Part shown: positions 1-64,000 of the stretch, in pieces
How positions within the stretch are numbered: position 1 is the stretch's first letter
How the letters are laid out: each line of letters opens with the position of its first letter
Source of the DNA: Deroplatys truncata
Taxonomy: Eukaryota; Arthropoda; Insecta; Mantodea; Mantidae
Assembly (NCBI GenBank): GCA_030765065.1
Contig: CM060990.1
Location: 669,692,118 to 669,756,117, forward strand
DNA length: 64,000 nt
Reading direction: 5' to 3'
Position numbers and translations under genes: made by a program
The notes under the pieces: generated by a model
The model's input: only the letters and a program-made list of their open reading frames with translations
The model's database searches: none
Told to the model about the DNA's origin: nothing

Positions 1-190
1 TGCCGGCCAGTGCCTGAAGACATACTGCTGGCTCTCGCAAGAGACAGACGCATATGTTGCCGCTATATGCTAAAGGCTCGCCTACATTTTTCATTCTGGA
101 AACGCAGTGTCACCACCCTGATAAATTCACATTTCAAGTAGACCTGCTTGACACTGCTCCTGTAACCCAACGCGAAAGACTCGGATGCTT

Positions 191-1010
191 TTAAAAAATC
201 TGATGTGTTGCATTCGCATGACTTTTTGTTATTAATGGGTATAAAATAATTCTTATAAAGCTTATTTTACTCTCTACTTCATGAAACAAACCTTTGCAGA
301 AGTGGATACATTACACATTTTGTTATAAATGCAAAGGGAATAGCAGTATCAAAAGTTTAAGTACTGCTGGCCTTAAACTCGTACTTTAAAAGAATAACCA
401 ATTATTAAACAAATCGAAGCATATAACATATCTCGGAAACGGCTTATGCCACAAAAAATATTTGAAATAAATAGTGTTTTAAATAGATCTACATTTCCTT
501 TTGTAGTATGTTTTCGTCTATCACTTAAAGTTTACCAGTTATGCAAGATTATACAAATTTTCTTCTGAATGATTAAAAGCAATTCCCAGAAAATTCAAGA
601 TATACATTTTATTTGTCTTGTAAATATTATTAATATATGGTGTTTTAACCAAAATCGTTAGAAACATTTTTTCAGAAAATAAAACATATAAAAATGGGTA
701 GTATGTGGTTGGGGGATTTCCAGAAAATCTTTGTGTCGTATCTTTGGAAAGCACCAAACCTAAATACCTAGTTTGGTGTTTATCGAATTTTTCGTTTTTC
801 GGTTATGCTGTTCACCGGCACACGCGGACCTTTTTATATACTTTTTAATTATTCAGGGGTCCTCAAAACAGGTATCTCCTGTGAAATTTCGGTGTAAAAG
901 TTTTGGTGAAATGCAATAAAGGTAATTCGTTGCCTATGCCATTTGACCAATATTTTTCACACTCGAGACTTCACCAAGCTGGGTTGTCAGATCCAGAATT
1001 TTCTACCTTC
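191..1010 (-). repeat. Dispersed repeat R1, copy 1
   Basis: This is one of about ten copies in the window of a non-coding repeat that I call R1. Read on the minus strand, it starts near the block on copying flank 'aatgcaataaagg' and passes through a conserved 'cataac..aaa' block. It ends at a motif close to 'agtcatgcgaatgcaacaca' followed by a T run. The same order of blocks recurs near 9.4, 18.1, 23.0, 27.9, 33.5, 39.3, 46.1, 51.6 and 61.5 kb. No coding frame is shared among the copies. A MITE-like DNA element is the likeliest class, because both ends carry related 'ctttctctac' motifs in opposite orientation. The edges are approximate. Confidence 0.65.
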
Positions 1011-1691
1011 TTACTTGTATACCTTTATGTGAGGATGTGTTGGTGGTAGTGAATACTTTTTTTTTATCTTTCAGCAGTTGTTAAGGCAATGTATCGGTGA
1101 AATTTGATAAAAAATTAACGTGAGAGCTTTCAGTTTCTGGTTTATTGCATTTTATTATACATATAACTCATACTTTCATGCTGCATAATTGGTTTTATTA
1201 TATCAACAATTTTAAAGCCACAAATGGCATTGTAATGTATCCTTTATCATTCAGCTAAAGAACCCCAATGAACTTTAAACTTCATTTTTCTCAATTGCTC
1301 CTTGGACCAGAATTGATGACTTATTAGCAGGATAGATTCCGGAATTACGTATTTAATAGCGCCGTTCGCTAGTTAACAACATTAAATACTTCAGTGGAAA
1401 TTAATTATTTCCCATAACTAACATTGAAAAAGTTGAAAAATTCAGCATCACTTATAGAATTTTTTTCTCCTAAACTAAGTACAGTTAAAAATACCTGCAC
1501 AATAATTTCTTTAGTATTCTATATTAAGCTCAAATTAAAAATTTGGGACTGATGATAAACATTAGGGTACATGAAGCATTTCATATTACCATATCAAAAA
1601 GTGATTCATTATAATTAAAAAAGAAATAGCTTAACAACGGTTTCACATATCTAGTTAAAATGATAGGTGGAGTATTCGTATGTTTCATATT
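1011..1691. other. AT-rich intergenic stretch, nothing recognised
   Basis: I see no coding frame of useful length, tRNA-like box or terminal repeat here. Composition is AT-rich and matches the window background. Confidence 0.5.
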
Positions 1692-2735
1692 TAGACTATA
1701 TTGTGGCTTCGTCCAGTTTTTCAGCGGTCACTTCTCTGAGTTCTCACTGGCACCTTTTGATCTCGTTCAACAGGGAGGTCACTTAGTTCACACTGTGACT
1801 TCACTGATGTGAAATAGTTAGTTTCCCTGGAACTTCACTTAGGTCACACTATCACTTCATTAATGTGAACTAGTTCATTTTCCACGTGAATTCACTTAGT
1901 TCACACTGTCACTTCACTGATGTGAGCTAGTTCAATTCCCTGTCATTTCACTTAGTTCACACTGTCACTTCACTAATGTGAACTGGTTCAATTTCCGCTC
2001 CACTTCACTTAGTTTGCCCTGTCACTTCACTAATGTGAACTAGTTCAGTTTCCCCAATCACTTCACTTAGTTCACACTGTGACATCACTAATATAAGCTA
2101 GTTCAATTTCTCCATAACTTCACTTAGTTCAACTGTGACTTCACTTAAGTGAACTAGATGAGTTTCTCCGTCAATTCACTTAGTTCACAATGGCACTTCA
2201 CTAATATGAACTAGTTCAATTTCCCCGTCACTTCACTTAGTTCACACTGTCACTTCACTAATATGAGCTAATTCAATTTCCTCGTCACTTTACTTAGTTC
2301 ACACTGTGACTTCAGTCATATGAGCTAGTTCAATTTCCCCATAACTTCACTTAGTTCAAACTGTGACTTCACTTAAGTGAACTAGATAAGTTTCTCCGTC
2401 AATTCTCTTAGTTCACCATGACACTTCACTAATATAAACTAGTTCAATTTCCCCGTCACTTCACTTAGTTCACACTATCACTTCACTAATGTGAACTAGT
2501 CGAGTTGGCCCATCATTTCACCCCTTTCGTGACGTAGGCTCTTCTTCCGGACGGACCACTCGCTGAGGACTCAAACACAAGACTTCTACAATCTCTCGTT
2601 TCGCAGTAGCACCCGCTGTACGTCACAGCAGTAGTCACCAACTCGCTCGGAGAACTGCACTTGTCGCAGCAGAAACGCGCTCACCAGCTCCCTTAATAAC
2701 TGACTCTTCTCGCGAGAATGCTTGCTTATGTAGCC
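1692..2735 (+). repeat. Interspersed repeat R5 containing a 57-bp tandem array
   Basis: Both flanks of the tandem array match, in reverse orientation, the segment at about 24.80-25.14 kb. The shared left end includes 'gtccag.tttttca' and 'agttctcactgg'. The shared right part includes 'ttcgtgacgtag', 'gactcaaacacaa', 'cgcagtagc' and 'ctcgcgaga'. The family is unknown to me. It has no coding frame and could be an LTR or a non-autonomous element. The 24.8-kb relative has about one unit where this copy has thirteen, so the array grew within the element. Confidence 0.6.
1780..2520 (+). repeat. 57-bp tandem repeat (about 13 units)
   Basis: The motif 'cacttagttcacactg' recurs at 1780, 1836, 1893, 1949, 2006, 2064, 2121 and 2177 and continues to about 2.5 kb, giving a 56-58 bp period. 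Each unit carries a near-palindrome 'tgaactagttca' and a C-rich 'tttccccgtcact' link. Units differ by scattered substitutions, and alternate units look more alike in places, for example those with 'aagtgaactagat'. The array is a minisatellite with no coding capacity. Confidence 0.9.
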
Positions 2736-5128
2736 AATGCAATCTTCCACAGAATTTGGAACTATCTGGACATACATAGGAGGCGGTGGAAAGAAACTTC
2801 CAGAAGATTGTGGTTATCCGCCGATATCGGTTCTGGTGTTTACGCTGGGCGAGAGAGGGACTTATCTTAGTTTATCTCCGACTGCCTCACGCCTACCTCC
2901 CGATAACTTTGAGTCATTGCCACTGCGTCACAATGTGGTAAACCATAAAAGCAATGATAAGAAGGCTATATTTTTGGATTTTCACAGATGCACTGCCTTA
3001 AGTGGCGAAACATCTCCCGAACCAAGGAGAATCAAAATCCTGGTCCTTCATCGCAAAAGTCTCGGACCAAGCAATGGATCAAAACTACTAAAACAAAGAG
3101 TTAACACAGTGCAGAGTGTCAATTTTTTCGGACCTTGGTTGAAAATGGTGACCTGTTACCCAGTAGAAACTTGAACCAATTAACAGCACAAGCACCGTGC
3201 GCAGAAATCACCAGTGTTAAGAAATTCCAGCATTAAATTATGACATGTTTCATCCCCAACAAAACAAAATAAACAAACAAACTGGAAGAAGCAAGGCTTT
3301 TCAATAATATGCGACATTTCTTGTAATTTGTTGCGCAAGATTATGTGACAATGCTGCCAAATGTGTGACGTAAAGAATGCTGTATACGAAGTTTTATAGT
3401 AACTGGTTCAGTTATTCTTACATGAAAGGGAAATAATAATATTAATAACAATAATAATAATAATAATAATAACAAACATTGCAAAGATGCAATTTAAGCT
3501 TAGGGTTGCTCTGAATGATTTACCCAAATTCGAAAATTCCTAAAAGAATTTTGACAGAAGAAAGATATTTCTATGTATTATCATCACCATTACCATCCTT
3601 CTTATTAGTATATCTATAGGACTTTAAATCTATAATGAAATACAAATGCGCTACATTAACCAACAGTGTGAGAAAATACGCGAAAACAGAGCAGGTGAGA
3701 GTAAGAAAAGACGTGGCAACGCTGTCAAGATACACGTTAAGATCCCTGGTATATGGCCAGCAGAATGGGCGATGAGGTTACTAAGTATGACAACATGTTC
3801 TGTCCCCACATATAACTAGGCATTCCCAACCTTTTGGGCTCGCGGAGGCATCTTAGAATCAATGCCTACGGCGGTGTGCCTTAGACCTTTTCGGATAGAA
3901 GGAAGAGGGGAAATTAAACTAGAGGGATATCGAAGTGTTTGCGCTATGTCCTTGCTATGAAATTTATTTTTAAATCGTTGAAGTTTCCTATAATATCTGA
4001 ATTTATTCTCAAGTATCAAATACACGTGTTATTCTAGAAAATTGGGTTTACATAAAAGTTCATCCAAATAGATTGCATATGATTGGCAGAAGGCCCATGA
4101 ATAAATTAAGTTACTCCAATTCAGTCGTTACATCCAGCTCAACTGAAATAACATTCGTTCATTTACTCTTCAAATGGGTACAAATACTGCCTACTCCTCG
4201 CTCTGCCTCGTCGTCTGAATGCCTCAGGCTACGATAATTTGGAGCTAAAGATGTGACCCACTATCTTGAGAGCACATTGACGCACCCGGAAGTAGATGGA
4301 GGTGGAGACATAGGTGGATTCTAGCAAAAGTTCGACTTCCTTCTTAATGTTCCTTTCACTTTGCCACAAACAAGCAGCAACACCAACAAGTGTTTAGCCC
4401 TCCCCTTTCCACCCCTAACTCCCTCCCTTACTTTCATTGGTGGCGTAAATCCTCTAGCTGTGTAGAAGACGTTTTCAGCTACTTCTGCTTACAAGACTCC
4501 TGTACTGAGGCTTAGTTGAATTCCTAAGGGATTAGAGGAGGACGTGATTTATTTGGCGAATTTCTAAAGTAAAAATTCCTGACTTTCTGGTTCTGCATTT
4601 GGTTCCTTATTCTTTTACTTAATTAATTTAAGTTATTTTCCTGTGGTGGCCACGGGGACCCTGGGAAGTGGACATAGTGTCCTTAGGGCTTCGCGGAGCA
4701 TAATTTGGGAAAATCTGATATATAGAGTTATATATTCTTTAGACTTTAATTTCTGTATCATTTCCTCCGTTATAAGTAATTATAGTCCCTATATACATAG
4801 TGACTCAGCATCCTGGGGAAAATGAGGAGCTGCGATAGGGAGCGATCCAGGCCACGGAGGCTAACATTCTGGCTGGGGATGCATAAACCCACATCACTGC
4901 CCTGTAACGGTTGAATGATCGCCCATCTCTGCCATGTGTACATGGGTGTGAGGCCGGCAGTCGGTTTGGCAAGTCAAGGTTCTTCCTGGGATATAGCACC
5001 AAGGAATTAGTATATACATAGTTCCAAACGTTCCCATATTCGTTATCTCCCTGTCCATATTATAATTCATCATATTCTGTGCCAGAGGCGATATAGTATA
5101 AACAGACCACACCCATAATATCAACTGC
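2736..5128. other. Long stretch without a recognised gene
   Basis: A 145-codon open frame lies at 2737-3174 on the plus strand, directly after repeat R5. I recognise no domain in it, and its composition (Ser, Pro, Leu and Lys spread evenly) gives no sign of selection, so I do not call it a gene. A short AAT-type microsatellite lies at about 3433-3472. The rest, including 3.8-5.1 kb, shows only short chance frames. It could be old retroelement leader sequence, but nothing proves that. Confidence 0.4.
3433..3472 (+). repeat. AAT-type microsatellite
   Basis: A run of imperfect AAT/AAC trinucleotides. Confidence 0.85.
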
Positions 5129-5414
5129 CAACAGTAACTACTAGCTCCCGAGGTAGCGGGTTCAAACCCGACGGAGGGCGATGGATATTTTAGGGCGTAA
5201 AATCCTTAGCATGGCTTCCTTCGGAAGGGAAGTAAAGCCGGCGGTTCCGTGTCGTAGATTTACGTCACATAAAAGAACCTCAAGCCTGATACAGAGGCCT
5301 CTGAGCAAAATTATCGGTCTTTTACGTCCAATATACTTATAGAATGGGACGCTAAGGACCACAGTCGTTAAAGAGCGTCCGTAAATAAAACTCAATTTTT
5401 TTCAACAGTAACTA
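5129..5414 (+). mobile_element. tRNA-derived SINE family S1, 5'-truncated, with target duplication
   Basis: The body spans about 5141-5402. It starts inside the tRNA-like part, at the B-box-like 'gggttcaaacccg', then runs through 'ggagggcgatggat', 'aatccttagcatggcttcc' and 'aagaacctcaagcctgata'. It ends at 'aataaaactcaattttttt'. Direct repeats of CAACAGTAACTA lie at 5129-5140 and 5403-5414, which is the footprint of LINE-driven insertion. Other S1 copies lie near 26.8, 37.0, 40.9, 50.7 and 59.0 kb. Confidence 0.85.
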
Positions 5415-5754
5415 CAAGGTGCCGGAGTTTAAATAACTGGAGGGAGTACCCTGTCCCCATTCCCCTCGTATCACACAAACCGGTAATCTGAGCCTCGTCC
5501 CACAACCTGAATGACAATTCAGTATGCAGCCAGGGCTTTCCAGTCGACCTAATTAATAGAAGTATTATTCCCATCGATTTATATGGAAGATTTGCCCTTC
5601 GTTTTCGAGGGTTTGCAGTTCAAACTGGAAGCTGATGATTTAGGTATGGCCTCCTTATACCACATTGCGTTGTCACAGGAAGTTTAGGTTAGGTTTCCTC
5701 ACGAGGGGACCGAAAAAGTCCTACTAATTTGGAAAGTTTAAGCAGACTTCAAAA
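5415..5754. other. Unassigned spacer between SINEs
   Basis: I see no gene or recognisable repeat. One 60-codon minus-strand frame (5392-5574) has no recognisable domain. Confidence 0.4.
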
Positions 5755-6140
5755 ATTATTTACCTCGGCTGGGAATTGAACCACAAATCTTCGGTTCTCC
5801 TTGCCAATGCTCTCATCCCTTGAGCGCAATAAACCTTCTCATCTGATACAAGTATTCTGTTAAAACTTTAGGGCGATCTCAATTACCAAAGCAAAAATTA
5901 TCCTAATAGTTAACCATGAAATGTAAAGCACTTTGGGCATTGCAAGTGGCCTTTAAAGTATGATATTGCTAACATTTGAGTCGCCTTGAAGGTTTACCGG
6001 GATACTTGAATCAGATGAGAAGTTTTAGAGAGCGTTGGGTTTCTCGCCATTGCAGCTCAAGCAGTGAGAGCACCGGCACGGAACGCCGAAGATGCGTGGT
6101 TCGTGTACTAGCAGTAGTATTGAATTTTTAAAACCGGATT
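5755..6140. mobile_element. Head-to-head pair of tRNA-derived SINE-like units (S2)
   Basis: The minus-strand reading of 5755-5880 and the plus-strand reading of 5985-6125 match. Both hold 'gaatcagatgagaag' or a close variant, a 'gctcaag..atgagagca' A-box-like block, 'ccgaagat' and a B-box-like 'tgtggttcaattcc' or 'cgtggttcgtg'. The two halves form an inverted repeat around a roughly 100-bp centre. Two inverse SINE insertions or one foldback element are both possible. Confidence 0.6.
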
Positions 6141-7560
6141 CAACATTCCAACTTGGTGACTGCACGCCACTAGTGTGATAGAACAATTATCTATAGAGGC
6201 ATGCAGTGTGTGCCCAAATTTTTTTAGTAACCCTTATATAAAAAGGTTTTGCTGCATTCCCTGTTAATGATGCAACCCACTTCATTACCAAGGTATATGA
6301 AATGATATAAAGGGAGACAATTTTAACTAGCATAATATTTCAAATTACTCAGTCGATATATTATCGTAACCAACATTTTCTTAATTTTACAGGAGAAGCG
6401 AAAAACACTTTGTGCACGATTATGTAAACTAGTTCTGAAAGGTATGAAATTTGGCTCAAATGGGTTATTATGTGTGTACAATAACATACTGACATAAAAA
6501 GCTTATAAAATTATTATTTTTTAAAAGAGTATCAGTTACAACACTTTCCACAAACAGATATTTATGTTTTATCAAAGTTTATTTCCAATACTTCTGTAAC
6601 TTTGTATAGCTAAACATATATTTGATTGCTTTGTATTTAGTTAAATAATCATGAATCCTATACCCCAGATAAACTTTTCAAGTCTTCAGGCCGGCAAGAA
6701 AGCTTAATTCACCCAAACAGTGTTTGCTGATATAGATTCACGTAATAGTAAATCCTAATTTAACTCAATGGTTTCACGCATAACCTTCTTATTAATGCAC
6801 GAATCTTAAAATAAAACTGAGAATGCATATTTTTAGAATACCTAATTATCTACAAAACTAATTTCATAATATTAGTTCCTGAAATGAGGATAGGAGAAAA
6901 GTTTTTGCATTTAAAATTTGTGAAAAAGAGCATTTTATGAAAACATATATTTAAAACACTAAATATACATTAAACATATTGATATTTGCCCACGTTATTG
7001 TTCTAGGTTCATTTTATATTTTTCATAAAATAGAAAATACCGTTATTTTATTGACAAAAATGCTAATTGGGAAATAGTATTAATAGTAAAGTGATAGGCA
7101 GTAATTTTGAATATTAAATCAGGTTATTTAAAATGTATGAAATAGGTTCTATTATTTCAACGCAACTCATCCTTTAATACAGTAATGCTAGTTTTAACAG
7201 TAATTTACTTCTTACACCCATTCTTGGATAATTAAAGCATTAAGAAGACATCTAATACCACCACACTTAAGACTGCTGCACGTCCACTTGGTTACCAAGA
7301 TAATTCAGCAATGAGAAATAAGAATGAATGGAAATGGTCATGTACTTCTGCAAGTGTTCACGTAACGATGACAAAAGACTTTTATATGTTCTTGATTGTC
7401 GCTTCACTATAAAGTCATATCGCGACTACTTTAGAATACAGTACATGATTACCAATAAAATACAATATTTTAAGCAGTAATAGTATATACAACATGAAAT
7501 TCCCTAGATAGGTGTGCTATACATTATTATACAATTTTGTCGTTTTCATAAAGTTTAAAG
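6141..7560. other. AT-rich stretch, nothing recognised
   Basis: Very AT-rich, with only short frames. I see no terminal repeats, tRNA boxes or recognisable protein similarity in any frame. Confidence 0.5.
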
Positions 7561-7589
7561 TTCTTTATTGTGCTTGAATTTACGGCATC

Positions 7590-8890
7590 TGGTAGGCTGT
7601 TGGGGATGTCACATTTTTCTCTGTGTTGTACATAGCGACGGCAGGTTGTAACGAAATGAACTGAGATTGGATCTGCAGAGATCATACACAGGAGGACGGT
7701 CACGGTTCAGGAGATGTTTGTGTGTTATAGAAGTATGTCCAATACGTAGTCGCGTTAATACAACTTGATCTTTGCGGTTGAAATGACAGCGTTGAAGTTT
7801 GGACTCGGAAATGTAGACATCGTGTAACTTGCTTCTAGAAGTGGCTTTCCATGTTTGTCTCCGTTGATTACTGCAAGTATTTTTGATGAAGTCCGTGTGT
7901 GGGATCTTGATGTCCTGAGGGGGATGTTTGGTGGCTTCCTTGGCTGCCTGATCAGCTGATTCATTTCCCAGACTTCAGACGTGAGACGGAGTCCAGGTGA
8001 ATGATACTGATTTACCAGAAATTAGTATTTGGTTGTACAGTTTCTGAAGTTCTTTAATAATATTTTGTGTGGTTGAGATTTGTTGAAGGCTGTTAAAGCA
8101 CTCTACGAGTCGGAGAATATTATGTAATTATGCAGGTTATATGTTTAAGTATATATTCTAATGAGAGTTGAATTGCGAACAATTCAAAGGAATAGACAGA
8201 AAGATACTTGGAAAGACTATATTATATGGTGTAATGAGGGAATACTGCTGCACATCCATTATGATCATCAAGTCTGATATGAATGTGTTGAATAAAGTGT
8301 ACACAATTCTATAAGAAACACTATCTGTCGAAGATTTTCCTTGTCTATCCAGTGATATATCAATAAAGGAGTATATGAGTCTCCATGCTATATAAACTGA
8401 ATCTATGAAACAAAAGAACATATTAGGCAGAGTAATGTTAAATTCCTTGAGGTATGCAGAGAGACGAGTTGGAAATTCTGAAGGTTGTGCTGTTTTTGAG
8501 GCATTTCCTATGTTGTTGGTGGGAAATATGTGAGAGTGGACTAGAGATGATCTCGTTGCAGTACGTGTTGCATATGATAAACGGAGATCTTTGTTCTAAT
8601 TTGCAGCTTCAATTTGTAGGCTCTCTACGGGGCTGGTTTGAAAGGCTCCTAAAGCAATTCTTAATGCCGAAGACTGGATTGAATCTAGCATTTTAAGAGC
8701 TGTGGTACTTGCTGGATTGTAAACTATAGATCCGTAGTCCAGTTTAGGTTGTATAGTAGATTTGTAAGTGCGTAGTAATGCAATGAAGTCAGTTCCCCAT
8801 GATGTTGCTGAAAAACTTTCAGTACCTTGAGTCGTTGGCCACTGTCGGCTTTAAGGAGGAATCCAGGTGAGTAAAATATTCAAGATTTAC
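7590..8890 (-). pseudogene. LINE fragment A: end of reverse transcriptase plus RNase H (Jockey-type)
   Basis: Read on the minus strand, the segment first shows the end of a reverse transcriptase, with 'QSSALRIALGAFQTSP' near 8.6-8.7 kb followed by 'LRLSYATRTA'. It then shows an RNase H domain: an FSDS motif near 8.11 kb, 'FTWTPSHV' and 'GNESADQAAKEA' near 7.93-8.0 kb, and the characteristic 'LTRLRIGHTSITHKHLL' near 7.72-7.76 kb. RNase H would remove the RNA strand after target-primed reverse transcription. Stops and frame changes interrupt it repeatedly, and the 5' two thirds (endonuclease and RT palm) is absent. An RNase H placed after RT, with this LTRLRIGHT motif, is typical of Jockey and I-group LINEs. 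Confidence 0.8.
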
Positions 8891-9180
8891 AATTATTTAC
8901 CACTAACAGTATCTCGGATATTGTCGTGGCGACTGTAGTAAAGGCGTTTAGTATAGTATTTCCTTGAAAACATATGTAAATTACTGTTTTGTTCCACAAT
9001 GTATTCTGGTAGGGAATTATTATTTTCACTTGCTACTCTTCACCATTAAAATAACTGATTCAGAGGGTTTCAGAAGTGCAAATAAGTCATTTTCGCAAAA
9101 AAACTGTTATGACAGTATATCTCCCCTACAGGTATTTTATAATTAATTAACAAAAGAAACAGTATTGAAATATTATAAAG
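8891..9180. other. Short unassigned spacer
   Basis: AT-rich, with no recognised feature. Confidence 0.4.
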
Positions 9181-9184
9181 TAAT

Positions 9185-9412
9185 GTCAGTGAGAAAATTA
9201 CTGTATGGGACTGAAGCATGAATTATGACAGAGAAAAACAAAAGGAGACTCGAAGTAAATGAAATGAAGTTTTTATGAGCAGTGGCAGGATAAAAGAGAA
9301 CAGATCATAAAAGAAATGAAAATATAAGGAAAGAATTAGATCTATACAATCTGAATGAAAAAAATTTAAGTCATCTTCAAAAAATAAATACAGAGAGACC
9401 ACCATTCTATTT
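9185..9412 (+). pseudogene. LINE fragment B: C-terminal tail of an RTE/Jockey-like ORF2
   Basis: The plus-strand reading contains 'LYGTEA', 'RRLEVNEMKFL', 'DHKRNENIRKELDLY' and 'NLNEKNLSHLQKIN'. This is the well-known tail of insect LINE ORF2 proteins, of the form 'YGsEtW ... EMkFLR ... R.DhkrNe.IR.EL ... W..Hl.RM'. Two in-frame stops are visible (after 'GTEA' and after 'MKFL'), and only about 75 codons survive. It is unrelated to fragments A and C, so a different LINE lineage contributed it. Confidence 0.75.
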
Positions 9413-9429
9413 TAAAAATTATAAATCAA

Positions 9430-9885
9430 TAGAGAATAGACATTGTTATCAAAAGAGTATGTACTTCCCTAATGTGAAAACTTTACAATCTTTAGGTTAT
9501 CAAATAATTAAAACGTCAAAGTGAACTACACATTAAATCTATTTCTCATCTACAATGTATATGGTATTTTAATCAAAATCGTTATAGTAATTTTCGAGAA
9601 AATAAAAAATATCGAATTTTTTCTATCCAAAGTGTAGTTTGGGGTGCGGGATTTTCTACTTTGGAAAATACTGAGCTTAAATACTAAGTTTGCTCATTTA
9701 TCAGACTTCTCGTGTTAGGGCTTAGCTGTTTACAGACAAGACACACACACACACAAACGGACCTTTTTTCCAGAAATACCTTTTTCTTGGTTTCAGGTGA
9801 CCTCAAAACATGTACTTCCAGTAAAATCTGGATATAGAATTTTTAGGTGGATTGCAGTAGGTAAGGAAATTAGTTACTCGATCAA
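9430..9885 (-). repeat. Dispersed repeat R1, copy 2 (partial)
   Basis: This matches copy 1 in the same orientation: 'ggtattttaatcaaaatcgtta', 'gtttggggtgcgggattttc', a CA-rich 'gacacacacacac' stretch, 'cctcaaaacatgtacttcc' and 'ttttaggtggattgcagta' occur in order. The end bearing the 'gaatgcaacacatcaga' motif is missing. Confidence 0.7.
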
Positions 9886-10261
9886 GAAATGATACGGGCG
9901 GTATCGACAAATAATCGTAGCTTTATTGACACCTCAAGATGTCAATTACACATAGCCTTCTGGGTACATTCGCCACGGTTGCGGAAGAAATGTGTAATTA
10001 TTCGCCGCTAAAGGATACCTGCAAGTATACCCGGTGTTCCCGAATCGCCGTCCACTTTGTTCGAATAGGCAACCCAAATGAATGAGGGTTGATAAAATAT
10101 CTCTACTGGTTTATCATTACACTACGAAGGAACACTTGCTTCTATTTCAATTATCTTATTTAAAAGCTACACCGTCACCACGTACCAGACAAGTGTATCT
10201 AGTGTACTAACATTTATCGTTGATTGTTACATCGATCTAACCTGATCTACTTGAAACCTAT
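9886..10261. other. Unassigned spacer
   Basis: No frame, tRNA box or repeat was recognised. Confidence 0.4.
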
Positions 10262-10725
10262 TGAAACGAAGAATAGTGTAAATCTACTTGGTATCGTTTT
10301 GGAAGCAACCTTATCTTGGTCTAATCATATTGCATATGCTGACTGTCTCGTGTTTTGTATTTGTTAAGCAATTTACTAACTATTGTTCGTAATGAATATG
10401 CTAAAATTGCTTATTATTCCTATTTTCAAAGTGACATTAAGTATGGATTCTTAATTTGTGGTAGCAGTGCATACATTAATAAAGTATTTCTTCTTTAGAA
10501 TAAAGTAATCAGAATTTTAACTTAGCTGTAGATGACCATTATAGACCACTATTTATTACAGAAAAAATAATGACTGTTACATCCCTGTACATATTAGATG
10601 TGTTAAATCTTTTAAAAAATAATTATGATACATTTGATATTCAAAATAATTTGCTTTCTTATAACACCAGACAGCAAGACAATATTAACGTTGCTTTTGG
10701 CGGCTTACAATAACCATGAAGGATC
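10262..10725 (+). pseudogene. LINE fragment C: C-terminal part of ORF2
   Basis: Plus-strand frames show 'VNLLGIVLEATLSWSNHI' near 10.27-10.33 kb. They then show 'NEYAKIAYYSYFQSDIKYGF', 'VFLLQNKVIRIL' and 'TSLYILDVLNLL', with a closing 'YNTRQQDN'. This order (LGI..D..L.W..Hi, YY..f.S.i.YG, QK..iR.l, LTl..lyi, YnTR) is the conserved region following the reverse transcriptase in CR1/Jockey-type LINEs. Several frame changes and stops separate the blocks. RNase H is absent here, unlike in fragment A. Confidence 0.75.
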
Positions 10726-10834
10726 ATCCAATTATGGCTACTAAAACAGCTAATAAATTGCTGCTAAATATATTTCAACTAAGAAAAGCAGCATTTAAAA
10801 CTGTTATCTATAGTTTTTTTTATTTTCCCTTGTT

Positions 10835-11010
10835 GTACCCAGTTTATGCTACTGTGTTTTACTGTTTTCGTACCGCTTATTTCCGCAACACAGATACACA
10901 CACAAACACACATGCCCGTGGCGGGAATCGAATCCGTGACCCTCAGCTTTTCGGAGCGCCGAAGAGACCACTCCACCGACCACGGCTACGAGGGCCGGCT
11001 ATAGTTGGCT
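10835..11010 (-). mobile_element. tRNA-derived SINE S3, copy 1
   Basis: On the minus strand there is a tRNA-like head with 'gccggccctcgtagccgtgg' and an A-box-like 'cggtggagtggtc', then 'ggcgctccgaaaagctgagg'. A B box 'ggattcgattcccgcc' follows, then a tail with a short CA repeat. The second copy at 11,278-11,455 has the same order and orientation. Confidence 0.7.
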
Positions 11011-11277
11011 CAATACAGCATTTTATTCAACCGACAAATTTTTTCACAGTGAAATTGATTTATAATTGTAAATATCTTTGATGACCTTATATTGATAAAG
11101 CCAATTGCACAAATGTAGCGCTCAAAGGCAGTAATTTAATTAAATACCCTTAACCTACATATAGTTTATGTATTATTAACTCTTGCTTGGTATAGTATTA
11201 TATTTATAATATGAATAGTAATGTAAATAGTAATAATAGTAATAAGCCCCGTGCATCATTCTTTCTTTTTTTTAAGT

Positions 11278-11455
11278 TCCGTTGCTTACTCAGTTGATTA
11301 ATACTGTGTCTTACCGTTTACTTTTACCACAATTGCTCATACAACACACACAAACACCGATGCCCATGGCGGGACTCGAACCCGCGACCCTCAGCTTGAC
11401 GGAGCGCCGAAGCAATACGCTCCAACGAACAATGACTAGAGGGCCGGCGGCATGA
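11278..11455 (-). mobile_element. tRNA-derived SINE S3, copy 2
   Basis: Same family as at 10.84-11.01 kb, with a better preserved B box, 'gcgggttcgagtcccgcc' on the minus strand. The tail also holds a CA run. The two copies lie in direct orientation about 440 bp apart. Confidence 0.75.
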
Positions 11456-11479
11456 AACAGACATATGAATATTGCCTGT

Positions 11480-11575
11480 AGCTGTGTATACGATTGGTTA
11501 AGGCGCGGATTTATAATGAATAGGTTCTAAGTTCTAATCCTGCTCCGGTCTGCAGAGATCATATTTGTATTATAT
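11480..11575 (+). mobile_element. Weak tRNA-like SINE head
   Basis: 'gattggttaaggcgcgga' resembles an A box, and 'ggttctaagttctaatcctg' resembles a degenerate B box at normal spacing. No tail or target duplication was found. It could be a chance match. Confidence 0.35.
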
Positions 11576-11837
11576 GGTTTACGTATGCCTGTATGTACAT
11601 GTATGTTTCACAAATCGTAACTGATTAAAATTATTACCACCCCTGGAACCCATATACCATACAACGTACATAACCGCTGCGCCGTGCACGACTATGGCAT
11701 GTATCTTCAAGAAGTGGATTCGGGAACATTGTTTAACATTTCCAGAATTTATAATATCGTTGGAGAGGGTAGGTAAGGGGTTCAAAAACTATTTTTATTC
11801 CCTGTTCCAAGATTTTCTTTTTTGTTTTACGAATATC

Positions 11838-11878
<41 letters not shown>

Positions 11879-12865
11879 TACAGTTGTAATCGATAAAAAT
11901 ACCTTCTACATTAATTTACAATTACTTCGTTGAATCTAGGGGAATAATTAAATTAATTTGTCATTCAACAATTAAAAACTCACCCACGAAACGTCGTGTA
12001 AGCTATCTAGCAGTAATAATCCAACATATACTTAAAAGAGACAGCGCAGTCTAAAATCACTTGTTATCACGCATTAAAACTTCAAAGCATTAAAGCCAGG
12101 GTGAAAGGAAATTAAGTTGAACTACTACTGGAGTTTACGCAGTGACGTTGCAGGTTACAAACCACCCCCATTCCTCGTACAGTCTGTTGGTGTTTGCAGA
12201 CAGCGCTCACCCGACCTTGTTTACCTACCCGTCAGAGACTAATGACCACTGGTGTTTAGATTCTTCGTATCGATAATGATTTACATGTAAATGACTTGAG
12301 GCCAACTGCTTAGAATTCCTACCTCCCGTTTGCCTTCCCATATTAGCTGACCAGCAGTTAAGGGTACTCGGTATTGAATTTTCAACAGAATTTCCAAGCA
12401 AACATCACATAATCCTGAAATATTGAATTACGATCAAAATGTGTTTTTTCCCTTGTGGCCATTTAAATCCATTGCTTTAATACGTAAAACTTTAAACTTG
12501 ATTTTCAAGCAATTTTGCTTTTTGCGTTTTTACCACTTTAAAAGGTTTCGCATTATAAAGAATTTCTCCCTCAAAATTCTCAGTAAATTATTTGAAAAAG
12601 GGTGGTCTTTTCTTGGTATCACGTATGATATGGATTTATGTTTTTGATAATGTAATACATGTTTAGTATTTAGAAAATTAAAAGTTTTACATAATTAAAT
12701 ATTGTTTCCAGGAAAGGGTTTAATGTTACACAGAATTTAGGTAATATTTTATTGGAAACAACTGTATTTGAAGAATAATATGTCAAATTAAAATGATTTT
12801 GAAGATTACCTCCTCGAAAAGTTATGTACCTATATACAGGACCAGGAAAATCAAACGTTGTACTG
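11576..12865. other. Stretch without genes; holds an AT microsatellite
   Basis: Only short chance frames occur. A TA dinucleotide run lies at about 11,842-11,875. The rest is unassigned. Confidence 0.45.
11842..11875 (+). repeat. (TA)n microsatellite
   Basis: About seventeen uninterrupted TA dinucleotides. Confidence 0.95.
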
Positions 12866-12867
12866 TA

Positions 12868-13800
12868 ACTTGAGGCAGTATTTTTAACACTTGAATAATT
12901 TCAATTAAATTATATAATATGTAAATTCAATAACAGCCTGCCTTGAAGCAATATGTATGTAATAATTTGTAAAATTTTGTATGCAACAGTCATTGCATAT
13001 GCTTATATTATTTTAAACACGTCTAATAATGTTATGTGAATGCATTGTGTAATTTAATAATGCAAGAGCTGTGAGAATAATAAGTTTAAAATTGCTAACA
13101 ATGAGGTAACAATGAGGTAACCTTGAGGCAATAATGAGTTTGAGAGTTTACATGCTACTAGCCATGATTAGGCCAGCAATAACGTAAATTTTGTGACAGT
13201 TTTTAAAATAGCCAATTAATAGCCAGAAAAAGCTTTAATTAAATGCAGGTATTCTATTGGACTAGGATTAGCCAATCAGAGACTTGAAATACAGAAGCTT
13301 ACGGGTTTTGACGGTTGAAATATGTTCAGTTACCTGCAGACCTTGGTAGTGACCGGATGGAAGATGTGTTCTCTAAAGAAATATTACGTATTTGTGTGTA
13401 AAGAAAATTAAGTATACGTGTTAACAAGGTGCAAGTTTTAAATTAAAAAATCTCACAGCTCTTAAAATAGTGTAGTGCTATTTAATTTGTGCCAAGCAGT
13501 TTAATAACAAGGTTAAAGTAATATTTTTTTTTAAACTTGGAGCGTAACAACATCTTAAAATCGGCTTTACTTACGTAACAGTATATTACGTAACAAACAA
13601 TCCACTTCAAATTGGCTTACCAAAGCGTGGTACAAACATTCAAAAATTCCAACAACAGTAAAACCTTCAACAACAATAAACTACAACAGTTGAAGAACAA
13701 TACTTCAAGTTGGCTTCTCAAGCGTGAGGCTAATAAATTACGTAAATAAATTACGTAAACAAAACAACTTCTTCAAACTAGGTTGAAGTAAGCTGGAATA
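12868..13800 (+). mobile_element. LTR-like unit R2, copy 1, with leader (fossil)
   Basis: It begins with 'tgaggcagtatttttaacac'. It passes 'acaatgaggtaaccttgagg', then two CCAAT-type motifs ('agccaattaat' and 'tagccaatcagag'), 'cctgcagaccttgg' and AT-rich poly-A-signal-like sequence. A leader follows in which degenerate 'ttggctt.ccaaagcgtgg' motifs recur (near 13.61 and 13.71 kb). Six copies of this unit occur in the window. A TG start, CCAAT promoter-like motifs and a GTGGGGC-type leader motif fit a long terminal repeat plus leader. It is shortened and broken. Its retroelement family was not identified. Confidence 0.5.
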
Positions 13801-13999
13801 AAACATTAATTAAATTGTTTGTAATTTGTAGAAGTTATTAAGTACTTTAAATTCTTTAGGATCTGTTGCTTGCTTCTCTCTTCCAGTTTCGTATAATGGT
13901 CTAATCTTTCAGATGTCATAATACACTTCGTAAAGGAACTAGCGATTAGTTTCCCAGCGATAATGTGCTCCTTAATTATCGATATTGGACCGACCACGG

Positions 14000-14225
14000 G
14001 TAGTTGATGTCGTTAAGGCTCGGACTCTTGAACGGCAGTTCTGCGGTTCAAATCCGTTAGCATGGTCCTGCTGGACTGAGATTCATCTTGCAGACTTACC
14101 TCAAATCTCATAACTAGTAAATGCACGAGAGCTGCACTAAGCTTACACTTGGAATGTTTCCTTATCAAATTTCCCTTCCCAATTATCAGTTCATTTCCTG
14201 TAGAATCAGTGTCCACCGTCTGTGA
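14000..14225 (+). mobile_element. tRNA-like SINE remnant
   Basis: 'cgttaaggctcggactctt' followed by 'tgcggttcaaatccg' gives A-box and B-box-like motifs at roughly normal spacing. It sits between two R2 copies. No target duplication was found. Confidence 0.4.
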
Positions 14226-14301
14226 TGCTGTATACAGCCAGAGCGGGCGTTAAACGGTATTCAAATTTGGAGAGTTAGGTACACACAAGTACGAAAGTTT
14301 G

Positions 14302-15500
14302 AGGCAGTATTTTTAACACGTGAATAATTTCAAATTATATAATATGAAAATTCAATAACAGCCCACCTTGAAGCAATATGCATGTAATTTATAAAAATGT
14401 ATGTAACAGTCATTGCAAATGCTTATATTATTGTAAACATGTTTAATAATGTTATGTGAATACATTATGTACTTTAATAATGTAAGAGCTGTGAGAATAA
14501 TAAGTTTAAAGTTGCTAACAATGAGGTAACAATGAGGTAACCTTGAGGCAATAATGAGTTTGAAAGTTTAAATGCTACTAGTCATGATTAGAGCAACGAT
14601 AATGTAAATTTTGTGACCGTTTAAAATTACACAATCAAGAGCCAGGAAAACCTTTAATTAAATGCAATTATTCTATTGGACTAGGATTAGCCAATCACAG
14701 ACTTGAAACACAGAAGCTTACGGGTTTTGACGGTTGAAATATGTTCAGTTGCCTGCAGACCTTGGTAGTGACCGGATGGAAGATGTGTTCTCTAAAGAAA
14801 TATTACGTATTCGTGTGAATCGTAAAATTAAGTATACGCATTAATAAAGCGCAAGTATTAAAGAATCTCACAGCTCTTGATATCAGTGTAGTGCTATTTA
14901 ATTTGTGTCAAGGATTAATAAAAAGAAGTGAATTTAAAATTAAAATCTGTGTAATCCTACATTCTTTTCGCACGACACCCTGATTAAGAGAAACATGTCT
15001 CTAAAGTAAGACTGACGCAGCCGAGGCAAACATAAACATAAATAATATCTATAGAATCAGTTTAATAACAAATTTAATATTTTTTTTAAACTTGGAGCGT
15101 AACAACAAAAATACATCTTAAAAATCGGCTTCTCATACGTAGCAGCATATTACGTAAATCGCAACTTCAAGTTAACGCCCAAAGCTTAGTGCAAACTTCA
15201 ACAACACAACACTTTCTGAAATTGGTTTTTCCAAGTGTGGAAATAAATAAATAAACAAACTCCAAGAACAACCATTACTTCCTCAAGTTGGCTTCCCAAG
15301 CGTGTGGCTAACATCAAAACAATAAATAAGTAAACAATACAACTTCAATATCTACTTCAAGTTGGCTCCCATACGTGGGGCAGTTAAAATAATAAATAAA
15401 TAAACTCTAAGATCATCAACAACTTCTAACTGGTTCCCATACGTGGAACAACAATAAACTACAACAGTTGAAGAACAATTCTACTTCAAGTTATTTATTT
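14302..15500 (+). mobile_element. LTR-like unit R2, copy 2, with tandem leader motifs (fossil)
   Basis: Near-identical in order to copy 1, and it retains a longer 3' part with 'gtgtaatcctacattctt' and 'gacgcagccgaggcaaac'. After the 'aaacttggagcg' block the leader repeats a motif of the form 'ttggcttcccaagcgtg(t)ggc' near 15.18, 15.22, 15.29, 15.36 and 15.43 kb. The spacing is 45-75 bp, with A-rich 'aataaataaa' links. The unit lies in direct orientation to copy 1, about 1.43 kb downstream. It is broken and no coding body is attached. Confidence 0.5.
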
Positions 15501-16329
15501 ATTTATTATAATCTTTTTGAATAAATTTGTAATAAGAATTAAGTAAATTTGTTGACATTTTTGAAAGCTACCGAGAGCCTTGAGGCAACTCTAAGGTGAA
15601 ATTTCTAAAATCCGTAATTATTAACCAATTCTATTGGACTTTCAACCACTTGCTTCGAAGGTTATCGTATAGGTAACAGAGTACGAACTTTCACACGCTA
15701 ATGCAAATACCTTAACTGTTATTTTTGTTTATATAAATATTGTCAGTTATACAAAATATCCTACACATCAAATTATTTAAGTTGCTATTATAAAATTTTT
15801 CCTGGCATTGCTTAAAGATATTTATAACACACACAAATCAGCATTTTTTTTTACTTATTTGTTTAGCTATAGACAAACTCTGTTCTTTTGTTCTACAAAC
15901 AAAATCCTCTAAAAGTTTCACTTATTTCACAATTTATACAATATTATGTAACAACGATTCACATATTTAAAAAAAGGCTTTTTGAAGCTCTTTGTCTATA
16001 TTTTGTATGCCTAGCTTGCAAATTGCAGAATTTTAGGGATTCGCATGCCTTTATTTTGTGTTTCTGGGCCTGATATGTGGTCACGAAATGCTCCTGCTAA
16101 GCCTTAAATGGAAAATACTAGGCATGTGTTGCTATATGCTCCAAAGTATTAGAAAATGCAAAAGCATTGCTTTAAAATATTTGCGATCTGCTTTGTTGTT
16201 TGCTTTTGTCTTGATAAAACGTTCCTTGATTATTTCCTGTTGGTATCCTGGTCTAATCTTTCAGACGCCATAATTTGGCTTATTTTGCACACACGTGAGA
16301 GTTATACTTGATCTTAAAGAAAAATGGAA
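15501..16329. other. Unassigned stretch between inverse R2 copies
   Basis: Three frames of 60-73 codons occur at 15.9-16.5 kb, but none shows a domain. A block 'ggtctaatctttcagacg' at about 16.25 kb also occurs at about 13.9 kb, as does 'cccagcgataat'. These suggest remains of the same parent element on both sides. Confidence 0.4.
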
Positions 16330-17262
16330 CAATTGCCCAGCGATAATAGAGTATGAACTTGAAGAAGTAGTTTGTTATAGGAGTTGTATTATATTTCAAC
16401 TGTTGGGGAGCCGAACTTGTAATAGCTGCAACCGCACGTATAGTAAACAGTTTCCGGTAGCCTTTGCCCCAAGTTTAAAAAAAAATATTAACTTTGTAAT
16501 TAAACTGTTTCTTTAAATATTTAATATTTGTGTTTGCCTCGGCTGCATCAGTATTTGTTAGAGACACGTTTCTCTTAGGCACGGTTGTGATACGACTAAG
16601 AATGTAGGCTTACACAGATTATAATTTTACTTCATTTCTTTTTATTAATGCTTGATACGATTTTAAATAACACTTCACTGATACAGAGCGCTGTGAGATT
16701 ATTTTTATTAATTAATTAATTACACTTTTTACCACGTAAAACGTTTTTTCGTCTCACACGAATACAATCAAATCTCTCTAGGACGCATCTTGCATCCGGT
16801 TACTATCACTGTCTGCAGGCAACTGACTAGATTTCAACCGTCTAAACTTGTAAATTTCTGTATTTCAAGTCTCTGATTGGCTAATCCCATTCCAATAGAA
16901 TACCTGCATTTAACTAAAGCTTTTTCTGGTTGATTGGCTATTTTTATAAACTGTCACTAACATCACATTATTGCTTACAAGAATCACAAGTAACATTTAA
17001 ACTCTCAAACTCATTGCCTCAAGGTTACCTCATTGTTAGCAACTTTTAACTTATTATTCTCACAGCTCTTACATTATTAAATTACGTAATGCATTCACAT
17101 TACATTATTACACATGTTTACACTAATATAAGCATATGCAATGACTGTTACATACATTTTACAAATTATTACATACACATATTGCTTCAAGGCGGGCCGT
17201 TATTGAATTTACACATTATATAACCAGACTGAAATCATTCAAGTGATAAAAATACTGCCTCA
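16330..17262 (-). mobile_element. LTR-like unit R2, copy 3 (fossil)
   Basis: This is an inverse copy of the R2 unit. The leader block ('gttggggagccgaacttg', 'aaccgcacgtatagta', 'cctttgccccaag') lies at 16.40-16.48 kb. The body follows, with 'gcctcggctgcatcagtat' and 'gattggctaatccc', ending at 'aaaaatactgcctca'. Together with copies 1 and 2 it makes a direct-direct-inverted cluster. It is broken. Confidence 0.5.
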
Positions 17263-18054
17263 AACTTCAATTACTGATACAGAGCGTCATGATTAGTTTG
17301 ATATCTGATAGTTTCTAGCACGTGATTGGTCTATTTCGGATGACTGGATTACGAGTGAAACAGCCCCTTTAATACCGAACTTTCCTATAGTACATCATGC
17401 CTTCCTTCGTGCAGTTTTTGGCTAACAGAAGAAGGTTGTTTATTTTGCTGGTCCTGGTATCAGTTCGTTGTTTTGTGTGCAGGTAAAATATGAAGTTAGT
17501 AAAATAGCAAGAGCTCATAACTGGAAAATTCGCATCCGGTTTTTGTTGATAGTGAGATGTCGTGTGTGTTGTTAGTGGTGGAGTGAGGGTCATACTGCAC
17601 CTCCTGCCCCAGTGCCGGTAATTTGGGCCGCAAACAAGCAGAACGCCCCTTCCTCATCCTCCCTTCGTCACCTGAAAGCTAGAGCCATTTTCCGCACGTG
17701 TTGCCCCCCTATCCGCCCCTCGACAACAACGTTTAAGCACACGTGACGTCACAATGATGCACTGGACATGTTAGTGGTGCAAACCTCCCTCCTGCTACAG
17801 TAATGAACGTCACCTGGTCTCACGCAATTTATTATTTTTATATCCATTCTCCATCCCCCAGCACGATTTGAGAAGTCTGACTGTAATTTGCTATGCAACA
17901 CAGCGGTATTAGCCTTCCCTGTTAGATAACTATAAGCGAGCGCCTTTCAGCCTCTGTACGGTCTTATTAACCAATCAGAATCGAACTTAAAACTATTGCT
18001 AAAACGCCTACATTTCTCCTACATTCATTTATTCTTTCTTTACCACGTAAATAG
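17263..18054. other. Unassigned stretch, locally GC-richer
   Basis: At 17.57-17.78 kb the sequence is richer in C and G than its surroundings and holds 'cacacgtgacgtcac', a CRE/E-box-like motif. No gene follows within recognisable distance, so I call no promoter. Confidence 0.35.
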
Positions 18055-18790
18055 TAGGTAGAAGTCAGTCACCCAAAAATTCTATACCGAGATTATATCG
18101 GAAATACATGTTTCGAGAGCCCTGAATAAAAAAAAGTATTTTTAGAAAAAGGTTCGTGTGAGTGTGTGTGTCTTTGAAAAGCATAACTCAAAAACTTAAA
18201 CTCGTATAAATACTAAACTTGGTATGTAAGTGCAAAACCTTCCAAAGATTCCATGCCACACGAAGATTTTCGAGAGAATCCCCCACCCCAAACTACCCTT
18301 TAAATGGAACATTATTCGAAATTTTTTATTTTCTAAAAAATGGGTAACGGTATTTATTAAAATATTATATGTTAAAATATTTACATAACAAATAAGAAGT
18401 ATATCTTTAATTTTCATGAAATAACCTGTGAAGTCATCTTCATTCCGAAGGAATTTTGTATAATCTTGTATAACTGGAAAGTTAAGCAATAGAAGAAAAC
18501 GCACTACCCAAGAAAATGTAGATCATTTGAAATAGATTTTTGTGGCATCAGCCATTTCCGAGATATCCGTTATAAACCGTTCCTGTTTTTCAATTCTTGT
18601 CATTCTGTTAAAGTCCTGTCTACATTCAGCTGTTTCTCGCCATTGCATGGACACATTTTACTGTCGCTGTTCCCTTTATATTTATAAGAAATTGCTTTCG
18701 TGTGAATAGTTTTAATACCTATTTATAAATGATATAGGCTAGAGAAAGTCATATGAATGTATCGCATCAGATTTTTTTATTCCTGTATTC
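18055..18790 (+). repeat. Dispersed repeat R1, copy 3
   Basis: Starts near 'agtcacccaaaaattctatacc'. It contains 'gaaatacatgtttcgag', a short GT run, 'caaaaacttaaactcg', 'cccccaccccaaactaccc' and 'taaaatattatatgtt'. It ends near 'agagaaagtcatatgaat' followed by 'cgcatcagattttttt'. The order matches the better preserved copies at 46.1 and 51.6 kb. Confidence 0.75.
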
Positions 18791-19379
18791 TCTGCTTGGA
18801 TTTGACTAGGGATCTGGGAATCCTATTCTCATGCATTTTCCTGTTCACGGTTGTGTACAAACGGTACAAAGTTCCAGATTTGGTGATTTATGCATTCAAA
18901 TTATAAAAGAAGCGATAGAAGATCTAACGTCGTGTAATACAAGAAGAAACAAAATGATTGTATAGAACCAACATTCAGATTTTTTTTGTATTCCTTCTTG
19001 GAACAATTAACTACACATTCTGTTACCTCTGCTTCGATTCTGCCATCAAAAACACGTTCTCATTAAAACACGCATTGTTCAATTGCATTTTATTAAATTC
19101 AGATCTGATGTGCTTCGCATAAAAGCTAATAAACTTAATAAACATGAAACATCTCAGCGACTTCAATGATTACACTAAAAATACAAAAGTTGTATCGTTC
19201 CAGCGTGTAATTTTCTTACCTAATCCCCCTCTGGCTAATAGTTATTCTTATATATTAGATAAGTATTTCATAACGTTCGGTCCCGAAATATCTATTATCA
19301 TAACTACAGCATTCGTTAACCCAAATTAAATTACCGAAAATCTACCAGCGCTCATGTATTATTGGAAATAATGCAAGTA
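18791..19379. other. Unassigned spacer
   Basis: AT-rich, with no recognised feature. Confidence 0.4.
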
Positions 19380-19606
19380 TTACACTGGCTTACATTTATG
19401 CCGCCCCCGCAGCTTTGTGAAGCATTCTATTGGCCTTCACATATACGTATGTATAGCAAGAAGAAAGTGGTGTATCTGTTTACCTTTTCCTGCATACAGT
19501 GGCGTCCTGTTTTACGTGCACAGTTCTAGATTATTCATATATGAATATATAACTTTAAGCGATAGCTTTATTCTTCATAATTTGTAATAAACATGTTAAA
19601 ATAACA
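19380..19606 (+). repeat. Third copy of a segment also found in both duplication arms
   Basis: The run from 'tacactggcttacatttatg' to 'gtggcgtcctgttttacgtg' matches 31.63-31.86 kb in the same orientation and 21.36-21.48 kb in reverse. It abuts the foldback MITE at 19,607. Confidence 0.7.
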
Positions 19607-20842
19607 TACAGAGTGGACCGTTTAAGTTGAGACTGTACAATATCTCCAAAATTAAGCGTTGTAGAGAGAAATGCCTTGAATAAAAGTTGCTCGACATTAT
19701 GGGAGGAAAGTAAATGCAATTAGTCGTGTTTTATTTAGGGAACGTTGTGATGGTAATTTTAGGATGAAATTAATTATTTAAAATGGAAGCCTAGCTTTTC
19801 TATGCTGTTTTCTCACTCCTCATAAAAAAATAAACATTTGTATAAATCACTGTGCAATTGCTCTTACACCAATGTCAATAACAACGAAAATTCTGAATGG
19901 CTGTGTACGAAGAGCGCAATGAATGGTTGGACCATCCATGGATGCTCATTTGAAGGTCAATTTACGTTTCGTAATTGGGAACTAACATTCTTTATATTGC
20001 TTCCTTATTCATCATCACAAAATAAAGAGCTTTTATAAACCATTTTCTAATGATAAAACATACAAAAATAGGTTGAGGCAGTATTTTTAACACTTAAATA
20101 ATTTCAGTCTAGTTATATAATATGTAAATTCAATAACAGCCCGCCTTAAACCAATATGTGTATGTAACAATATATAAAAAGTGTATATTACAGTCATTAT
20201 ACATGTTTATATTATTATATACTATTGTATACATGTTGAATAATGTTATATGAATGTATTGCGTAATTTAATAATGTAGGAGCTGTGATAATAGGTTAAA
20301 AGTTGCTAACAATGAGGTAACAATAAGGTAACCTTGAAGCAATAATGAATTTGAAAGTTTAAATGCTACTAGTCATTATTGGAGCAACAATAATGTAAAT
20401 TTTGAGACAGCCAATCAACAACCAGGAAAAGCTTTAGTTAAATGAAGGTATTCTATTGGAGTAGGGTTAGCCAATCAGAGACTTGAAATATAGAAATTTA
20501 CAAGTTTAGACGGTTGAAATCAATTCAGTTGCCTGTAAACAACCTGAAAGTACATTTGGGGCGAAGGCTACCGGAAACTCTTTACTATACGTGCGGTTGC
20601 AACTACTACAAGTTCGGCGCCCCAACAGTTGAACTACAATACAACAAAACACTTCTTCAATGTTCCCATTTTAAAAAAATAAATTGACCCTAAATTGACC
20701 ATCACAGCGTCCTCCAAACAAAACACGACTAATGGCATATTCGTTCCCCCATAATATCAAGCAACTTTTATTCAAGACATTTCTTTGTATAACGCTCAGT
20801 TTTGGAGACATTGTACAGTCAACTTAAATGGCCAACCCTGTA
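19607..20842 (+). mobile_element. Foldback MITE M1, copy 1, carrying an LTR-like insertion
   Basis: Terminal inverted repeats of roughly 200 bp start with TACAGAGTGGACCGTTTAAG and end with the complementary CTTAAATGGCCAACCCTGTA. The inner part (about 19.80-20.06 kb) matches, in reverse, the middle of the copy at 32.45 kb. An R2 unit sits inside, at about 20,068-20,645. Without it the element would be about 650 bp. It has no coding frame. TA next to both ends would suit a Tc1/mariner-type non-autonomous element, but that is inference. Confidence 0.7.
20068..20645 (+). mobile_element. LTR-like unit R2, copy 4, shortened, inside MITE M1 (fossil)
   Basis: Begins 'ttgaggcagtatttttaaca' and includes 'agccaatcagagacttgaaa'. 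It ends in the leader block 'ttggggcgaaggctaccgg' and 'gttcggcgccccaacagttg'. The matching MITE in arm B (32.45 kb) lacks it, so this unit was inserted in arm A after the duplication, or it was lost from arm B. Confidence 0.55.
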
Positions 20843-20849
20843 TAACTAA

Positions 20850-21262
20850 ATAAACCATGTTTTGCACAATATTCCACGAAAAAAAAACTTTAAAGGCAAC
20901 ATAATTTAAAACTGAAATATGTTATACTTGTTACTCACAAAGAGGACACATTTACTAAACATTTTAATAATCTGTTTGATCTCCATTCTTGTCCAATACC
21001 TAATTTAACCGCCTACGCACCTAATCTTATAGGTGCTGGATGAACTATGGCTCCAAATTTCCACATTTGACAGTGTTGCAGAGGGCGACGAGTGATTCAG
21101 GTATAGAACAAGAATAGAGACTGGACGGATTATAAAAATAATATCTAGTAAATGTATCCTATTTTAAAGCAAAAAGTACGTATTTCAGTTTTACATTATG
21201 TTGCCATTAAGAATACCTTTCATAGAAAACTTTTACAACACAGGGTTTTATTTAGTTATATA
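20850..21262. repeat. Hairpin-forming repeat pair
   Basis: 20.85-21.01 kb ('ccatgttttgcacaatattc' to 'ctccattcttgtcc') is the reverse complement of 21.09-21.26 kb ('agaacaagaatagagactgg' to 'gggttttatttagttata'). A similar arrangement occurs at 31.86-32.45 kb, where the right half is doubled. Confidence 0.75.
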
Positions 21263-21579
21263 TTTAAACATGGTTATTACATGTAAGTGATAACGAGTAA
21301 AGCTATTGCTCAAAGCCATATACTCATATGAGAATAATCTAGAATTGTGCATGTAAACAGGACGCCACAGCATGCGCGAAAAGCTAAACAGATACACGCA
21401 CCTCCTCGTAGCTATACATACCTGTGAAGGTCAGTGCAATGTCTCGCAAAGCTGCGGAGACGGCATAAATGGAAGCCAATTCCTGATATTCTGTGTGTGT
21501 AATTTTTATAACTCAAATGTTCATCTCAATTAAAAAGAAGTAGGTAGAAAAAAAAGCTTTCCACCAATAAACGACGGAG

Positions 21580-21870
21580 GGTAGAGAAACTCATGTGAAT
21601 GAAACACGTCAGAGTTTTTTACATTGTAGGACACAAGAAAATAAATTTAAAATATGCATTATCACTTTAAAAGATGTTTTCGTAGTGTAGTCGGTAAAAC
21701 ACTCCGTGAAGACGATAACATAGAGACCTAGCTATGTCCCGTACACGGGGCAATTTAAATGAATGAAACATGAGGTTAACAGAAGAGGAAAATAAGAAGT
21801 GAAAAAGTGTGATAAACAGTTCTGTTTTGTTGCATTCATGTAGCTTTCTCTACATATCGTTATTTTTATA
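21580..21870. mobile_element. Short element with R1-like ends in inverse orientation
   Basis: The left edge 'tagagaaactcatgtgaatg' and the right edge 'cattcatgtagctttctcta' are inverted and resemble the R1 end motif. A tRNA-like block 'gtagtgtagtcggtaaaaca' lies inside. The counterpart in arm B is split, at 30.79 and 31.40 kb. Confidence 0.5.
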
Positions 21871-22159
21871 TACCTTCTACAAACTATTCTTACGAAAATC
21901 AATATATCTCTACTTCATCCTCTTCCAGTAATAGCTTCATTATAAATTTCGTTGTAAAGGGGGATACTGGAAACCGAATCGATAGTTAAATATGTAAACT
22001 CGCTGTTCTTGAAATCCATTCTCTTTCAGTCACCCAAATAAATAAATAAATTTATCAGTATACCTAATTATAAGTTTTAGAATTGTCAGTTAAATACAAA
22101 AAAACAAAGACAATATTATACAATTCTCATATATGCCATTCGTCAACTCTGTATAGATA

Positions 22160-22640
22160 TTTGTGTATAAGACACTTTCGTAACAGCACCTTTCTCGGAC
22201 TTAACACTACTTGGCAGTTTCTTGCGTAATGCAAGTTCTTGATAAAATGGGGTTCTACCAGTTATGGATCTACTAATACATACCCTATGATAGTTGTAGC
22301 CATTTCCAGAATTATGTGTATGTACATCTTTATTTTGTAGGCAGGGGTTCTGTTCTACTCCTCGTTAATTTTATTGTTCTATATATGTACAATGATATGA
22401 CTATAGCTGATCTTTTACAAGTACCTCTCTAAAGGACTGTCGATAATTTAACTGAAATATATAACTTGAAGCCCTTTTCTGTAATTTCAATAATCTGTTC
22501 ATATTCTTTATGCTAGCTGATCCCCAAATGTTATACCATACTGCAGATGAGAGTGAACCATGTAATAAATACATTTCAAAACACTAACATTTAAGTATTA
22601 ACTGAGCTTCTTAAGTACATAGAGCCGCCTAAGTACTGTG
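22160..22640 (-). pseudogene. LINE tail D, arm A copy
   Basis: On the minus strand the translated frames show 'MHLLHG', 'YNIWGSASIK', 'KRASSYIFQLNYRQSF' and then 'HNSGNGYNYHRVCISR', 'TGRTPFYQELALRKKLP'. This is the C-terminal tail of a LINE ORF2, of the form 'YG..iWG', 'QKra.r.i', 'hs.NTRn..d.h', 'f..g...yN.LP..ik'. Frame changes are present. The arm B relative is at 29.96-30.54 kb. Confidence 0.7.
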
Positions 22641-22651
22641 TTTAATTTTTA

Positions 22652-23015
22652 TACAGGTCTGACCATTTAAGTTGAGACTGTACAATGTCTCCAAAACTAA
22701 GCGTTGTAGATAGAAATGTCTTGAATAAAAGTTGCTTGATATTACGGGTGAAAGTAAATGCCATAAGTCGTGTTTTGTTTGGAGGACGTTATGATAGTCA
22801 CTTTAGGGTCAATTTAATTGTTTAAATGCGAACCTAATAATAGGGTGAATTTAAATTGTTCCTAAAATGGCCATCAAAACGTCCTCCAAATAAAACACGA
22901 TTAATGGCATTTACTTTCCCCCTAATGTCAAGTAACTTTTATTCAAGACATTTCTTTCTACAACGCTTAATTTTGGAGATACTGTACAGTCTCAACTTAA
23001 ATGATCCACTATGTA
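22652..23015 (+). mobile_element. Foldback MITE M1, copy 2 (short form)
   Basis: This is little more than the two roughly 180-bp inverted arms. It starts TACAGGTCTGACCATTTAAG, ends CTTAAATGATCCACTATGTA, and both arms carry 'tctccaaaactaagcgttgta' or its complement. The middle part found in copies 1 and 4 is missing. It occupies the same place beside LINE tail D as copy 3 in arm B, so it predates the duplication. Confidence 0.8.
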
Positions 23016-23029
23016 TAATATTTCAATAT

Positions 23030-23640
23030 GAATAATACATCGCGAGAAGCAACTGAATAACATCAGCACTTTAAAAAATGACAAAAGTACCGAAAAAATC
23101 CAAGCTAATAACAAGAGATATCTCGGAAATAGCTGATTCTAAAAAAAAAACTATCAGCAAAAAATGTGTGTGTTAAAGAGGTATACATTTTCTGTGTGGT
23201 TAAGTATTTGTCTTATCTTATGGCTTACCAGTTGTAAAAATTATTAAAATTCCTTCCACATAAAGAGTGCTTCATAGGTTATTCCAATAAAATTCAGGAT
23301 ATGCATTTTGCCGTGTAAATGTCCCTAAATATGTAGTATTTTAATCAGAATCTTTGCAGCCATTTTTGAGGAAATTAAGCATTTAAAAACAATTGCATTT
23401 AAATGGCAGTTTACGGTGCGATAGTTTCTTGTAAATCTTTGTGTCTCAATTTTGGAACATACTGAACCTATATACCAAATTTTGTATTTATCCCATTTTT
23501 GTATTTGTGTTGTTTGCACATACACGCACACGAATCGTTTATCCAGAGAGACTCAAAACATACATCTTCAGTGAACTCTCCATATCAAATTTTTGGGTGG
23601 AATGCAATACATCCTCTGCACACTGGGTATGTGGTACAGA
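23030..23640 (-). repeat. Dispersed repeat R1, copy 4 (arm A)
   Basis: Read on the plus strand, it holds 'gagatatctcggaaatagct', 'ttaccagttgtaaaaatta', 'ttttaatcagaatctttgca' and 'ttttgggtggaatgcaatac', in the R1 order. In arm B the same copy is split by a Tc1 element. Confidence 0.7.
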
Positions 23641-24799
23641 AAGTATTGCCACGTGTAAATATAAAACATGATCCAATGAAGAATTACAAATTTTCATAAA
23701 TTGACATCTCGATATGCCGTCTTTACTTCCAGGACATATATATATATACTAAAATGGATTTTTTAATGTTCATAGTTTGGTGAAAATGAACCCTACCTTA
23801 CAGTTTCTTCAGCTGGTAGAATGTCACTGGCTGCACATGTTTGCAATCTCTTCCATAAGTATCACTTCTTCTCCGCTAAAAATATATTTTCTTTCGATTT
23901 CGCGATGTCATAAGTGCTACCGTAGTGTTGTGAACTACTTATTTTCCACTACCATTTATGCCGGGTTTCGACAATTTTTACGACCGTCTTAAACCACCGA
24001 TTCACTAGGAAACGCGCCACCTTCACTATCGCTTACACGTTTACAACTCATACCAAGCCCAGGCGCTTGGAGGTCGTGCTGAAGCAGTGTGGCCAACAGC
24101 ACTATTGTTGACCTAAACACGCACAAGTAGCGGTTGAAGGTTACTAATTGGCGTAATTCTGCATTTCAAAACAACGTAGCTAATGTAAACGCAAGAACAC
24201 AATATCTCTCTTCTGTTGCTACAAAATATATTCGAAAAAACTGGATTGCTGTGTCTAACACTATTGTTAAAATGTAAACATATAATACCTGACCTTCCAA
24301 ATACTGTAAATGCTGCACAGCGTAAACATACCCTTTGCAATGGAAAAATTTGCGATCGGAAAGGTAGAGTAACTTGTTAGATATTTATAGTTGGTTAAAT
24401 TTCAAGCCATCGTATGTTCTCTCTGGTCCCATAATTACTTAATAACTAAAGCTACACAATTTTCACACAATGCAGAAACCCTTAACATATACAATAAAAT
24501 AATATTCCGCACTCCCAGGCCACCAAGTTACTGTCTTACATGAGGATTATTACAAGATTCCAGAAACTTCCGTACAGACATCTATAGAACTAGAATAAAG
24601 CTTATTCAAATGTTGTGAGATTGTTCCATTACGCACATCTGCAGTATTTGATAAATGACAATTAAGGATCGATTTTCGCTTTTTAAACTCTTGTCATGTG
24701 TTTGCTGAAGTGTTACAACATAGACAATCTATGTATACTCCTTGCAAAACAAAATGTAACCGACTTTTGTTTATAATATACTGTACGTAGTGCAGCAAA
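23641..24799. other. Unassigned; first part shared with arm B
   Basis: 23.64-24.29 kb matches 27.28-27.86 kb in reverse, including 'gccgggtttcgacaatttt' and 'cgcttggaggtcgtgctgaa', but shows no recognised protein. 24.29-24.80 kb is unpaired and featureless. Confidence 0.45.
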
Positions 24800-25140
24800 T
24801 ATTTATATTGTGACCCAGCGGCTATGGACCAATGCTCTCGCGAGAGCAGTCAGAGTTGCAGAGTCAGTGAGAGAGTTGCAACATCAAGAGCGACTCTCCG
24901 AGCGATTGCAGCGAGCGCTACTGCGGAGCGACGGGTTGTGGAGGCTTTGTGTTCGACTCCAGAGTGAAGTGAACCGTCCAGGGTGAAGATGCTACGTCAC
25001 GAAGAAGTGAAGTGACAGAGAATTGCACTAGTTCACCTTAGTGAGGGGAGCTCCCAGTGAAGTTCAACTAAATAAGAACTTAGAACAGTGGTAGTGAGAA
25101 CTGAGAGAAATGACAGTTGAAAAGCTGGACAAAATCGCTA
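24800..25140 (-). repeat. Interspersed repeat R5, second copy (no array)
   Basis: Matches the flanks of the 57-bp array at 1.69-2.74 kb in reverse: 'ctctcgcgagagca', 'gcgctactgcggagcgac', 'gtgttcgactccagagtgaa', 'ctacgtcacgaagaagtgaa' and 'gagaactgagagaaatgac'. Only about one unit related to the array is present ('gcactagttcaccttagtga'). Confidence 0.6.
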
Positions 25141-25508
25141 TATTCTATGTAGTAACAACTATTTCAGGTCTTCTTCTTTTATAACGCCAACGAGTTCGTA
25201 TTCAGGTACAAGGGCTTTGTAAATCCCTCTTTTAGTAGTTTATAAAATTAGAAGGTGCTTTGTGGCCTCTTGTTCTGCAGAACGAATTGGGCCTTTAAAG
25301 GTGATAGAATTATCAAAGCTGGTTGAGTGGTTTTTGAGATTACCCTACATACATAAACACACACACATATTTTCTCCTTGTAATATCCCTATAGATTTGG
25401 TTAATAACAACCTGCATGTTAAATCATACATATTCTCATTATGACTTATATTATATATGTGTATCATTTGTTTTAGAAATTGAATATTGTTAATTTAATA
25501 TTCTGTGC
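25141..25508. other. Unassigned spacer
   Basis: No feature was recognised. Confidence 0.4.
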
Positions 25509-25889
25509 TTTGGCATTGGGCGGCGCCGTGGCCGAGTGGTTAGACCGCTCGCCTCCCACCGAGGCGGCCCGGGTGCAATCCCAGGGACCTGCATGTGGGA
25601 CTTGTGGTGGACGAAGCGGCGTCTGGGCGGATTTTCTCCGGGTTCTCCGGTTTCCCCCGCCATTCATTCCACCAACTGCTCCATCATCACCTTTCCTTTC
25701 ATCCATTTCACCAACATTTCGTTTCATCTACTTCCTTCACCCATCCTGGTTGTTCTGTCTGATCCATGAGTGTCTGCTCCTCGACGGGCCTCTGACCCCA
25801 GGCACCCGCCTGTAAGTCCTGGGGGATGCAAATCCTACACAAGAGGAGGGTAAACAGATAATGAATGACTGAATGAATGTTTTGGCATT
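25509..25889 (+). mobile_element. tRNA-derived SINE S4 with perfect 9-bp target duplication
   Basis: The body is 25,518-25,880 (363 bp). The head is tRNA-like: 'gccgtggccgagtggttaga' is a canonical A-box region, and 'cgggtgcaatcccaggg' holds the B box. The body is GC-richer than its surroundings, with C/T-rich stretches, and the tail is 'aatgaatgactgaatgaatg'. TTTGGCATT flanks it exactly at 25,509-25,517 and 25,881-25,889. The good preservation suggests recent insertion. Frames of 77-111 codons across it are chance readings. Confidence 0.9.
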
Positions 25890-26833
25890 CTTTATTAAAT
25901 CAGCCTCCTATTGGAGGAAGCACAATTTTTCAATGCATTCCTTCATCATCAAACATAATTATGTAATAACTTCTTTAAACCCTGCTATGTTATGTTAGGT
26001 AGAGATATTTACACATACACTTTATATTTATTTATGTCATTATTACAAACGAAGTATCTATTTCACAATTTGGCTGTAAATATGCTAATATTATGAAGTT
26101 CCTTTTATCCAATATGCAATGCTTTTATAACATTTTTATACGTATAAGTATGATATTAATGATAACTCACTCAAAACTGAGTAGAATTTAATAACAAGAT
26201 GTCTGTCGCTATTTTAAACAGATTTATCTAACTGCGATTAAAAAGAAATCGAACCAAAACTACAAAAACAACATTATGCGTTTTCGCTGAGTAAATACAT
26301 CACGGTTTGATTTCTGCATAATATATGTTCTTGCACAGTGCTGTCCACAGTATCACTTTGAAACATTATAAACCATAATAATATAATCACAGTTTTATAT
26401 GATTTGATCAAGGATTAAGAAGATTTTTAAGTAACACTCCTTGATCTGTAGGTGATGTTGATATCTAGAGGCTAATTTCATGAATCCACTATTTGTCAAT
26501 GCCCAACATTACAGAAATTATTTATGTGGATACAAACTAAAATTACGTTTTACAGAAATATTCGTATAAAGCACAACGGCTTTCTCCCAAATACACTTTT
26601 ATTTACATTTTGCAGGCATGCATTTGTCAGAAGTTGTTTTGCATTTTGTAAAACGAAGCTTTGTGACTGGTGTTCGTAGTTTTACAAAATAGGCCCCAGA
26701 AGTTGTCAAAACAAAATGCAAAGTTACTTATAATTTTTCTATTTGTTTACAATATGAGTATTAGTCTATATCTGGAAGGCAATAAAGAGTGCGTATATTC
26801 TGACCATAGGCTTAAGAAACTAAAATAAATCGA
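25890..26833. other. Unassigned, AT-rich; contains one small hairpin
   Basis: At about 26.63-26.73 kb 'gttttgcattttgtaaaac' is followed by 'gttttacaaaata' and 'aaaacaaaatgcaaa', which can pair. It could be a degenerate short MITE. Nothing else was recognised. Confidence 0.4.
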
Positions 26834-27062
26834 GTTTGTTATTTATGGACGCTCTTTAACTACTATAGTTCCTAGCGTCCCATTCTATATTGGGCGTGAA
26901 AGACCGGTGATTTTGCTCAGACGCCTCTTTATCAGGCTTGAGGTTATTTTACGTGCCGTAAATCTACGACACGGGACCACCGGCTTTACTTTTCTTCCTT
27001 AGCAAGCCATGCTAAGGATTTTTACGCCCGAAAAAATCCATCGTCCTCCGCTTGGTTTGAAT
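26834..27062 (-). mobile_element. SINE S1, copy 2 (5'-truncated)
   Basis: Starts (plus-strand reading) 'gtttgttatttatggacgct' and runs through 'aggcttgaggttattttacg' and 'aagccatgctaaggattttt' to the B-box part 'cttggtttgaatt'. The 5' half of the tRNA-like head is missing. Confidence 0.8.
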
Positions 27063-27859
27063 TGATAGTAAGAAACTATTCCATTGCCAGAAATAACGTT
27101 ATAAGATTGTTTATACACGAACTATGAACGTGAGAGTTTTAATGTACATAAACCTGACAGAAACAGTTTGAGCCAATCAGAAGCATGCGCAGCTTAATTT
27201 TCGTGTTCCTACATTTAAATTATACATGATGAATTAAATTGCTTACGCTTTTGACCGCTGCGAACTGTTTTATATTATATTAAGAACAAAGCTATTATAT
27301 GTTTACCTTTTAACAATAGTAGTAGGCAGCCAAACCCAGTTTCTTCTAATATATTTTGTAGAAATAGAGGAGAAGTGATGTGTTCTTGCGGTTACATTAA
27401 CTGCGTTGTTTTGAAATGAAGAATTACGCGAATTAGTCGCTGTTTGCACGTGTTTAGGTCAACAGTAGTGCAGTTGGTCACACTGCTTCAGCACGACATA
27501 CAAAAGCCTGGTCTTGGTATGAGTTATAAACATGTATGCGACAGTGAAGTTGGCGCGTTTCCTTGTGAATCGGTGGTTTAAGACTCGTAAAAATGATCGA
27601 AACCCGGCATAAACTGTAGTGAAAAATAACTTATGGAGGAGATAGCAAACATGCGCAGCCAGTGACACTCTCCCAGCTGCAGAAACTGTAAGGTATGGTT
27701 CATTTTCACCGAACTATGAACATTTAGAAATCAATTTTAGTATATTTGCGCCCTGGAAGTAAAGGACAGCATATCGAGCTGACAATTTATAAAAATCTGT
27801 AATTCTTCCTTGGATCATGTCTCATATTTACACGTGGCAATACTTTTTGTAGCACATAC

Positions 27860-28300
27860 CTAGTAAGCAGATGATGTATTGCAGTCCACCCAAAAATTCA
27901 ATATAGAGTTCATCAGAAATATATGTTTTGTGTCTCTCTGGATAAAAAAAAGAAGTTTTAGAAAACGGTTCCTGTGTGTAAATCTGTAGACGCTATAAAC
28001 AAAAAATAGGATAAATATCAAACTAGGTATAATATAGGTTCAGTCTCTTCCAAAATTGCTATACAAAGATTTTCAAGAAACTATTGCACCGCAAACTGCC
28101 ATTTAAATGGAATTAGTTTTAACTGTTGAATTTCCTCAACAATGGCTGTAACGATTATAATTAAAATACCATACATTTTAGGACATTTACACGGCAAAGT
28201 GCATATTCTGAATCTTATGGGAATAGCCTGTGAAGCTCTCTGTATCTGGAAGGAATTTTAATAATTTTTATAATTCGTAAACCATAAGATAAAAATAATA
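27860..28300 (+). repeat. Dispersed repeat R1, copy 5, first part (arm B)
   Basis: Contains 'cacccaaaaattcaatatag', 'gaaatatatgttttgtg', 'taaacaaaaaataggataaa' and 'attaaaataccatacatttt', ending at the Tc1 insertion. The remainder lies at 29.53-29.70 kb. Confidence 0.7.
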
Positions 28301-29533
28301 CACTACGTGATCAAAAGTATCCGGACACCTGGCTGAAAATGACGTACAAGTTCGTGGCGCCCTCCATCGGTAATACTGGAAGTTAATATGGTGTTGGCCC
28401 ATCCTTAGCCTTGATGATAGCGTTCACTCTCCCAGGCATGTTTTCAATCAGGTGCTGGAAGATTTCTTGGGGAATGGCAGCCCATTCTTCACGGAGTGCG
28501 GAACTGAGGAGAGGTATCAATGTAGATGGGTGAGGTCTGGCACGAAGTCGCGTTCCAAAACATCCCAAAGTTGTTCTATAGGATTCAAGTCAGGACTCTG
28601 TGCAGGCCAGTCCATTACAGGGATGTTATTGTCGTGTAAGCACCCCTCCACAGCCCGTGCAGTATTAACAGGTGCTCGATCATCGTGTTGAAAGTTGCAA
28701 TCGCCATCCCCGAATTGTTCTTCAACAGTGGGAAGCAAGAAGGTGCTTAAAATATCAATGTAGGTCTGCGCTGTGATCGTGCCACGCAAAACAAGGTGTG
28801 CAAGCCCCCTCCAGGAAAACCATGACCACACCATAACACCACCACTTCCAAATTTCACTGTTGGCACTACACACGCTGCCAGATGACGTTCACAGGGCAT
28901 TCGCCATTCGCCATACCCACACCCTGCCATCGGACCGCCACATTGTGTACCGTGATTCGTCACTCCACATAACTTTTTGCCACTGTTCAATCGTGTAATG
29001 TTGACGCTCTTTACACCAAGCGAGGCGTCGTTTGGCATTTTCCTGTGTAATGTGTGGCTTATGAGCAGCCGCTCGACCATGGAATCCAAGGTTTCTCACC
29101 TCACGCCTAACTATCATAGTACTTGGAGTGGATCGTGATGCAGTTTGGAATTCCTGTGTGATGGGCTGGATAGATGTCTACCTATTACTCTTTACGACCC
29201 TCTTCAAATGTCGGCGCTCTCTGTCAGTCAACAGACGAGGTCGGGCTGTACGGTTTTGTGCTGTACATGTCCTTTCACGTTTCCACTTAACTATCACATC
29301 AGAAACAATGGACCTAGGGATGTTTCGGAGTGTGGAAATCTCGTGTACAGACTTCTGACACAAGTAACACCCAATCACCTGACCACGTTTGAAGTCCGTG
29401 AGTTCCACGGAGCGTCCCATTCTGCTGTTTCACGATGTCTAATGACTACTGAGGCAGTAGGTGGCAGCACAACGTAGCTAAGATGAAAAGCGTATGTTTG
29501 TGGGGGTGTTCGGATACTTTTGATCACATAGTG
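28301..29533 (-). mobile_element. Tc1-type element T1, copy 1 (inserted in R1 of arm B)
   Basis: The left end is CACTACGTGATCAAAAGTAT at 28,301 and the right end is the complement of CACTATGTGATCAAAAGTAT, ending at 29,533. Length is 1,233 bp. TA precedes the left end; the base pair after the right end has changed from TA. Arm A has the uninterrupted R1 sequence at about 23.21 kb, so this insertion came after inverted duplication 1. It encodes the broken transposase described in the next entry. Confidence 0.9.
28383..29420 (-). pseudogene. Tc1 transposase pseudogene, DD34E type (T1 copy 1)
   Basis: Cut-and-paste transposase of about 345 residues. The N-terminus 'MGRSVELTDFKRGQVIG' starts at 29,420 and leads into a paired helix-turn-helix DNA-binding region with 'TARPRLLTDRERRHL'. 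The first catalytic Asp lies in 'MWSDESRYTMW', the second in 'FQHDDRAP', and Glu in 'SPDLNPIEQLW', 34 residues after the second Asp of HDD. The C-terminus is 'NAIIKAKDGPTPY'. One in-frame stop after 'RVVKSNR', a frame change near 28.90 kb and another near 28.54 kb split it into pieces. The catalytic residues themselves survive. It cannot make a full protein. Confidence 0.9.
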
Positions 29534-29704
29534 AATGTAGATCACTTTAAACCACACAATTTTTACTGATAGCTTGATTGTAGCATCGGGTATTTCCAAG
29601 AAATCTGTTACTTTTACTTAAATTTTTTCAATACTGTTTTCATTTTTAAGTACTGTTGTTTATTCGGTTGCTTCTCGTGATGTATTACTCATATTGAAAT
29701 ATTA

Positions 29705-29956
29705 TACAGGGTGGACCATTTAAGTTGAGACTATTAAATTAAGACTATCAATTTAAATTTACCTTAATTGTTGGTTTTCATTTAAAATAACCAAATTGAC
29801 CCTAAAATGTCTATAATAGCGTCCTGCAAGCAAATTAATACTTATGGCATTTACTTTTCCCGGTAATATCCAACAACTTTTATCAAAGGCATTTCTTTCT
29901 ACAACCCTTAGTTTTGGAGATATTGTGCAGTCTCAACTTAAATGGTCCAACCTGTA
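29705..29956 (+). mobile_element. Foldback MITE M1, copy 3 (short form, arm B)
   Basis: TACAGGGTGGACCATTTAAG to CTTAAATGGTCCAACCTGTA, 252 bp, almost only inverted arms. It is the arm B counterpart of 22,652-23,015. Confidence 0.8.
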
Positions 29957-29957
29957 T

Positions 29958-30540
29958 AAGAATTAAACACGGTACTTAAGCGACTCTATGTGCTTAAGAA
30001 GCTCTCCTAACAGTTAAACGTTAGTGTTTTGAAATGCATTTATTACATGGTTCACTCTCATCTGCAGTATGGTCTAGAAATTTGGGGATCAGCTAGCATA
30101 AAAAAACATGAACAGATTATTGTAATTACAAAATAGGGCTTCAAGTTATATATTTCAGTTAAATTATCGACAGTCCTATAGAGAGGAACTTGTAAAAGAT
30201 CAGCTATACAGTCATATCATTGTATATGTATAGAACAATAAAATTCACGAAGATTAGAACAGAATCCCTGTCTACAAAATAAAAATATGCATACATATAA
30301 TGCTGGAAATGTTTACAACTATCATAGGATATGTATGAGTAGATCCATAACTAGTAGAACCCCATTTTATCAAGGACTTGCGTTACACAATAAACTATCA
30401 AGTAATGTTTTGTCCGAAAAGGCTGCTATCTTCTACAGACTGTTAGGAAAATATCATATACACAAAACCTATACAGAGTTAATGAATTACATATATGATA
30501 ATTTTATAACATTGTCTTGGTTGTTTTTATTTTACTGACA
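29958..30540 (+). pseudogene. LINE tail D, arm B copy
   Basis: Plus-strand frames show 'HSHLQYGLEIWGSASIKK' near 30.06 kb. An uninterrupted 83-codon stretch (30,287-30,538) begins 'MHTYNAGNVYNYHRICMSR' and continues 'TSRTPFYQGLALHNKLS'. This is the conserved tail of a LINE ORF2. Stops interrupt the part between. It is paired with 22,160-22,640 in arm A. Confidence 0.7.
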
Positions 30541-31069
30541 ATTCAAAAACATAATTAGGTAACTGGCAAATTAATTGATTCATTTATTTCTTTATTTCTT
30601 TATTTGGGTGACTGAAAGAGCATGGTATTTCAAGAACAGCACATAGTGATCCATTTTACACATTTGACTGTCGATTCGTTTTCGTGTATCCTCCTTTACA
30701 ACGAAATTTATAATGAAGCTATTACAGGAAGAGGATGGAGTAGAGACAGATTGAGTTTTGTAAGAATCGTTCGTAGAAACTATATAAAAATAAGAAAGCC
30801 ACGTGAATGCAACAAATTAGAACCGTTTATCATTCGTGGAATTAACTGTTCTTTCACACAAGCCGTGTGTTGGACAGGGTTGGACAGGCTTGTGTGAAGA
30901 ACATTTAATTCCATTAATTGACGTAATAGTGGTTGTAACTATAAACCCCGGGACTTAAAGTACATACAAAGTATGTAAGTCGCCATTGCGGTATGACATC
31001 TCAATACAATTTGAGATCTCCCTGTGGTTTACCAGGAAAAATTTGAATCAGTTTGAGAATTGAATGCCC

Positions 31070-31155
31070 TCTTGGTATGTTGACATGGTAGCTCAGTGGT
31101 TAGAGCATCCGGACGTAGACCGGGAGATCCGTGGTTCAAATCCCGGCTATGGTAT
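31070..31155 (+). mobile_element. tRNA-like SINE head, not a working tRNA
   Basis: 'gtagctcagtggttagagca' is a near-perfect tRNA D-arm/A-box and 'gtggttcaaatcccgg' a near-perfect B box, correctly spaced. The acceptor ends do not pair and the T stem has mismatches, so it is a SINE or a decayed tRNA. It sits in an insert specific to arm B. Confidence 0.6.
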
Positions 31156-31249
31156 TGAATTTTTCAGTCATCTGATTCTACGTTTCCAACCCTGTTTATC
31201 ATTCTTTTTCATTTACTCCTTATTTTCCTCTTTTGTTATCTTCATGTTT

Positions 31250-32449
31250 CATTCATTTAACCTGCCCCGTGGACGCGACATAGCTAGGTCTCTATATGTT
31301 ATCCCTTCCTGCAGTGTTTTATTCACTAGACTACGAAAACATCTTATAAAGGGATAATGCATATTTTAAATTTATTTTCTTGAGTCTTACAAGGTAAAAA
31401 AACACTGACGTGTTTCATTCATATAACTTTCTCTACCCTCTGTCGTTTATTAGTGGAAAGCTTGTTTTTCTATCTACTTCATTTTAATTGAGATAAACAT
31501 TTGAGACATAAAAACTTAACACACAGAATATCAGGAAGAATGAAGTGGAATTTGTTTTAACGTAAGGAATTCCTTGGAATAACTAATAATGGAAGCTCCA
31601 TACTTTACATTTCCATAAGGTTCCAGGTACACTGGCTTCCATTTATGACGTCCCCGCAGCTATGCGAGGCATTCTACTGAACTTCACAAGTGAGTATTTA
31701 TAGCAAGGAGGAGGTGCGTGAATCTGTTTACCTTTTCGCGCATGTAGTGGCGTCCTGTTTTACATGCACAATTCTAGTTTATTCACATATGAATACACAA
31801 CTTTGAGCTATAGCTTTAATCATCATTACTTACATATGATAACCATGTTTAAATATATAACTAAATAAAACCGTCTTGCGCAATTTCTCCATGAAGAAAC
31901 ATTTTTAATGGCAACATAATGTAGAATTGAAACACATAATTTTTACTCTCAAATAGGATACATTTACTAGACATTATTTTAATAATCCGTCCAGTCTCCA
32001 TTCTTGTCCAGTACCTGATTTAAGGCATTGAATATTTCATCGCCCTCTGGAAGACTGTCTTGAATTGTGGAAATATATGTATTTAGAGTCAGTTCTTCCA
32101 GCTCTTACGCGATTAAATGCCTAGGCGGCTAAATTATGTATTGGACAAGAATGGAGATTGGACAGATTATTAAAATGATGTCTAGTATATGTGTCCTCTT
32201 TGAGAGTAAAAAGTATAATTTGCTTTAGTTTGCATTATATTATCATTAAAAATATTTCTTCACGGAAAAATTGTGCAAAACAGTGTTTTATTTAGTTTTA
32301 TATTTAGACTGGACAGATTATTCAAAAAATGTATAATAAATGTGTCCTCTTTGTAAGTAAAAAGTGTATTATATTTCAGTTTTACATTACGCTGCCACTA
32401 AAATATATTTTTGTGCAGATATTGTGCAAAACATGGTTTTGTTAAGTTA
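31250..32449. repeat. Arm B outer part: shared block plus doubled hairpin
   Basis: 31.25-31.86 kb matches 21.36-21.78 kb in reverse. 31.86-32.04 kb pairs with 32.13-32.31 kb, and a second partial copy of the latter follows at 32.31-32.45 kb ('gactggacagattattc' and 'tgcaaaacatggtttt'). No coding sequence was recognised. Confidence 0.65.
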
Positions 32450-33017
32450 TACAGGGTGGGCCATTTAAGTTGAGACTGTACAATATCTCCAAAACTAAGC
32501 GTTGTAAAAGAAATGGCTTGAATAAAAGTTGTTTGATATTATGGGGGAAAGTAAATGCCATGAGCTATGTTTCGTTTGGAGGCCGTTATGATGGTCATTT
32601 TAGGGTCAATTGAATTTTTTGAAATAGGGTTCTACATTTTGTATGTTGTTTTCTCACCAGAAAATGGCTTTAAAAAGCTGTTTATTTTGTGATGAGGAAT
32701 AAAGAAACAAAATAAAAAATATTGGTTCCAAATTACGAAACGTAAGTTGACCCTCAAATGACCATTCTTGGTTGGGCTAACCATTCGTTGCGCTTTTCGT
32801 AAACAGCCATTCAAAATTTTGTTGTTATTTACATTGATGTAAGAAAAAATGTTGTTTAGTTTATGAGGAGTGAGAAAGCAACATAAAAAAGGTAGGTTCC
32901 CATTTTAAAAAATTTAATTTATCCTAAAATGACCATCACAACGTACTCTAAATAAAACACGACTAATGGCATTTACTGTCCCCAATAATATCAAGCAACT
33001 TTTATTCAAGACTTTTT
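32450..33017 (+). mobile_element. Foldback MITE M1, copy 4 (one end cut)
   Basis: Starts TACAGGGTGGGCCATTTAAG, contains the long middle block ('cttttcgtaaacagccattc') and loses its right inverted arm at about 33,017, where the arm B homology also stops. Confidence 0.75.
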
Positions 33018-33499
33018 TTCTAAGTTGTGTTTCTGCGGTAGCAGAAGACCTCTTCCTTCTCACTCTCTCCTTCTACCTTGCCGACTTCCTCTCTCCTTCT
33101 TAGTCACTTTCTCTCCCGTTATAACTCAATCCCACTGTTCCCTTTTCTCCCACTTCACTCGCTTCACCCTTTCTGCCTCTTACTATGCAACATAAAGTCA
33201 TGTGATGTTATAAACGCTTGTAACTAAACTGAATGTACTGGGTGTTAATAAAACTTATAAAAAAGTAAAAGTTTTGACATTGCATAAACTTATGATTCCC
33301 TTATACCTGATATGTGATCCAAAATACATTTTTCTGTAATTGCCGATTTACATACAAGTAACGAAAAAAATGACATAACTTATTATTTATTTATTGAAAT
33401 TTTGTAGATGACAAAACCTGTCAGAAATATTAAGCTCATTGAATTTTGTTTTGCAATATATTTTTGTTTCAAAAAACTCAATAATAAGCGAGATATTAA
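33018..33499. other. Unassigned; C/T-rich then AT-rich
   Basis: 33.03-33.18 kb is pyrimidine-rich ('cctcttccttctcactctct') on the plus strand. No gene was recognised. Confidence 0.4.
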
Positions 33500-33965
33500 A
33501 GTTTCTACTTCCTTTACACTTACTTATGGTAGGCAGATGAAGTATTGTATACCACAGAAAATTAGATATCGAGATTACACAAGTAACAGGTGTTCAGGTC
33601 CCCTGGATCCAAAAAAAGTGCGCGCTTGTGTGAACAGCATAACTCAAAAGTTAAAATTCGGACAAACACAAAACTCGGTATATAAGTCCAGCATCTTCCA
33701 AGGATTAGACCAAAGATTTACATAAAATCCACGAACAACCCTTTACGTTGAAAAAAAATTCTTTTTTCTTAACGTGACTATCCACTTTTTATTAAATTAT
33801 ATGTTTTTGAGATATTGGCATGGAGAAAAAGTTTTCAGAGAACAGCTTATGAAATCCTGTTCATTCTTGTTGAGTTTTGTGCAGTTGGTAAATCATAACA
33901 GATAGACAAGCTCTTACTAAAGGAAAATTTATATCTAGTTTAAGGACATAATTCGTGTCTTCATA
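33500..33965 (+). repeat. Dispersed repeat R1, copy 6 (partial)
   Basis: Contains 'gcagatgaagtattgtatac', 'gatccaaaaaaagtgcgcg', 'gaacagcataactcaaaagt' and 'tttacataaaatccacg' in R1 order. A 105-codon frame across it is chance. Confidence 0.65.
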
Positions 33966-33995
33966 TAATTGTTTGTGGGATCACTGCTTCAAATA

Positions 33996-34193
33996 TACAG
34001 GGTAAACCATTTAAGTTGAGACTGTACAGTATCTCCAAAAGTAAACGTTGTAGAAAGAAATGTCTTTAATAAAAGTTGCTTGATGATATGGGGAAAGTGA
34101 ATCCCATTAGTCTGTTTTGTTTGGAGAACGCTATGGTGATCATTTTAGGGTCAATTTGATGTTTTGAAATGGGAACCTACATTTAGTATGTTG
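33996..34193 (+). mobile_element. Foldback MITE M1, copy 5 (half)
   Basis: One inverted arm only: TACAGGGTAAACCATTTAAG to 'acctacatttagtatgttg'. It abuts the Ty3/Gypsy-type fossil. Confidence 0.7.
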
Positions 34194-34974
34194 CGAAAAT
34201 AGAGCGCAGCAATGTTAGACGCTAGACAAGGCGATCATACAACATTTTGGAGCCAATAAGAGGAAAGAAAAAATAATCGAAATAGCAATTAAGAACTTAG
34301 AAAAATCACGTGCCTAGAAAAAGGGCTGTGCTCAAATAGAGTATTGATGTGAAATAGAAAATTTTCTATGAGCGGAGCACAGTTTCAGACGGGGTAATTT
34401 TGTTACTTCGTGTCGATCATTTGTAAGGGAAGGTTGCGTCACAGTGTGTCAGAATTATTAGAACAAATTACAGTGTTAAATTAAACTATTTAGTCATAAT
34501 GTTACATTACGGTAAAGCAAGATTCAGGAAGAGAAGGCAGCAATAGCACGCAAAAATCATGGGCGCATTCATAAGTGTTAATTATGTTCGTGTGGATTTA
34601 ACGCATAAAGGACAAAGCCAAGGAGAACACGTCTTTCATTTTCCCTGGTCCACATTTACATGAGATATCCATCCTCTACCTGAGCCGGCAAAAGTCAACT
34701 CCTTTACAATAATCCTCTCCGTCACCAAGTTACCTACCATCACCAGAACCGCTACAAAATGGCACTCAACGTGCTTATCCACCCACACATCGCACCTTCC
34801 TAACCGCCATACTTGCAACAGCAGCAGAGAACGTCTTACGGGATTAATGCACCTCGCAGCCAAAGCCAAAGGAGGAAAACAAACCACCTGGAGGTAACAT
34901 CACGCAGCAACCTCTAACACAACATTTACCACCTTCAGTGGTTGTTTCAGTGAAACAACCACAGCAGACAGTGG

Positions 34975-36516
34975 ATGATTTTACGTAGTGGAAGAGTTCT
35001 TAGCTCCACCATGACTGATTTTCCAGCAGAGGAACAGCCACTGACGCTATCCAATCAGCTGGAAAAATACCCGGGATCCCAGGCAACCCTGGAAACCATG
35101 TTGCAACAGGGGCTAATACAGTTTCAGTTACTGGAGACGAGACGAACATCTCAGGTAGCGTCTCAAGAAGAGGCTTCCACTCACAACTGGTAGCCCAAGG
35201 GGAAACACTAACTACTGTTGAGTCGACACTGACAGTTCAAAGGGAAACATTAAGTACTTTAGAGTCTACACTAACAGCACAAGGGAAAACATTAAGTACT
35301 TTTGAGTTTACCATAGCATCACAAGGGACAACACTAACTACTTTGAAGCCGACAGTAGCCTCACAAGGGGAAACCCTCCATCCCCAACTTGTCACCCAAA
35401 GGGAAACACTAAACACGGAAGATAAATTCACTGCACAAGTGAACCAACTACAAGCGCAAATGGCATCACAGGTGTGCTTGCTAAGAAAGCGCAAATACTC
35501 ACAAAAGGGGAAACTTTAGAAACCCAGATCATGAGAAAACTACAACAACAGTTCCAGGAACAACAAAACAGTTCCCAAGAACACGCGAGCCGACAAGCTC
35601 AAACAATAGAAGCCATCAAAGTAGGACAGACCTCCTTACGTTTGGAAGTGATTACTGTGTGCCACGAGGTGCATGAGGCATGCTCTGAGATGGAATCATT
35701 GAGGAAAAGGGTTATTCAACTGTCGGGAACAAATGCCGCGAGGCTATTAATAAAAATATGCAAACAGAAATCGAGAGAATTACAGCCTCAGTACAGGAAA
35801 CAGCTTCCCAAGCCGCCGCAACTCACACGTCAGCTGTAGCTCAAACTGAAATGCACTACGTGATTTGGCACCGGTAAAGGTAGCATTGTAACAGGGTTAA
35901 GGGCCCACAACAAATGGTATCGCCAGTAACCTCACCAGATCGCGTGAACTGGGTAGCGCGGGGATGCAACACGCGACGCCGAGGTTCTTGCACCACTGCA
36001 AACACATATGTCTAACAGTGTAGTTAAAAAGTGCACCTCCTACTCAAGTGTGAATGTTTTTCCCATACACTATAATCTTTTAAATGAGATCGCGGTGCCT
36101 CAATTCAATGATGCGAGGGGTTGATGTTGATGTATTTTGGGTTGTGGGTGGTTACTTTGAGCTAAAACAAGCACCGGAAGGTCTGAAATTATTGATTGTT
36201 AAGAAGCGTTTGCAGGGACGGGCGTTCTTTTTGGATCCGCCTAGACATAGGAGACCACGCCACCTATGGGGACTTTAAGAACTTATTTTTAGCTAAGTAC
36301 TGGAACACGGCAACACAGAACGCCATAAGAATCAAAATAAACAATGGTAAACATATGCCAGGACTAGGTCATTATTCATTACATCTTAGATCTGGCACAG
36401 CAAAGCTTACTTCTAGACCCGCCTATGAACGATGCGGAATTTGTTCAGCGACAGTACAGCACTTCCTTGATGCAATAAGAAACAATTTAATAGTAGCACG
36501 ATCGCTGAGACACTAG
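34975..36516 (+). pseudogene. gag-like region of the Ty3/Gypsy-type fossil
   Basis: The first part (34,975 on) begins 'MILRSGRVLSS' and is rich in Gln, Thr and Glu. A 42-bp tandem repeat at about 35,196-35,400 encodes 14-residue, two-heptad units, which suggests a coiled coil. A Gln-rich helical stretch follows (35,474-35,839). The later part (about 36.1-36.5 kb) has 'VKKRLQGRAFF' and 'TYGDFKNLFLAKYWN', which resemble the capsid-type domain of retrotransposon gag proteins. It is a broken fossil and no function is expected. Confidence 0.6.
35196..35400 (+). repeat. 42-bp tandem repeat within gag-like region
   Basis: The motif 'caaggggaaac' or a close variant recurs at 35,196, 35,238, 35,280, 35,322 and 35,364, exactly 42 bp apart. 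A shorter step to 35,397 follows. Confidence 0.85.
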
Positions 36517-37005
36517 ACCAACAAAGCGGTAGCTCAGAAATTAAGGCATCAGCAGAAAATTTCAGTGGGTTGAGGGCACAACCCACATATACACAAAGAC
36601 GGCAACAACCATACCACCACGGTGTCAGGTTTGAACGCCACAACCCACAATATCACAATTACGGGTAAGAACGCCCATCCTCACGGGGCTCTCGGAAAAA
36701 CCCAACAGGTAACCATTGCGTGCAGTATGTACGGGACAGGGGTCAACGACCACAACGCCCACAATGGTGAGACAGTCCCTCGGGCCACGAAGAATACAAC
36801 AACCGGACGAGTAAAAGACAAAGCCCACCAAGGGAAAACAATCATATCTCATATACACGCCCGGAATTTAACGTGGATGCTCCACGATGGCCATCTGACA
36901 ACCGCCGACTACAGGATGGCAACACGGCACAAAATTCGATGCCAAACAGGAGCGGGTACCATGATGCAAATCAGACATGACACAAATTACCATGATAGCC
37001 TCTAC

Positions 37006-37227
37006 TCCGCCGGAGGACGATGGGTTTTTTTTCGGGTGTAAAAATTCATAGAATGGCTTGTTTTGGAAGGAAAGTAAAACTGATGGTCCCGTGTCCAAGT
37101 TACGGCATGTAAAAGAACCTCAAGCCAGATAAAGAGACCTCTGAGCAAAAATACCGGTCTTTCTCTTCCAATATAGAATGGGACGCTAAGGACCACAGCA
37201 GTTAAAGCAATAAAACTCAATTTAGAC
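37006..37227 (+). mobile_element. SINE S1, copy 3, inside the Ty3/Gypsy-type fossil
   Basis: 'ctccgccggaggacgatggg' to 'gcaataaaactcaattta', 5'-truncated, in the same orientation as the host element. Confidence 0.8.
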
Positions 37228-37379
37228 AAGACACGAAGATACCATACCAGCGCAATACAGGGGCACTATTAGAAAAACAACATGGTTCAACCCGGAGGAC
37301 AAGGGCCCCGCATATTATGACGACACACGTGGTGGCGCATCCGATACAGACAACAAAATGGCGTTAAACTAGAACGGGT

Positions 37380-38140
37380 TCAAGATACACTCCCGTCATC
37401 GAATTTCCTAGCTCTTTGTGACACAGGGAATAACAATTACATAAAACATTCAAATTGGACAACGCATACAGAAATTGACACAATGATTCACACTGCTGAT
37501 AGGTAGGTGGAGACGATGAATTCAAATATACATCGAGGGCAAGGTATTAAATGCCGTAATTTATTTGGGAGCCTCGGCGTCATTATGCAGTTTTATCAAC
37601 ATACGCCCATAGGGGTTAAAATGCAGGCACATCTAGTAAAAAATGTGTAGGCTATATTGGCTATAGGATGTAAAGAAAATAGTATACCAGAAGTTATGCT
37701 ACCTTTTCAAATAAACCAAGTGCAGTTAGAATATAAATTTCTGGTTGTACCACACTTGGTTACCCAAATATTACTCGGCAGCGATTATTTGTTTGACTTT
37801 AGGGCTCACGTCAGTTATAATAAATTAGAATCAAGTTTGAAAACAGCTGATAAAATAACAGTTAGAGCCCAGTTTCTGCAAGCGACATGGACCGCTCCAG
37901 AGCCTACTGATGAGGAAAAAGAGATTCATCAGAACCGGTTTTTTTTTGTACAAGTGGTCAGAATGGATCTTGGCAAGTTGACGACTTTACACAGAAGATG
38001 AGTTAGCAGAGATGCATACAGATAAGGACGAGAATTGTGACGATGCCGAGATAGAATTTAATTGTTTCGAAAACGGCAGAAGGGAAGAGACATTCAGGCC
38101 CGCCGAATCACCCTCAAATTACGCTGAGACACACTTATAC
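37380..38140 (+). pseudogene. Protease-like region of the Ty3/Gypsy-type fossil
   Basis: The segment includes 'LALCDTG', a possible aspartic-protease active-site block, and a later stretch with 'FLVVPHLVTQILLGSDYL', the conserved ILG.D..... block of retrotransposon proteases. An acidic linker follows. It is broken. Confidence 0.6.
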
Positions 38141-38174
38141 AAAACTCAACCACTGAGCTCATTAAGGTCCATAT

Positions 38175-38604
38175 TGTGGCGTATTAGGTAATTAGTAGCT
38201 ATTGTCTTGACAGACACATTATTGCGTCGTATTGGCGACAGCATTGTTGGGGTAATTCTTTCGGCTTTGAGTTTTGAAGTTCCGTCCGGCATGACGCTCT
38301 CCAGTCCTAGCTAGCGGGTCTAGCGAGGAACTCGTGTGTGTAGCATCTCCCCTCATTTATTTCTTAATCTCTTTTGTGTGCGATGTAGGGGCACCGTGTT
38401 TATATTGAATAAGCCACAGTTAATGTGATTAATGTGAATTCTGTGTATTTTGTATAAAGTATCCCACGCCTGCACTGGAATGTGATGTTCAAAGTTCTGG
38501 TCCCCTCGCTGCCTCTGCAGCGACGTCTCTCAATGTGCATGCTGGGGTAATTTCAATTTAATATTTTAGCTGGAAACCTTTTGGCCTCACACCAGTATGT
38601 AACA
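38175..38604 (+). mobile_element. Solo LTR inserted in the Ty3/Gypsy-type fossil
   Basis: A 430-bp segment starts TGTGGCG and ends TGTAACA, flanked by ATAT on both sides (38,171-38,174 and 38,605-38,608). It interrupts the region between protease-like and RT-like parts. TG...CA ends and a 4-bp target duplication fit an LTR left by recombination between two LTRs. It shows no similarity to the LTR-like part at 34.2 kb, so it comes from another family. It looks whole as a solo LTR. Confidence 0.75.
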
Positions 38605-38890
38605 ATATAGAGGCCAAGGTGAATGCCATGGAAATCCTCACAGAGGAACATAAACAAACTAATCCAAATATTATGGTCCAACAAAGGAACATTTTTAGAG
38701 GAAACCGGTTGCTGCAATAGCTTTGTATATTCATTTGCGATCAAAGAAGGCCCCCCTGGAAGTACAAATTCCCGAACATTCCCTTGCTGGTTACAAGAAG
38801 CAGTAAACGAAACTATACAGGAAATGTTCGAACAAAACATTATACAACCCTCAAATTCCCCTTATATTAACCACGTCTGCATCGTCAAAA
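38605..38890 (+). pseudogene. Start of Ty3/Gypsy reverse transcriptase (fossil)
   Basis: Plus-strand readings contain 'SFVYSFAIKEGPPGS', 'SRTFPCWLQEAVNETIQEMF' and 'NIIQPSNSPYINHVCIVK', matching the conserved N-terminal part of Ty3/Gypsy RTs ('...R.yP.p......v..qi.emle.giI.PS.SPy.sp.vlVkKkdg'). The catalytic palm is absent. It ends at the outer edge of inverted duplication 2. Confidence 0.75.
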
Positions 38891-39264
38891 GAGCTAAGGA
38901 AATTGACAACACCACAGCAAAGAGAAGGAAATAAGGGAAAGCATGACCAGACACACAGGTGAGATGGAAGGACACAGCGAAATAAGCGCAAAACAAGCCA
39001 CAAGAAGACATGGAACCCGAAAAAGAACGATATGGTTTTGTATAAGGCACATAAGAAATCATCACTCCTAAAGAAAGAGTCAAATAAATATACTTATTGT
39101 GCATTGGTCCAGCGCAAATTAATAGAAGCGACCGTTCCTTTGAGCTTCAGAACGTGCGCACCAAGAAAATTATCGGCCATACAATTTGGCTTTATTAAAC
39201 CGATTACCTGCCACATGACGGGCTCAAAATCCATAATAAATCATAGGCATTGCCTCCTGCATCA

Positions 39265-40195
39265 ATATATAAATAATCTGATGTGTTACACTCACATGAA
39301 CTTCTCTACTCTGGTACAAACTCTTATTCTCCATCTATTTCAGATTAATCGAGATAAACATTTGCAGAAACGATCTTTTGACATGCAAAGAGAATTACAT
39401 TTTACACATAGCGACCAGTTCTAAAAATATTTGACTATCACTTAAGGCGTACTATGTGCCCCTTGTTTTGTATTTGCAAGGGCAATATAGAAATACAGCA
39501 GCCTTTAAGCATACACATCTCTCTTAATAGCTGGTTGCTAGGTGCACCATCATTCTCTTTGCCACAGATTAATACTCTTTGCATATCCAAGACAAAAAAA
39601 TGAATAACTAATTCCCATTTGAGAAAATAAGTATTTAAGAATTTAAGGGAATAACAAGCAATATCTCGAATATGGTTCACTCAACAAAAAAATGTATATG
39701 ACATAAATTGTGTATTTTAACGGGATCTACATTTTTTATGTAGTAAACGTTTGTCTATCTGTTATGGTTTACCAGTTATGCATAAGTTGTTCACAATGAA
39801 GAATACTTTTGGAGACATTCCCAGAAAATTCAAGATATACATTTTATTTGTCATTAAAATATCTTAAATATATAATATTTTAATCAAATCGTTGGAGCCA
39901 TTTTTGAGAAAATTAAAATGTTCCATGTAATGGGTTATTTGGGGTGGGGGTATTTTCTTGAAAACCTTCGTGTCGCATCTCTGGAAGATACTGAACCTAA
40001 ATACCAAGTTTGGTGATTATCCGACTGTTCGTTTCTGAGTTATGCTGTTCACAGACACACACACGGACATGTTTCCAAAAATGCTATTTTTGCATTCAGG
40101 GGTCTCAAAACACATATTTCCGGTAAAATCTCGGTATCGAATTTTTGGGTGGAATACAATACTTCCCCTATTTACTATACGTAGTAGAGAAAGTA
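39265..40195 (-). repeat. Dispersed repeat R1, copy 7 (arm 1)
   Basis: On the plus strand it starts 'aatctgatgtgttacactca' and ends 'gtagtagagaaagtaaaa'. It is one of the most complete copies. Its GT run is short, unlike the partner in arm 2. Confidence 0.85.
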
Positions 40196-40888
40196 AAACG
40201 GAAAGAAACTGTATATAGTATGTTGAAACATAATTTAAATGCCATAAATTATAAGCAGCAAAAATGTCGTGAAAAGACGCGCAATAAAACACAGTTGAGT
40301 TTTGATCACTATAGATAGTAAAGTATTTTTCCCCAGTATATGTCCATGTACATATTATATTAAACATATTTTAGTGCAAATACCCATTCAACAAATCGAG
40401 TTACAAGGTGGTTAAAGTGTAATTGTTTTTTTAAATGTCCAAAATTAGCTTATGTAGGTAAAATTGTTTATTGCCATAAAATATGCCCCAAAAGAGATAA
40501 CCTTTAACGTGTGTTAAGAAAATCCTGTTACTTTAGAATATAAAATGTCATGTATAGGAAGTAAATGTTGTAGGACCCCAAAACAAGCTCCAAACGCAAC
40601 AATTTAACATTAGCATTATTCAAATTGATTTCTTTTTGCCGTTGTGTTTGGTGCAGGGTAACTCAATGTGACCACTTGTCACATATGTCTGTATAAAGTT
40701 TATATGTATACCTAGGAATGTGTCATTGTATGGTTTTAAGAATGAATCCCTGAGCTACATTTGTATCTATTTAAGGAAGGTTGAATTTATGCTTTACAAT
40801 AGTTAGGGACATTACTTTATACAGTCAATCAGGCAGTGGGTTTCCTAAGCGCTCCAAACTCAAATGCATACCCGGGGAGGTGCAATGT
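40196..40888. other. Unassigned block, shared by both arms
   Basis: Matches 50.94-51.62 kb in reverse. No domain was recognised, and the 116-codon minus-strand frame runs into R1 and is probably chance. Confidence 0.45.
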
Positions 40889-41960
40889 CGTCCTCCGTGG
40901 TGTAGTGGTCACCATGCTAGCTGCTAGTTCCCGAGATCCGCGTTCAAACTCGGCGGAGGGCGATGGATTATTTTGGGCGTAAAAATCCTTAGCTGGCTTC
41001 CTTCTGAAGCGAAATAAAGCCAGTGGTCCCGTGTCGTACATTTACGGCACGTAAAAGAACCTCAATCCTAATGAACAGGCCTCTGAGCAAAATTACCGGT
41101 CTTTGACACCTAATATAGAATGGGACCAGTTAAGGGACAAGGTATTCTGAAATGGTCAAAATCACATTTTCTGTTTTACGCGGTAATATAGCTCTATTGT
41201 TTCCAATTTCAGAACATATATACTTTTGTGGTGTTAAGAGGTCTTTAAGACATTTAAATACCATTTAAATGCTAGTCTGCATTCTTTTAAAGCTGTCATT
41301 CAACTTTTGCTGAAGAAATCCAAGAATGAAGGTGCAGATGATTACGACCCTGGAATGTACTGAAGTGCGTCAGAATGTTAATGCTGAAACTTTAAATTCA
41401 GTTTTCTCAAAACAACATTTTTAGAAATTTTCAGTATATGTATACAAACATAGTTAACTTTCTGAAACACAATCATAATTTTATAATGTATATTGTGATA
41501 TTAAGAAAGCAACAACATTGCAAATTTTCCACATCTTTACTTTTTTAACCTTGCAAATAATTTTTTTCAATTTCTAGTGAACTGATAAACATAACTAAAT
41601 AAATGAGATTCAGAAGATAGCTGAGTAGACTGAGAACAAGCATGCAAAAGTGTGATTCTGTATTAGAAGTAGTATCAGAGAAAAAGGTGCATGAATTCAC
41701 ATGTTTTAAGAGTGAATTTTATTATTTTTCTGATGAATGAAATAATTTTTACGGACTCAACTACATAAGTTATCATTGCAAACAACCACTTGAAATAATG
41801 ATAATAATCTATAGAATAATCCATAAAAGTTTCAGGAAACAATTTTAGAACTTTAAGAGTAATGGTAATTTAACACACTTAAGGTGTAATTCCCATGTGT
41901 TCAGGCTACCTTGTCCCCTTAAACCAGTTAACGAGCGTCCATAAATGAAACTAAGAACAA
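40889..41960 (+). mobile_element. SINE S1, copy 4, full-length head, split by a MITE
   Basis: This is the only S1 copy on the plus strand with a complete tRNA-like head: 'gtcctccgtggtgtagtggt' (A-box region) and 'cgcgttcaaactcgg' (B box), then the body to about 41,127. The last part, 'gagcgtccataaatgaaact', resumes at about 41.93 kb after the inserted MITE. Confidence 0.85.
41115..41935. mobile_element. MITE M2 inside SINE S1 (arm 1)
   Basis: About 800 bp with inverted ends GGGACAAGGTA and TACCTTGTCCCC. TTAA stands at both ends, which would suit a piggyBac-type target. An alternative reading is a 9-bp duplication close to ACCAGTTAA (ACCCGTTAA on one side in arm 2). It has no transposase frame. 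The partner in arm 2 spans about 49.84-50.69 kb. Confidence 0.7.
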
Positions 41961-42385
41961 AGAAAAAATGGTGAGGTTCAACCCTAAGTAGCCATGTATA
42001 CACAAAAAAGTGCGCCGACAAGGTACAGTGAAAGTGTTTGTGTGGTCAGTGCGCGTACGGATGATTAGAAGATTAGCAGCTTTAGTGAACAAGACTAAGT
42101 CGCTCACCAGCGTAAACAACATAACATATCCATATGAAAATATGGGTAACATTAAAAACATTGCATAGTTGCGAGAACTACATAGTGGCAACCCGGATAT
42201 GTACAATACAATCAGAATGTAAAGTAACAAATGTACAATTACACGCAGTTGAAATGTATGTAAATAACAAAAAAAGAAAGCTAAATCGCAAGACAAAATT
42301 TTGTATCAAATCAATTATTCATATATGATGTATGTTTTCTCTTAGAGGCATATTTTTGTAAACATCTGTTGTTGTAGTGTATATA
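41936..42385. other. Unassigned block with a shared 122-codon chance frame
   Basis: A 122-codon minus-strand frame (41,928-42,296) is kept in arm 2 (49,458-49,838). It starts in anonymous DNA and ends in the SINE tail, so I take it as a chance frame kept only because the arms are young. It is hydrophobic in composition. Confidence 0.5.
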
Positions 42386-43636
42386 CACTACGTGATCAAA
42401 AGTATCCGGACACCTGGCTGAAAATGACGAACAAGTTCGTGGCGCCCTCCATCGGTAATGCTGGAACTCAGTTTGCTGTTGGTGTATCCTTAGCCTTGAT
42501 GACGACGTTCACTCTCGCAGGCATACTTTCAATCAGGTCCTGGAAGGTTTCTTGGGGAATGGGAGCCCATTCTTCACGGTGTGCGGAACTGAGGAGAGGT
42601 ATCGATGTAAGTCGGTGAGGCCTGGCACTAAGTTGGCGTTCCAAAACATCCCAAAGGTGTACTATAGGATTCAAGTCAGGACTGTGTGCAGCCCAGTCCA
42701 TTACAGGGATGTTATTGTCGTGTAACCACTCCGCCACAGCCCGTGCAGTATGAACAGGTGCTCGATCATCGTGTTGAAAGATGCAATCGCCATCCCCGAA
42801 TTGTTCTTCAACAGTGAGAAGCAAGAACGTGCTTAAAATGTCAATGTAGGTCTGTACTGTGATCGTGCCACGCAAAAAAACAAGGGGTGCAAGCCCCCTC
42901 CAGGAAAAACACGACCACACCATAACACCACTACCTCCGAATTTCACTGTTGGCACTACACACGCTGGCAGATTGAGTTCACCGGGCATTCGCCATATCC
43001 ACACCCTACCATCGGATCGCCACATTGTGTACCGTGATTCGTCACTCCACACAACGTTTTGCCACTGTTTAATCGTGTAATATTGACGCTCCTTACACCA
43101 TGCGAGGCGTCATTTGGCATTTTCCTGCGTGATGTGTGACTTATGAGCAGCCGCTCGACCATGGAATCCAAGGTTTCTCACCTCATGCCTAACTGCCATA
43201 GTACTTGGAGTGGATCCTGATGCGGTTTGGAATTCCTGTGTGATGGTCTGGATAGATGTCTGCCTAGTACTCTTTACGACCCTCTTCAAATGTCGGCGGT
43301 CTCTGTCAGTCAACAGACGAGGTCGGCCTGTACGCTTTTTTGCTGTACATGTCCCTTCACGTTTCCACTTCACTATCACATAAGAAGCAGTGGTCCTAGG
43401 GATGTTTAGGAGTGTGGTAATCTCGCGTACAGACTTCTGACACAAGTGACACCCATACACCTGACCACGTTCGAAGCCCGTGAGTTCCACGGAACGTCCC
43501 ATTCTGCTGTTTCACGATGTCTAATGACTACTGAGGTCGCGGATAATGAGTACCAGGTATTAGGTGGCAGCATAATGCACCTAAGATGAAAAACGTATGT
43601 TTGTGGGGTTGTCCGGATACTTTTGATCACATAGTG
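42386..43636 (-). mobile_element. Tc1-type element T1, copy 2 (complete ends)
   Basis: CACTACGTGATCAAAAGTAT at 42,386 and the complement of CACTATGTGATCAAAAGTAT ending at 43,636, with TA on both sides (42,384-42,385 and 43,637-43,638). Length is 1,251 bp. The outer 80 bp lies beyond arm 1 homology, so the duplication edge cuts the element. Confidence 0.95.
42468..43502 (-). pseudogene. Tc1 transposase, one stop and catalytic Glu changed to Val (T1 copy 2)
   Basis: A cut-and-paste transposase of 344 residues counting the internal stop. It starts 'MGRSVELTGFERGQVYG' at 43,502 and ends 'VVIKAKDTPTAN'. The helix-turn-helix region and linker ('TGRPRLLTDRDRRHL') are intact. The first two catalytic Asp residues lie in 'MWSDESRYTMW' and 'FQHDDRAP'. 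The third position reads 'SPDLNPIVHLWD': Val replaces the Glu found in copies 1 and 3. One stop codon (TGA for CGA, a CpG-type change) follows 'ITQENAK'. Otherwise the frame is open. Either change alone should stop transposition. Confidence 0.9.
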
Positions 43637-45057
43637 TACGTATTTATTAAACAGATCGTAAGAACTACCCAAAGATAGACCGACAGACAAGATCGGGGGT
43701 GGAGAAGAGCAAGCTCTTGTAAGGAATACAAACACATCACGCAAAATCGAGGGTAGAAAGATTGTCAGTGGGTTTTTCAGGCGAGACATTAATTTTCCTC
43801 AAGGTGGAAAATGAAGGCCTCACCTGAAGGGCATATGGAGCTGGAACTCTCACTGCACCACTGGGCGGTAGCTGCTTACAACTTTTGTTTTGCCTACTCA
43901 GAGGGATTAAGTTACCGTGAAAAGGTCTATTGCTTAGGAGCTAGAAAATAGGAAATATTCACGAACACATAGATTAACAATTTATTTTAAAGTGATACAT
44001 CCATTCAAAATGCTTAAATCAGCTTGCTTTAACATTCTTTTAACAAATTACTATGCGATATTTTCTTTCGCTTTGTACAGTTAAAGTTGCCATATGAGTT
44101 TAAAGCTTTTGTAACAAAGCGACGAATACAATAAAGTTACATGAAATGCAAATGTCAATACTTCTCCGGTATAAAAATTTAGAAAGGCACCAAGAGTTAA
44201 AGATTAAATTTCAAACCTTACCGAATAAATTGTAAAAGATAATTTAGAAAAGGTCAAAACAACTCTTGGTGAATTATGCCGAAAATCTCGCTGTCACGTT
44301 GGCCAGTTGTTCCGCCTCGGTCCCTGGCGAAAAAGCGACTGCTTGTGTCTGTCTTCCCAGGAGTTGCTGGAACCGTCGGAGAGCGTGATGGCGCTAGCGT
44401 CAGTGGCGTGTTGCAAACCAGTCAATGATGAATGCCCATGATGCATTACGTGGTGAGGTGATGTCTTACGTCACTTATGGCGATATGTTGTTCGAAGCTT
44501 TGAATGTTGCTATCTCTGGTTATGAATGACGTCATCACTCCGAAGCATTGTGACGTGCTGGTTGCATGAGCCATGACCATGGGGGAGGCGAAAACGGCAT
44601 ATGGGGTAATAAAAATAAGAATAACCACCATAGCAGTAATGAGTAAAATAAAGTAATGTAGGCAAGAGAAAGAACTGAAAGATAAAGGCTTAACAAATAA
44701 ATACTAGCGTAGTAGATCAAGTGATAAGTAAGGTGAGAGAAAGGGACGATAAAAATAGAAAATAGAATAGAACTTAGGAAATAAGGGAATTAATGTGAAG
44801 AAAATTAAATAAATTGTAAAACAGATAAAACAAGGTAATTCCTCAAGGTGAGTTGGGCTCAGAAAATGAGCAAAGTTAGCAAACTGCAACGACAAGCATG
44901 AGGGGTGGTCATTAAGAACCTTTCAACATACAAAATAAATATTAGGTGATAGTGGAAAGCCCGTAGCAGGATGCTTCGAAAGTAGACAATACTTGGAAAT
45001 CCCACGTACACTTATGCGTAAATAAAACTCAGTGTAGCCGTAATAATAGGTACTTGG
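43637..45057. other. Spacer of duplication 2, left part; perhaps a solo LTR body
   Basis: No coding domain was seen. Because 45.06-45.35 kb matches the LTR-like segment of the 34-kb fossil, the preceding kilobase may be the rest of that LTR, but I cannot fix a TG start. 44.29-44.60 kb is locally GC-richer, with CRE-like 'tgacgtca'. Confidence 0.4.
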
Positions 45058-45345
45058 AGAAGGCGAACATACGACATTTTTAGGGCCCATAAGAGAAAAG
45101 GTAAGGTAATCGAAATAGCAGATAATAAATTAGAAAGATCACGTGCCTAGAAAAAGGACCGTGCTCAAATAGAATATGGGTGTAAAGTAGAAATTTCCCT
45201 ATGAGCGAAGCACAGTTACAGACGGGGTAACTTCGTTACTTCGTGTCGATCATTTGTAAGGGAAGGTTGCGCCACACGGTACCAGAAATGTTAGAGCAAA
45301 TTACAGTGTTAAATGTATTTAGTCATAATGTTACATTACGGCAGT
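45058..45345 (+). mobile_element. LTR-like segment related to the 34-kb Ty3/Gypsy-type fossil
   Basis: Matches 34,195-34,516 in the same orientation: 'atcacgtgcctagaaaaagg', 'cagacggggtaac', 'cgtgtcgatcatttgtaagg', and an end at 'cataatgttacattacgg'. Similarity stops just after, where gag leader begins in the 34-kb copy, so this is probably an LTR on its own. It is a fossil. Confidence 0.6.
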
Positions 45346-45939
45346 GGCGTAGCGTAAGAATAGACGTTGAGACTGAGTCTATCTAAATAAATTGTCAAGA
45401 AAATAAGTAAATTTTTAAACATACAAATAAAGACAGCTTCAAACAAGTGATGAAAAACTGATCAATACGATCACTTTCACCACTGCTTACCCCAAAGCCC
45501 CAACTCCTACTGCTACTTCGTGTCAGATTGTAGTGCTATGTACATAGGCAGCTTCGAAATCTCGTGATGCGGCAGCAAAGTCGAGTAGAAATTAGGGTAG
45601 CTGAGCGACTGCTAGTCTCATCAAGAGTGGAGTTGTAGGGTCAAGTCTTGTAATATGGCCACCAAAATTTATATTTGTAATTTAATTCAAAACCAATAGA
45701 AGGACAATGAACATTTCATGCGGAAGTTATACCCACATGCCTGTAAGGTAAGTATTATGTAGAATTGTAACTCAAATATAGTATTATTTTATTATGTATA
45801 ACTTTGTTTATAACAAGGCAGAATTGGCCATTTTAAAGGCCAGTCTTGTAATATGGTCACCTACAAAAAAGTATATTTTAGAGCACGATTCACATACAAA
45901 AACCTTAGCCTTCTTTCACCTGCACATTCTTTATGAAAC

Positions 45940-46060
45940 TAGACGCACATCTTGCACAGGACAAACACACTTCTCCGTCGTGGTCTTCGTTGAAGAGCCC
46001 ATCACAATATCCACATTAGAATCGCCTGTGCTGCATACAGATTCTTGTTCCTGTTTTCCT
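45940..46060 (-). pseudogene. Cys-rich C-terminal end of the pogo-like transposase
   Basis: The minus-strand reading shows 'KVKRKTGTRICMQHRRF' and then 'CGYCDGLFNEDHDGEVCLSC', with a stop between. Insect pogo-like transposases often end in a basic stretch followed by a C..C...C..C knuckle of this kind. It is separated from the main fragment by R1. Confidence 0.5.
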
Positions 46061-46064
46061 TTTT

Positions 46065-46990
46065 ACTTTCTCTACTACGTAGAGTAAGTAGGGGAAGTAT
46101 TGTATTCCACCCAAAAATTCGATACCGAGATTTCATCGGAAATACATGTTTTGAGACCCCCTGAATCCAAAAAAAACCATTTTTGGAAACATGTCCGTGT
46201 GTGTGTCTGTGTGTCTGTCTGTGTGTGTGTCTGTGAACAGCATAACTCAGAAACGAACAGTCGGATAAACACCAAATTTGGTATTTAGGTTCAGTATCTT
46301 CCAGAGATGCGACACGAAGGTTTTCAAGAACATCCCCCCACCCCAGAGTACCCTTTACATGGAAGATATTTCGAAAATTTTAATTTTCTCAAAAATGGCT
46401 CTAACGATTTTGATTAAAATATTATATGTTTAAGATATTTTTATGACAAATAAAATGTATATCTTGAATTTCCTGGGAATGTCTCCAAAAGTATTCTTTA
46501 TTGTGAACGACTTTTGCATAACTCGTAAACCATAAGAGATAGACACAATTTTACTACACAAAATTTGTAGATCGCGTTAAAATACACAATTTATGTCATA
46601 CACATTTTTTTTGTTGAGTGAACCATTTTCGAGATATTACTTGTTATTCCCTTAAATTTTTCAATACTTATTTTCTCAAATGGGAATTCCTTATTCATTT
46701 TTTTTTTGTCTTGGATATGCAAAGAGTATTAATATGTGACAAAGGGAATGGTACTGCACATAGCAACCAGCTATTAAGAGATATGTATGTGCTTAAAGGC
46801 TACTGTATTTCCAAATTGCCCTTGTAAATATATATTCCCGTTACGTCTACAAGAAACGTAGCAATAAGATAGAGTCTGCAAATGTTTATTTCGATTAACA
46901 TGAAGTAGATGGAGAATAAGCGTTTGTAAAAATTGTTTGTACAAGAGTAGAGAAAGTCATGTGAGTGTAACACATCAGATTTTTTAATTT
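46065..46990 (+). repeat. Dispersed repeat R1, copy 8 (in spacer)
   Basis: A nearly complete copy from 'tttactttctctactacgta' to 'agtgtaacacatcagatttt'. It interrupts the pogo-like transposase between 'SQKATILT' and the basic C-terminal part. Confidence 0.85.
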
Positions 46991-47026
46991 TATTGCTCTT
47001 CTTTCATTAATATGTACCGGTAAAGT

Positions 47027-47548
47027 CAGAATGGTGGCTTTCTGACTTCTCCCTGTGTTTTTCTTCCTTGGTGCAGAAGGCCAAGGGCACAGTCGCTCCA
47101 GGAGAGGAGCGTCATCTCTGCTGCTGCCAGAGCCTCCAACATATTCTTCATTAATTGATGAACCTGTTGATGGTGTTTGAGCTCGCTCACTTTGACCATT
47201 TCTAAGTTGCTTGCCTATTTGATCCTAAGTTCCCGGAGTAGGATCTCTTTCAACTGATCTGCTTGTTTGGTCAGGCGGGCCTGGGACAGGGTCCTGAGCG
47301 TTCAGCTTCTCATTTTTTTGACTATGGAACACCTCCGATGGGGGATAGGAGGATTCAGGAATAATTCCTGGGTTTAGAGGCGCCAGCCCGTAGGCACGAA
47401 ATCCACTAACTCCATCTCAACGGGACAAGCCTTTCCCCATGCTTGAGAAAGCATCTGAAGAAGACCGTCAACCTGATTTTACAGCATCTACTGCTTCCTG
47501 CATTCTCTGGATATCCCAGCTCTCTCGCTGTGTTCTCCTGACTCTCAT
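47027..47548 (-). pseudogene. pogo/Tigger-like transposase remnant: HTH start fused to the end of the DDE domain
   Basis: The minus-strand start is 'MRVRRTQRESWDIQRMQEAV' at 47,548, a pipsqueak-type helix-turn-helix opening that normally binds transposon ends. About 26 codons later the reading jumps to the end of the DDE domain: 'LLQMLSQAWGKACP' and, one frame over, 'GVSGFRAYGLAPLNPGIIP'. A low-complexity tail follows, ending 'TGRSQKATILT', the usual 'gks.vLTssPyk' position. The centre with all catalytic Asp/Glu residues, several hundred codons, is missing. Stops are also present. Psq-family domesticated genes such as jerky-like ones were considered; the deletion and stops argue for a dead transposon. 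Confidence 0.75.
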
Positions 47549-47559
47549 TTTAAGTGCCT

Positions 47560-48210
47560 ACAAATATCAAGCAATAAATAAAGTAACTTTCATTACTTCC
47601 TAAAAATAATTATTTGTAATGCATTTAAACATTGCAGAAACTAGGCCTCCTTCTTGTTAAGTCTAAGCATAAATAAATAAATTTTAAAAAAAGAAAATGA
47701 AGGAAAAGAAGAAATAAAATTAGATAAATCCTCCAATCACTCTGGACATCGTTAATACATTCAGTATTATGCTACACAAATTCACTCCCTGTAAAAACAA
47801 ACAAAAAAAAAATAATAAAGTCCAACGAGTCTTGTAAAACGGCCAAGCGGATGGCCATATTACAAGAGAACACATGTTCATTGACTTCAAGACCTAGTTA
47901 GCAGGTAGCAGCACCAATCATAATTGCGGCAACACGCTTACAGTCCTCGAAGGTTACACTTTTACTAACGCTATCCATATTTTGTCATTTAAAACTCGTA
48001 TTGCTATAATAAATTATGGCTCACAGACACAGGAAAACAAAATGGCTTCGTTTGGCTTATCTTGTAATACGCGATGTGATATATTTCCTTATAGCATACA
48101 CAATACTGGCAGCTGTAAACAAAGCGCAGCACACATACAACTAATATGGCGATGCTTCTGCAGCACTCTGTCGTTTCTATCAGCAACTAGGAGGGCGGCA
48201 GAATTTAAAT
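47560..48210. other. 5' part of the pogo-like element and unassigned DNA
   Basis: A-rich non-coding sequence with two subterminal-type motifs. The 109-codon plus-strand frame (47,982-48,311) runs into Tc1 copy 3 and is chance. Confidence 0.4.
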
Positions 48211-49381
48211 ACTGGTACTCATTATCCGCGACCTCAGTAGTCATTAGACATCGTGAAACAGCAGAATGCGACACTCCGTGGAAATCAGGGACTTCGAACG
48301 TGGTCAGGTGATTGGGTGTCATTTGAGTCAGAAGTCTGTACGCGAGATTTCTACACTCCTAAACATCCCTAGGTCCACTGTTTCTGGTGTGATAGTGAAG
48401 TGGAAACGTGAAGGGACATGTACAGCATAAAAGCGTACAGGCCGACCTCGTTTGTTGACTGACAGAGACCGCCGACATTTGAAGGGGTCGTCAAGAGTAA
48501 TAGGCAGAAATCTATCCAGGCCATCACACAGGAATTCCAAACTGCATCAGGATCCATTCCAAGTACTATGGCAGTTAGGCGTGAGGTGAGAAACCTTGGA
48601 TTCCATGGTCGAGCGGCTGCTCATAAGCCACACATCACGCAGGAAATTGCCAAACGACGCCTCGCTTGCTGTAAGGAGCGTCAACATTACACGATTGAAC
48701 AATGGCAAAACGTTGTGTGGAGTGACGAATCACGGTACACAATGTGGTGATCCGATGGCAGGGTATGGGTATGGCGAATGCCCGGCGAACGTCATCTGCC
48801 AGCGTGTGCAGTGCCAACAGTGAAATTCGGAGGTAGTGGTGTTATGGTGTGGTCGTGTTTTTCCTGGTGGGGGCTTGCACCCCTTGTTATTTTGCGTGGC
48901 ACGATCACAGTGCAGACCTACATTGACATTTTAAGCACGTTCTTGCTTCTCACTGTTGAAGAACAATTCGGGGATGGCGATTGCATCTTTTAACACGATG
49001 ATCGAGCACCTGTTCATACTGCACGGGCTGTGGCGGAGTGGTTACACGACAATAACATCCCTGTAATGGACTGGGCTGCACACAGTCCTGACTTGAATCC
49101 TATAGAACACATTTGGGATATTTTGGAACGCCGACTTCGTGCCAGGCCTCACCGGCCTACATCGATACCTCTCCTCAGTTTCGCACTCCGTGAAGAATGG
49201 GCTGCCATTCCCATAGAAACCTTCCAGGACCTGATTGAAAGTAAGCCTGCGAGAGTGAACGCTTTCATCAAGGCTAAGGGTGGGCCAACACCATATTGAC
49301 TTCCAGCATTACCGATGGAGGCCGCCACGAACATGTACATCATTTTCAGCCAGGTGACCGGATACTTTTGATCACGTAGTG
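48211..49381 (+). mobile_element. Tc1-type element T1, copy 3 (one end missing)
   Basis: The right end, the complement of CACTACGTGATCAAAAGTAT, ends at 49,381 next to TA. The left inverted repeat is absent because the duplication edge lies within the element. Flanking sequence beyond the right end matches arm 1, which shows that this copy arose by segment duplication and not by transposition. Confidence 0.9.
48266..49299 (+). pseudogene. Tc1 transposase pseudogene (T1 copy 3)
   Basis: The start 'MRHSVEIRDFERGQV' is in another frame from the rest, so there is at least one frame change early on. Then three stretches in one frame are separated by stops. They are 'MAVRREVRNLGF...WSDESRYTMW' (48,568-48,750), 'MPGERHLPACAVPT...GDGDCIF' (48,778-48,993) and 'MAEWLHDNNIPV...KGGPTPY' (49,030-49,299). 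'SPDLNPIEHIWD' keeps the catalytic Glu that copy 2 has lost. It cannot encode a full protein. Confidence 0.9.
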
Positions 49382-49839
49382 TACATACACTACAACAACA
49401 GGTGTTTACAAAAATATGCCTCTAAGAGAAAACATACATCATATATGAATAATTGATTTGATACAAAATTATGTCTTGCGATTTAGCGTTCTTTTTTGTT
49501 ATTTACATACATTTCAACTGCGTGTAATTGTACATTTGTTACTTTACATTCTGATTGTATTGTACATATCCGGGTTGCCACTATGTAGTTCTCGCAACTA
49601 TGCAATGTTTTTAATGTTACCCATATTTTCATATGGTTATGTTGTGTTGTTTACGCTGGTGAGCGACTTAGTCTTGTTCACTAAAGCTGCTAATCTTCTA
49701 ATCATCCGTACGCGCACTGACCATACAAACACTTTCACTGTACCTTGTCGGCGCACTTTTTTGTGTATACATGGCTACTTAGGGTTGAGCCTCACCATTT
49801 TCTCTTTGTTTTTAGTTTCATTTATGGACGCTCGTTAAC

Positions 49840-50690
49840 TGGTTTAAGGGGACAAGGTAGCCTGAACACATGGGAATTACACCTTAAGTGTGTTAAATTA
49901 CCATTACTCTTAATGTTCTGAAATTTTTTCCTGAAACTTTTATGGATTATTCTATAGGTTATTATCATTATTTCAATTGGTTGTTTGCATTGATAACTTA
50001 TGTAGTTGAGTCCGTAAAAATTATTTCATTCATCAGAAAAATAATAAAATGCACTCTTAAAACATGTGAATTCATGCACCATTTTCTCTGATACTACTTC
50101 CAATACAGAATCACACTTTCGCATGCTTGTTCTTAGTCTAATCAACTATCGTCTGAACCTCATTCATTTAGTTATGTTTATCAGTTCACTAGAATTTTAA
50201 AAAAAATATTTCCAAAGTTAAAAAAGTAAAGATGTGGAAAATTTGCAATTTTGTTGGTTTCTTAATATCACAATATACTTTATAAAATTATGATTGTGGT
50301 TCAGAAATTGGACTATGTTTGTATACATATATTGAAAATTTCAGCTCTCTACCTCTCATACTTTCTGAGAAAATGGTACATAAGTGTCCAAAACTGTTGT
50401 TTTGAGAAAACTGAATTTAAAATTTGAACATTAAAAATTCTGAAACACTTCAGTACATTCCAGGGTCGTAACCATCTGCACCTTCATTCCTGGATTGCTT
50501 CAGCAAAGGTTGAATGACAGCTTTAGAGGAATGCAGACTAGCACTTAAATGGTATTTAAATGTCTTAAAGACCTCTTAACCCCACAAAAGTATATATTTT
50601 CTGAAACTGGAAATAATAGAGATTCTATTACCGCATAAAACAGAAAATGTGATTTTCCATCATTTTAGAATACCTTGTCCCTTAACGGGT
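49840..50690. mobile_element. MITE M2 inside SINE S1 (arm 2)
   Basis: Partner of 41,115-41,935. The ends read TTAAGGGGACAAGGTA and TACCTTGTCCCTTAA, and 'TTAACTGGT' and 'TTAACGGGT' lie directly outside or overlapping. Confidence 0.7.
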
Positions 50691-50945
50691 TCTTAGCGTC
50701 CCATTCTATATTAGGTGTGAAAGACCGGTAATTTTGCTCAGAGTCCTCTTTATCACTTGAGATTCTTTTACGTGCCGTACATGTACGACACAAGCCCACA
50801 GGCTTTACTTCGCTTCCGAAGGAAGCCATGCTAAGGATTTTCACGCCCGAAAAAAATTCATCGACCTCCGCCGGGTTTGAATCCGGATCTCGGGAACTAG
50901 CAGCTAGCATGGTGACCACTACACCACGGAGGACGACATTGCAGC
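50691..50945 (-). mobile_element. SINE S1, copy 5 (arm 2)
   Basis: Reverse copy of the 40.89-kb SINE, including the full tRNA-like head near 50.87-50.94 kb. Its tail lies beyond the MITE at 49.81-49.84 kb. Confidence 0.85.
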
Positions 50946-51619
50946 TCCCCGGATATGCATTTGAGTTTGGAGTTCTTAAGAAACCCACTGCCTGATTGAC
51001 TGTATAAAGTAATGTCCCTAACTATTGTAAAGCATAAATTCAACCTTCCTTAAATAGATACAAAAGTAGCTCAGGGATTCATTCTTAAAACCATACAATG
51101 TCACATTCCTAGGTATACATATAAACTTTATACAGACATATGTGACAAGTGGTCACATTGAGTTACCCTGCACCAAACACAACGGCAAAAAGAAATCAAT
51201 TTGAATAATGCTAATGTTAAATTGTTGCGTTTGGAGCTTGTTTTGGGGTCCTACAACATTTACTTCCTATACATGACATTTTATATTCTAAAGTAACAGG
51301 ATTTTCTTAACACACGTTAAAGGTTATCTCTTTTGGGGCATATTTTATGGCAATAAACAATTTTACCTACATAAGCTAATTTTGGACATTTCAAAAAACA
51401 ATTACACTTTAACCACCTTGTAACTCGATTTGTTGAATGGGTATTTGCACTAAAATATGTTTAATATAATATGTACATGGACATATACTGGGGAAAAATA
51501 CTTTACTATCTATAGTGATCAAAACTCAACTGTGTTGTATTGCGCGTCTTTTCACGACATTTTTGCTGCTTATAATTTATGGCATTTAAATTATGTTTCA
51601 ACATACTATATACAGTTTC

Positions 51620-51765
51620 TTTCATTTTTACTTTCTCTACTAGGTATAGTAAGTAGGGGAAGAATTGTATTCCACCCAAAAATTCGATACCACGATTTCA
51701 CCGGAAATATATGTTTGAGACTTCCTGAATCCAAAAAAAGGATTTTTGGAAACATGTCCGTGTGT

Positions 51766-51826
<61 letters not shown>

Positions 51827-52640
51827 TGTGAACAGCATAACTCAGAAACGAACAGCCGGATAATCACCAAATTTGGTATTTAGGTGCAGTATCTTCCAGA
51901 GATGCGACACGAAGGTTTTCAAGAAAATACCCCCACCCCAGATAACCCATTACATGGAACATTTTTCGAAAATTTTAATTTTCTCAAAAATGGCTCTAAC
52001 GATTTTGATTAAAATATCATATATTTAAGATATTTTTATGACAAATAAAATGTATATCTTGAATTTTCTGGGAATGTCTCCAAAAGTATTTTTCATTGTG
52101 AACGACTTTTGCACAACTGGTAAACCATAAGAGATAAACAAAATTTGACTACACAAAAAATGTAGATTGCGTTAAAATACACAATTTATGTCATATACAG
52201 TTTTTTGTTGAGTGAACCATTTTCGAGATATTACTTGTTATTCCCTTAAATTTTTCAATACTTATTTTCTCAAATGGGAATTCGTTATTCATTTTTTTGT
52301 CTTGGATATGCAAAGAGTATTAATCTGTGGCAAAGAGAATGATGCTGCAACTAGCAACCAGCTATTAAGAGATATGTCTAGGCTTAAAGGCCACTGTATT
52401 TCTATATTGCCCTTGCAAATACAAAACATGGGGAACATACTACGCCTTAAGTGATAGTCAAATATTTTTAGAACTGGTCGCTATGTGTAAAATGTAATTC
52501 TCTTTGCATGTCAAAATATCGTTTATGCAAATGTTTATCTCGATTAATATGAAATAGATGGAGAATGAGAGTTTGTACAAGAGTAGAGAAAGTCATGTGA
52601 GTGTAACACATCAGCTTTTTTATATATTGATGCAGAAGGC
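51620..52640 (+). repeat. Dispersed repeat R1, copy 9 (arm 2)
   Basis: From 'tttactttctctactaggta' to 'gtgtaacacatcagc'. It is paired with copy 7. It contains the expanded GT run. Confidence 0.85.
51760..51826 (+). repeat. (GT)n microsatellite within R1
   Basis: About 30 GT dinucleotides with two single-base interruptions. The same site in arm 1 (about 40,058-40,068) has about five. Confidence 0.95.
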
Positions 52641-53344
52641 AATGCCTATGATTTAGTATGGATTTTGAGCCCTTCATGTGGCAGGTAATCGGTTTAGTAA
52701 AGCCAAATTGTATGGCCGATAATTTTCTTGGTGCGCGCGTTCTGAAGCTCAAAGGAACGGTCGCTTCTATTAATTTGCGCTGGACCAATGCACAATAAGT
52801 ATATTTATTTGACTGTTTCATTAAGAGTGATGATTTCTTGTGTGCCTTATACAAAACCATATCGTTCTTTTACGGGTTCCATGTCTTCTTGTGGCATGTT
52901 TTGCGCTTATTTCGCTGTGTCCTTCCATCTCACCTGTGTGTCTGGTCATGCTTTCCCTTATTTCCTTCTCTTTGCTGTGGTGTTGTCAATTTCCTTAGCT
53001 CTTTTGACGATGCAGAGGCATCACTGATTTAGCTGACGCACTAAATCACGTTTCTGCAATAGCCTGGCTTGGTGACACACTCTCAGCCGGTACATTTACC
53101 TACTTTGGTGCCAAATCTGTGAATCCAGGAAAAATAAATCAGAAACTTAGAGGTGAAATAATACAGCACATGCAAATATTATTGTTCTTTTCTTCCATCT
53201 GTTAGTGTTTACGGAAGAAAAACTCGAGTCATGAGCATAGCTTATAGGTATACCGTACAACTAGTTTCCGTAATATTGATATAAAATCCTTTAAAAGAAG
53301 GTTTTCAGCGCAAAATATAATTCTATAAAAAGGGAAGCAAAGAA
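52641..53344. other. Arm 2 outer block, then unpaired flank
   Basis: 52.64-53.016 kb matches 38.876-39.26 kb. 53.017-53.344 kb is unpaired and unassigned. Confidence 0.5.

Positions 53345-53396
<52 letters not shown>
53345..53396 (+). repeat. (ATT)n microsatellite
   Basis: About seventeen ATT units. Confidence 0.95.
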
Positions 53397-53420
53397 GCAT
53401 TGACTAAAAATAGCGGATAC

Positions 53421-54657
53421 GTTATAACTAGGCTTCGGACACGGTTGCTGTTTCGTTGCACTTTGACTGGACAACAGTTACGTGCACACAGTGTTTCACT
53501 GAGAGCTCCCTCTCCCCAAGCACTGCCAGTGTTCGCTCTAAGCAAGCCATCAGTATATATACAGCCTGTTCTGAAGTTACGAAGTCCGGCCGTTGATAGG
53601 TGACAAAACATGCCGAAAACAACCAGTAAAAAGAGTATCTTACTTGTAAATGAATATGGAATGAATCTTGATGTAAGAGGGGAAAATATATTTTCTAAAG
53701 TATGCCACATTGAAATCAAAGGACAGAGAAGGGTTTTTATTGCAAGACAGTGTAAATCTAAAATGCACTTATAAAATATTACGTTGCTTCCTAGAAATGA
53801 AGTGGTGATGATACATTATCCACATCAGATACCAGGAACTCATGTAGCCAAACCGAAGCTTGCAGGGATTCATCTGACATGATTTTAAGCATTTAATAAG
53901 CTGCAAAATTCTGCTTTTAAAACGTTTATGGATAAATTTACAGCTATGAAATTTCCTTGTGAGTCTACTTTACGCAGATGTTATTTGTCTTTGTCATAAA
54001 TGACAATACCAGATTTCTTGAAACTTGTCGATAGTTTGACACACCACTTTACAGAAGTAGACAAATGTTCTGCTGCTGAAATAGCACAGCAGAAACTGAA
54101 GAGTGTTTTAGATAAAAACCCAGGATATGCAATTATGTACAGTATTAGACATGAATAATAATATAATTAATGTTAAGAATTAGATTATCCTAAATAATGA
54201 AAATACATGTGTTTCTCAAAGGTGTGTGACGTTCGTCAGTTTCGTTTAGCACTAGTAACATCGTGTGATGTGGAACGGAGCTTTTCAAGATATAAACTTT
54301 TTTGAGTTTGAGAAGACGTTTAGCTTTTGATACATTTAGAAAATATATTGTAATCCAATGTAATAGTTTTCCAGGCATGTAAATCACATATGAAACTTAT
54401 TATTTCATCTACCACAGTTCAGGTGTATTATTTTGTTCATCTTATTTATACTTTGAAATAAAAGCTTAAGTTTACCACAGAACTGTGTGCTTACTTCTGT
54501 GCCCACCTATACCTATAGCTTACACAGTACTCAGCACAGCACAAACTCAGTAGCGCACGAGACTACTGCCCCTCTCCTCTCCGCTCGCTTGTAAACAAAG
54601 TACCAGTATAATAGAAGTTAACTTAACCTCAAGTCATGTCCGAAGCCTAATTATAAC
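53421..54657 (+). mobile_element. hAT-type element, internally deleted, with 8-bp target duplication
   Basis: Inverted ends TAGGCTTCGGACAC (from 53,429) and its complement ending at 54,649. GTTATAAC (53,421-53,428) and ATTATAAC (54,650-54,657) flank it, an 8-bp duplication with one mismatch, as hAT elements make. Body length is 1,221 bp, far short of an autonomous hAT. Transposase pieces are described in the next entry. Confidence 0.8.
53610..54400 (+). pseudogene. hAT transposase remnant (BED-like start and dimerisation-domain end)
   Basis: The start 'MPKTTSKKSILLVNEYG' at 53,610 leads into 'GENIFSKVCHIEIKGQRR' and 'ARQCKSKMH'. This resembles a degenerate BED zinc finger (C..C...H..H), as in CGGBP1-like hAT proteins. 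Later 'KPKLAGIHL' and 'FTAMKFPCESTLRRCYL' follow. Near 54.25-54.30 kb 'LALVTSCDVERSFSRYKLF' is the hallmark of the hAT C-terminal dimerisation domain. Most of the catalytic RNase-H-like core is missing and stops occur in every frame. It is dead. Confidence 0.75.
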
Positions 54658-55049
54658 CTATGGCATTATCGAGATAAAACAATTTCTTCCAATTCGAGAA
54701 TGTCAAACAGGAACAATTTCGGAATTAGCATACAATACAAAATTGGTTACATGCGTTTATGCACAGAAAAATACTAATAAGAACATAATTCAGTGAACAA
54801 GCTATAACCTTCACAGCTTTTTATTAAATGAGTATCGAGTATCGCTACTCAAAAATCAGTATCGATAACGAGTATCGAGATATAGTGGTATCGTCCCATC
54901 ACTAATCTTGAGTGATATGATTTCTGTTTATAGTTGAAAATCTATACACAGTGGTTAAAGTGACAGAAATTTTATTTTAACTATATTTAACCCGAAACGT
55001 ACCTTAGTTTTAAATACACACAAAATATTTATTTATGAGAACGACAGCC
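54658..55049. other. Unassigned spacer
   Basis: Contains a short run of 'gagtatcgagtatcg'-type imperfect repeats (54.83-54.89 kb). Nothing else was recognised. Confidence 0.4.
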
Positions 55050-55520
55050 TTATTGCATCGGGCGGGATGCTTCGTGGTAACATATGAGGCTCACTTTTGG
55101 GAGGTACTGGGTTCAATTACCGTCGACCGTACACTCGAACCTTGGGTTTTTCGTGTTGTTCCCTGTTCGGTAGTCATTACTGGGGTGGTGTATCATCTAC
55201 CATGATTTCCTTTCCATAATTTCCCTCTCTTTCGTTTCCTTCTCATGTTTCAGGTGTGCTTCTAAGTTCCGTGGCGTATGACGGCACCGAAAAGAGCTGC
55301 TTGGTTGATGGGTCGTTCGTCGCCCTCTCTACGCAGCTCCAGCAGTGGGACGAGTCTCCGAGCCTGGAACTATTAGGGACTTACGTGAGTCTCTGTGGCC
55401 TATAGCCTCCTGTGGTTCCTTCACTTCATCCCTTCCTCCTAGGGAGTGGTAGCCAAATAGATCTCCATAGGTGCAGTACGCGAGGTATCCCCCCTCCGTT
55501 GTATACCCTATGCCCTAACA
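55050..55520 (+). mobile_element. tRNA-derived SINE S5, copy 1 (diverged)
   Basis: The tRNA-like head 'gatgcttcgtggtaacatat' and B-box-like 'gggttcaattaccg' are followed by the body 'cttgggtttttcgtg', 'ggtagtcattactgg' and 'cctcctgtggttccttcact'. Two other copies lie at 58.42 and 61.79 kb. Confidence 0.6.
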
Positions 55521-56033
55521 TTATTGCAGAATAGAATAAAAACAAGCATTTTTCTTTATTGGTTCCACACTGACCACGTATTAAGGGATAAAATCATGTA
55601 TGTAGTCCCGAGGTAAAGTAAATTACTTTGTTTATTTCTGTCTGCACTTCCAGGGTACTGGTATTGAAATGGTTATTTCTATGAACTTTAATCACTTTAG
55701 CTGAACTTTTTAATACAGATTTCTTCAATATAATTCTAGCAGAAAATCTTATTTAAAATTCATTTAAAACATTAAACGTAGTTTATTACAAATTAACCAA
55801 ACAATTATTGTGTAGAATGCAATAATAACTATTAATATTTTTAAAAAGTGGGTATAGCAGCAAGATGTTTCGAAAACAGGCTCCATGCTGGATTTGTTCA
55901 AGTAAATTGTAGTATATAGTTTTGTTTTCATCGTGTTATGTACCAATTTTTTCAAAAAGTAGTTTTGAAAGATGAAATTCGAGTCTCGTGTAAAATGCTT
56001 CACCTGATGGCAATTTTGATATGATTATTTATA
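55521..56033. other. Unassigned AT-rich spacer
   Basis: No feature was recognised. The final TA (56,032-56,033) is the target duplication of the mariner-like element. Confidence 0.4.
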
Positions 56034-57431
56034 CACTGTCGTTTTCAAAATTGCATCACCAAGAAAGAATTTCCGTAATAACCCCAAACTTGGTGGAAGT
56101 GTAGAAGAGTGTGGAAGTAATACGTGATTAGGTTTGCAGAGAGATGGGGTACACATAGGCCGAGCAGAGCCCTCTCGTGTCGGTCCGACAAGGTCAGTGT
56201 TGCGCCCAGTGTAGACAGTGCAGAGCTGTCAAACAAGGTGAAAACAATAAAGTGAGTGCCAGTATGCCTCGTCAACGTCAAAGGGAGCAATATCGGCATG
56301 TGAGTGAGTTCGAACGGTGCAGAATGATCGGTCTCTGGGAAGCGGGTTTGTCATACCGTGACATTTCGGCTCTTACAGGGCATGCTACTAAGACAGTGAT
56401 GCGTGTGTGGAAGCAGTGGATAGATGAAGGTCGTACTCAGCGAAGAGCGAGTACTGTACCACGGAACATGACCACAGCACGGGATGACCGTCATCTTGTC
56501 CGCATGGCCATAACGGACCGTACAGCTTCATCCACTGTGTTGGCTCGACACTGGAGCACTGCAACAGATGTGAACTTGTCTGCATCAAAGGTTCGTCGCC
56601 GTCTGCTGCAAGTTGGACTGGTTGCATGCATGCCATTACGTCGGCTTCCATTGTCCAAAAACCACAAGCTCCTCCGAATGCAATGGGCACTTGAACACCG
56701 TCACTGGGGTGCTGAATGGCAAAAGGTAGTCTTTTTGGACGAGTCCCGCTTCAACGTGTTCTACAGTGATGGCCGCATACGTGTCCGGCGGTACCGTGGT
56801 AAGCGCAACCTGGAGGGCTGTATTGTTGAACGGCATAGCGGACAAACACCAGGTGTGATGGTATGGGGCGCCATTGCTTACAACAATCGATCTCGCCTCC
56901 TACGAATTGAGGGCACTTTAAACAACAACCGGTACCTAACGGTGGTTGTAGAGCCTAAGGTACTCCCCCTGCTTCAGGCATCTCCACAGGCCACATTTCA
57001 ACAGGACAATGCCCGGCCACATATTGCGAGGAATGTAGAAGCCTTCTTCGAAGAGCGACGGGTACCATTGCTTCCCTGGCCTGCACGTTCGACTGAAATC
57101 GAAGATGTCTGGGATATAGTTGGTCGGCACCTGGTGCATCACGGTCCTCCAGTAAACAGTGTCACGTATTTGTGGGCTCGAATACAAACTGTGTGGAGAA
57201 AAATCCCTCAGGAACTTATTCAGAACCTTTTTGATTCAATGCCACGGCGTACAGCAGCTCTAATTGCAGCCCATGGAGCCCACGGCAAATACTGAATATT
57301 AGGGCGCAAAAGTCATGTATAGATTTGAAAAGTTTATCATTTGTTACTTGTCATGTACCTAACCTGTGGTATTAAATTCATTGAATTCATGCGTTTCCTT
57401 CTTGGTGTTGCAATTTTCACAAACAGCAGTG
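56034..57431 (+). mobile_element. Tc1/mariner element T2, full length
   Basis: Ends CACTGTCGTTTTCAAAATTG (56,034) and the complement of CACTGCTGTTTGTGAAAATT, ending at 57,431, flanked by TA on both sides. Shared inner end block: 'aaattgca.caccaagaa'. Length is 1,398 bp. The single frame inside is uninterrupted. It shares no ends with T1, so it is a separate family. This is the youngest-looking autonomous-size DNA transposon in the window. Confidence 0.95.
56264..57295 (+). CDS. Tc1/mariner (IS630-type) transposase, uninterrupted, with a 3-residue gap at the catalytic Glu
   Basis: 343 codons from the ATG at 56,264. In-frame GTG/upstream codons exist, but 'MPRQRQREQYRHVSEFE' is the start usual in this family. 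It encodes the enzyme that cuts the element out and joins it at TA. The N-terminal third has two helix-turn-helix motifs ('RMIGLWEAGLSYRDIS', 'KVRRRLLQVGL') for binding the inverted repeats. The catalytic Asp residues lie in 'VVFLDESRFN' and 'ATFQQDNARPH'. The Glu region reads 'WPARSTEIEDVWDIVG' where relatives have 'WPARSPD.SPIEHVWD.VG'. Three residues are missing and the remaining Glu stands 31, not 34, residues after the second Asp. The C-terminus is 'IAAHGAHGKY'. The gap probably kills catalysis although the frame is open. Splicing is not expected. Confidence 0.9.
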   Translation: MPRQRQREQYRHVSEFERCRMIGLWEAGLSYRDISALTGHATKTVMRVWKQWIDEGRTQRRASTVPRNMTTARDDRHLVRMAITDRTASSTVLARHWSTATDVNLSASKVRRRLLQVGLVACMPLRRLPLSKNHKLLRMQWALEHRHWGAEWQKVVFLDESRFNVFYSDGRIRVRRYRGKRNLEGCIVERHSGQTPGVMVWGAIAYNNRSRLLRIEGTLNNNRYLTVVVEPKVLPLLQASPQATFQQDNARPHIARNVEAFFEERRVPLLPWPARSTEIEDVWDIVGRHLVHHGPPVNSVTYLWARIQTVWRKIPQELIQNLFDSMPRRTAALIAAHGAHGKY

Positions 57432-58420
57432 TAATTAAAGATAAATTTCCGGGGAGAAAGGATAAATAAAATAGCTTTCTTAATTTTCTAAACATTAATA
57501 ATTTTTCAAATTTATAAAATAACCCTAAATAATAAAGCTATACCAGACATTAAGAAAACATTACTGAAATCTCTTCATCATCCTTCAAAGAATGCATTCT
57601 GGATCTAAAATATTTAACAAATATTGGATAAGGGAAAGCATTTTAAGGTCAGAAAAATGTAACTGAGTCTGTAACTTCCTCTTAGGGATATTCTTGTGAA
57701 TGGAGGACTTGTAAGTCATGTTTGGCGATGCATTTAAGACATTACTTAAGGAGCTGTGTCTTGGTTAAAGGACTTGTTACTTGAAAGTTTGAAGTCAGAC
57801 TTGGAGAAAAGCACGCGACGTTTAAACTGCCTTTAGTATTAAGTGCCCCGTTTAAGTGTTGTGACATGGCATTTCCATTTTATGTACCTGTGTGTGGAGG
57901 CAGAGTTCCCACTCATATCCTCTCTTTCCCTACAACACTGCAGGAGAGGCACATATGTATATGTTGTGTATAAATCCTACATTTAATAAATTTCGCTATC
58001 GTAAATAATAGCAGCATATGTTGTTTATTTGTTTACTAACTGCAGTGTACGCTGCTTGCTGGAGTGGAAGGGGTGCTTGTAGGAAGGGTTAACGGACCCT
58101 TGTTTGCATGTAGGAATATACTTGTTGTGTATTGGAACAACATTAATATGCAAAATAATGAAAAACGGTCTAGCATGTGTGTACTGAGTGAAGTGGAAAG
58201 GGCAGGGCCAGCTGCTATAATTCTCACCATTTTGTTTTAAACCGAGTGATAACGCAGCAAGCAACGATGACCTGATCTCCCTCCACGCCGTTTTCCTTTT
58301 CCAGCTGTTCCCATATCACACACACAGCGTTATGGTAAGTTACTCCCAATATAAATCTTCGTGTGATTCATTTCTGGCATATACTATAACGTTATTCCTG
58401 CTGCTAAGTCCACGTCATTA
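57432..58420. other. Unassigned spacer
   Basis: No domain or repeat was recognised. Two overlapping minus-strand frames (58,025-58,264) are chance. Confidence 0.45.
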
Positions 58421-58421
58421 T

Positions 58422-58985
58422 AACGAGCGACATGGCTCCGTGGTAACGTGTGAGGCTAGCATTCGGGATATCCCGGGTTAGATTCCCGTAGGCCGCCCAC
58501 TATGACCTTGGGGTTTTCGTGGTTTACCCTAGTCGGTGGACGAATGCTGGTGTGGTCCCTCTTCTACCGCGAATTCTCTGTCCCTTCATTCCCCTCATTT
58601 CGTTTTCCATTTGGGTTTCGCGGCTGTGCAGTGTCGATCAGTGTCGGACAGATGGCGCGGCTGCTTGCTCATTGAGTAGTTCTTCTCGGCCCTAGTAGAT
58701 AAAAGCTTTCTTTGGGCCACTCCTAGTGGGTGGCGTCCTCCCCTATTCCACCAGAGGGAAGCCTTCTCTGAAAAGCTCGACGGTGTGATCGGGTCTTCAA
58801 GCTTGAAATCCTTATGGATCTCTGTCAACCGTCTGCCTGCGGCCTCTAGCCTCTTGTAATTCCTTCACCTCAACCGTACCTCTTGGGCGTCGTGGTCATA
58901 AAACATCCACCTTCGGTCGAGGGGTCCCTCTTCGTTATCTTGTCATTGTCACTGTCATTTAATTGTACTGTCTGAAGATGAAAAT
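58422..58985 (+). mobile_element. tRNA-derived SINE S5, copy 2
   Basis: Head 'cgagcgacatggctccgtgg' and 'cgggttagattcccg' (A- and B-box-like), then 'ccttggggttttcgtgg', 'gacgaatgctggtgtgg' and 'cggcctctagcctcttgtaa'. Tail near 'atttaattgtactgtctg'. It is followed directly by an inverse S1 copy. Confidence 0.7.
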
Positions 58986-58989
58986 TGAA

Positions 58990-59275
58990 ATTGAGTTTTA
59001 TTTATGGACGTTCTTTAACTGCTGTGGTCCTTAGCGTCCCATTATATAGGACGTGAAATACCGGTAATTTGTCAGAGGACTCTTTATCAGGCTTGAGGTT
59101 CTTTTACGTGCCGTAAATCTACGACACGGGACCACCGTTTTACTTCCTTTCCGCAGGAAGTCATGCTAAGGATTTTTACGCCCGAAAGGAACCCATCGCC
59201 CTCCGCCGGGTTTGAACGCGCGACATCGGGAACTAGAGTCTAGCACGGTAACCACTACACCACGGAGGATGACAG
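58990..59275 (-). mobile_element. SINE S1, copy 6, full length
   Basis: Reads from 'gagttttatttatggacgtt' through 'cgggtttgaacgcg' (B box, reversed) to 'accactacaccacggagga', the full tRNA-like head. TGAAGATGA-like direct repeats lie on both sides (about 58,974 and 59,275). Confidence 0.85.
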
Positions 59276-60059
59276 ATGAAGATGATTGCTATTGCCACGC
59301 TGATTAGCATCTAACACCTTGCTGTGCATAGTCCCGACACAATTCATGCCTTGCTTATGGAGGGTCAGTCAAAAACCGGGCTGGTTTTGAACCGCTCCGC
59401 CTTTTGTTGTTTTTGGGTTGTCAACAGCGTATAGTATTATGGTAATATCCAGTGACATTCAAACTGCTGCCTCAGTCTGCATTTATTGCATTTCTTCATT
59501 TTGTGTGTCGCCTAGAAGTAGTATACAATTTAGCAGTGTGTGTTAGTTCCGAAAATGTATCAAAATTAAGAAGGTATTGCAGCAAATTTTAGATATCTTC
59601 CTGCGATTCTAGGACGTAACGAAGCAATTGTTTGCAGATTTACGAAAAATTTCAGTGAAACAAGTTCAACAGCAACATACAATATTTAGCAGACTTTTGA
59701 AAAAGTTCAGCTAAAAAGCTTCAACAGTCAACATTTCGCGGATTTCGTACCGAGTATTCATTTTTCGATTCCCAGCTATGGGGTGGCGATTTTAAGTCCC
59801 CCTATCAAGACCTTGACATCTCACTAGCTTACGTGAAGTATCCCAAAGGCCAACTTGGTTAGCATTCTACAGATAAAAGCTGCAGTTTCCCTCGTTCAAC
59901 CGACATACTTATTGTCATCGGAGGTAATAGACTCCGCCCACCGCGTACCTCCAGCAAATAAGGAGGTCCATTATTACTGGTAGAACGAGGTTCCCTAAAG
60001 ATCATAGACCATAAGGGAAGCGTTGAAAATAATAACAATAAGTTTAAACTTTGAAGAAG
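59276..60059. other. Unassigned; possible weak transposon traces
   Basis: At 59.55-59.72 kb a reading with 'AIVCRFTKNFSETSST' faintly resembles the helix-turn-helix region of mariner-type transposases, but it is too short to call. Confidence 0.35.
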
Positions 60060-61111
60060 ACGGTTTGTTAGCTCCACGTATGGAAGCCAATTTGAAGTTG
60101 TTTATTCATTTAGCTCCACGTATGGACGCCAATTTGAAGTACGTATTTTGTTGTAGGAGTTTGCACCACGCCTTGGGCGTCAATTTGAAGTAGTTTGTAT
60201 TGAAGGAGTTGTATAATATTTCAACTGTTGGGGAGCCGAACTTGTAGTAGTTGCAACCGCACGTATAGTACCCGGTAGCCTTCGCCCCAAATGTACTTTC
60301 AGGTGGCGTTTGCCCCAAACTTAAAAAAAAAAATATTTTGTTTGTAATTTGACTGTTTCTTTAAGTACTAAATATTTATGTTTGCCTCGGCTGCGTCAGT
60401 ATTATTGTTAGAGACACGTTTCTCTTTGCAGGGTTGTGGTGTAACTGAAGAATGTAGGCTTACACAGATTATAATTCTATTTCTCTACATTTATTAATCC
60501 TTGACAGAATTTACACTCCACTGATATAGAGAGCTGTGAGATTCTTTTTATGAATTAATTACACTTTTTAACACGTAAACTTATTTTTCGTCTCACACGA
60601 ATACATATTATATTTCTTGAGGACACTTTTTGCGTCTGGTTAGTAACGCTGTCTGCAGGCAACTGAACTCTAAATTTGTAAAATGTTCTCCTTTTCAGTT
60701 TCTGATTGGCTAATCCTACTCCAATAGAATACCTTCATTTAACTAAAGCTTTTTCTGGTTGTTGATTGGCTATTATATAAACTGTCACTAAAATTACATT
60801 ATTGTTACTCCAAGAATCACAAGTAGTACTGTTAAACTTTCTTACTCATTATTGACTCAAGGTTACCTCATTGTTACCTCATTGTTAGCAACTTTTAGCT
60901 TATTATTCTCACAGCTCCTACATTATTGCATTACGTAATACATTCACATAACATTATTACACATGGATACAATAATATAAGCATATGCAATGACTGTTAC
61001 ATACATTTTTCAAATTATTACATACACATATTGCTTTAAGGCGGCCTGTTATTTAATTTACATATTATATAATTAGACTGAAATTATTTAAGTGTTAAAA
61101 ATACTGCCTCA
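60060..61111 (-). mobile_element. LTR-like unit R2, copy 5, with tandem leader motifs (fossil)
   Basis: Leader motifs 'agctccacgtatggaagcca', 'agctccacgtatggacgcca' and 'gcaccacgccttgggcgtca' lie at 60.07, 60.11 and 60.16 kb. The 'aaccgcacgtatagta' block and then the body follow, with 'gcctcggctgcgtcagtat', 'gattggctaatcc' and the end 'aaaaatactgcctca'. It is one of the fuller copies. Confidence 0.55.
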
Positions 61112-61299
61112 ACTTATGAGAATCTTCATTCTTGTTTGTCTTAGTCCAACAAAATTGGTTACTTGTTGTTCCGAACATGGAGTATAGGGAGTTCCTCATT
61201 GCGCTCAATTCTCCAGCATAATCCCCATTACAACAGCAACTGAAAGTGGCCGAATACGAGAGGTGAAGTTTTGTTGTCTAGGTTCTGATAAGACAAAAA

Positions 61300-61480
61300 G
61301 GTGGACGAGTATGGCTTTGGAGGAGAAAATTCATCCTCAGCGACGAAGTGCACTTCCACTTAAGTGGATTTGTGAATAAGCAGAATTACCGGATACGGAG
61401 ATCAGAAAGCTTTTATGTGATTAATGAAAAAGTACATCCACAACAAGTGACTGGTGACTGGGATGGGGCATTATTAGCAC
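61300..61480 (+). pseudogene. IS630/mariner-type transposase shard
   Basis: The plus-strand reading 'FILSDEVHFHLSGFVNKQNY' followed by 'RIRRSESF' and 'EKVHPQQVT' matches a block common to many insect transposase-like genes ('..FSDEAHFhLnGyVNkQNcRiW...P...e.p.hp.kvTVWC'). The Asp is the first catalytic residue. Only about 60 codons remain, and the rest of the gene is not nearby. Confidence 0.7.
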
Positions 61481-61544
61481 TTATATTTTTAAAGATGAGA
61501 CGGGATGTGGGGATTAGAAAATTCCTGGACCTCAATGTTTACTT

Positions 61545-62905
61545 TCTCTACTACTAGTTGTTAAATTAGAGTAAGGACTCCAATCCATCCAAAATGGATA
61601 TCGAATCCTCAACGGAAATACCTACACGGCTTGAGAGTTCTGAATAGAAATCAAAATTTTTAGAAAATGATCCGTGTGTGTGTTTGTCTGTCTGCCCGTC
61701 TTTAGCAGCATTACACAAAAACGAAAGAATTGTTAAATATCAATCTTGGTATTTAAATTCAGCGTCTTCTAAAGTTGAGGCACACCGAGCGAGGTGGCGC
61801 CGTGGTAACACGTGCGACTCGCATTCGGAAGGTCCCGGATTCAATTCCCGGGACGGCCCACTCTGACCCAGGGTTTTCTGGGAGTTCCCTGGCCGTCAGG
61901 CGATTGCTGGAGTGATTTCTTTCAGCCCCCGAAATTCCTGTCCCTCCATTTCGTTCATCCTTCACCGTTAGGTCAGTTCCAGGTTTGAAGTGTCGGCGAT
62001 GATGTCTGATTGCAACGTGGCAGGGAAAAAGGATGCTTTTTGTGAACTTTCTCCGTTCCTCGGCTTTCAGCTGGTTGCCGGGGCCGCACGGATCGCCCCT
62101 TCGGAGCGGGATGCTGGACCCTCTGTGTGGAGGGGGGTTCCCAGTCTGTTTGTCCGACTGTCGAGGCGTCTCAATCTGGAAACTATAGGGGTCTTGTCAT
62201 TGCTGTGCCCTCACTTCTGGTTCCGGCCGCTCGGTGTCTCTTCTCACCTCCTCCTCCTCCTTCCCAGGGGCGTAGATACAACATCCCCACTGGAGCAGTG
62301 CCAAGTCCCCTCCGATCATCAGAAACAGAAAAAGATGAGGGACAAAGATTTTCAAGAATGTCTCCACACAAAACTATGCTTCATATAGAACATTTTGTGT
62401 TATTTTGTTTTATCAAAAATGGCTCTAACCCTCTGATTAAAACACCAGATGTTTAAGATATCTGTATGATAAATAAAATGTATATATTGTATTTTCTGCG
62501 AATAGCCTGTAAAGCTCTCTTCATTCTGGATGACAAAATCTTGCTGCACAATAAAGTAGATCCTGTTAATACACACAGTTTATCTGAAACAAAGTTTTTG
62601 TGGCATATAGCACTTCCGAACTATCCTTTGCTTTTGTTTTTTTCCAAGTGGTAAGTCGCAATTAGTTTTCTCTCGTGGGATGCAAAGAGTATGGAATTTC
62701 AAAGGCCATCTCATAGCGATTCACCCTTTAAAAATCTGACTATCGCTTTAATCTACCCTATCCTTCTTATATCTGTAACCAGATGTGTAAATTGTAATGA
62801 AGGTTTGTCTTGATTGACAAGAAATAGATAGAAGATTAAACTTTGTAGGAATAATTTGTAGAACATTCACATGTGAATGCAACACAAAGGATTTCTGAAG
62901 TTGGG
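61545..62905 (+). repeat. Dispersed repeat R1, copy 10, split by a SINE
   Basis: Starts 'tttactttctctactactag'. Continues to about 61,785 and resumes at about 62,336 with 'caaagattttcaag', ending near 'cacatgtgaatgcaacaca'. Confidence 0.75.
61786..62335 (+). mobile_element. tRNA-derived SINE S5, copy 3, inside R1
   Basis: The head 'gaggtggcgccgtggtaaca' and a good B-box region, 'cccggattcaattcccggg', are followed by 'cagggttttctgggagttcc'. The GC-rich body runs to 'ccgatcatcagaaacagaaa'. 'gttgaggcaca' and 'gatgagggaca' at the two edges look like an aged target duplication. At about 550 bp it is long for a SINE, so a fused or composite body is possible. Confidence 0.7.
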
Positions 62906-63119
62906 CCATGATGTGGGGATCAGACAATCCTTGTTTGGTGCATGAAAGGAGATCATCCACAGTGAGTTATGGTTTGCTGTGTGTTTTTGGGGCATGGCAC
63001 CATCAGACATTTGTTTTTGAAGATAGGTAGGATGTGTGCATTAGAGAAACCTTATTTGAGTTATGAAAAGAGATGCATCTACAGTGAGTTATAGTTTGTA
63101 GTTGAAGTAGATAGTATCT

Positions 63120-64000
63120 TTATGTTATTTGCACCATGCTTTGGGCGTCAATTTGAAGTAGGTTGTATTGAAGTAGTTGTATTATATTTTAATTGTTGGG
63201 AGCCGAACTTCAAGTTGGTTGCAACCGCACGTATGCTAAACAGTTTCCGGTGGCCTTTGCCCCAAAAATGTTTAAAAATAATAACTTTGTAGTTTGACTG
63301 TTTCTTTAAATATTAAATATTTATGTTTGCCTCGGCTGCGTCAGTATTTTTTTGGAGACATGGATGTCTTGGCAGGGTTGTGGTGCGACTTAAGAATGTA
63401 GGCTTACACAGATTATAATTTTACTTCACTACATTTATTAATGCTTGATACGATTTAAATAACACTACAGTGATATAGAGAGAGCTATGAGATTTGTTTT
63501 ATTAATTACTTGCACTTTATAACAAGTAAAACTATTTTCGTCTCACACGAATACGTATTAAATTTCTCGAGGACACATCTCGCGTCCGGTTACAAACACT
63601 GTCTACAGGCAACTAACTTATGAATTTGTAAATGTTTCTCCTTTTCAGTTTCTGATTGGCTAATCCCACTCCACTAGAATACCTTCATTTTACTAAGCTT
63701 TTTCTGGTTGTTGACTGGCTATTTTATAAACTGTCACTAAAATTACATTATTGCTTCCAAGAATCACAAGTAGCATTATTAAACTCTCACATTCATTATT
63801 GCCTCAAGGATATCTCATTGTTACCTCATTGTTAGCAACTTTTGATCTATTTCTCACAGCTCCTACATTATTAAATTAGGTAATACATTCATATAACATT
63901 ATTGAACATATATACAATAATATTAATATATACAATGAGTGTAATATACACTTTTATATATTGTTACATACACATATTGCTTTAAGGCGGGCTGTTATTG
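63120..64000 (-). mobile_element. LTR-like unit R2, copy 6, running off the window (fossil)
   Basis: Leader motif 'gcaccatgctttgggcgtca' at 63.13 kb, then the same order of blocks as copy 5: 'gcctcggctgcgtcagtat', 'gattggctaatccc' and 'ggcgggctgttattg' at the window end. It lies in the same orientation as copy 5, 3.0 kb further on. Confidence 0.55.

Follow-up and report, generated by a model that had tools for sequence, protein, structure and literature searches.

Fold-back inverted duplications are described from human chromosomes, where the spacer between the copies has a median length of 3,428 bp and 13 junctions carry 2–8 bp of microhomology (excerpted account of PMC3907307). The locus reported here, which lies in a 64-kb window (the whole stretch of DNA analysed), resembles them in its spacer of a few kilobases (4.65 kb here; single-copy there), in the inverted microhomology at its inner junction (4 bp here) and in the loss of sequence beyond the break; unlike the human cases of that account, which are megabase-sized and involve terminal deletions or translocations, it is 4.8 kb long, interstitial and old. 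The human Y palindrome P6 has arms of 110 kb that are 99.97% similar, with minimum conversion tracts averaging 2068 bp (excerpt of PMC3723533). As in P6, inverted arms exchange sequence, although the arms here are 4.7 kb long and ~95% identical, with tracts of a few hundred bases. In Drosophila simulans, the hairpin arms of hp-ODox2 consist of BS2/Jockey, and the hpRNA loci in the excerpted text of that study (PMC10317233) are likewise inverted repeats, built of transposon sequence in one case; they were, however, identified through a primary transcript and through siRNAs that depend on Dcr-2, whereas the present locus is known from sequence alone.

We regard the locus as a known kind of genome scar, ordinary in kind and unusually readable. 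With a probability of roughly 0.8, it is an interstitial inverted duplication within a transposon nest, made by one rearrangement and later patched by arm-to-arm gene conversion.

Architecture of the arms and their nested elements

Self-BLAST and global alignment bear out the inverted arms proposed in the initial annotation, whose coordinates were off by at most 5 bases (Table 1). Two self-BLAST matches, both on the minus strand with E = 0, pair 38876–40064 with 53016–51816 (94.4%) and 40050–43561 with 51774–48208 (93.1%). The global alignment contains 4681 aligned columns with 247 mismatches (116 transitions and 131 transversions; K2P = 0.0548) and 13 gap events spanning 132 columns, an identity that is high and, as had been stated, not perfect. 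This combination of length and identity rules out chance as an explanation. Similarity ends at the arm limits, with forced alignment of the 600 bases past each end giving only 36–47% identity; a single 200-column block straddling the inner arm end is 58% identical. The arm termini lie inside element X and inside a Tc1-type element, that is, not at element ends.

Table 1. Coordinates of the arms, junctions, elements and low-divergence tracts, as positions in the window.
Feature	Position	Strand	Description	Basis
Arm 1	38876–43561	+	Original copy, inside element X	Alignment to arm 2
Arm 2	48208–53016	−	Derived inverted copy, both ends cut	Alignment; truncated partners at both junctions
Spacer	43562–48207		Tc1 end, X, N5, X, W, Y	
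Junction J1	48208–48211		Arm 2 inner edge: truncated Y meets truncated Tc1	
Junction J2	53016–53018		Arm 2 outer edge: X joined to truncated element Z	
Element X	34225–45341	+	Old, decayed retroelement of the LTR type, host to nested insertions	Matched in pieces by 7 distinct relatives
N1	39271–40198		High-copy, ~930 bases, ends mostly fixed, nested in X	
SINE-like element	40886–41968	+	Nested in X and interrupted by MITE N3	
MITE N3	~41131–41925		Inverted ends TTAAGGGACAAGGTA...	Read by eye
Tc1-type element	42386–43640	−	Complete in arm 1	Pfam HTH_Tnp_Tc3_2 and DDE_3
N5	43854–44602		High-copy, nested in X, outside the arms	
Element W	45345–45637		Interrupted by Y, remainder missing	
Element Y	45636–48211		TIR transposon with N1 inserted; ~50 bases of right end missing	
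Gene-conversion tract in Tc1 (indicated)	42662–42957		296 bases, arm 1 coordinates	
Low-divergence tract	40201–40844		4 mismatches in 644; gene conversion probable	
Low-divergence tract	41853–42364		8 mismatches in 511, starts inside MITE; gene conversion possible	

Every part of the locus that was examined is repeat-derived, and the transposons layered in the copied stretch are mostly dead. Element X is labelled gypsy-like by eye; its LTR-like repeats lie at 34225–34512 and 45057–45341 and differ at 39 of 284 positions. Further copies of N1 occupy 51625–52621 in arm 2 and 46060–46985 in the spacer. Neither the two X frames that were scanned nor one frame overlapping N1 (39032–39424) matched Pfam, and the sole Rfam match in the window is one to a tRNA family. 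No result obtained here favours the R1 label that one nested element had been given earlier. For Tc1, the genomic search scored 40 out of 12,296 candidate places. The paired 130-codon frames, previously said to differ at about a dozen residues, do so at 12 of 130; a coding function for them was rejected, as they have no Pfam match and the frame spans the border between X and N1, which makes it probably a chance frame. A second, older inverted pair also lies inside the window.

Direction, timing and proposed route of the copying

The two arms are copies in opposite orientation that carry earlier insertions at identical places, the SINE, MITE, Tc1 and N1 positions being common to both, in agreement with the earlier claim of matching nested elements. 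X relatives elsewhere are without them: N1 is missing from these relatives, the SINE-like insertion site is empty in two of them (L014 and L018), and the Tc1 site is empty in L014. Around arm 1 the context of X is unbroken, with relatives L016 and L018 continuing through 38876, X picking up again at 43640 after the complete Tc1, and X extending from arm 1 into the spacer up to 45341 in relatives. Arm 2, in contrast, has novel junctions with truncated partners. At J1, Y extends ~50 bases beyond 48211 in all six relatives inspected, and the arm 2 copy of Tc1 (49380–48212) is cut at 48208–48212, ~79 bases short at one end, so that the arms end inside Tc1; at J2, relatives of Z extend leftward in six of six inspected. 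Arm 1, in its ancestral context, is therefore the original and arm 2 the derived copy. Element W, too, extends further in both relatives inspected, and its continuation was not found within 44.5–56.5 kb.

The bases AATA at J1 are common to Y and Tc1 and have an inverted partner, TATT, at 43558–43561; one Tc1 base is missing directly after this microhomology. Inverted microhomology of the fold-back type is thus present at the inner junction only, the J2 sequence having no clear microhomology, and a 4-bp match at a single junction is weak by itself, chance giving 0–4 bp in the simulation excerpted from PMC3907307. The structure of J1 and J2 fits break-induced fold-back or template-switch copying. 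We infer a double-strand break inside Y, near its right end, after which the resected 3′ end of Y, ending in AATA, would have folded back onto TATT in the recently inserted Tc1; alternatively, a replication fork may have switched template at the same Tc1 site. Synthesis would then have run backwards as far as 38876. On the far side of the break, the joining of the new end to Z would have cost Y its right end, W its remainder and Z its left part. Since then the nested elements would have diverged by ~6–9% between the arms, while short tracts were presumably copied from arm to arm.

The timing of these events can be read from Tc1. Outside the converted tract described below, changes shared by both arms number 2 in 873 columns and arm-private changes 24 and 32; so few shared changes indicate that copying came soon after Tc1 had inserted. 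The duplication is consequently ‘young’, as it had been called, in relative terms only, that is, soon after Tc1 arrival: the interpretation as an inverted duplication carrying nested transposons stands, but mismatch in the nested elements is 6.6–9.1%, and the arm copies of Tc1 are no closer to each other (93.6% identity) than to 15 other genomic copies (means of 93.6% and 93.8%), which were retrieved with arm 1 as query and are 95.3% identical among themselves. Because the two arm copies resemble each other no more than random pairs do, we considered whether copies from elsewhere in the genome had overwritten the nested elements. This was mostly rejected: of the 176 changes in N1, MITE and Tc1 that are specific to one arm and could be polarised, 140 are private. 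The other 36 include 15 of 39 on the arm 1 Tc1 against 1 of 34 on that of arm 2, an excess that we attribute, as a conjecture, to the use of arm 1 as query.

The partners at J1 are cut ~50 bases (Y) and ~79 bases (Tc1) from a transposon end. Y may even have been cut by transposase at or near its right end, with that end folding back into a just-arrived Tc1; this version of events, suggested by the copying of Tc1 soon after its insertion and by J1 partners cut near transposon ends, we hold to be doubtful. Were it true, transposon ends would be a driver of inverted duplications along this very large chromosome, and the older inverted pair would be explained as well. For the duplication as such, the layered insertions act as a relative clock from which the original copy, the timing relative to each transposon, the junction losses and the later exchange between arms are all readable. 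Should such pairs turn out to be frequent along the 707-Mb contig, surveying them could gauge how often breaks near transposon ends give rise to inverted duplicates, and at what pace arms convert each other in a very large genome; a single case leaves general views unchanged.

Uneven divergence between the arms

The mismatches between the arms are concentrated in the nested elements (218 of 3197 positions) relative to the X pieces (29 of 1484). Within Tc1, a 296-base tract contains six of the eight both-arm shared changes absent from the 15 relatives, yet 2 of the 58 arm-private changes. Expressed by column, there are six shared changes in 293 low-tract columns versus two in 873 elsewhere (Fisher p = 0.004), with 2 versus 56 arm-private changes, and the relatives vary equally in the tract and in the rest of the element (0.314 and 0.296, respectively). 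Low arm divergence thus coincides with an excess of shared and a dearth of private changes, which indicates arm-to-arm gene conversion in this tract. Clustering of mismatches is weaker in the other nested elements: at 250 bases it was matched by 124 of 5000 shuffles for SINE plus MITE and by 294 of 5000 for N1, and at 150 bases by 1686 and 2352 of 5000, respectively.

For the tracts in X, shared changes are indistinguishable from older ones. The low tracts follow the X-piece labels, only 55 of 4680 label rotations doing as well, and the pattern outside Tc1 may for this reason arise because X and the nested elements change at different rates. That the whole mosaic reflects rate, with X slower-mutating or constrained, the nested elements faster and conversion absent, is unlikely. 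Element label does describe the mosaic roughly as closely as a free two-state model does (gain 28.3 versus 27.8), but one low tract falls entirely within Tc1, with a conversion-type excess of shared changes and normal family variability; nor is X slow, with 5–6% shared private changes in the low tracts and 41–47% of columns variable among relatives. Removing CpG alters little, and CpG decay was rejected as the source of the unevenness, non-CpG mismatch being 1.05–2.45% in X pieces and 6.1–8.2% in nested elements.

Unlikely alternatives: artefact, hairpin source and independent insertion

It is quite improbable that an assembly error, whether from haplotypes, palindromic reads or the over-correction of repeats present in many copies, made or distorted the second arm. 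Noisy reads, if over-corrected, could produce the greater divergence seen in the high-copy elements relative to X, which is low-copy. However, the arms are 5% divergent, each has indels of its own, their flanks differ and both partners are truncated; in N1, MITE and Tc1, most changes specific to one arm are private rather than taken over from other copies. The window is without any N, so J1 and J2 both lie in gap-free sequence. Judged on the assembled bases, a collapse or palindromic-read artefact is unlikely.

The inverted repeat might instead be a functional source of hairpin RNA or piRNA, a proposition we rate as very unlikely. Perfect runs of 21 bases or more number 60 between the arms and add up to 3017 bases; these could pair if one transcript crossed both arms, and hp-ODox2 provides a transposon-derived precedent (excerpt of PMC10317233). 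Against this, the spacer is 4.65 kb long, the arms are patchy as well as divergent, and selection has left no sign beyond the duplication itself. Function would not be needed to explain the inverted duplication, nor does anything at the locus demonstrate one.

For the stretch 40196–40880, identity is 99% from arm to arm and ~72–82% to sequences elsewhere in the longer matches; of the 17 candidates, all of which were scored, only the two arms exceed 90% over the whole query. Despite the repeat-derived make-up of every part examined and the lack of special closeness between the arm Tc1 copies, this contrast, the nested elements at identical places in arms whose X relatives are without them, and the changes private to both arms together (MITE 19, Tc1 8, N1 5) make it extremely unlikely that the same elements inserted independently in opposite orientations, which was rejected, or that the arm is one large transposon present twice; the ends of the arms, moreover, are not those of elements.

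Nested elements in the inverted arms

At this locus a segment of nested transposons is present as an inverted duplication; its junctions are fold-back-like, and gene conversion later took place between the arms. Self-comparison of the window aligns the two arms in opposite orientation in two BLAST segments (94.4% and 93.1% identical); their global alignment has 247 mismatches in 4681 aligned columns (K2P 0.0548) and 13 gap events (132 columns), and beyond the arm ends the identity of a forced alignment falls to 36-47%. The arms described in the initial annotation are borne out, their placement being accurate. The window contains no N, and its contig (C16) is 707 Mb long, in an assembly that totals 4.29 Gb in 818 contigs. 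A query of 40196-40880 matches over its whole length in the two arms only (99-100%), with longer matches outside the arms at ~72-82% (17/17 candidate places scored). For 38876-39876, the first 382 bases are matched only by the two arms among the 40 scored of 8665 candidates; parts of this stretch are matched at 74-82% by relatives of X, the decayed LTR-type element.

X is one dispersed element that runs through the region, with relatives mostly 73-85% identical. The stretch 34225-34512 is repeated at 45057-45341 with 39 mismatches in 284, and the pair looks like parts of two LTRs; X appears gypsy-like by eye, and two of its frames gave no Pfam match when scanned. C16 accounts for 16.5% of the assembled sequence and carries 10 of the 14 X loci identified beyond the window (binomial p = 7.7e-6), an excess possibly biased by the query itself coming from C16.

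The window was compared with 10 loci, representing seven distinct relatives of 40196-40880 among the matches listed (L020 and some later loci in part). All five insertions in X (table) are absent from these relatives; L014 spans the N1, SINE + MITE and Tc1 sites with at most a few bases between flanks. Direct reading of five distinct loci, with at least 40/60 matching bases on each side as the threshold, gave an empty site for each insertion. Since N1, SINE, MITE and Tc1 occupy the same relative places in arm 2, the two arms are copies of a single nested structure.

Arms and nested insertions, with loci of X relatives (L numbers) passing the empty-site threshold and mismatch between arms
Feature	Position	Description	Empty site	Mismatch
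Arm 1	38876-43561			
Arm 2	48208-53016	opposite orientation to arm 1		
N1	39271-40198	inserted in X	L018	6.6%
SINE-like element	40886 to ~41968	inserted in X, split by MITE	L014, L018 (with MITE)	9.1%
MITE	~41131-41925	splits SINE-like element; inverted ends read by eye	L014, L018 (with SINE)	6.7%
Tc1 element	42386-43640	inserted in X; HTH_Tnp_Tc3_2 and DDE_3	L014	6.6%
N5	43854-44602	inserted in X	L011, L014, L016	

Junctions, mechanism and relative age

Two X relatives match the window unbroken across 38876, where arm 1 begins (L016 over 38607-39242, L018 over 38606-39268); on the other side of this arm Tc1 is complete and X then resumes. Arm 1 is the original copy; arm 2, the derived one, is truncated at both ends. 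At its inner junction (48208-48211) the repeat element Y is joined to Tc1 ~79 bases before the Tc1 end; AATA is common to both partners, and one Tc1 base is absent directly after it. In its relatives, Y extends ~50 bases further, to an inverted terminal repeat followed by TA (6/6 inspected, seven fetched). The outer junction (53016-53018) joins X to a further element, Z; leftward of it Z relatives carry sequence unlike the window (6/6 inspected), and four of the six match the window up to 53018. A third element, W, is interrupted by Y at ~45637 and continues in 2/2 relatives inspected; the rest of W was not found in 44.5-56.5 kb. Some sequence has therefore gone missing where arm 2 was inserted.

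We infer a break, a pairing and an order of steps as follows. A 3′ end at 48211, ending AATA, would have paired with TATT further back on that strand (43558-43561); extended backwards from there to 38876, it would yield the order of parts observed. A template-switching fork is an alternative that would leave an identical trace. In a study of human fold-back duplications (PMC3907307), single-copy spacers range from 766 to 70,466 bp, with a median of 3,428, and 13 junctions show inverted microhomology of 2-8 bp; on simulation, 134/1,000 random spacers had at least 2 bp.

The duplication postdates both X, with 39/284 differences between its LTR-like ends, and the MITE, with its 19 shared private changes. 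Identity between the arms' own Tc1 copies is 93.6%, and each has a mean identity of 93.6-93.8% to 15 further copies of the element; those 15, retrieved by a search with arm 1, agree with one another at 95.3%. With the converted tract set aside, a private change is shared by the arms in 2/873 Tc1 columns, against 24 and 32 arm-private changes, so the duplication came soon after Tc1 insertion.

Uneven divergence and gene conversion between the arms

The three X pieces differ between the arms by 2.8%, 1.6% and 1.9%, less than the nested elements (table). CpG decay does not explain this contrast, which was unchanged once CpG sites were removed. The lowest 600-column stretch holds four mismatches, equalled by 0/2000 shuffles. 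A two-state model, fitted over a coarse grid of parameters, gave four low tracts: 38876-39194, 40201-40844, 41853-42364, which starts within the MITE, and 42662-42957, wholly within Tc1. Labelling columns as X or nested fits about equally well (29/1484 vs 218/3197 mismatches); only 55/4680 rotations of the label fit as well, so that the label may carry a meaning of its own.

Overwriting of one arm by the other should leave the donor's changes in the two arms alike but in no other member of the family. Against 15 relatives, such shared changes occupy 6/293 Tc1 columns in the low tract vs 2/873 elsewhere (Fisher p = 0.004); arm-private changes number two in the tract and 56 elsewhere, although private counts, unlike shared ones, are biased by the choice of tract. 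The relatives are equally variable in the tract and elsewhere (0.314 and 0.296 of columns), so the tract is not under constraint. Clustering within Tc1 alone was reached by 9/5000 shuffles in 250-base windows and 75/5000 in 150-base windows; it was weaker in SINE + MITE (124/5000 and 1686/5000) and in N1 (294/5000 and 2352/5000). Arm-to-arm conversion of 42662-42957 is well supported by these sequence comparisons. It is likely in the X low tracts, where private changes common to the arms amount to 5-6%, although these are indistinguishable from changes predating the duplication; X is not a slow sequence, since its relatives vary at 41-47% of columns.

Coding and folding potential, and neighbouring features

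The paired 130-codon frames were said to differ at about a dozen residues, and do so at 12/130; they cross the X/N1 border and have no Pfam match. The arms match each other perfectly in 60 runs of 21 bases or longer (3017 bases together), so they could yield double-stranded RNA if a transcript crossed both. Cruciform extrusion would be unlikely with a 4.65-kb spacer. Neither the Pfam scan of the frames nor sequence comparison gave an indication of function; the inverted duplication is of a known kind, well preserved and of little general import.

A second, older inverted pair (19669-24290 / 27290-33016) consists of eight collinear pieces of 79-87% identity, with a high-copy SINE-like stretch at corresponding positions in its two arms (22650-22858 / 29749-29958) and a Tc1 copy (28298-29539) interrupting the right arm only. 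At the gathering threshold, Rfam gives a single hit in the whole window, a tRNA-family match (31082-31154, 46.1 bits) within this right arm; it may be a gene or a SINE head. An open 372-codon frame at 56177-57295 is of Tc1 transposase type, with HTH_Tnp_Tc3_2 over the cutoff and DDE_3 slightly under it (28.4 vs 28.6 bits). At 1727-2521, a ladder of offset self-matches marks a tandem array with a period of ~57 bases.
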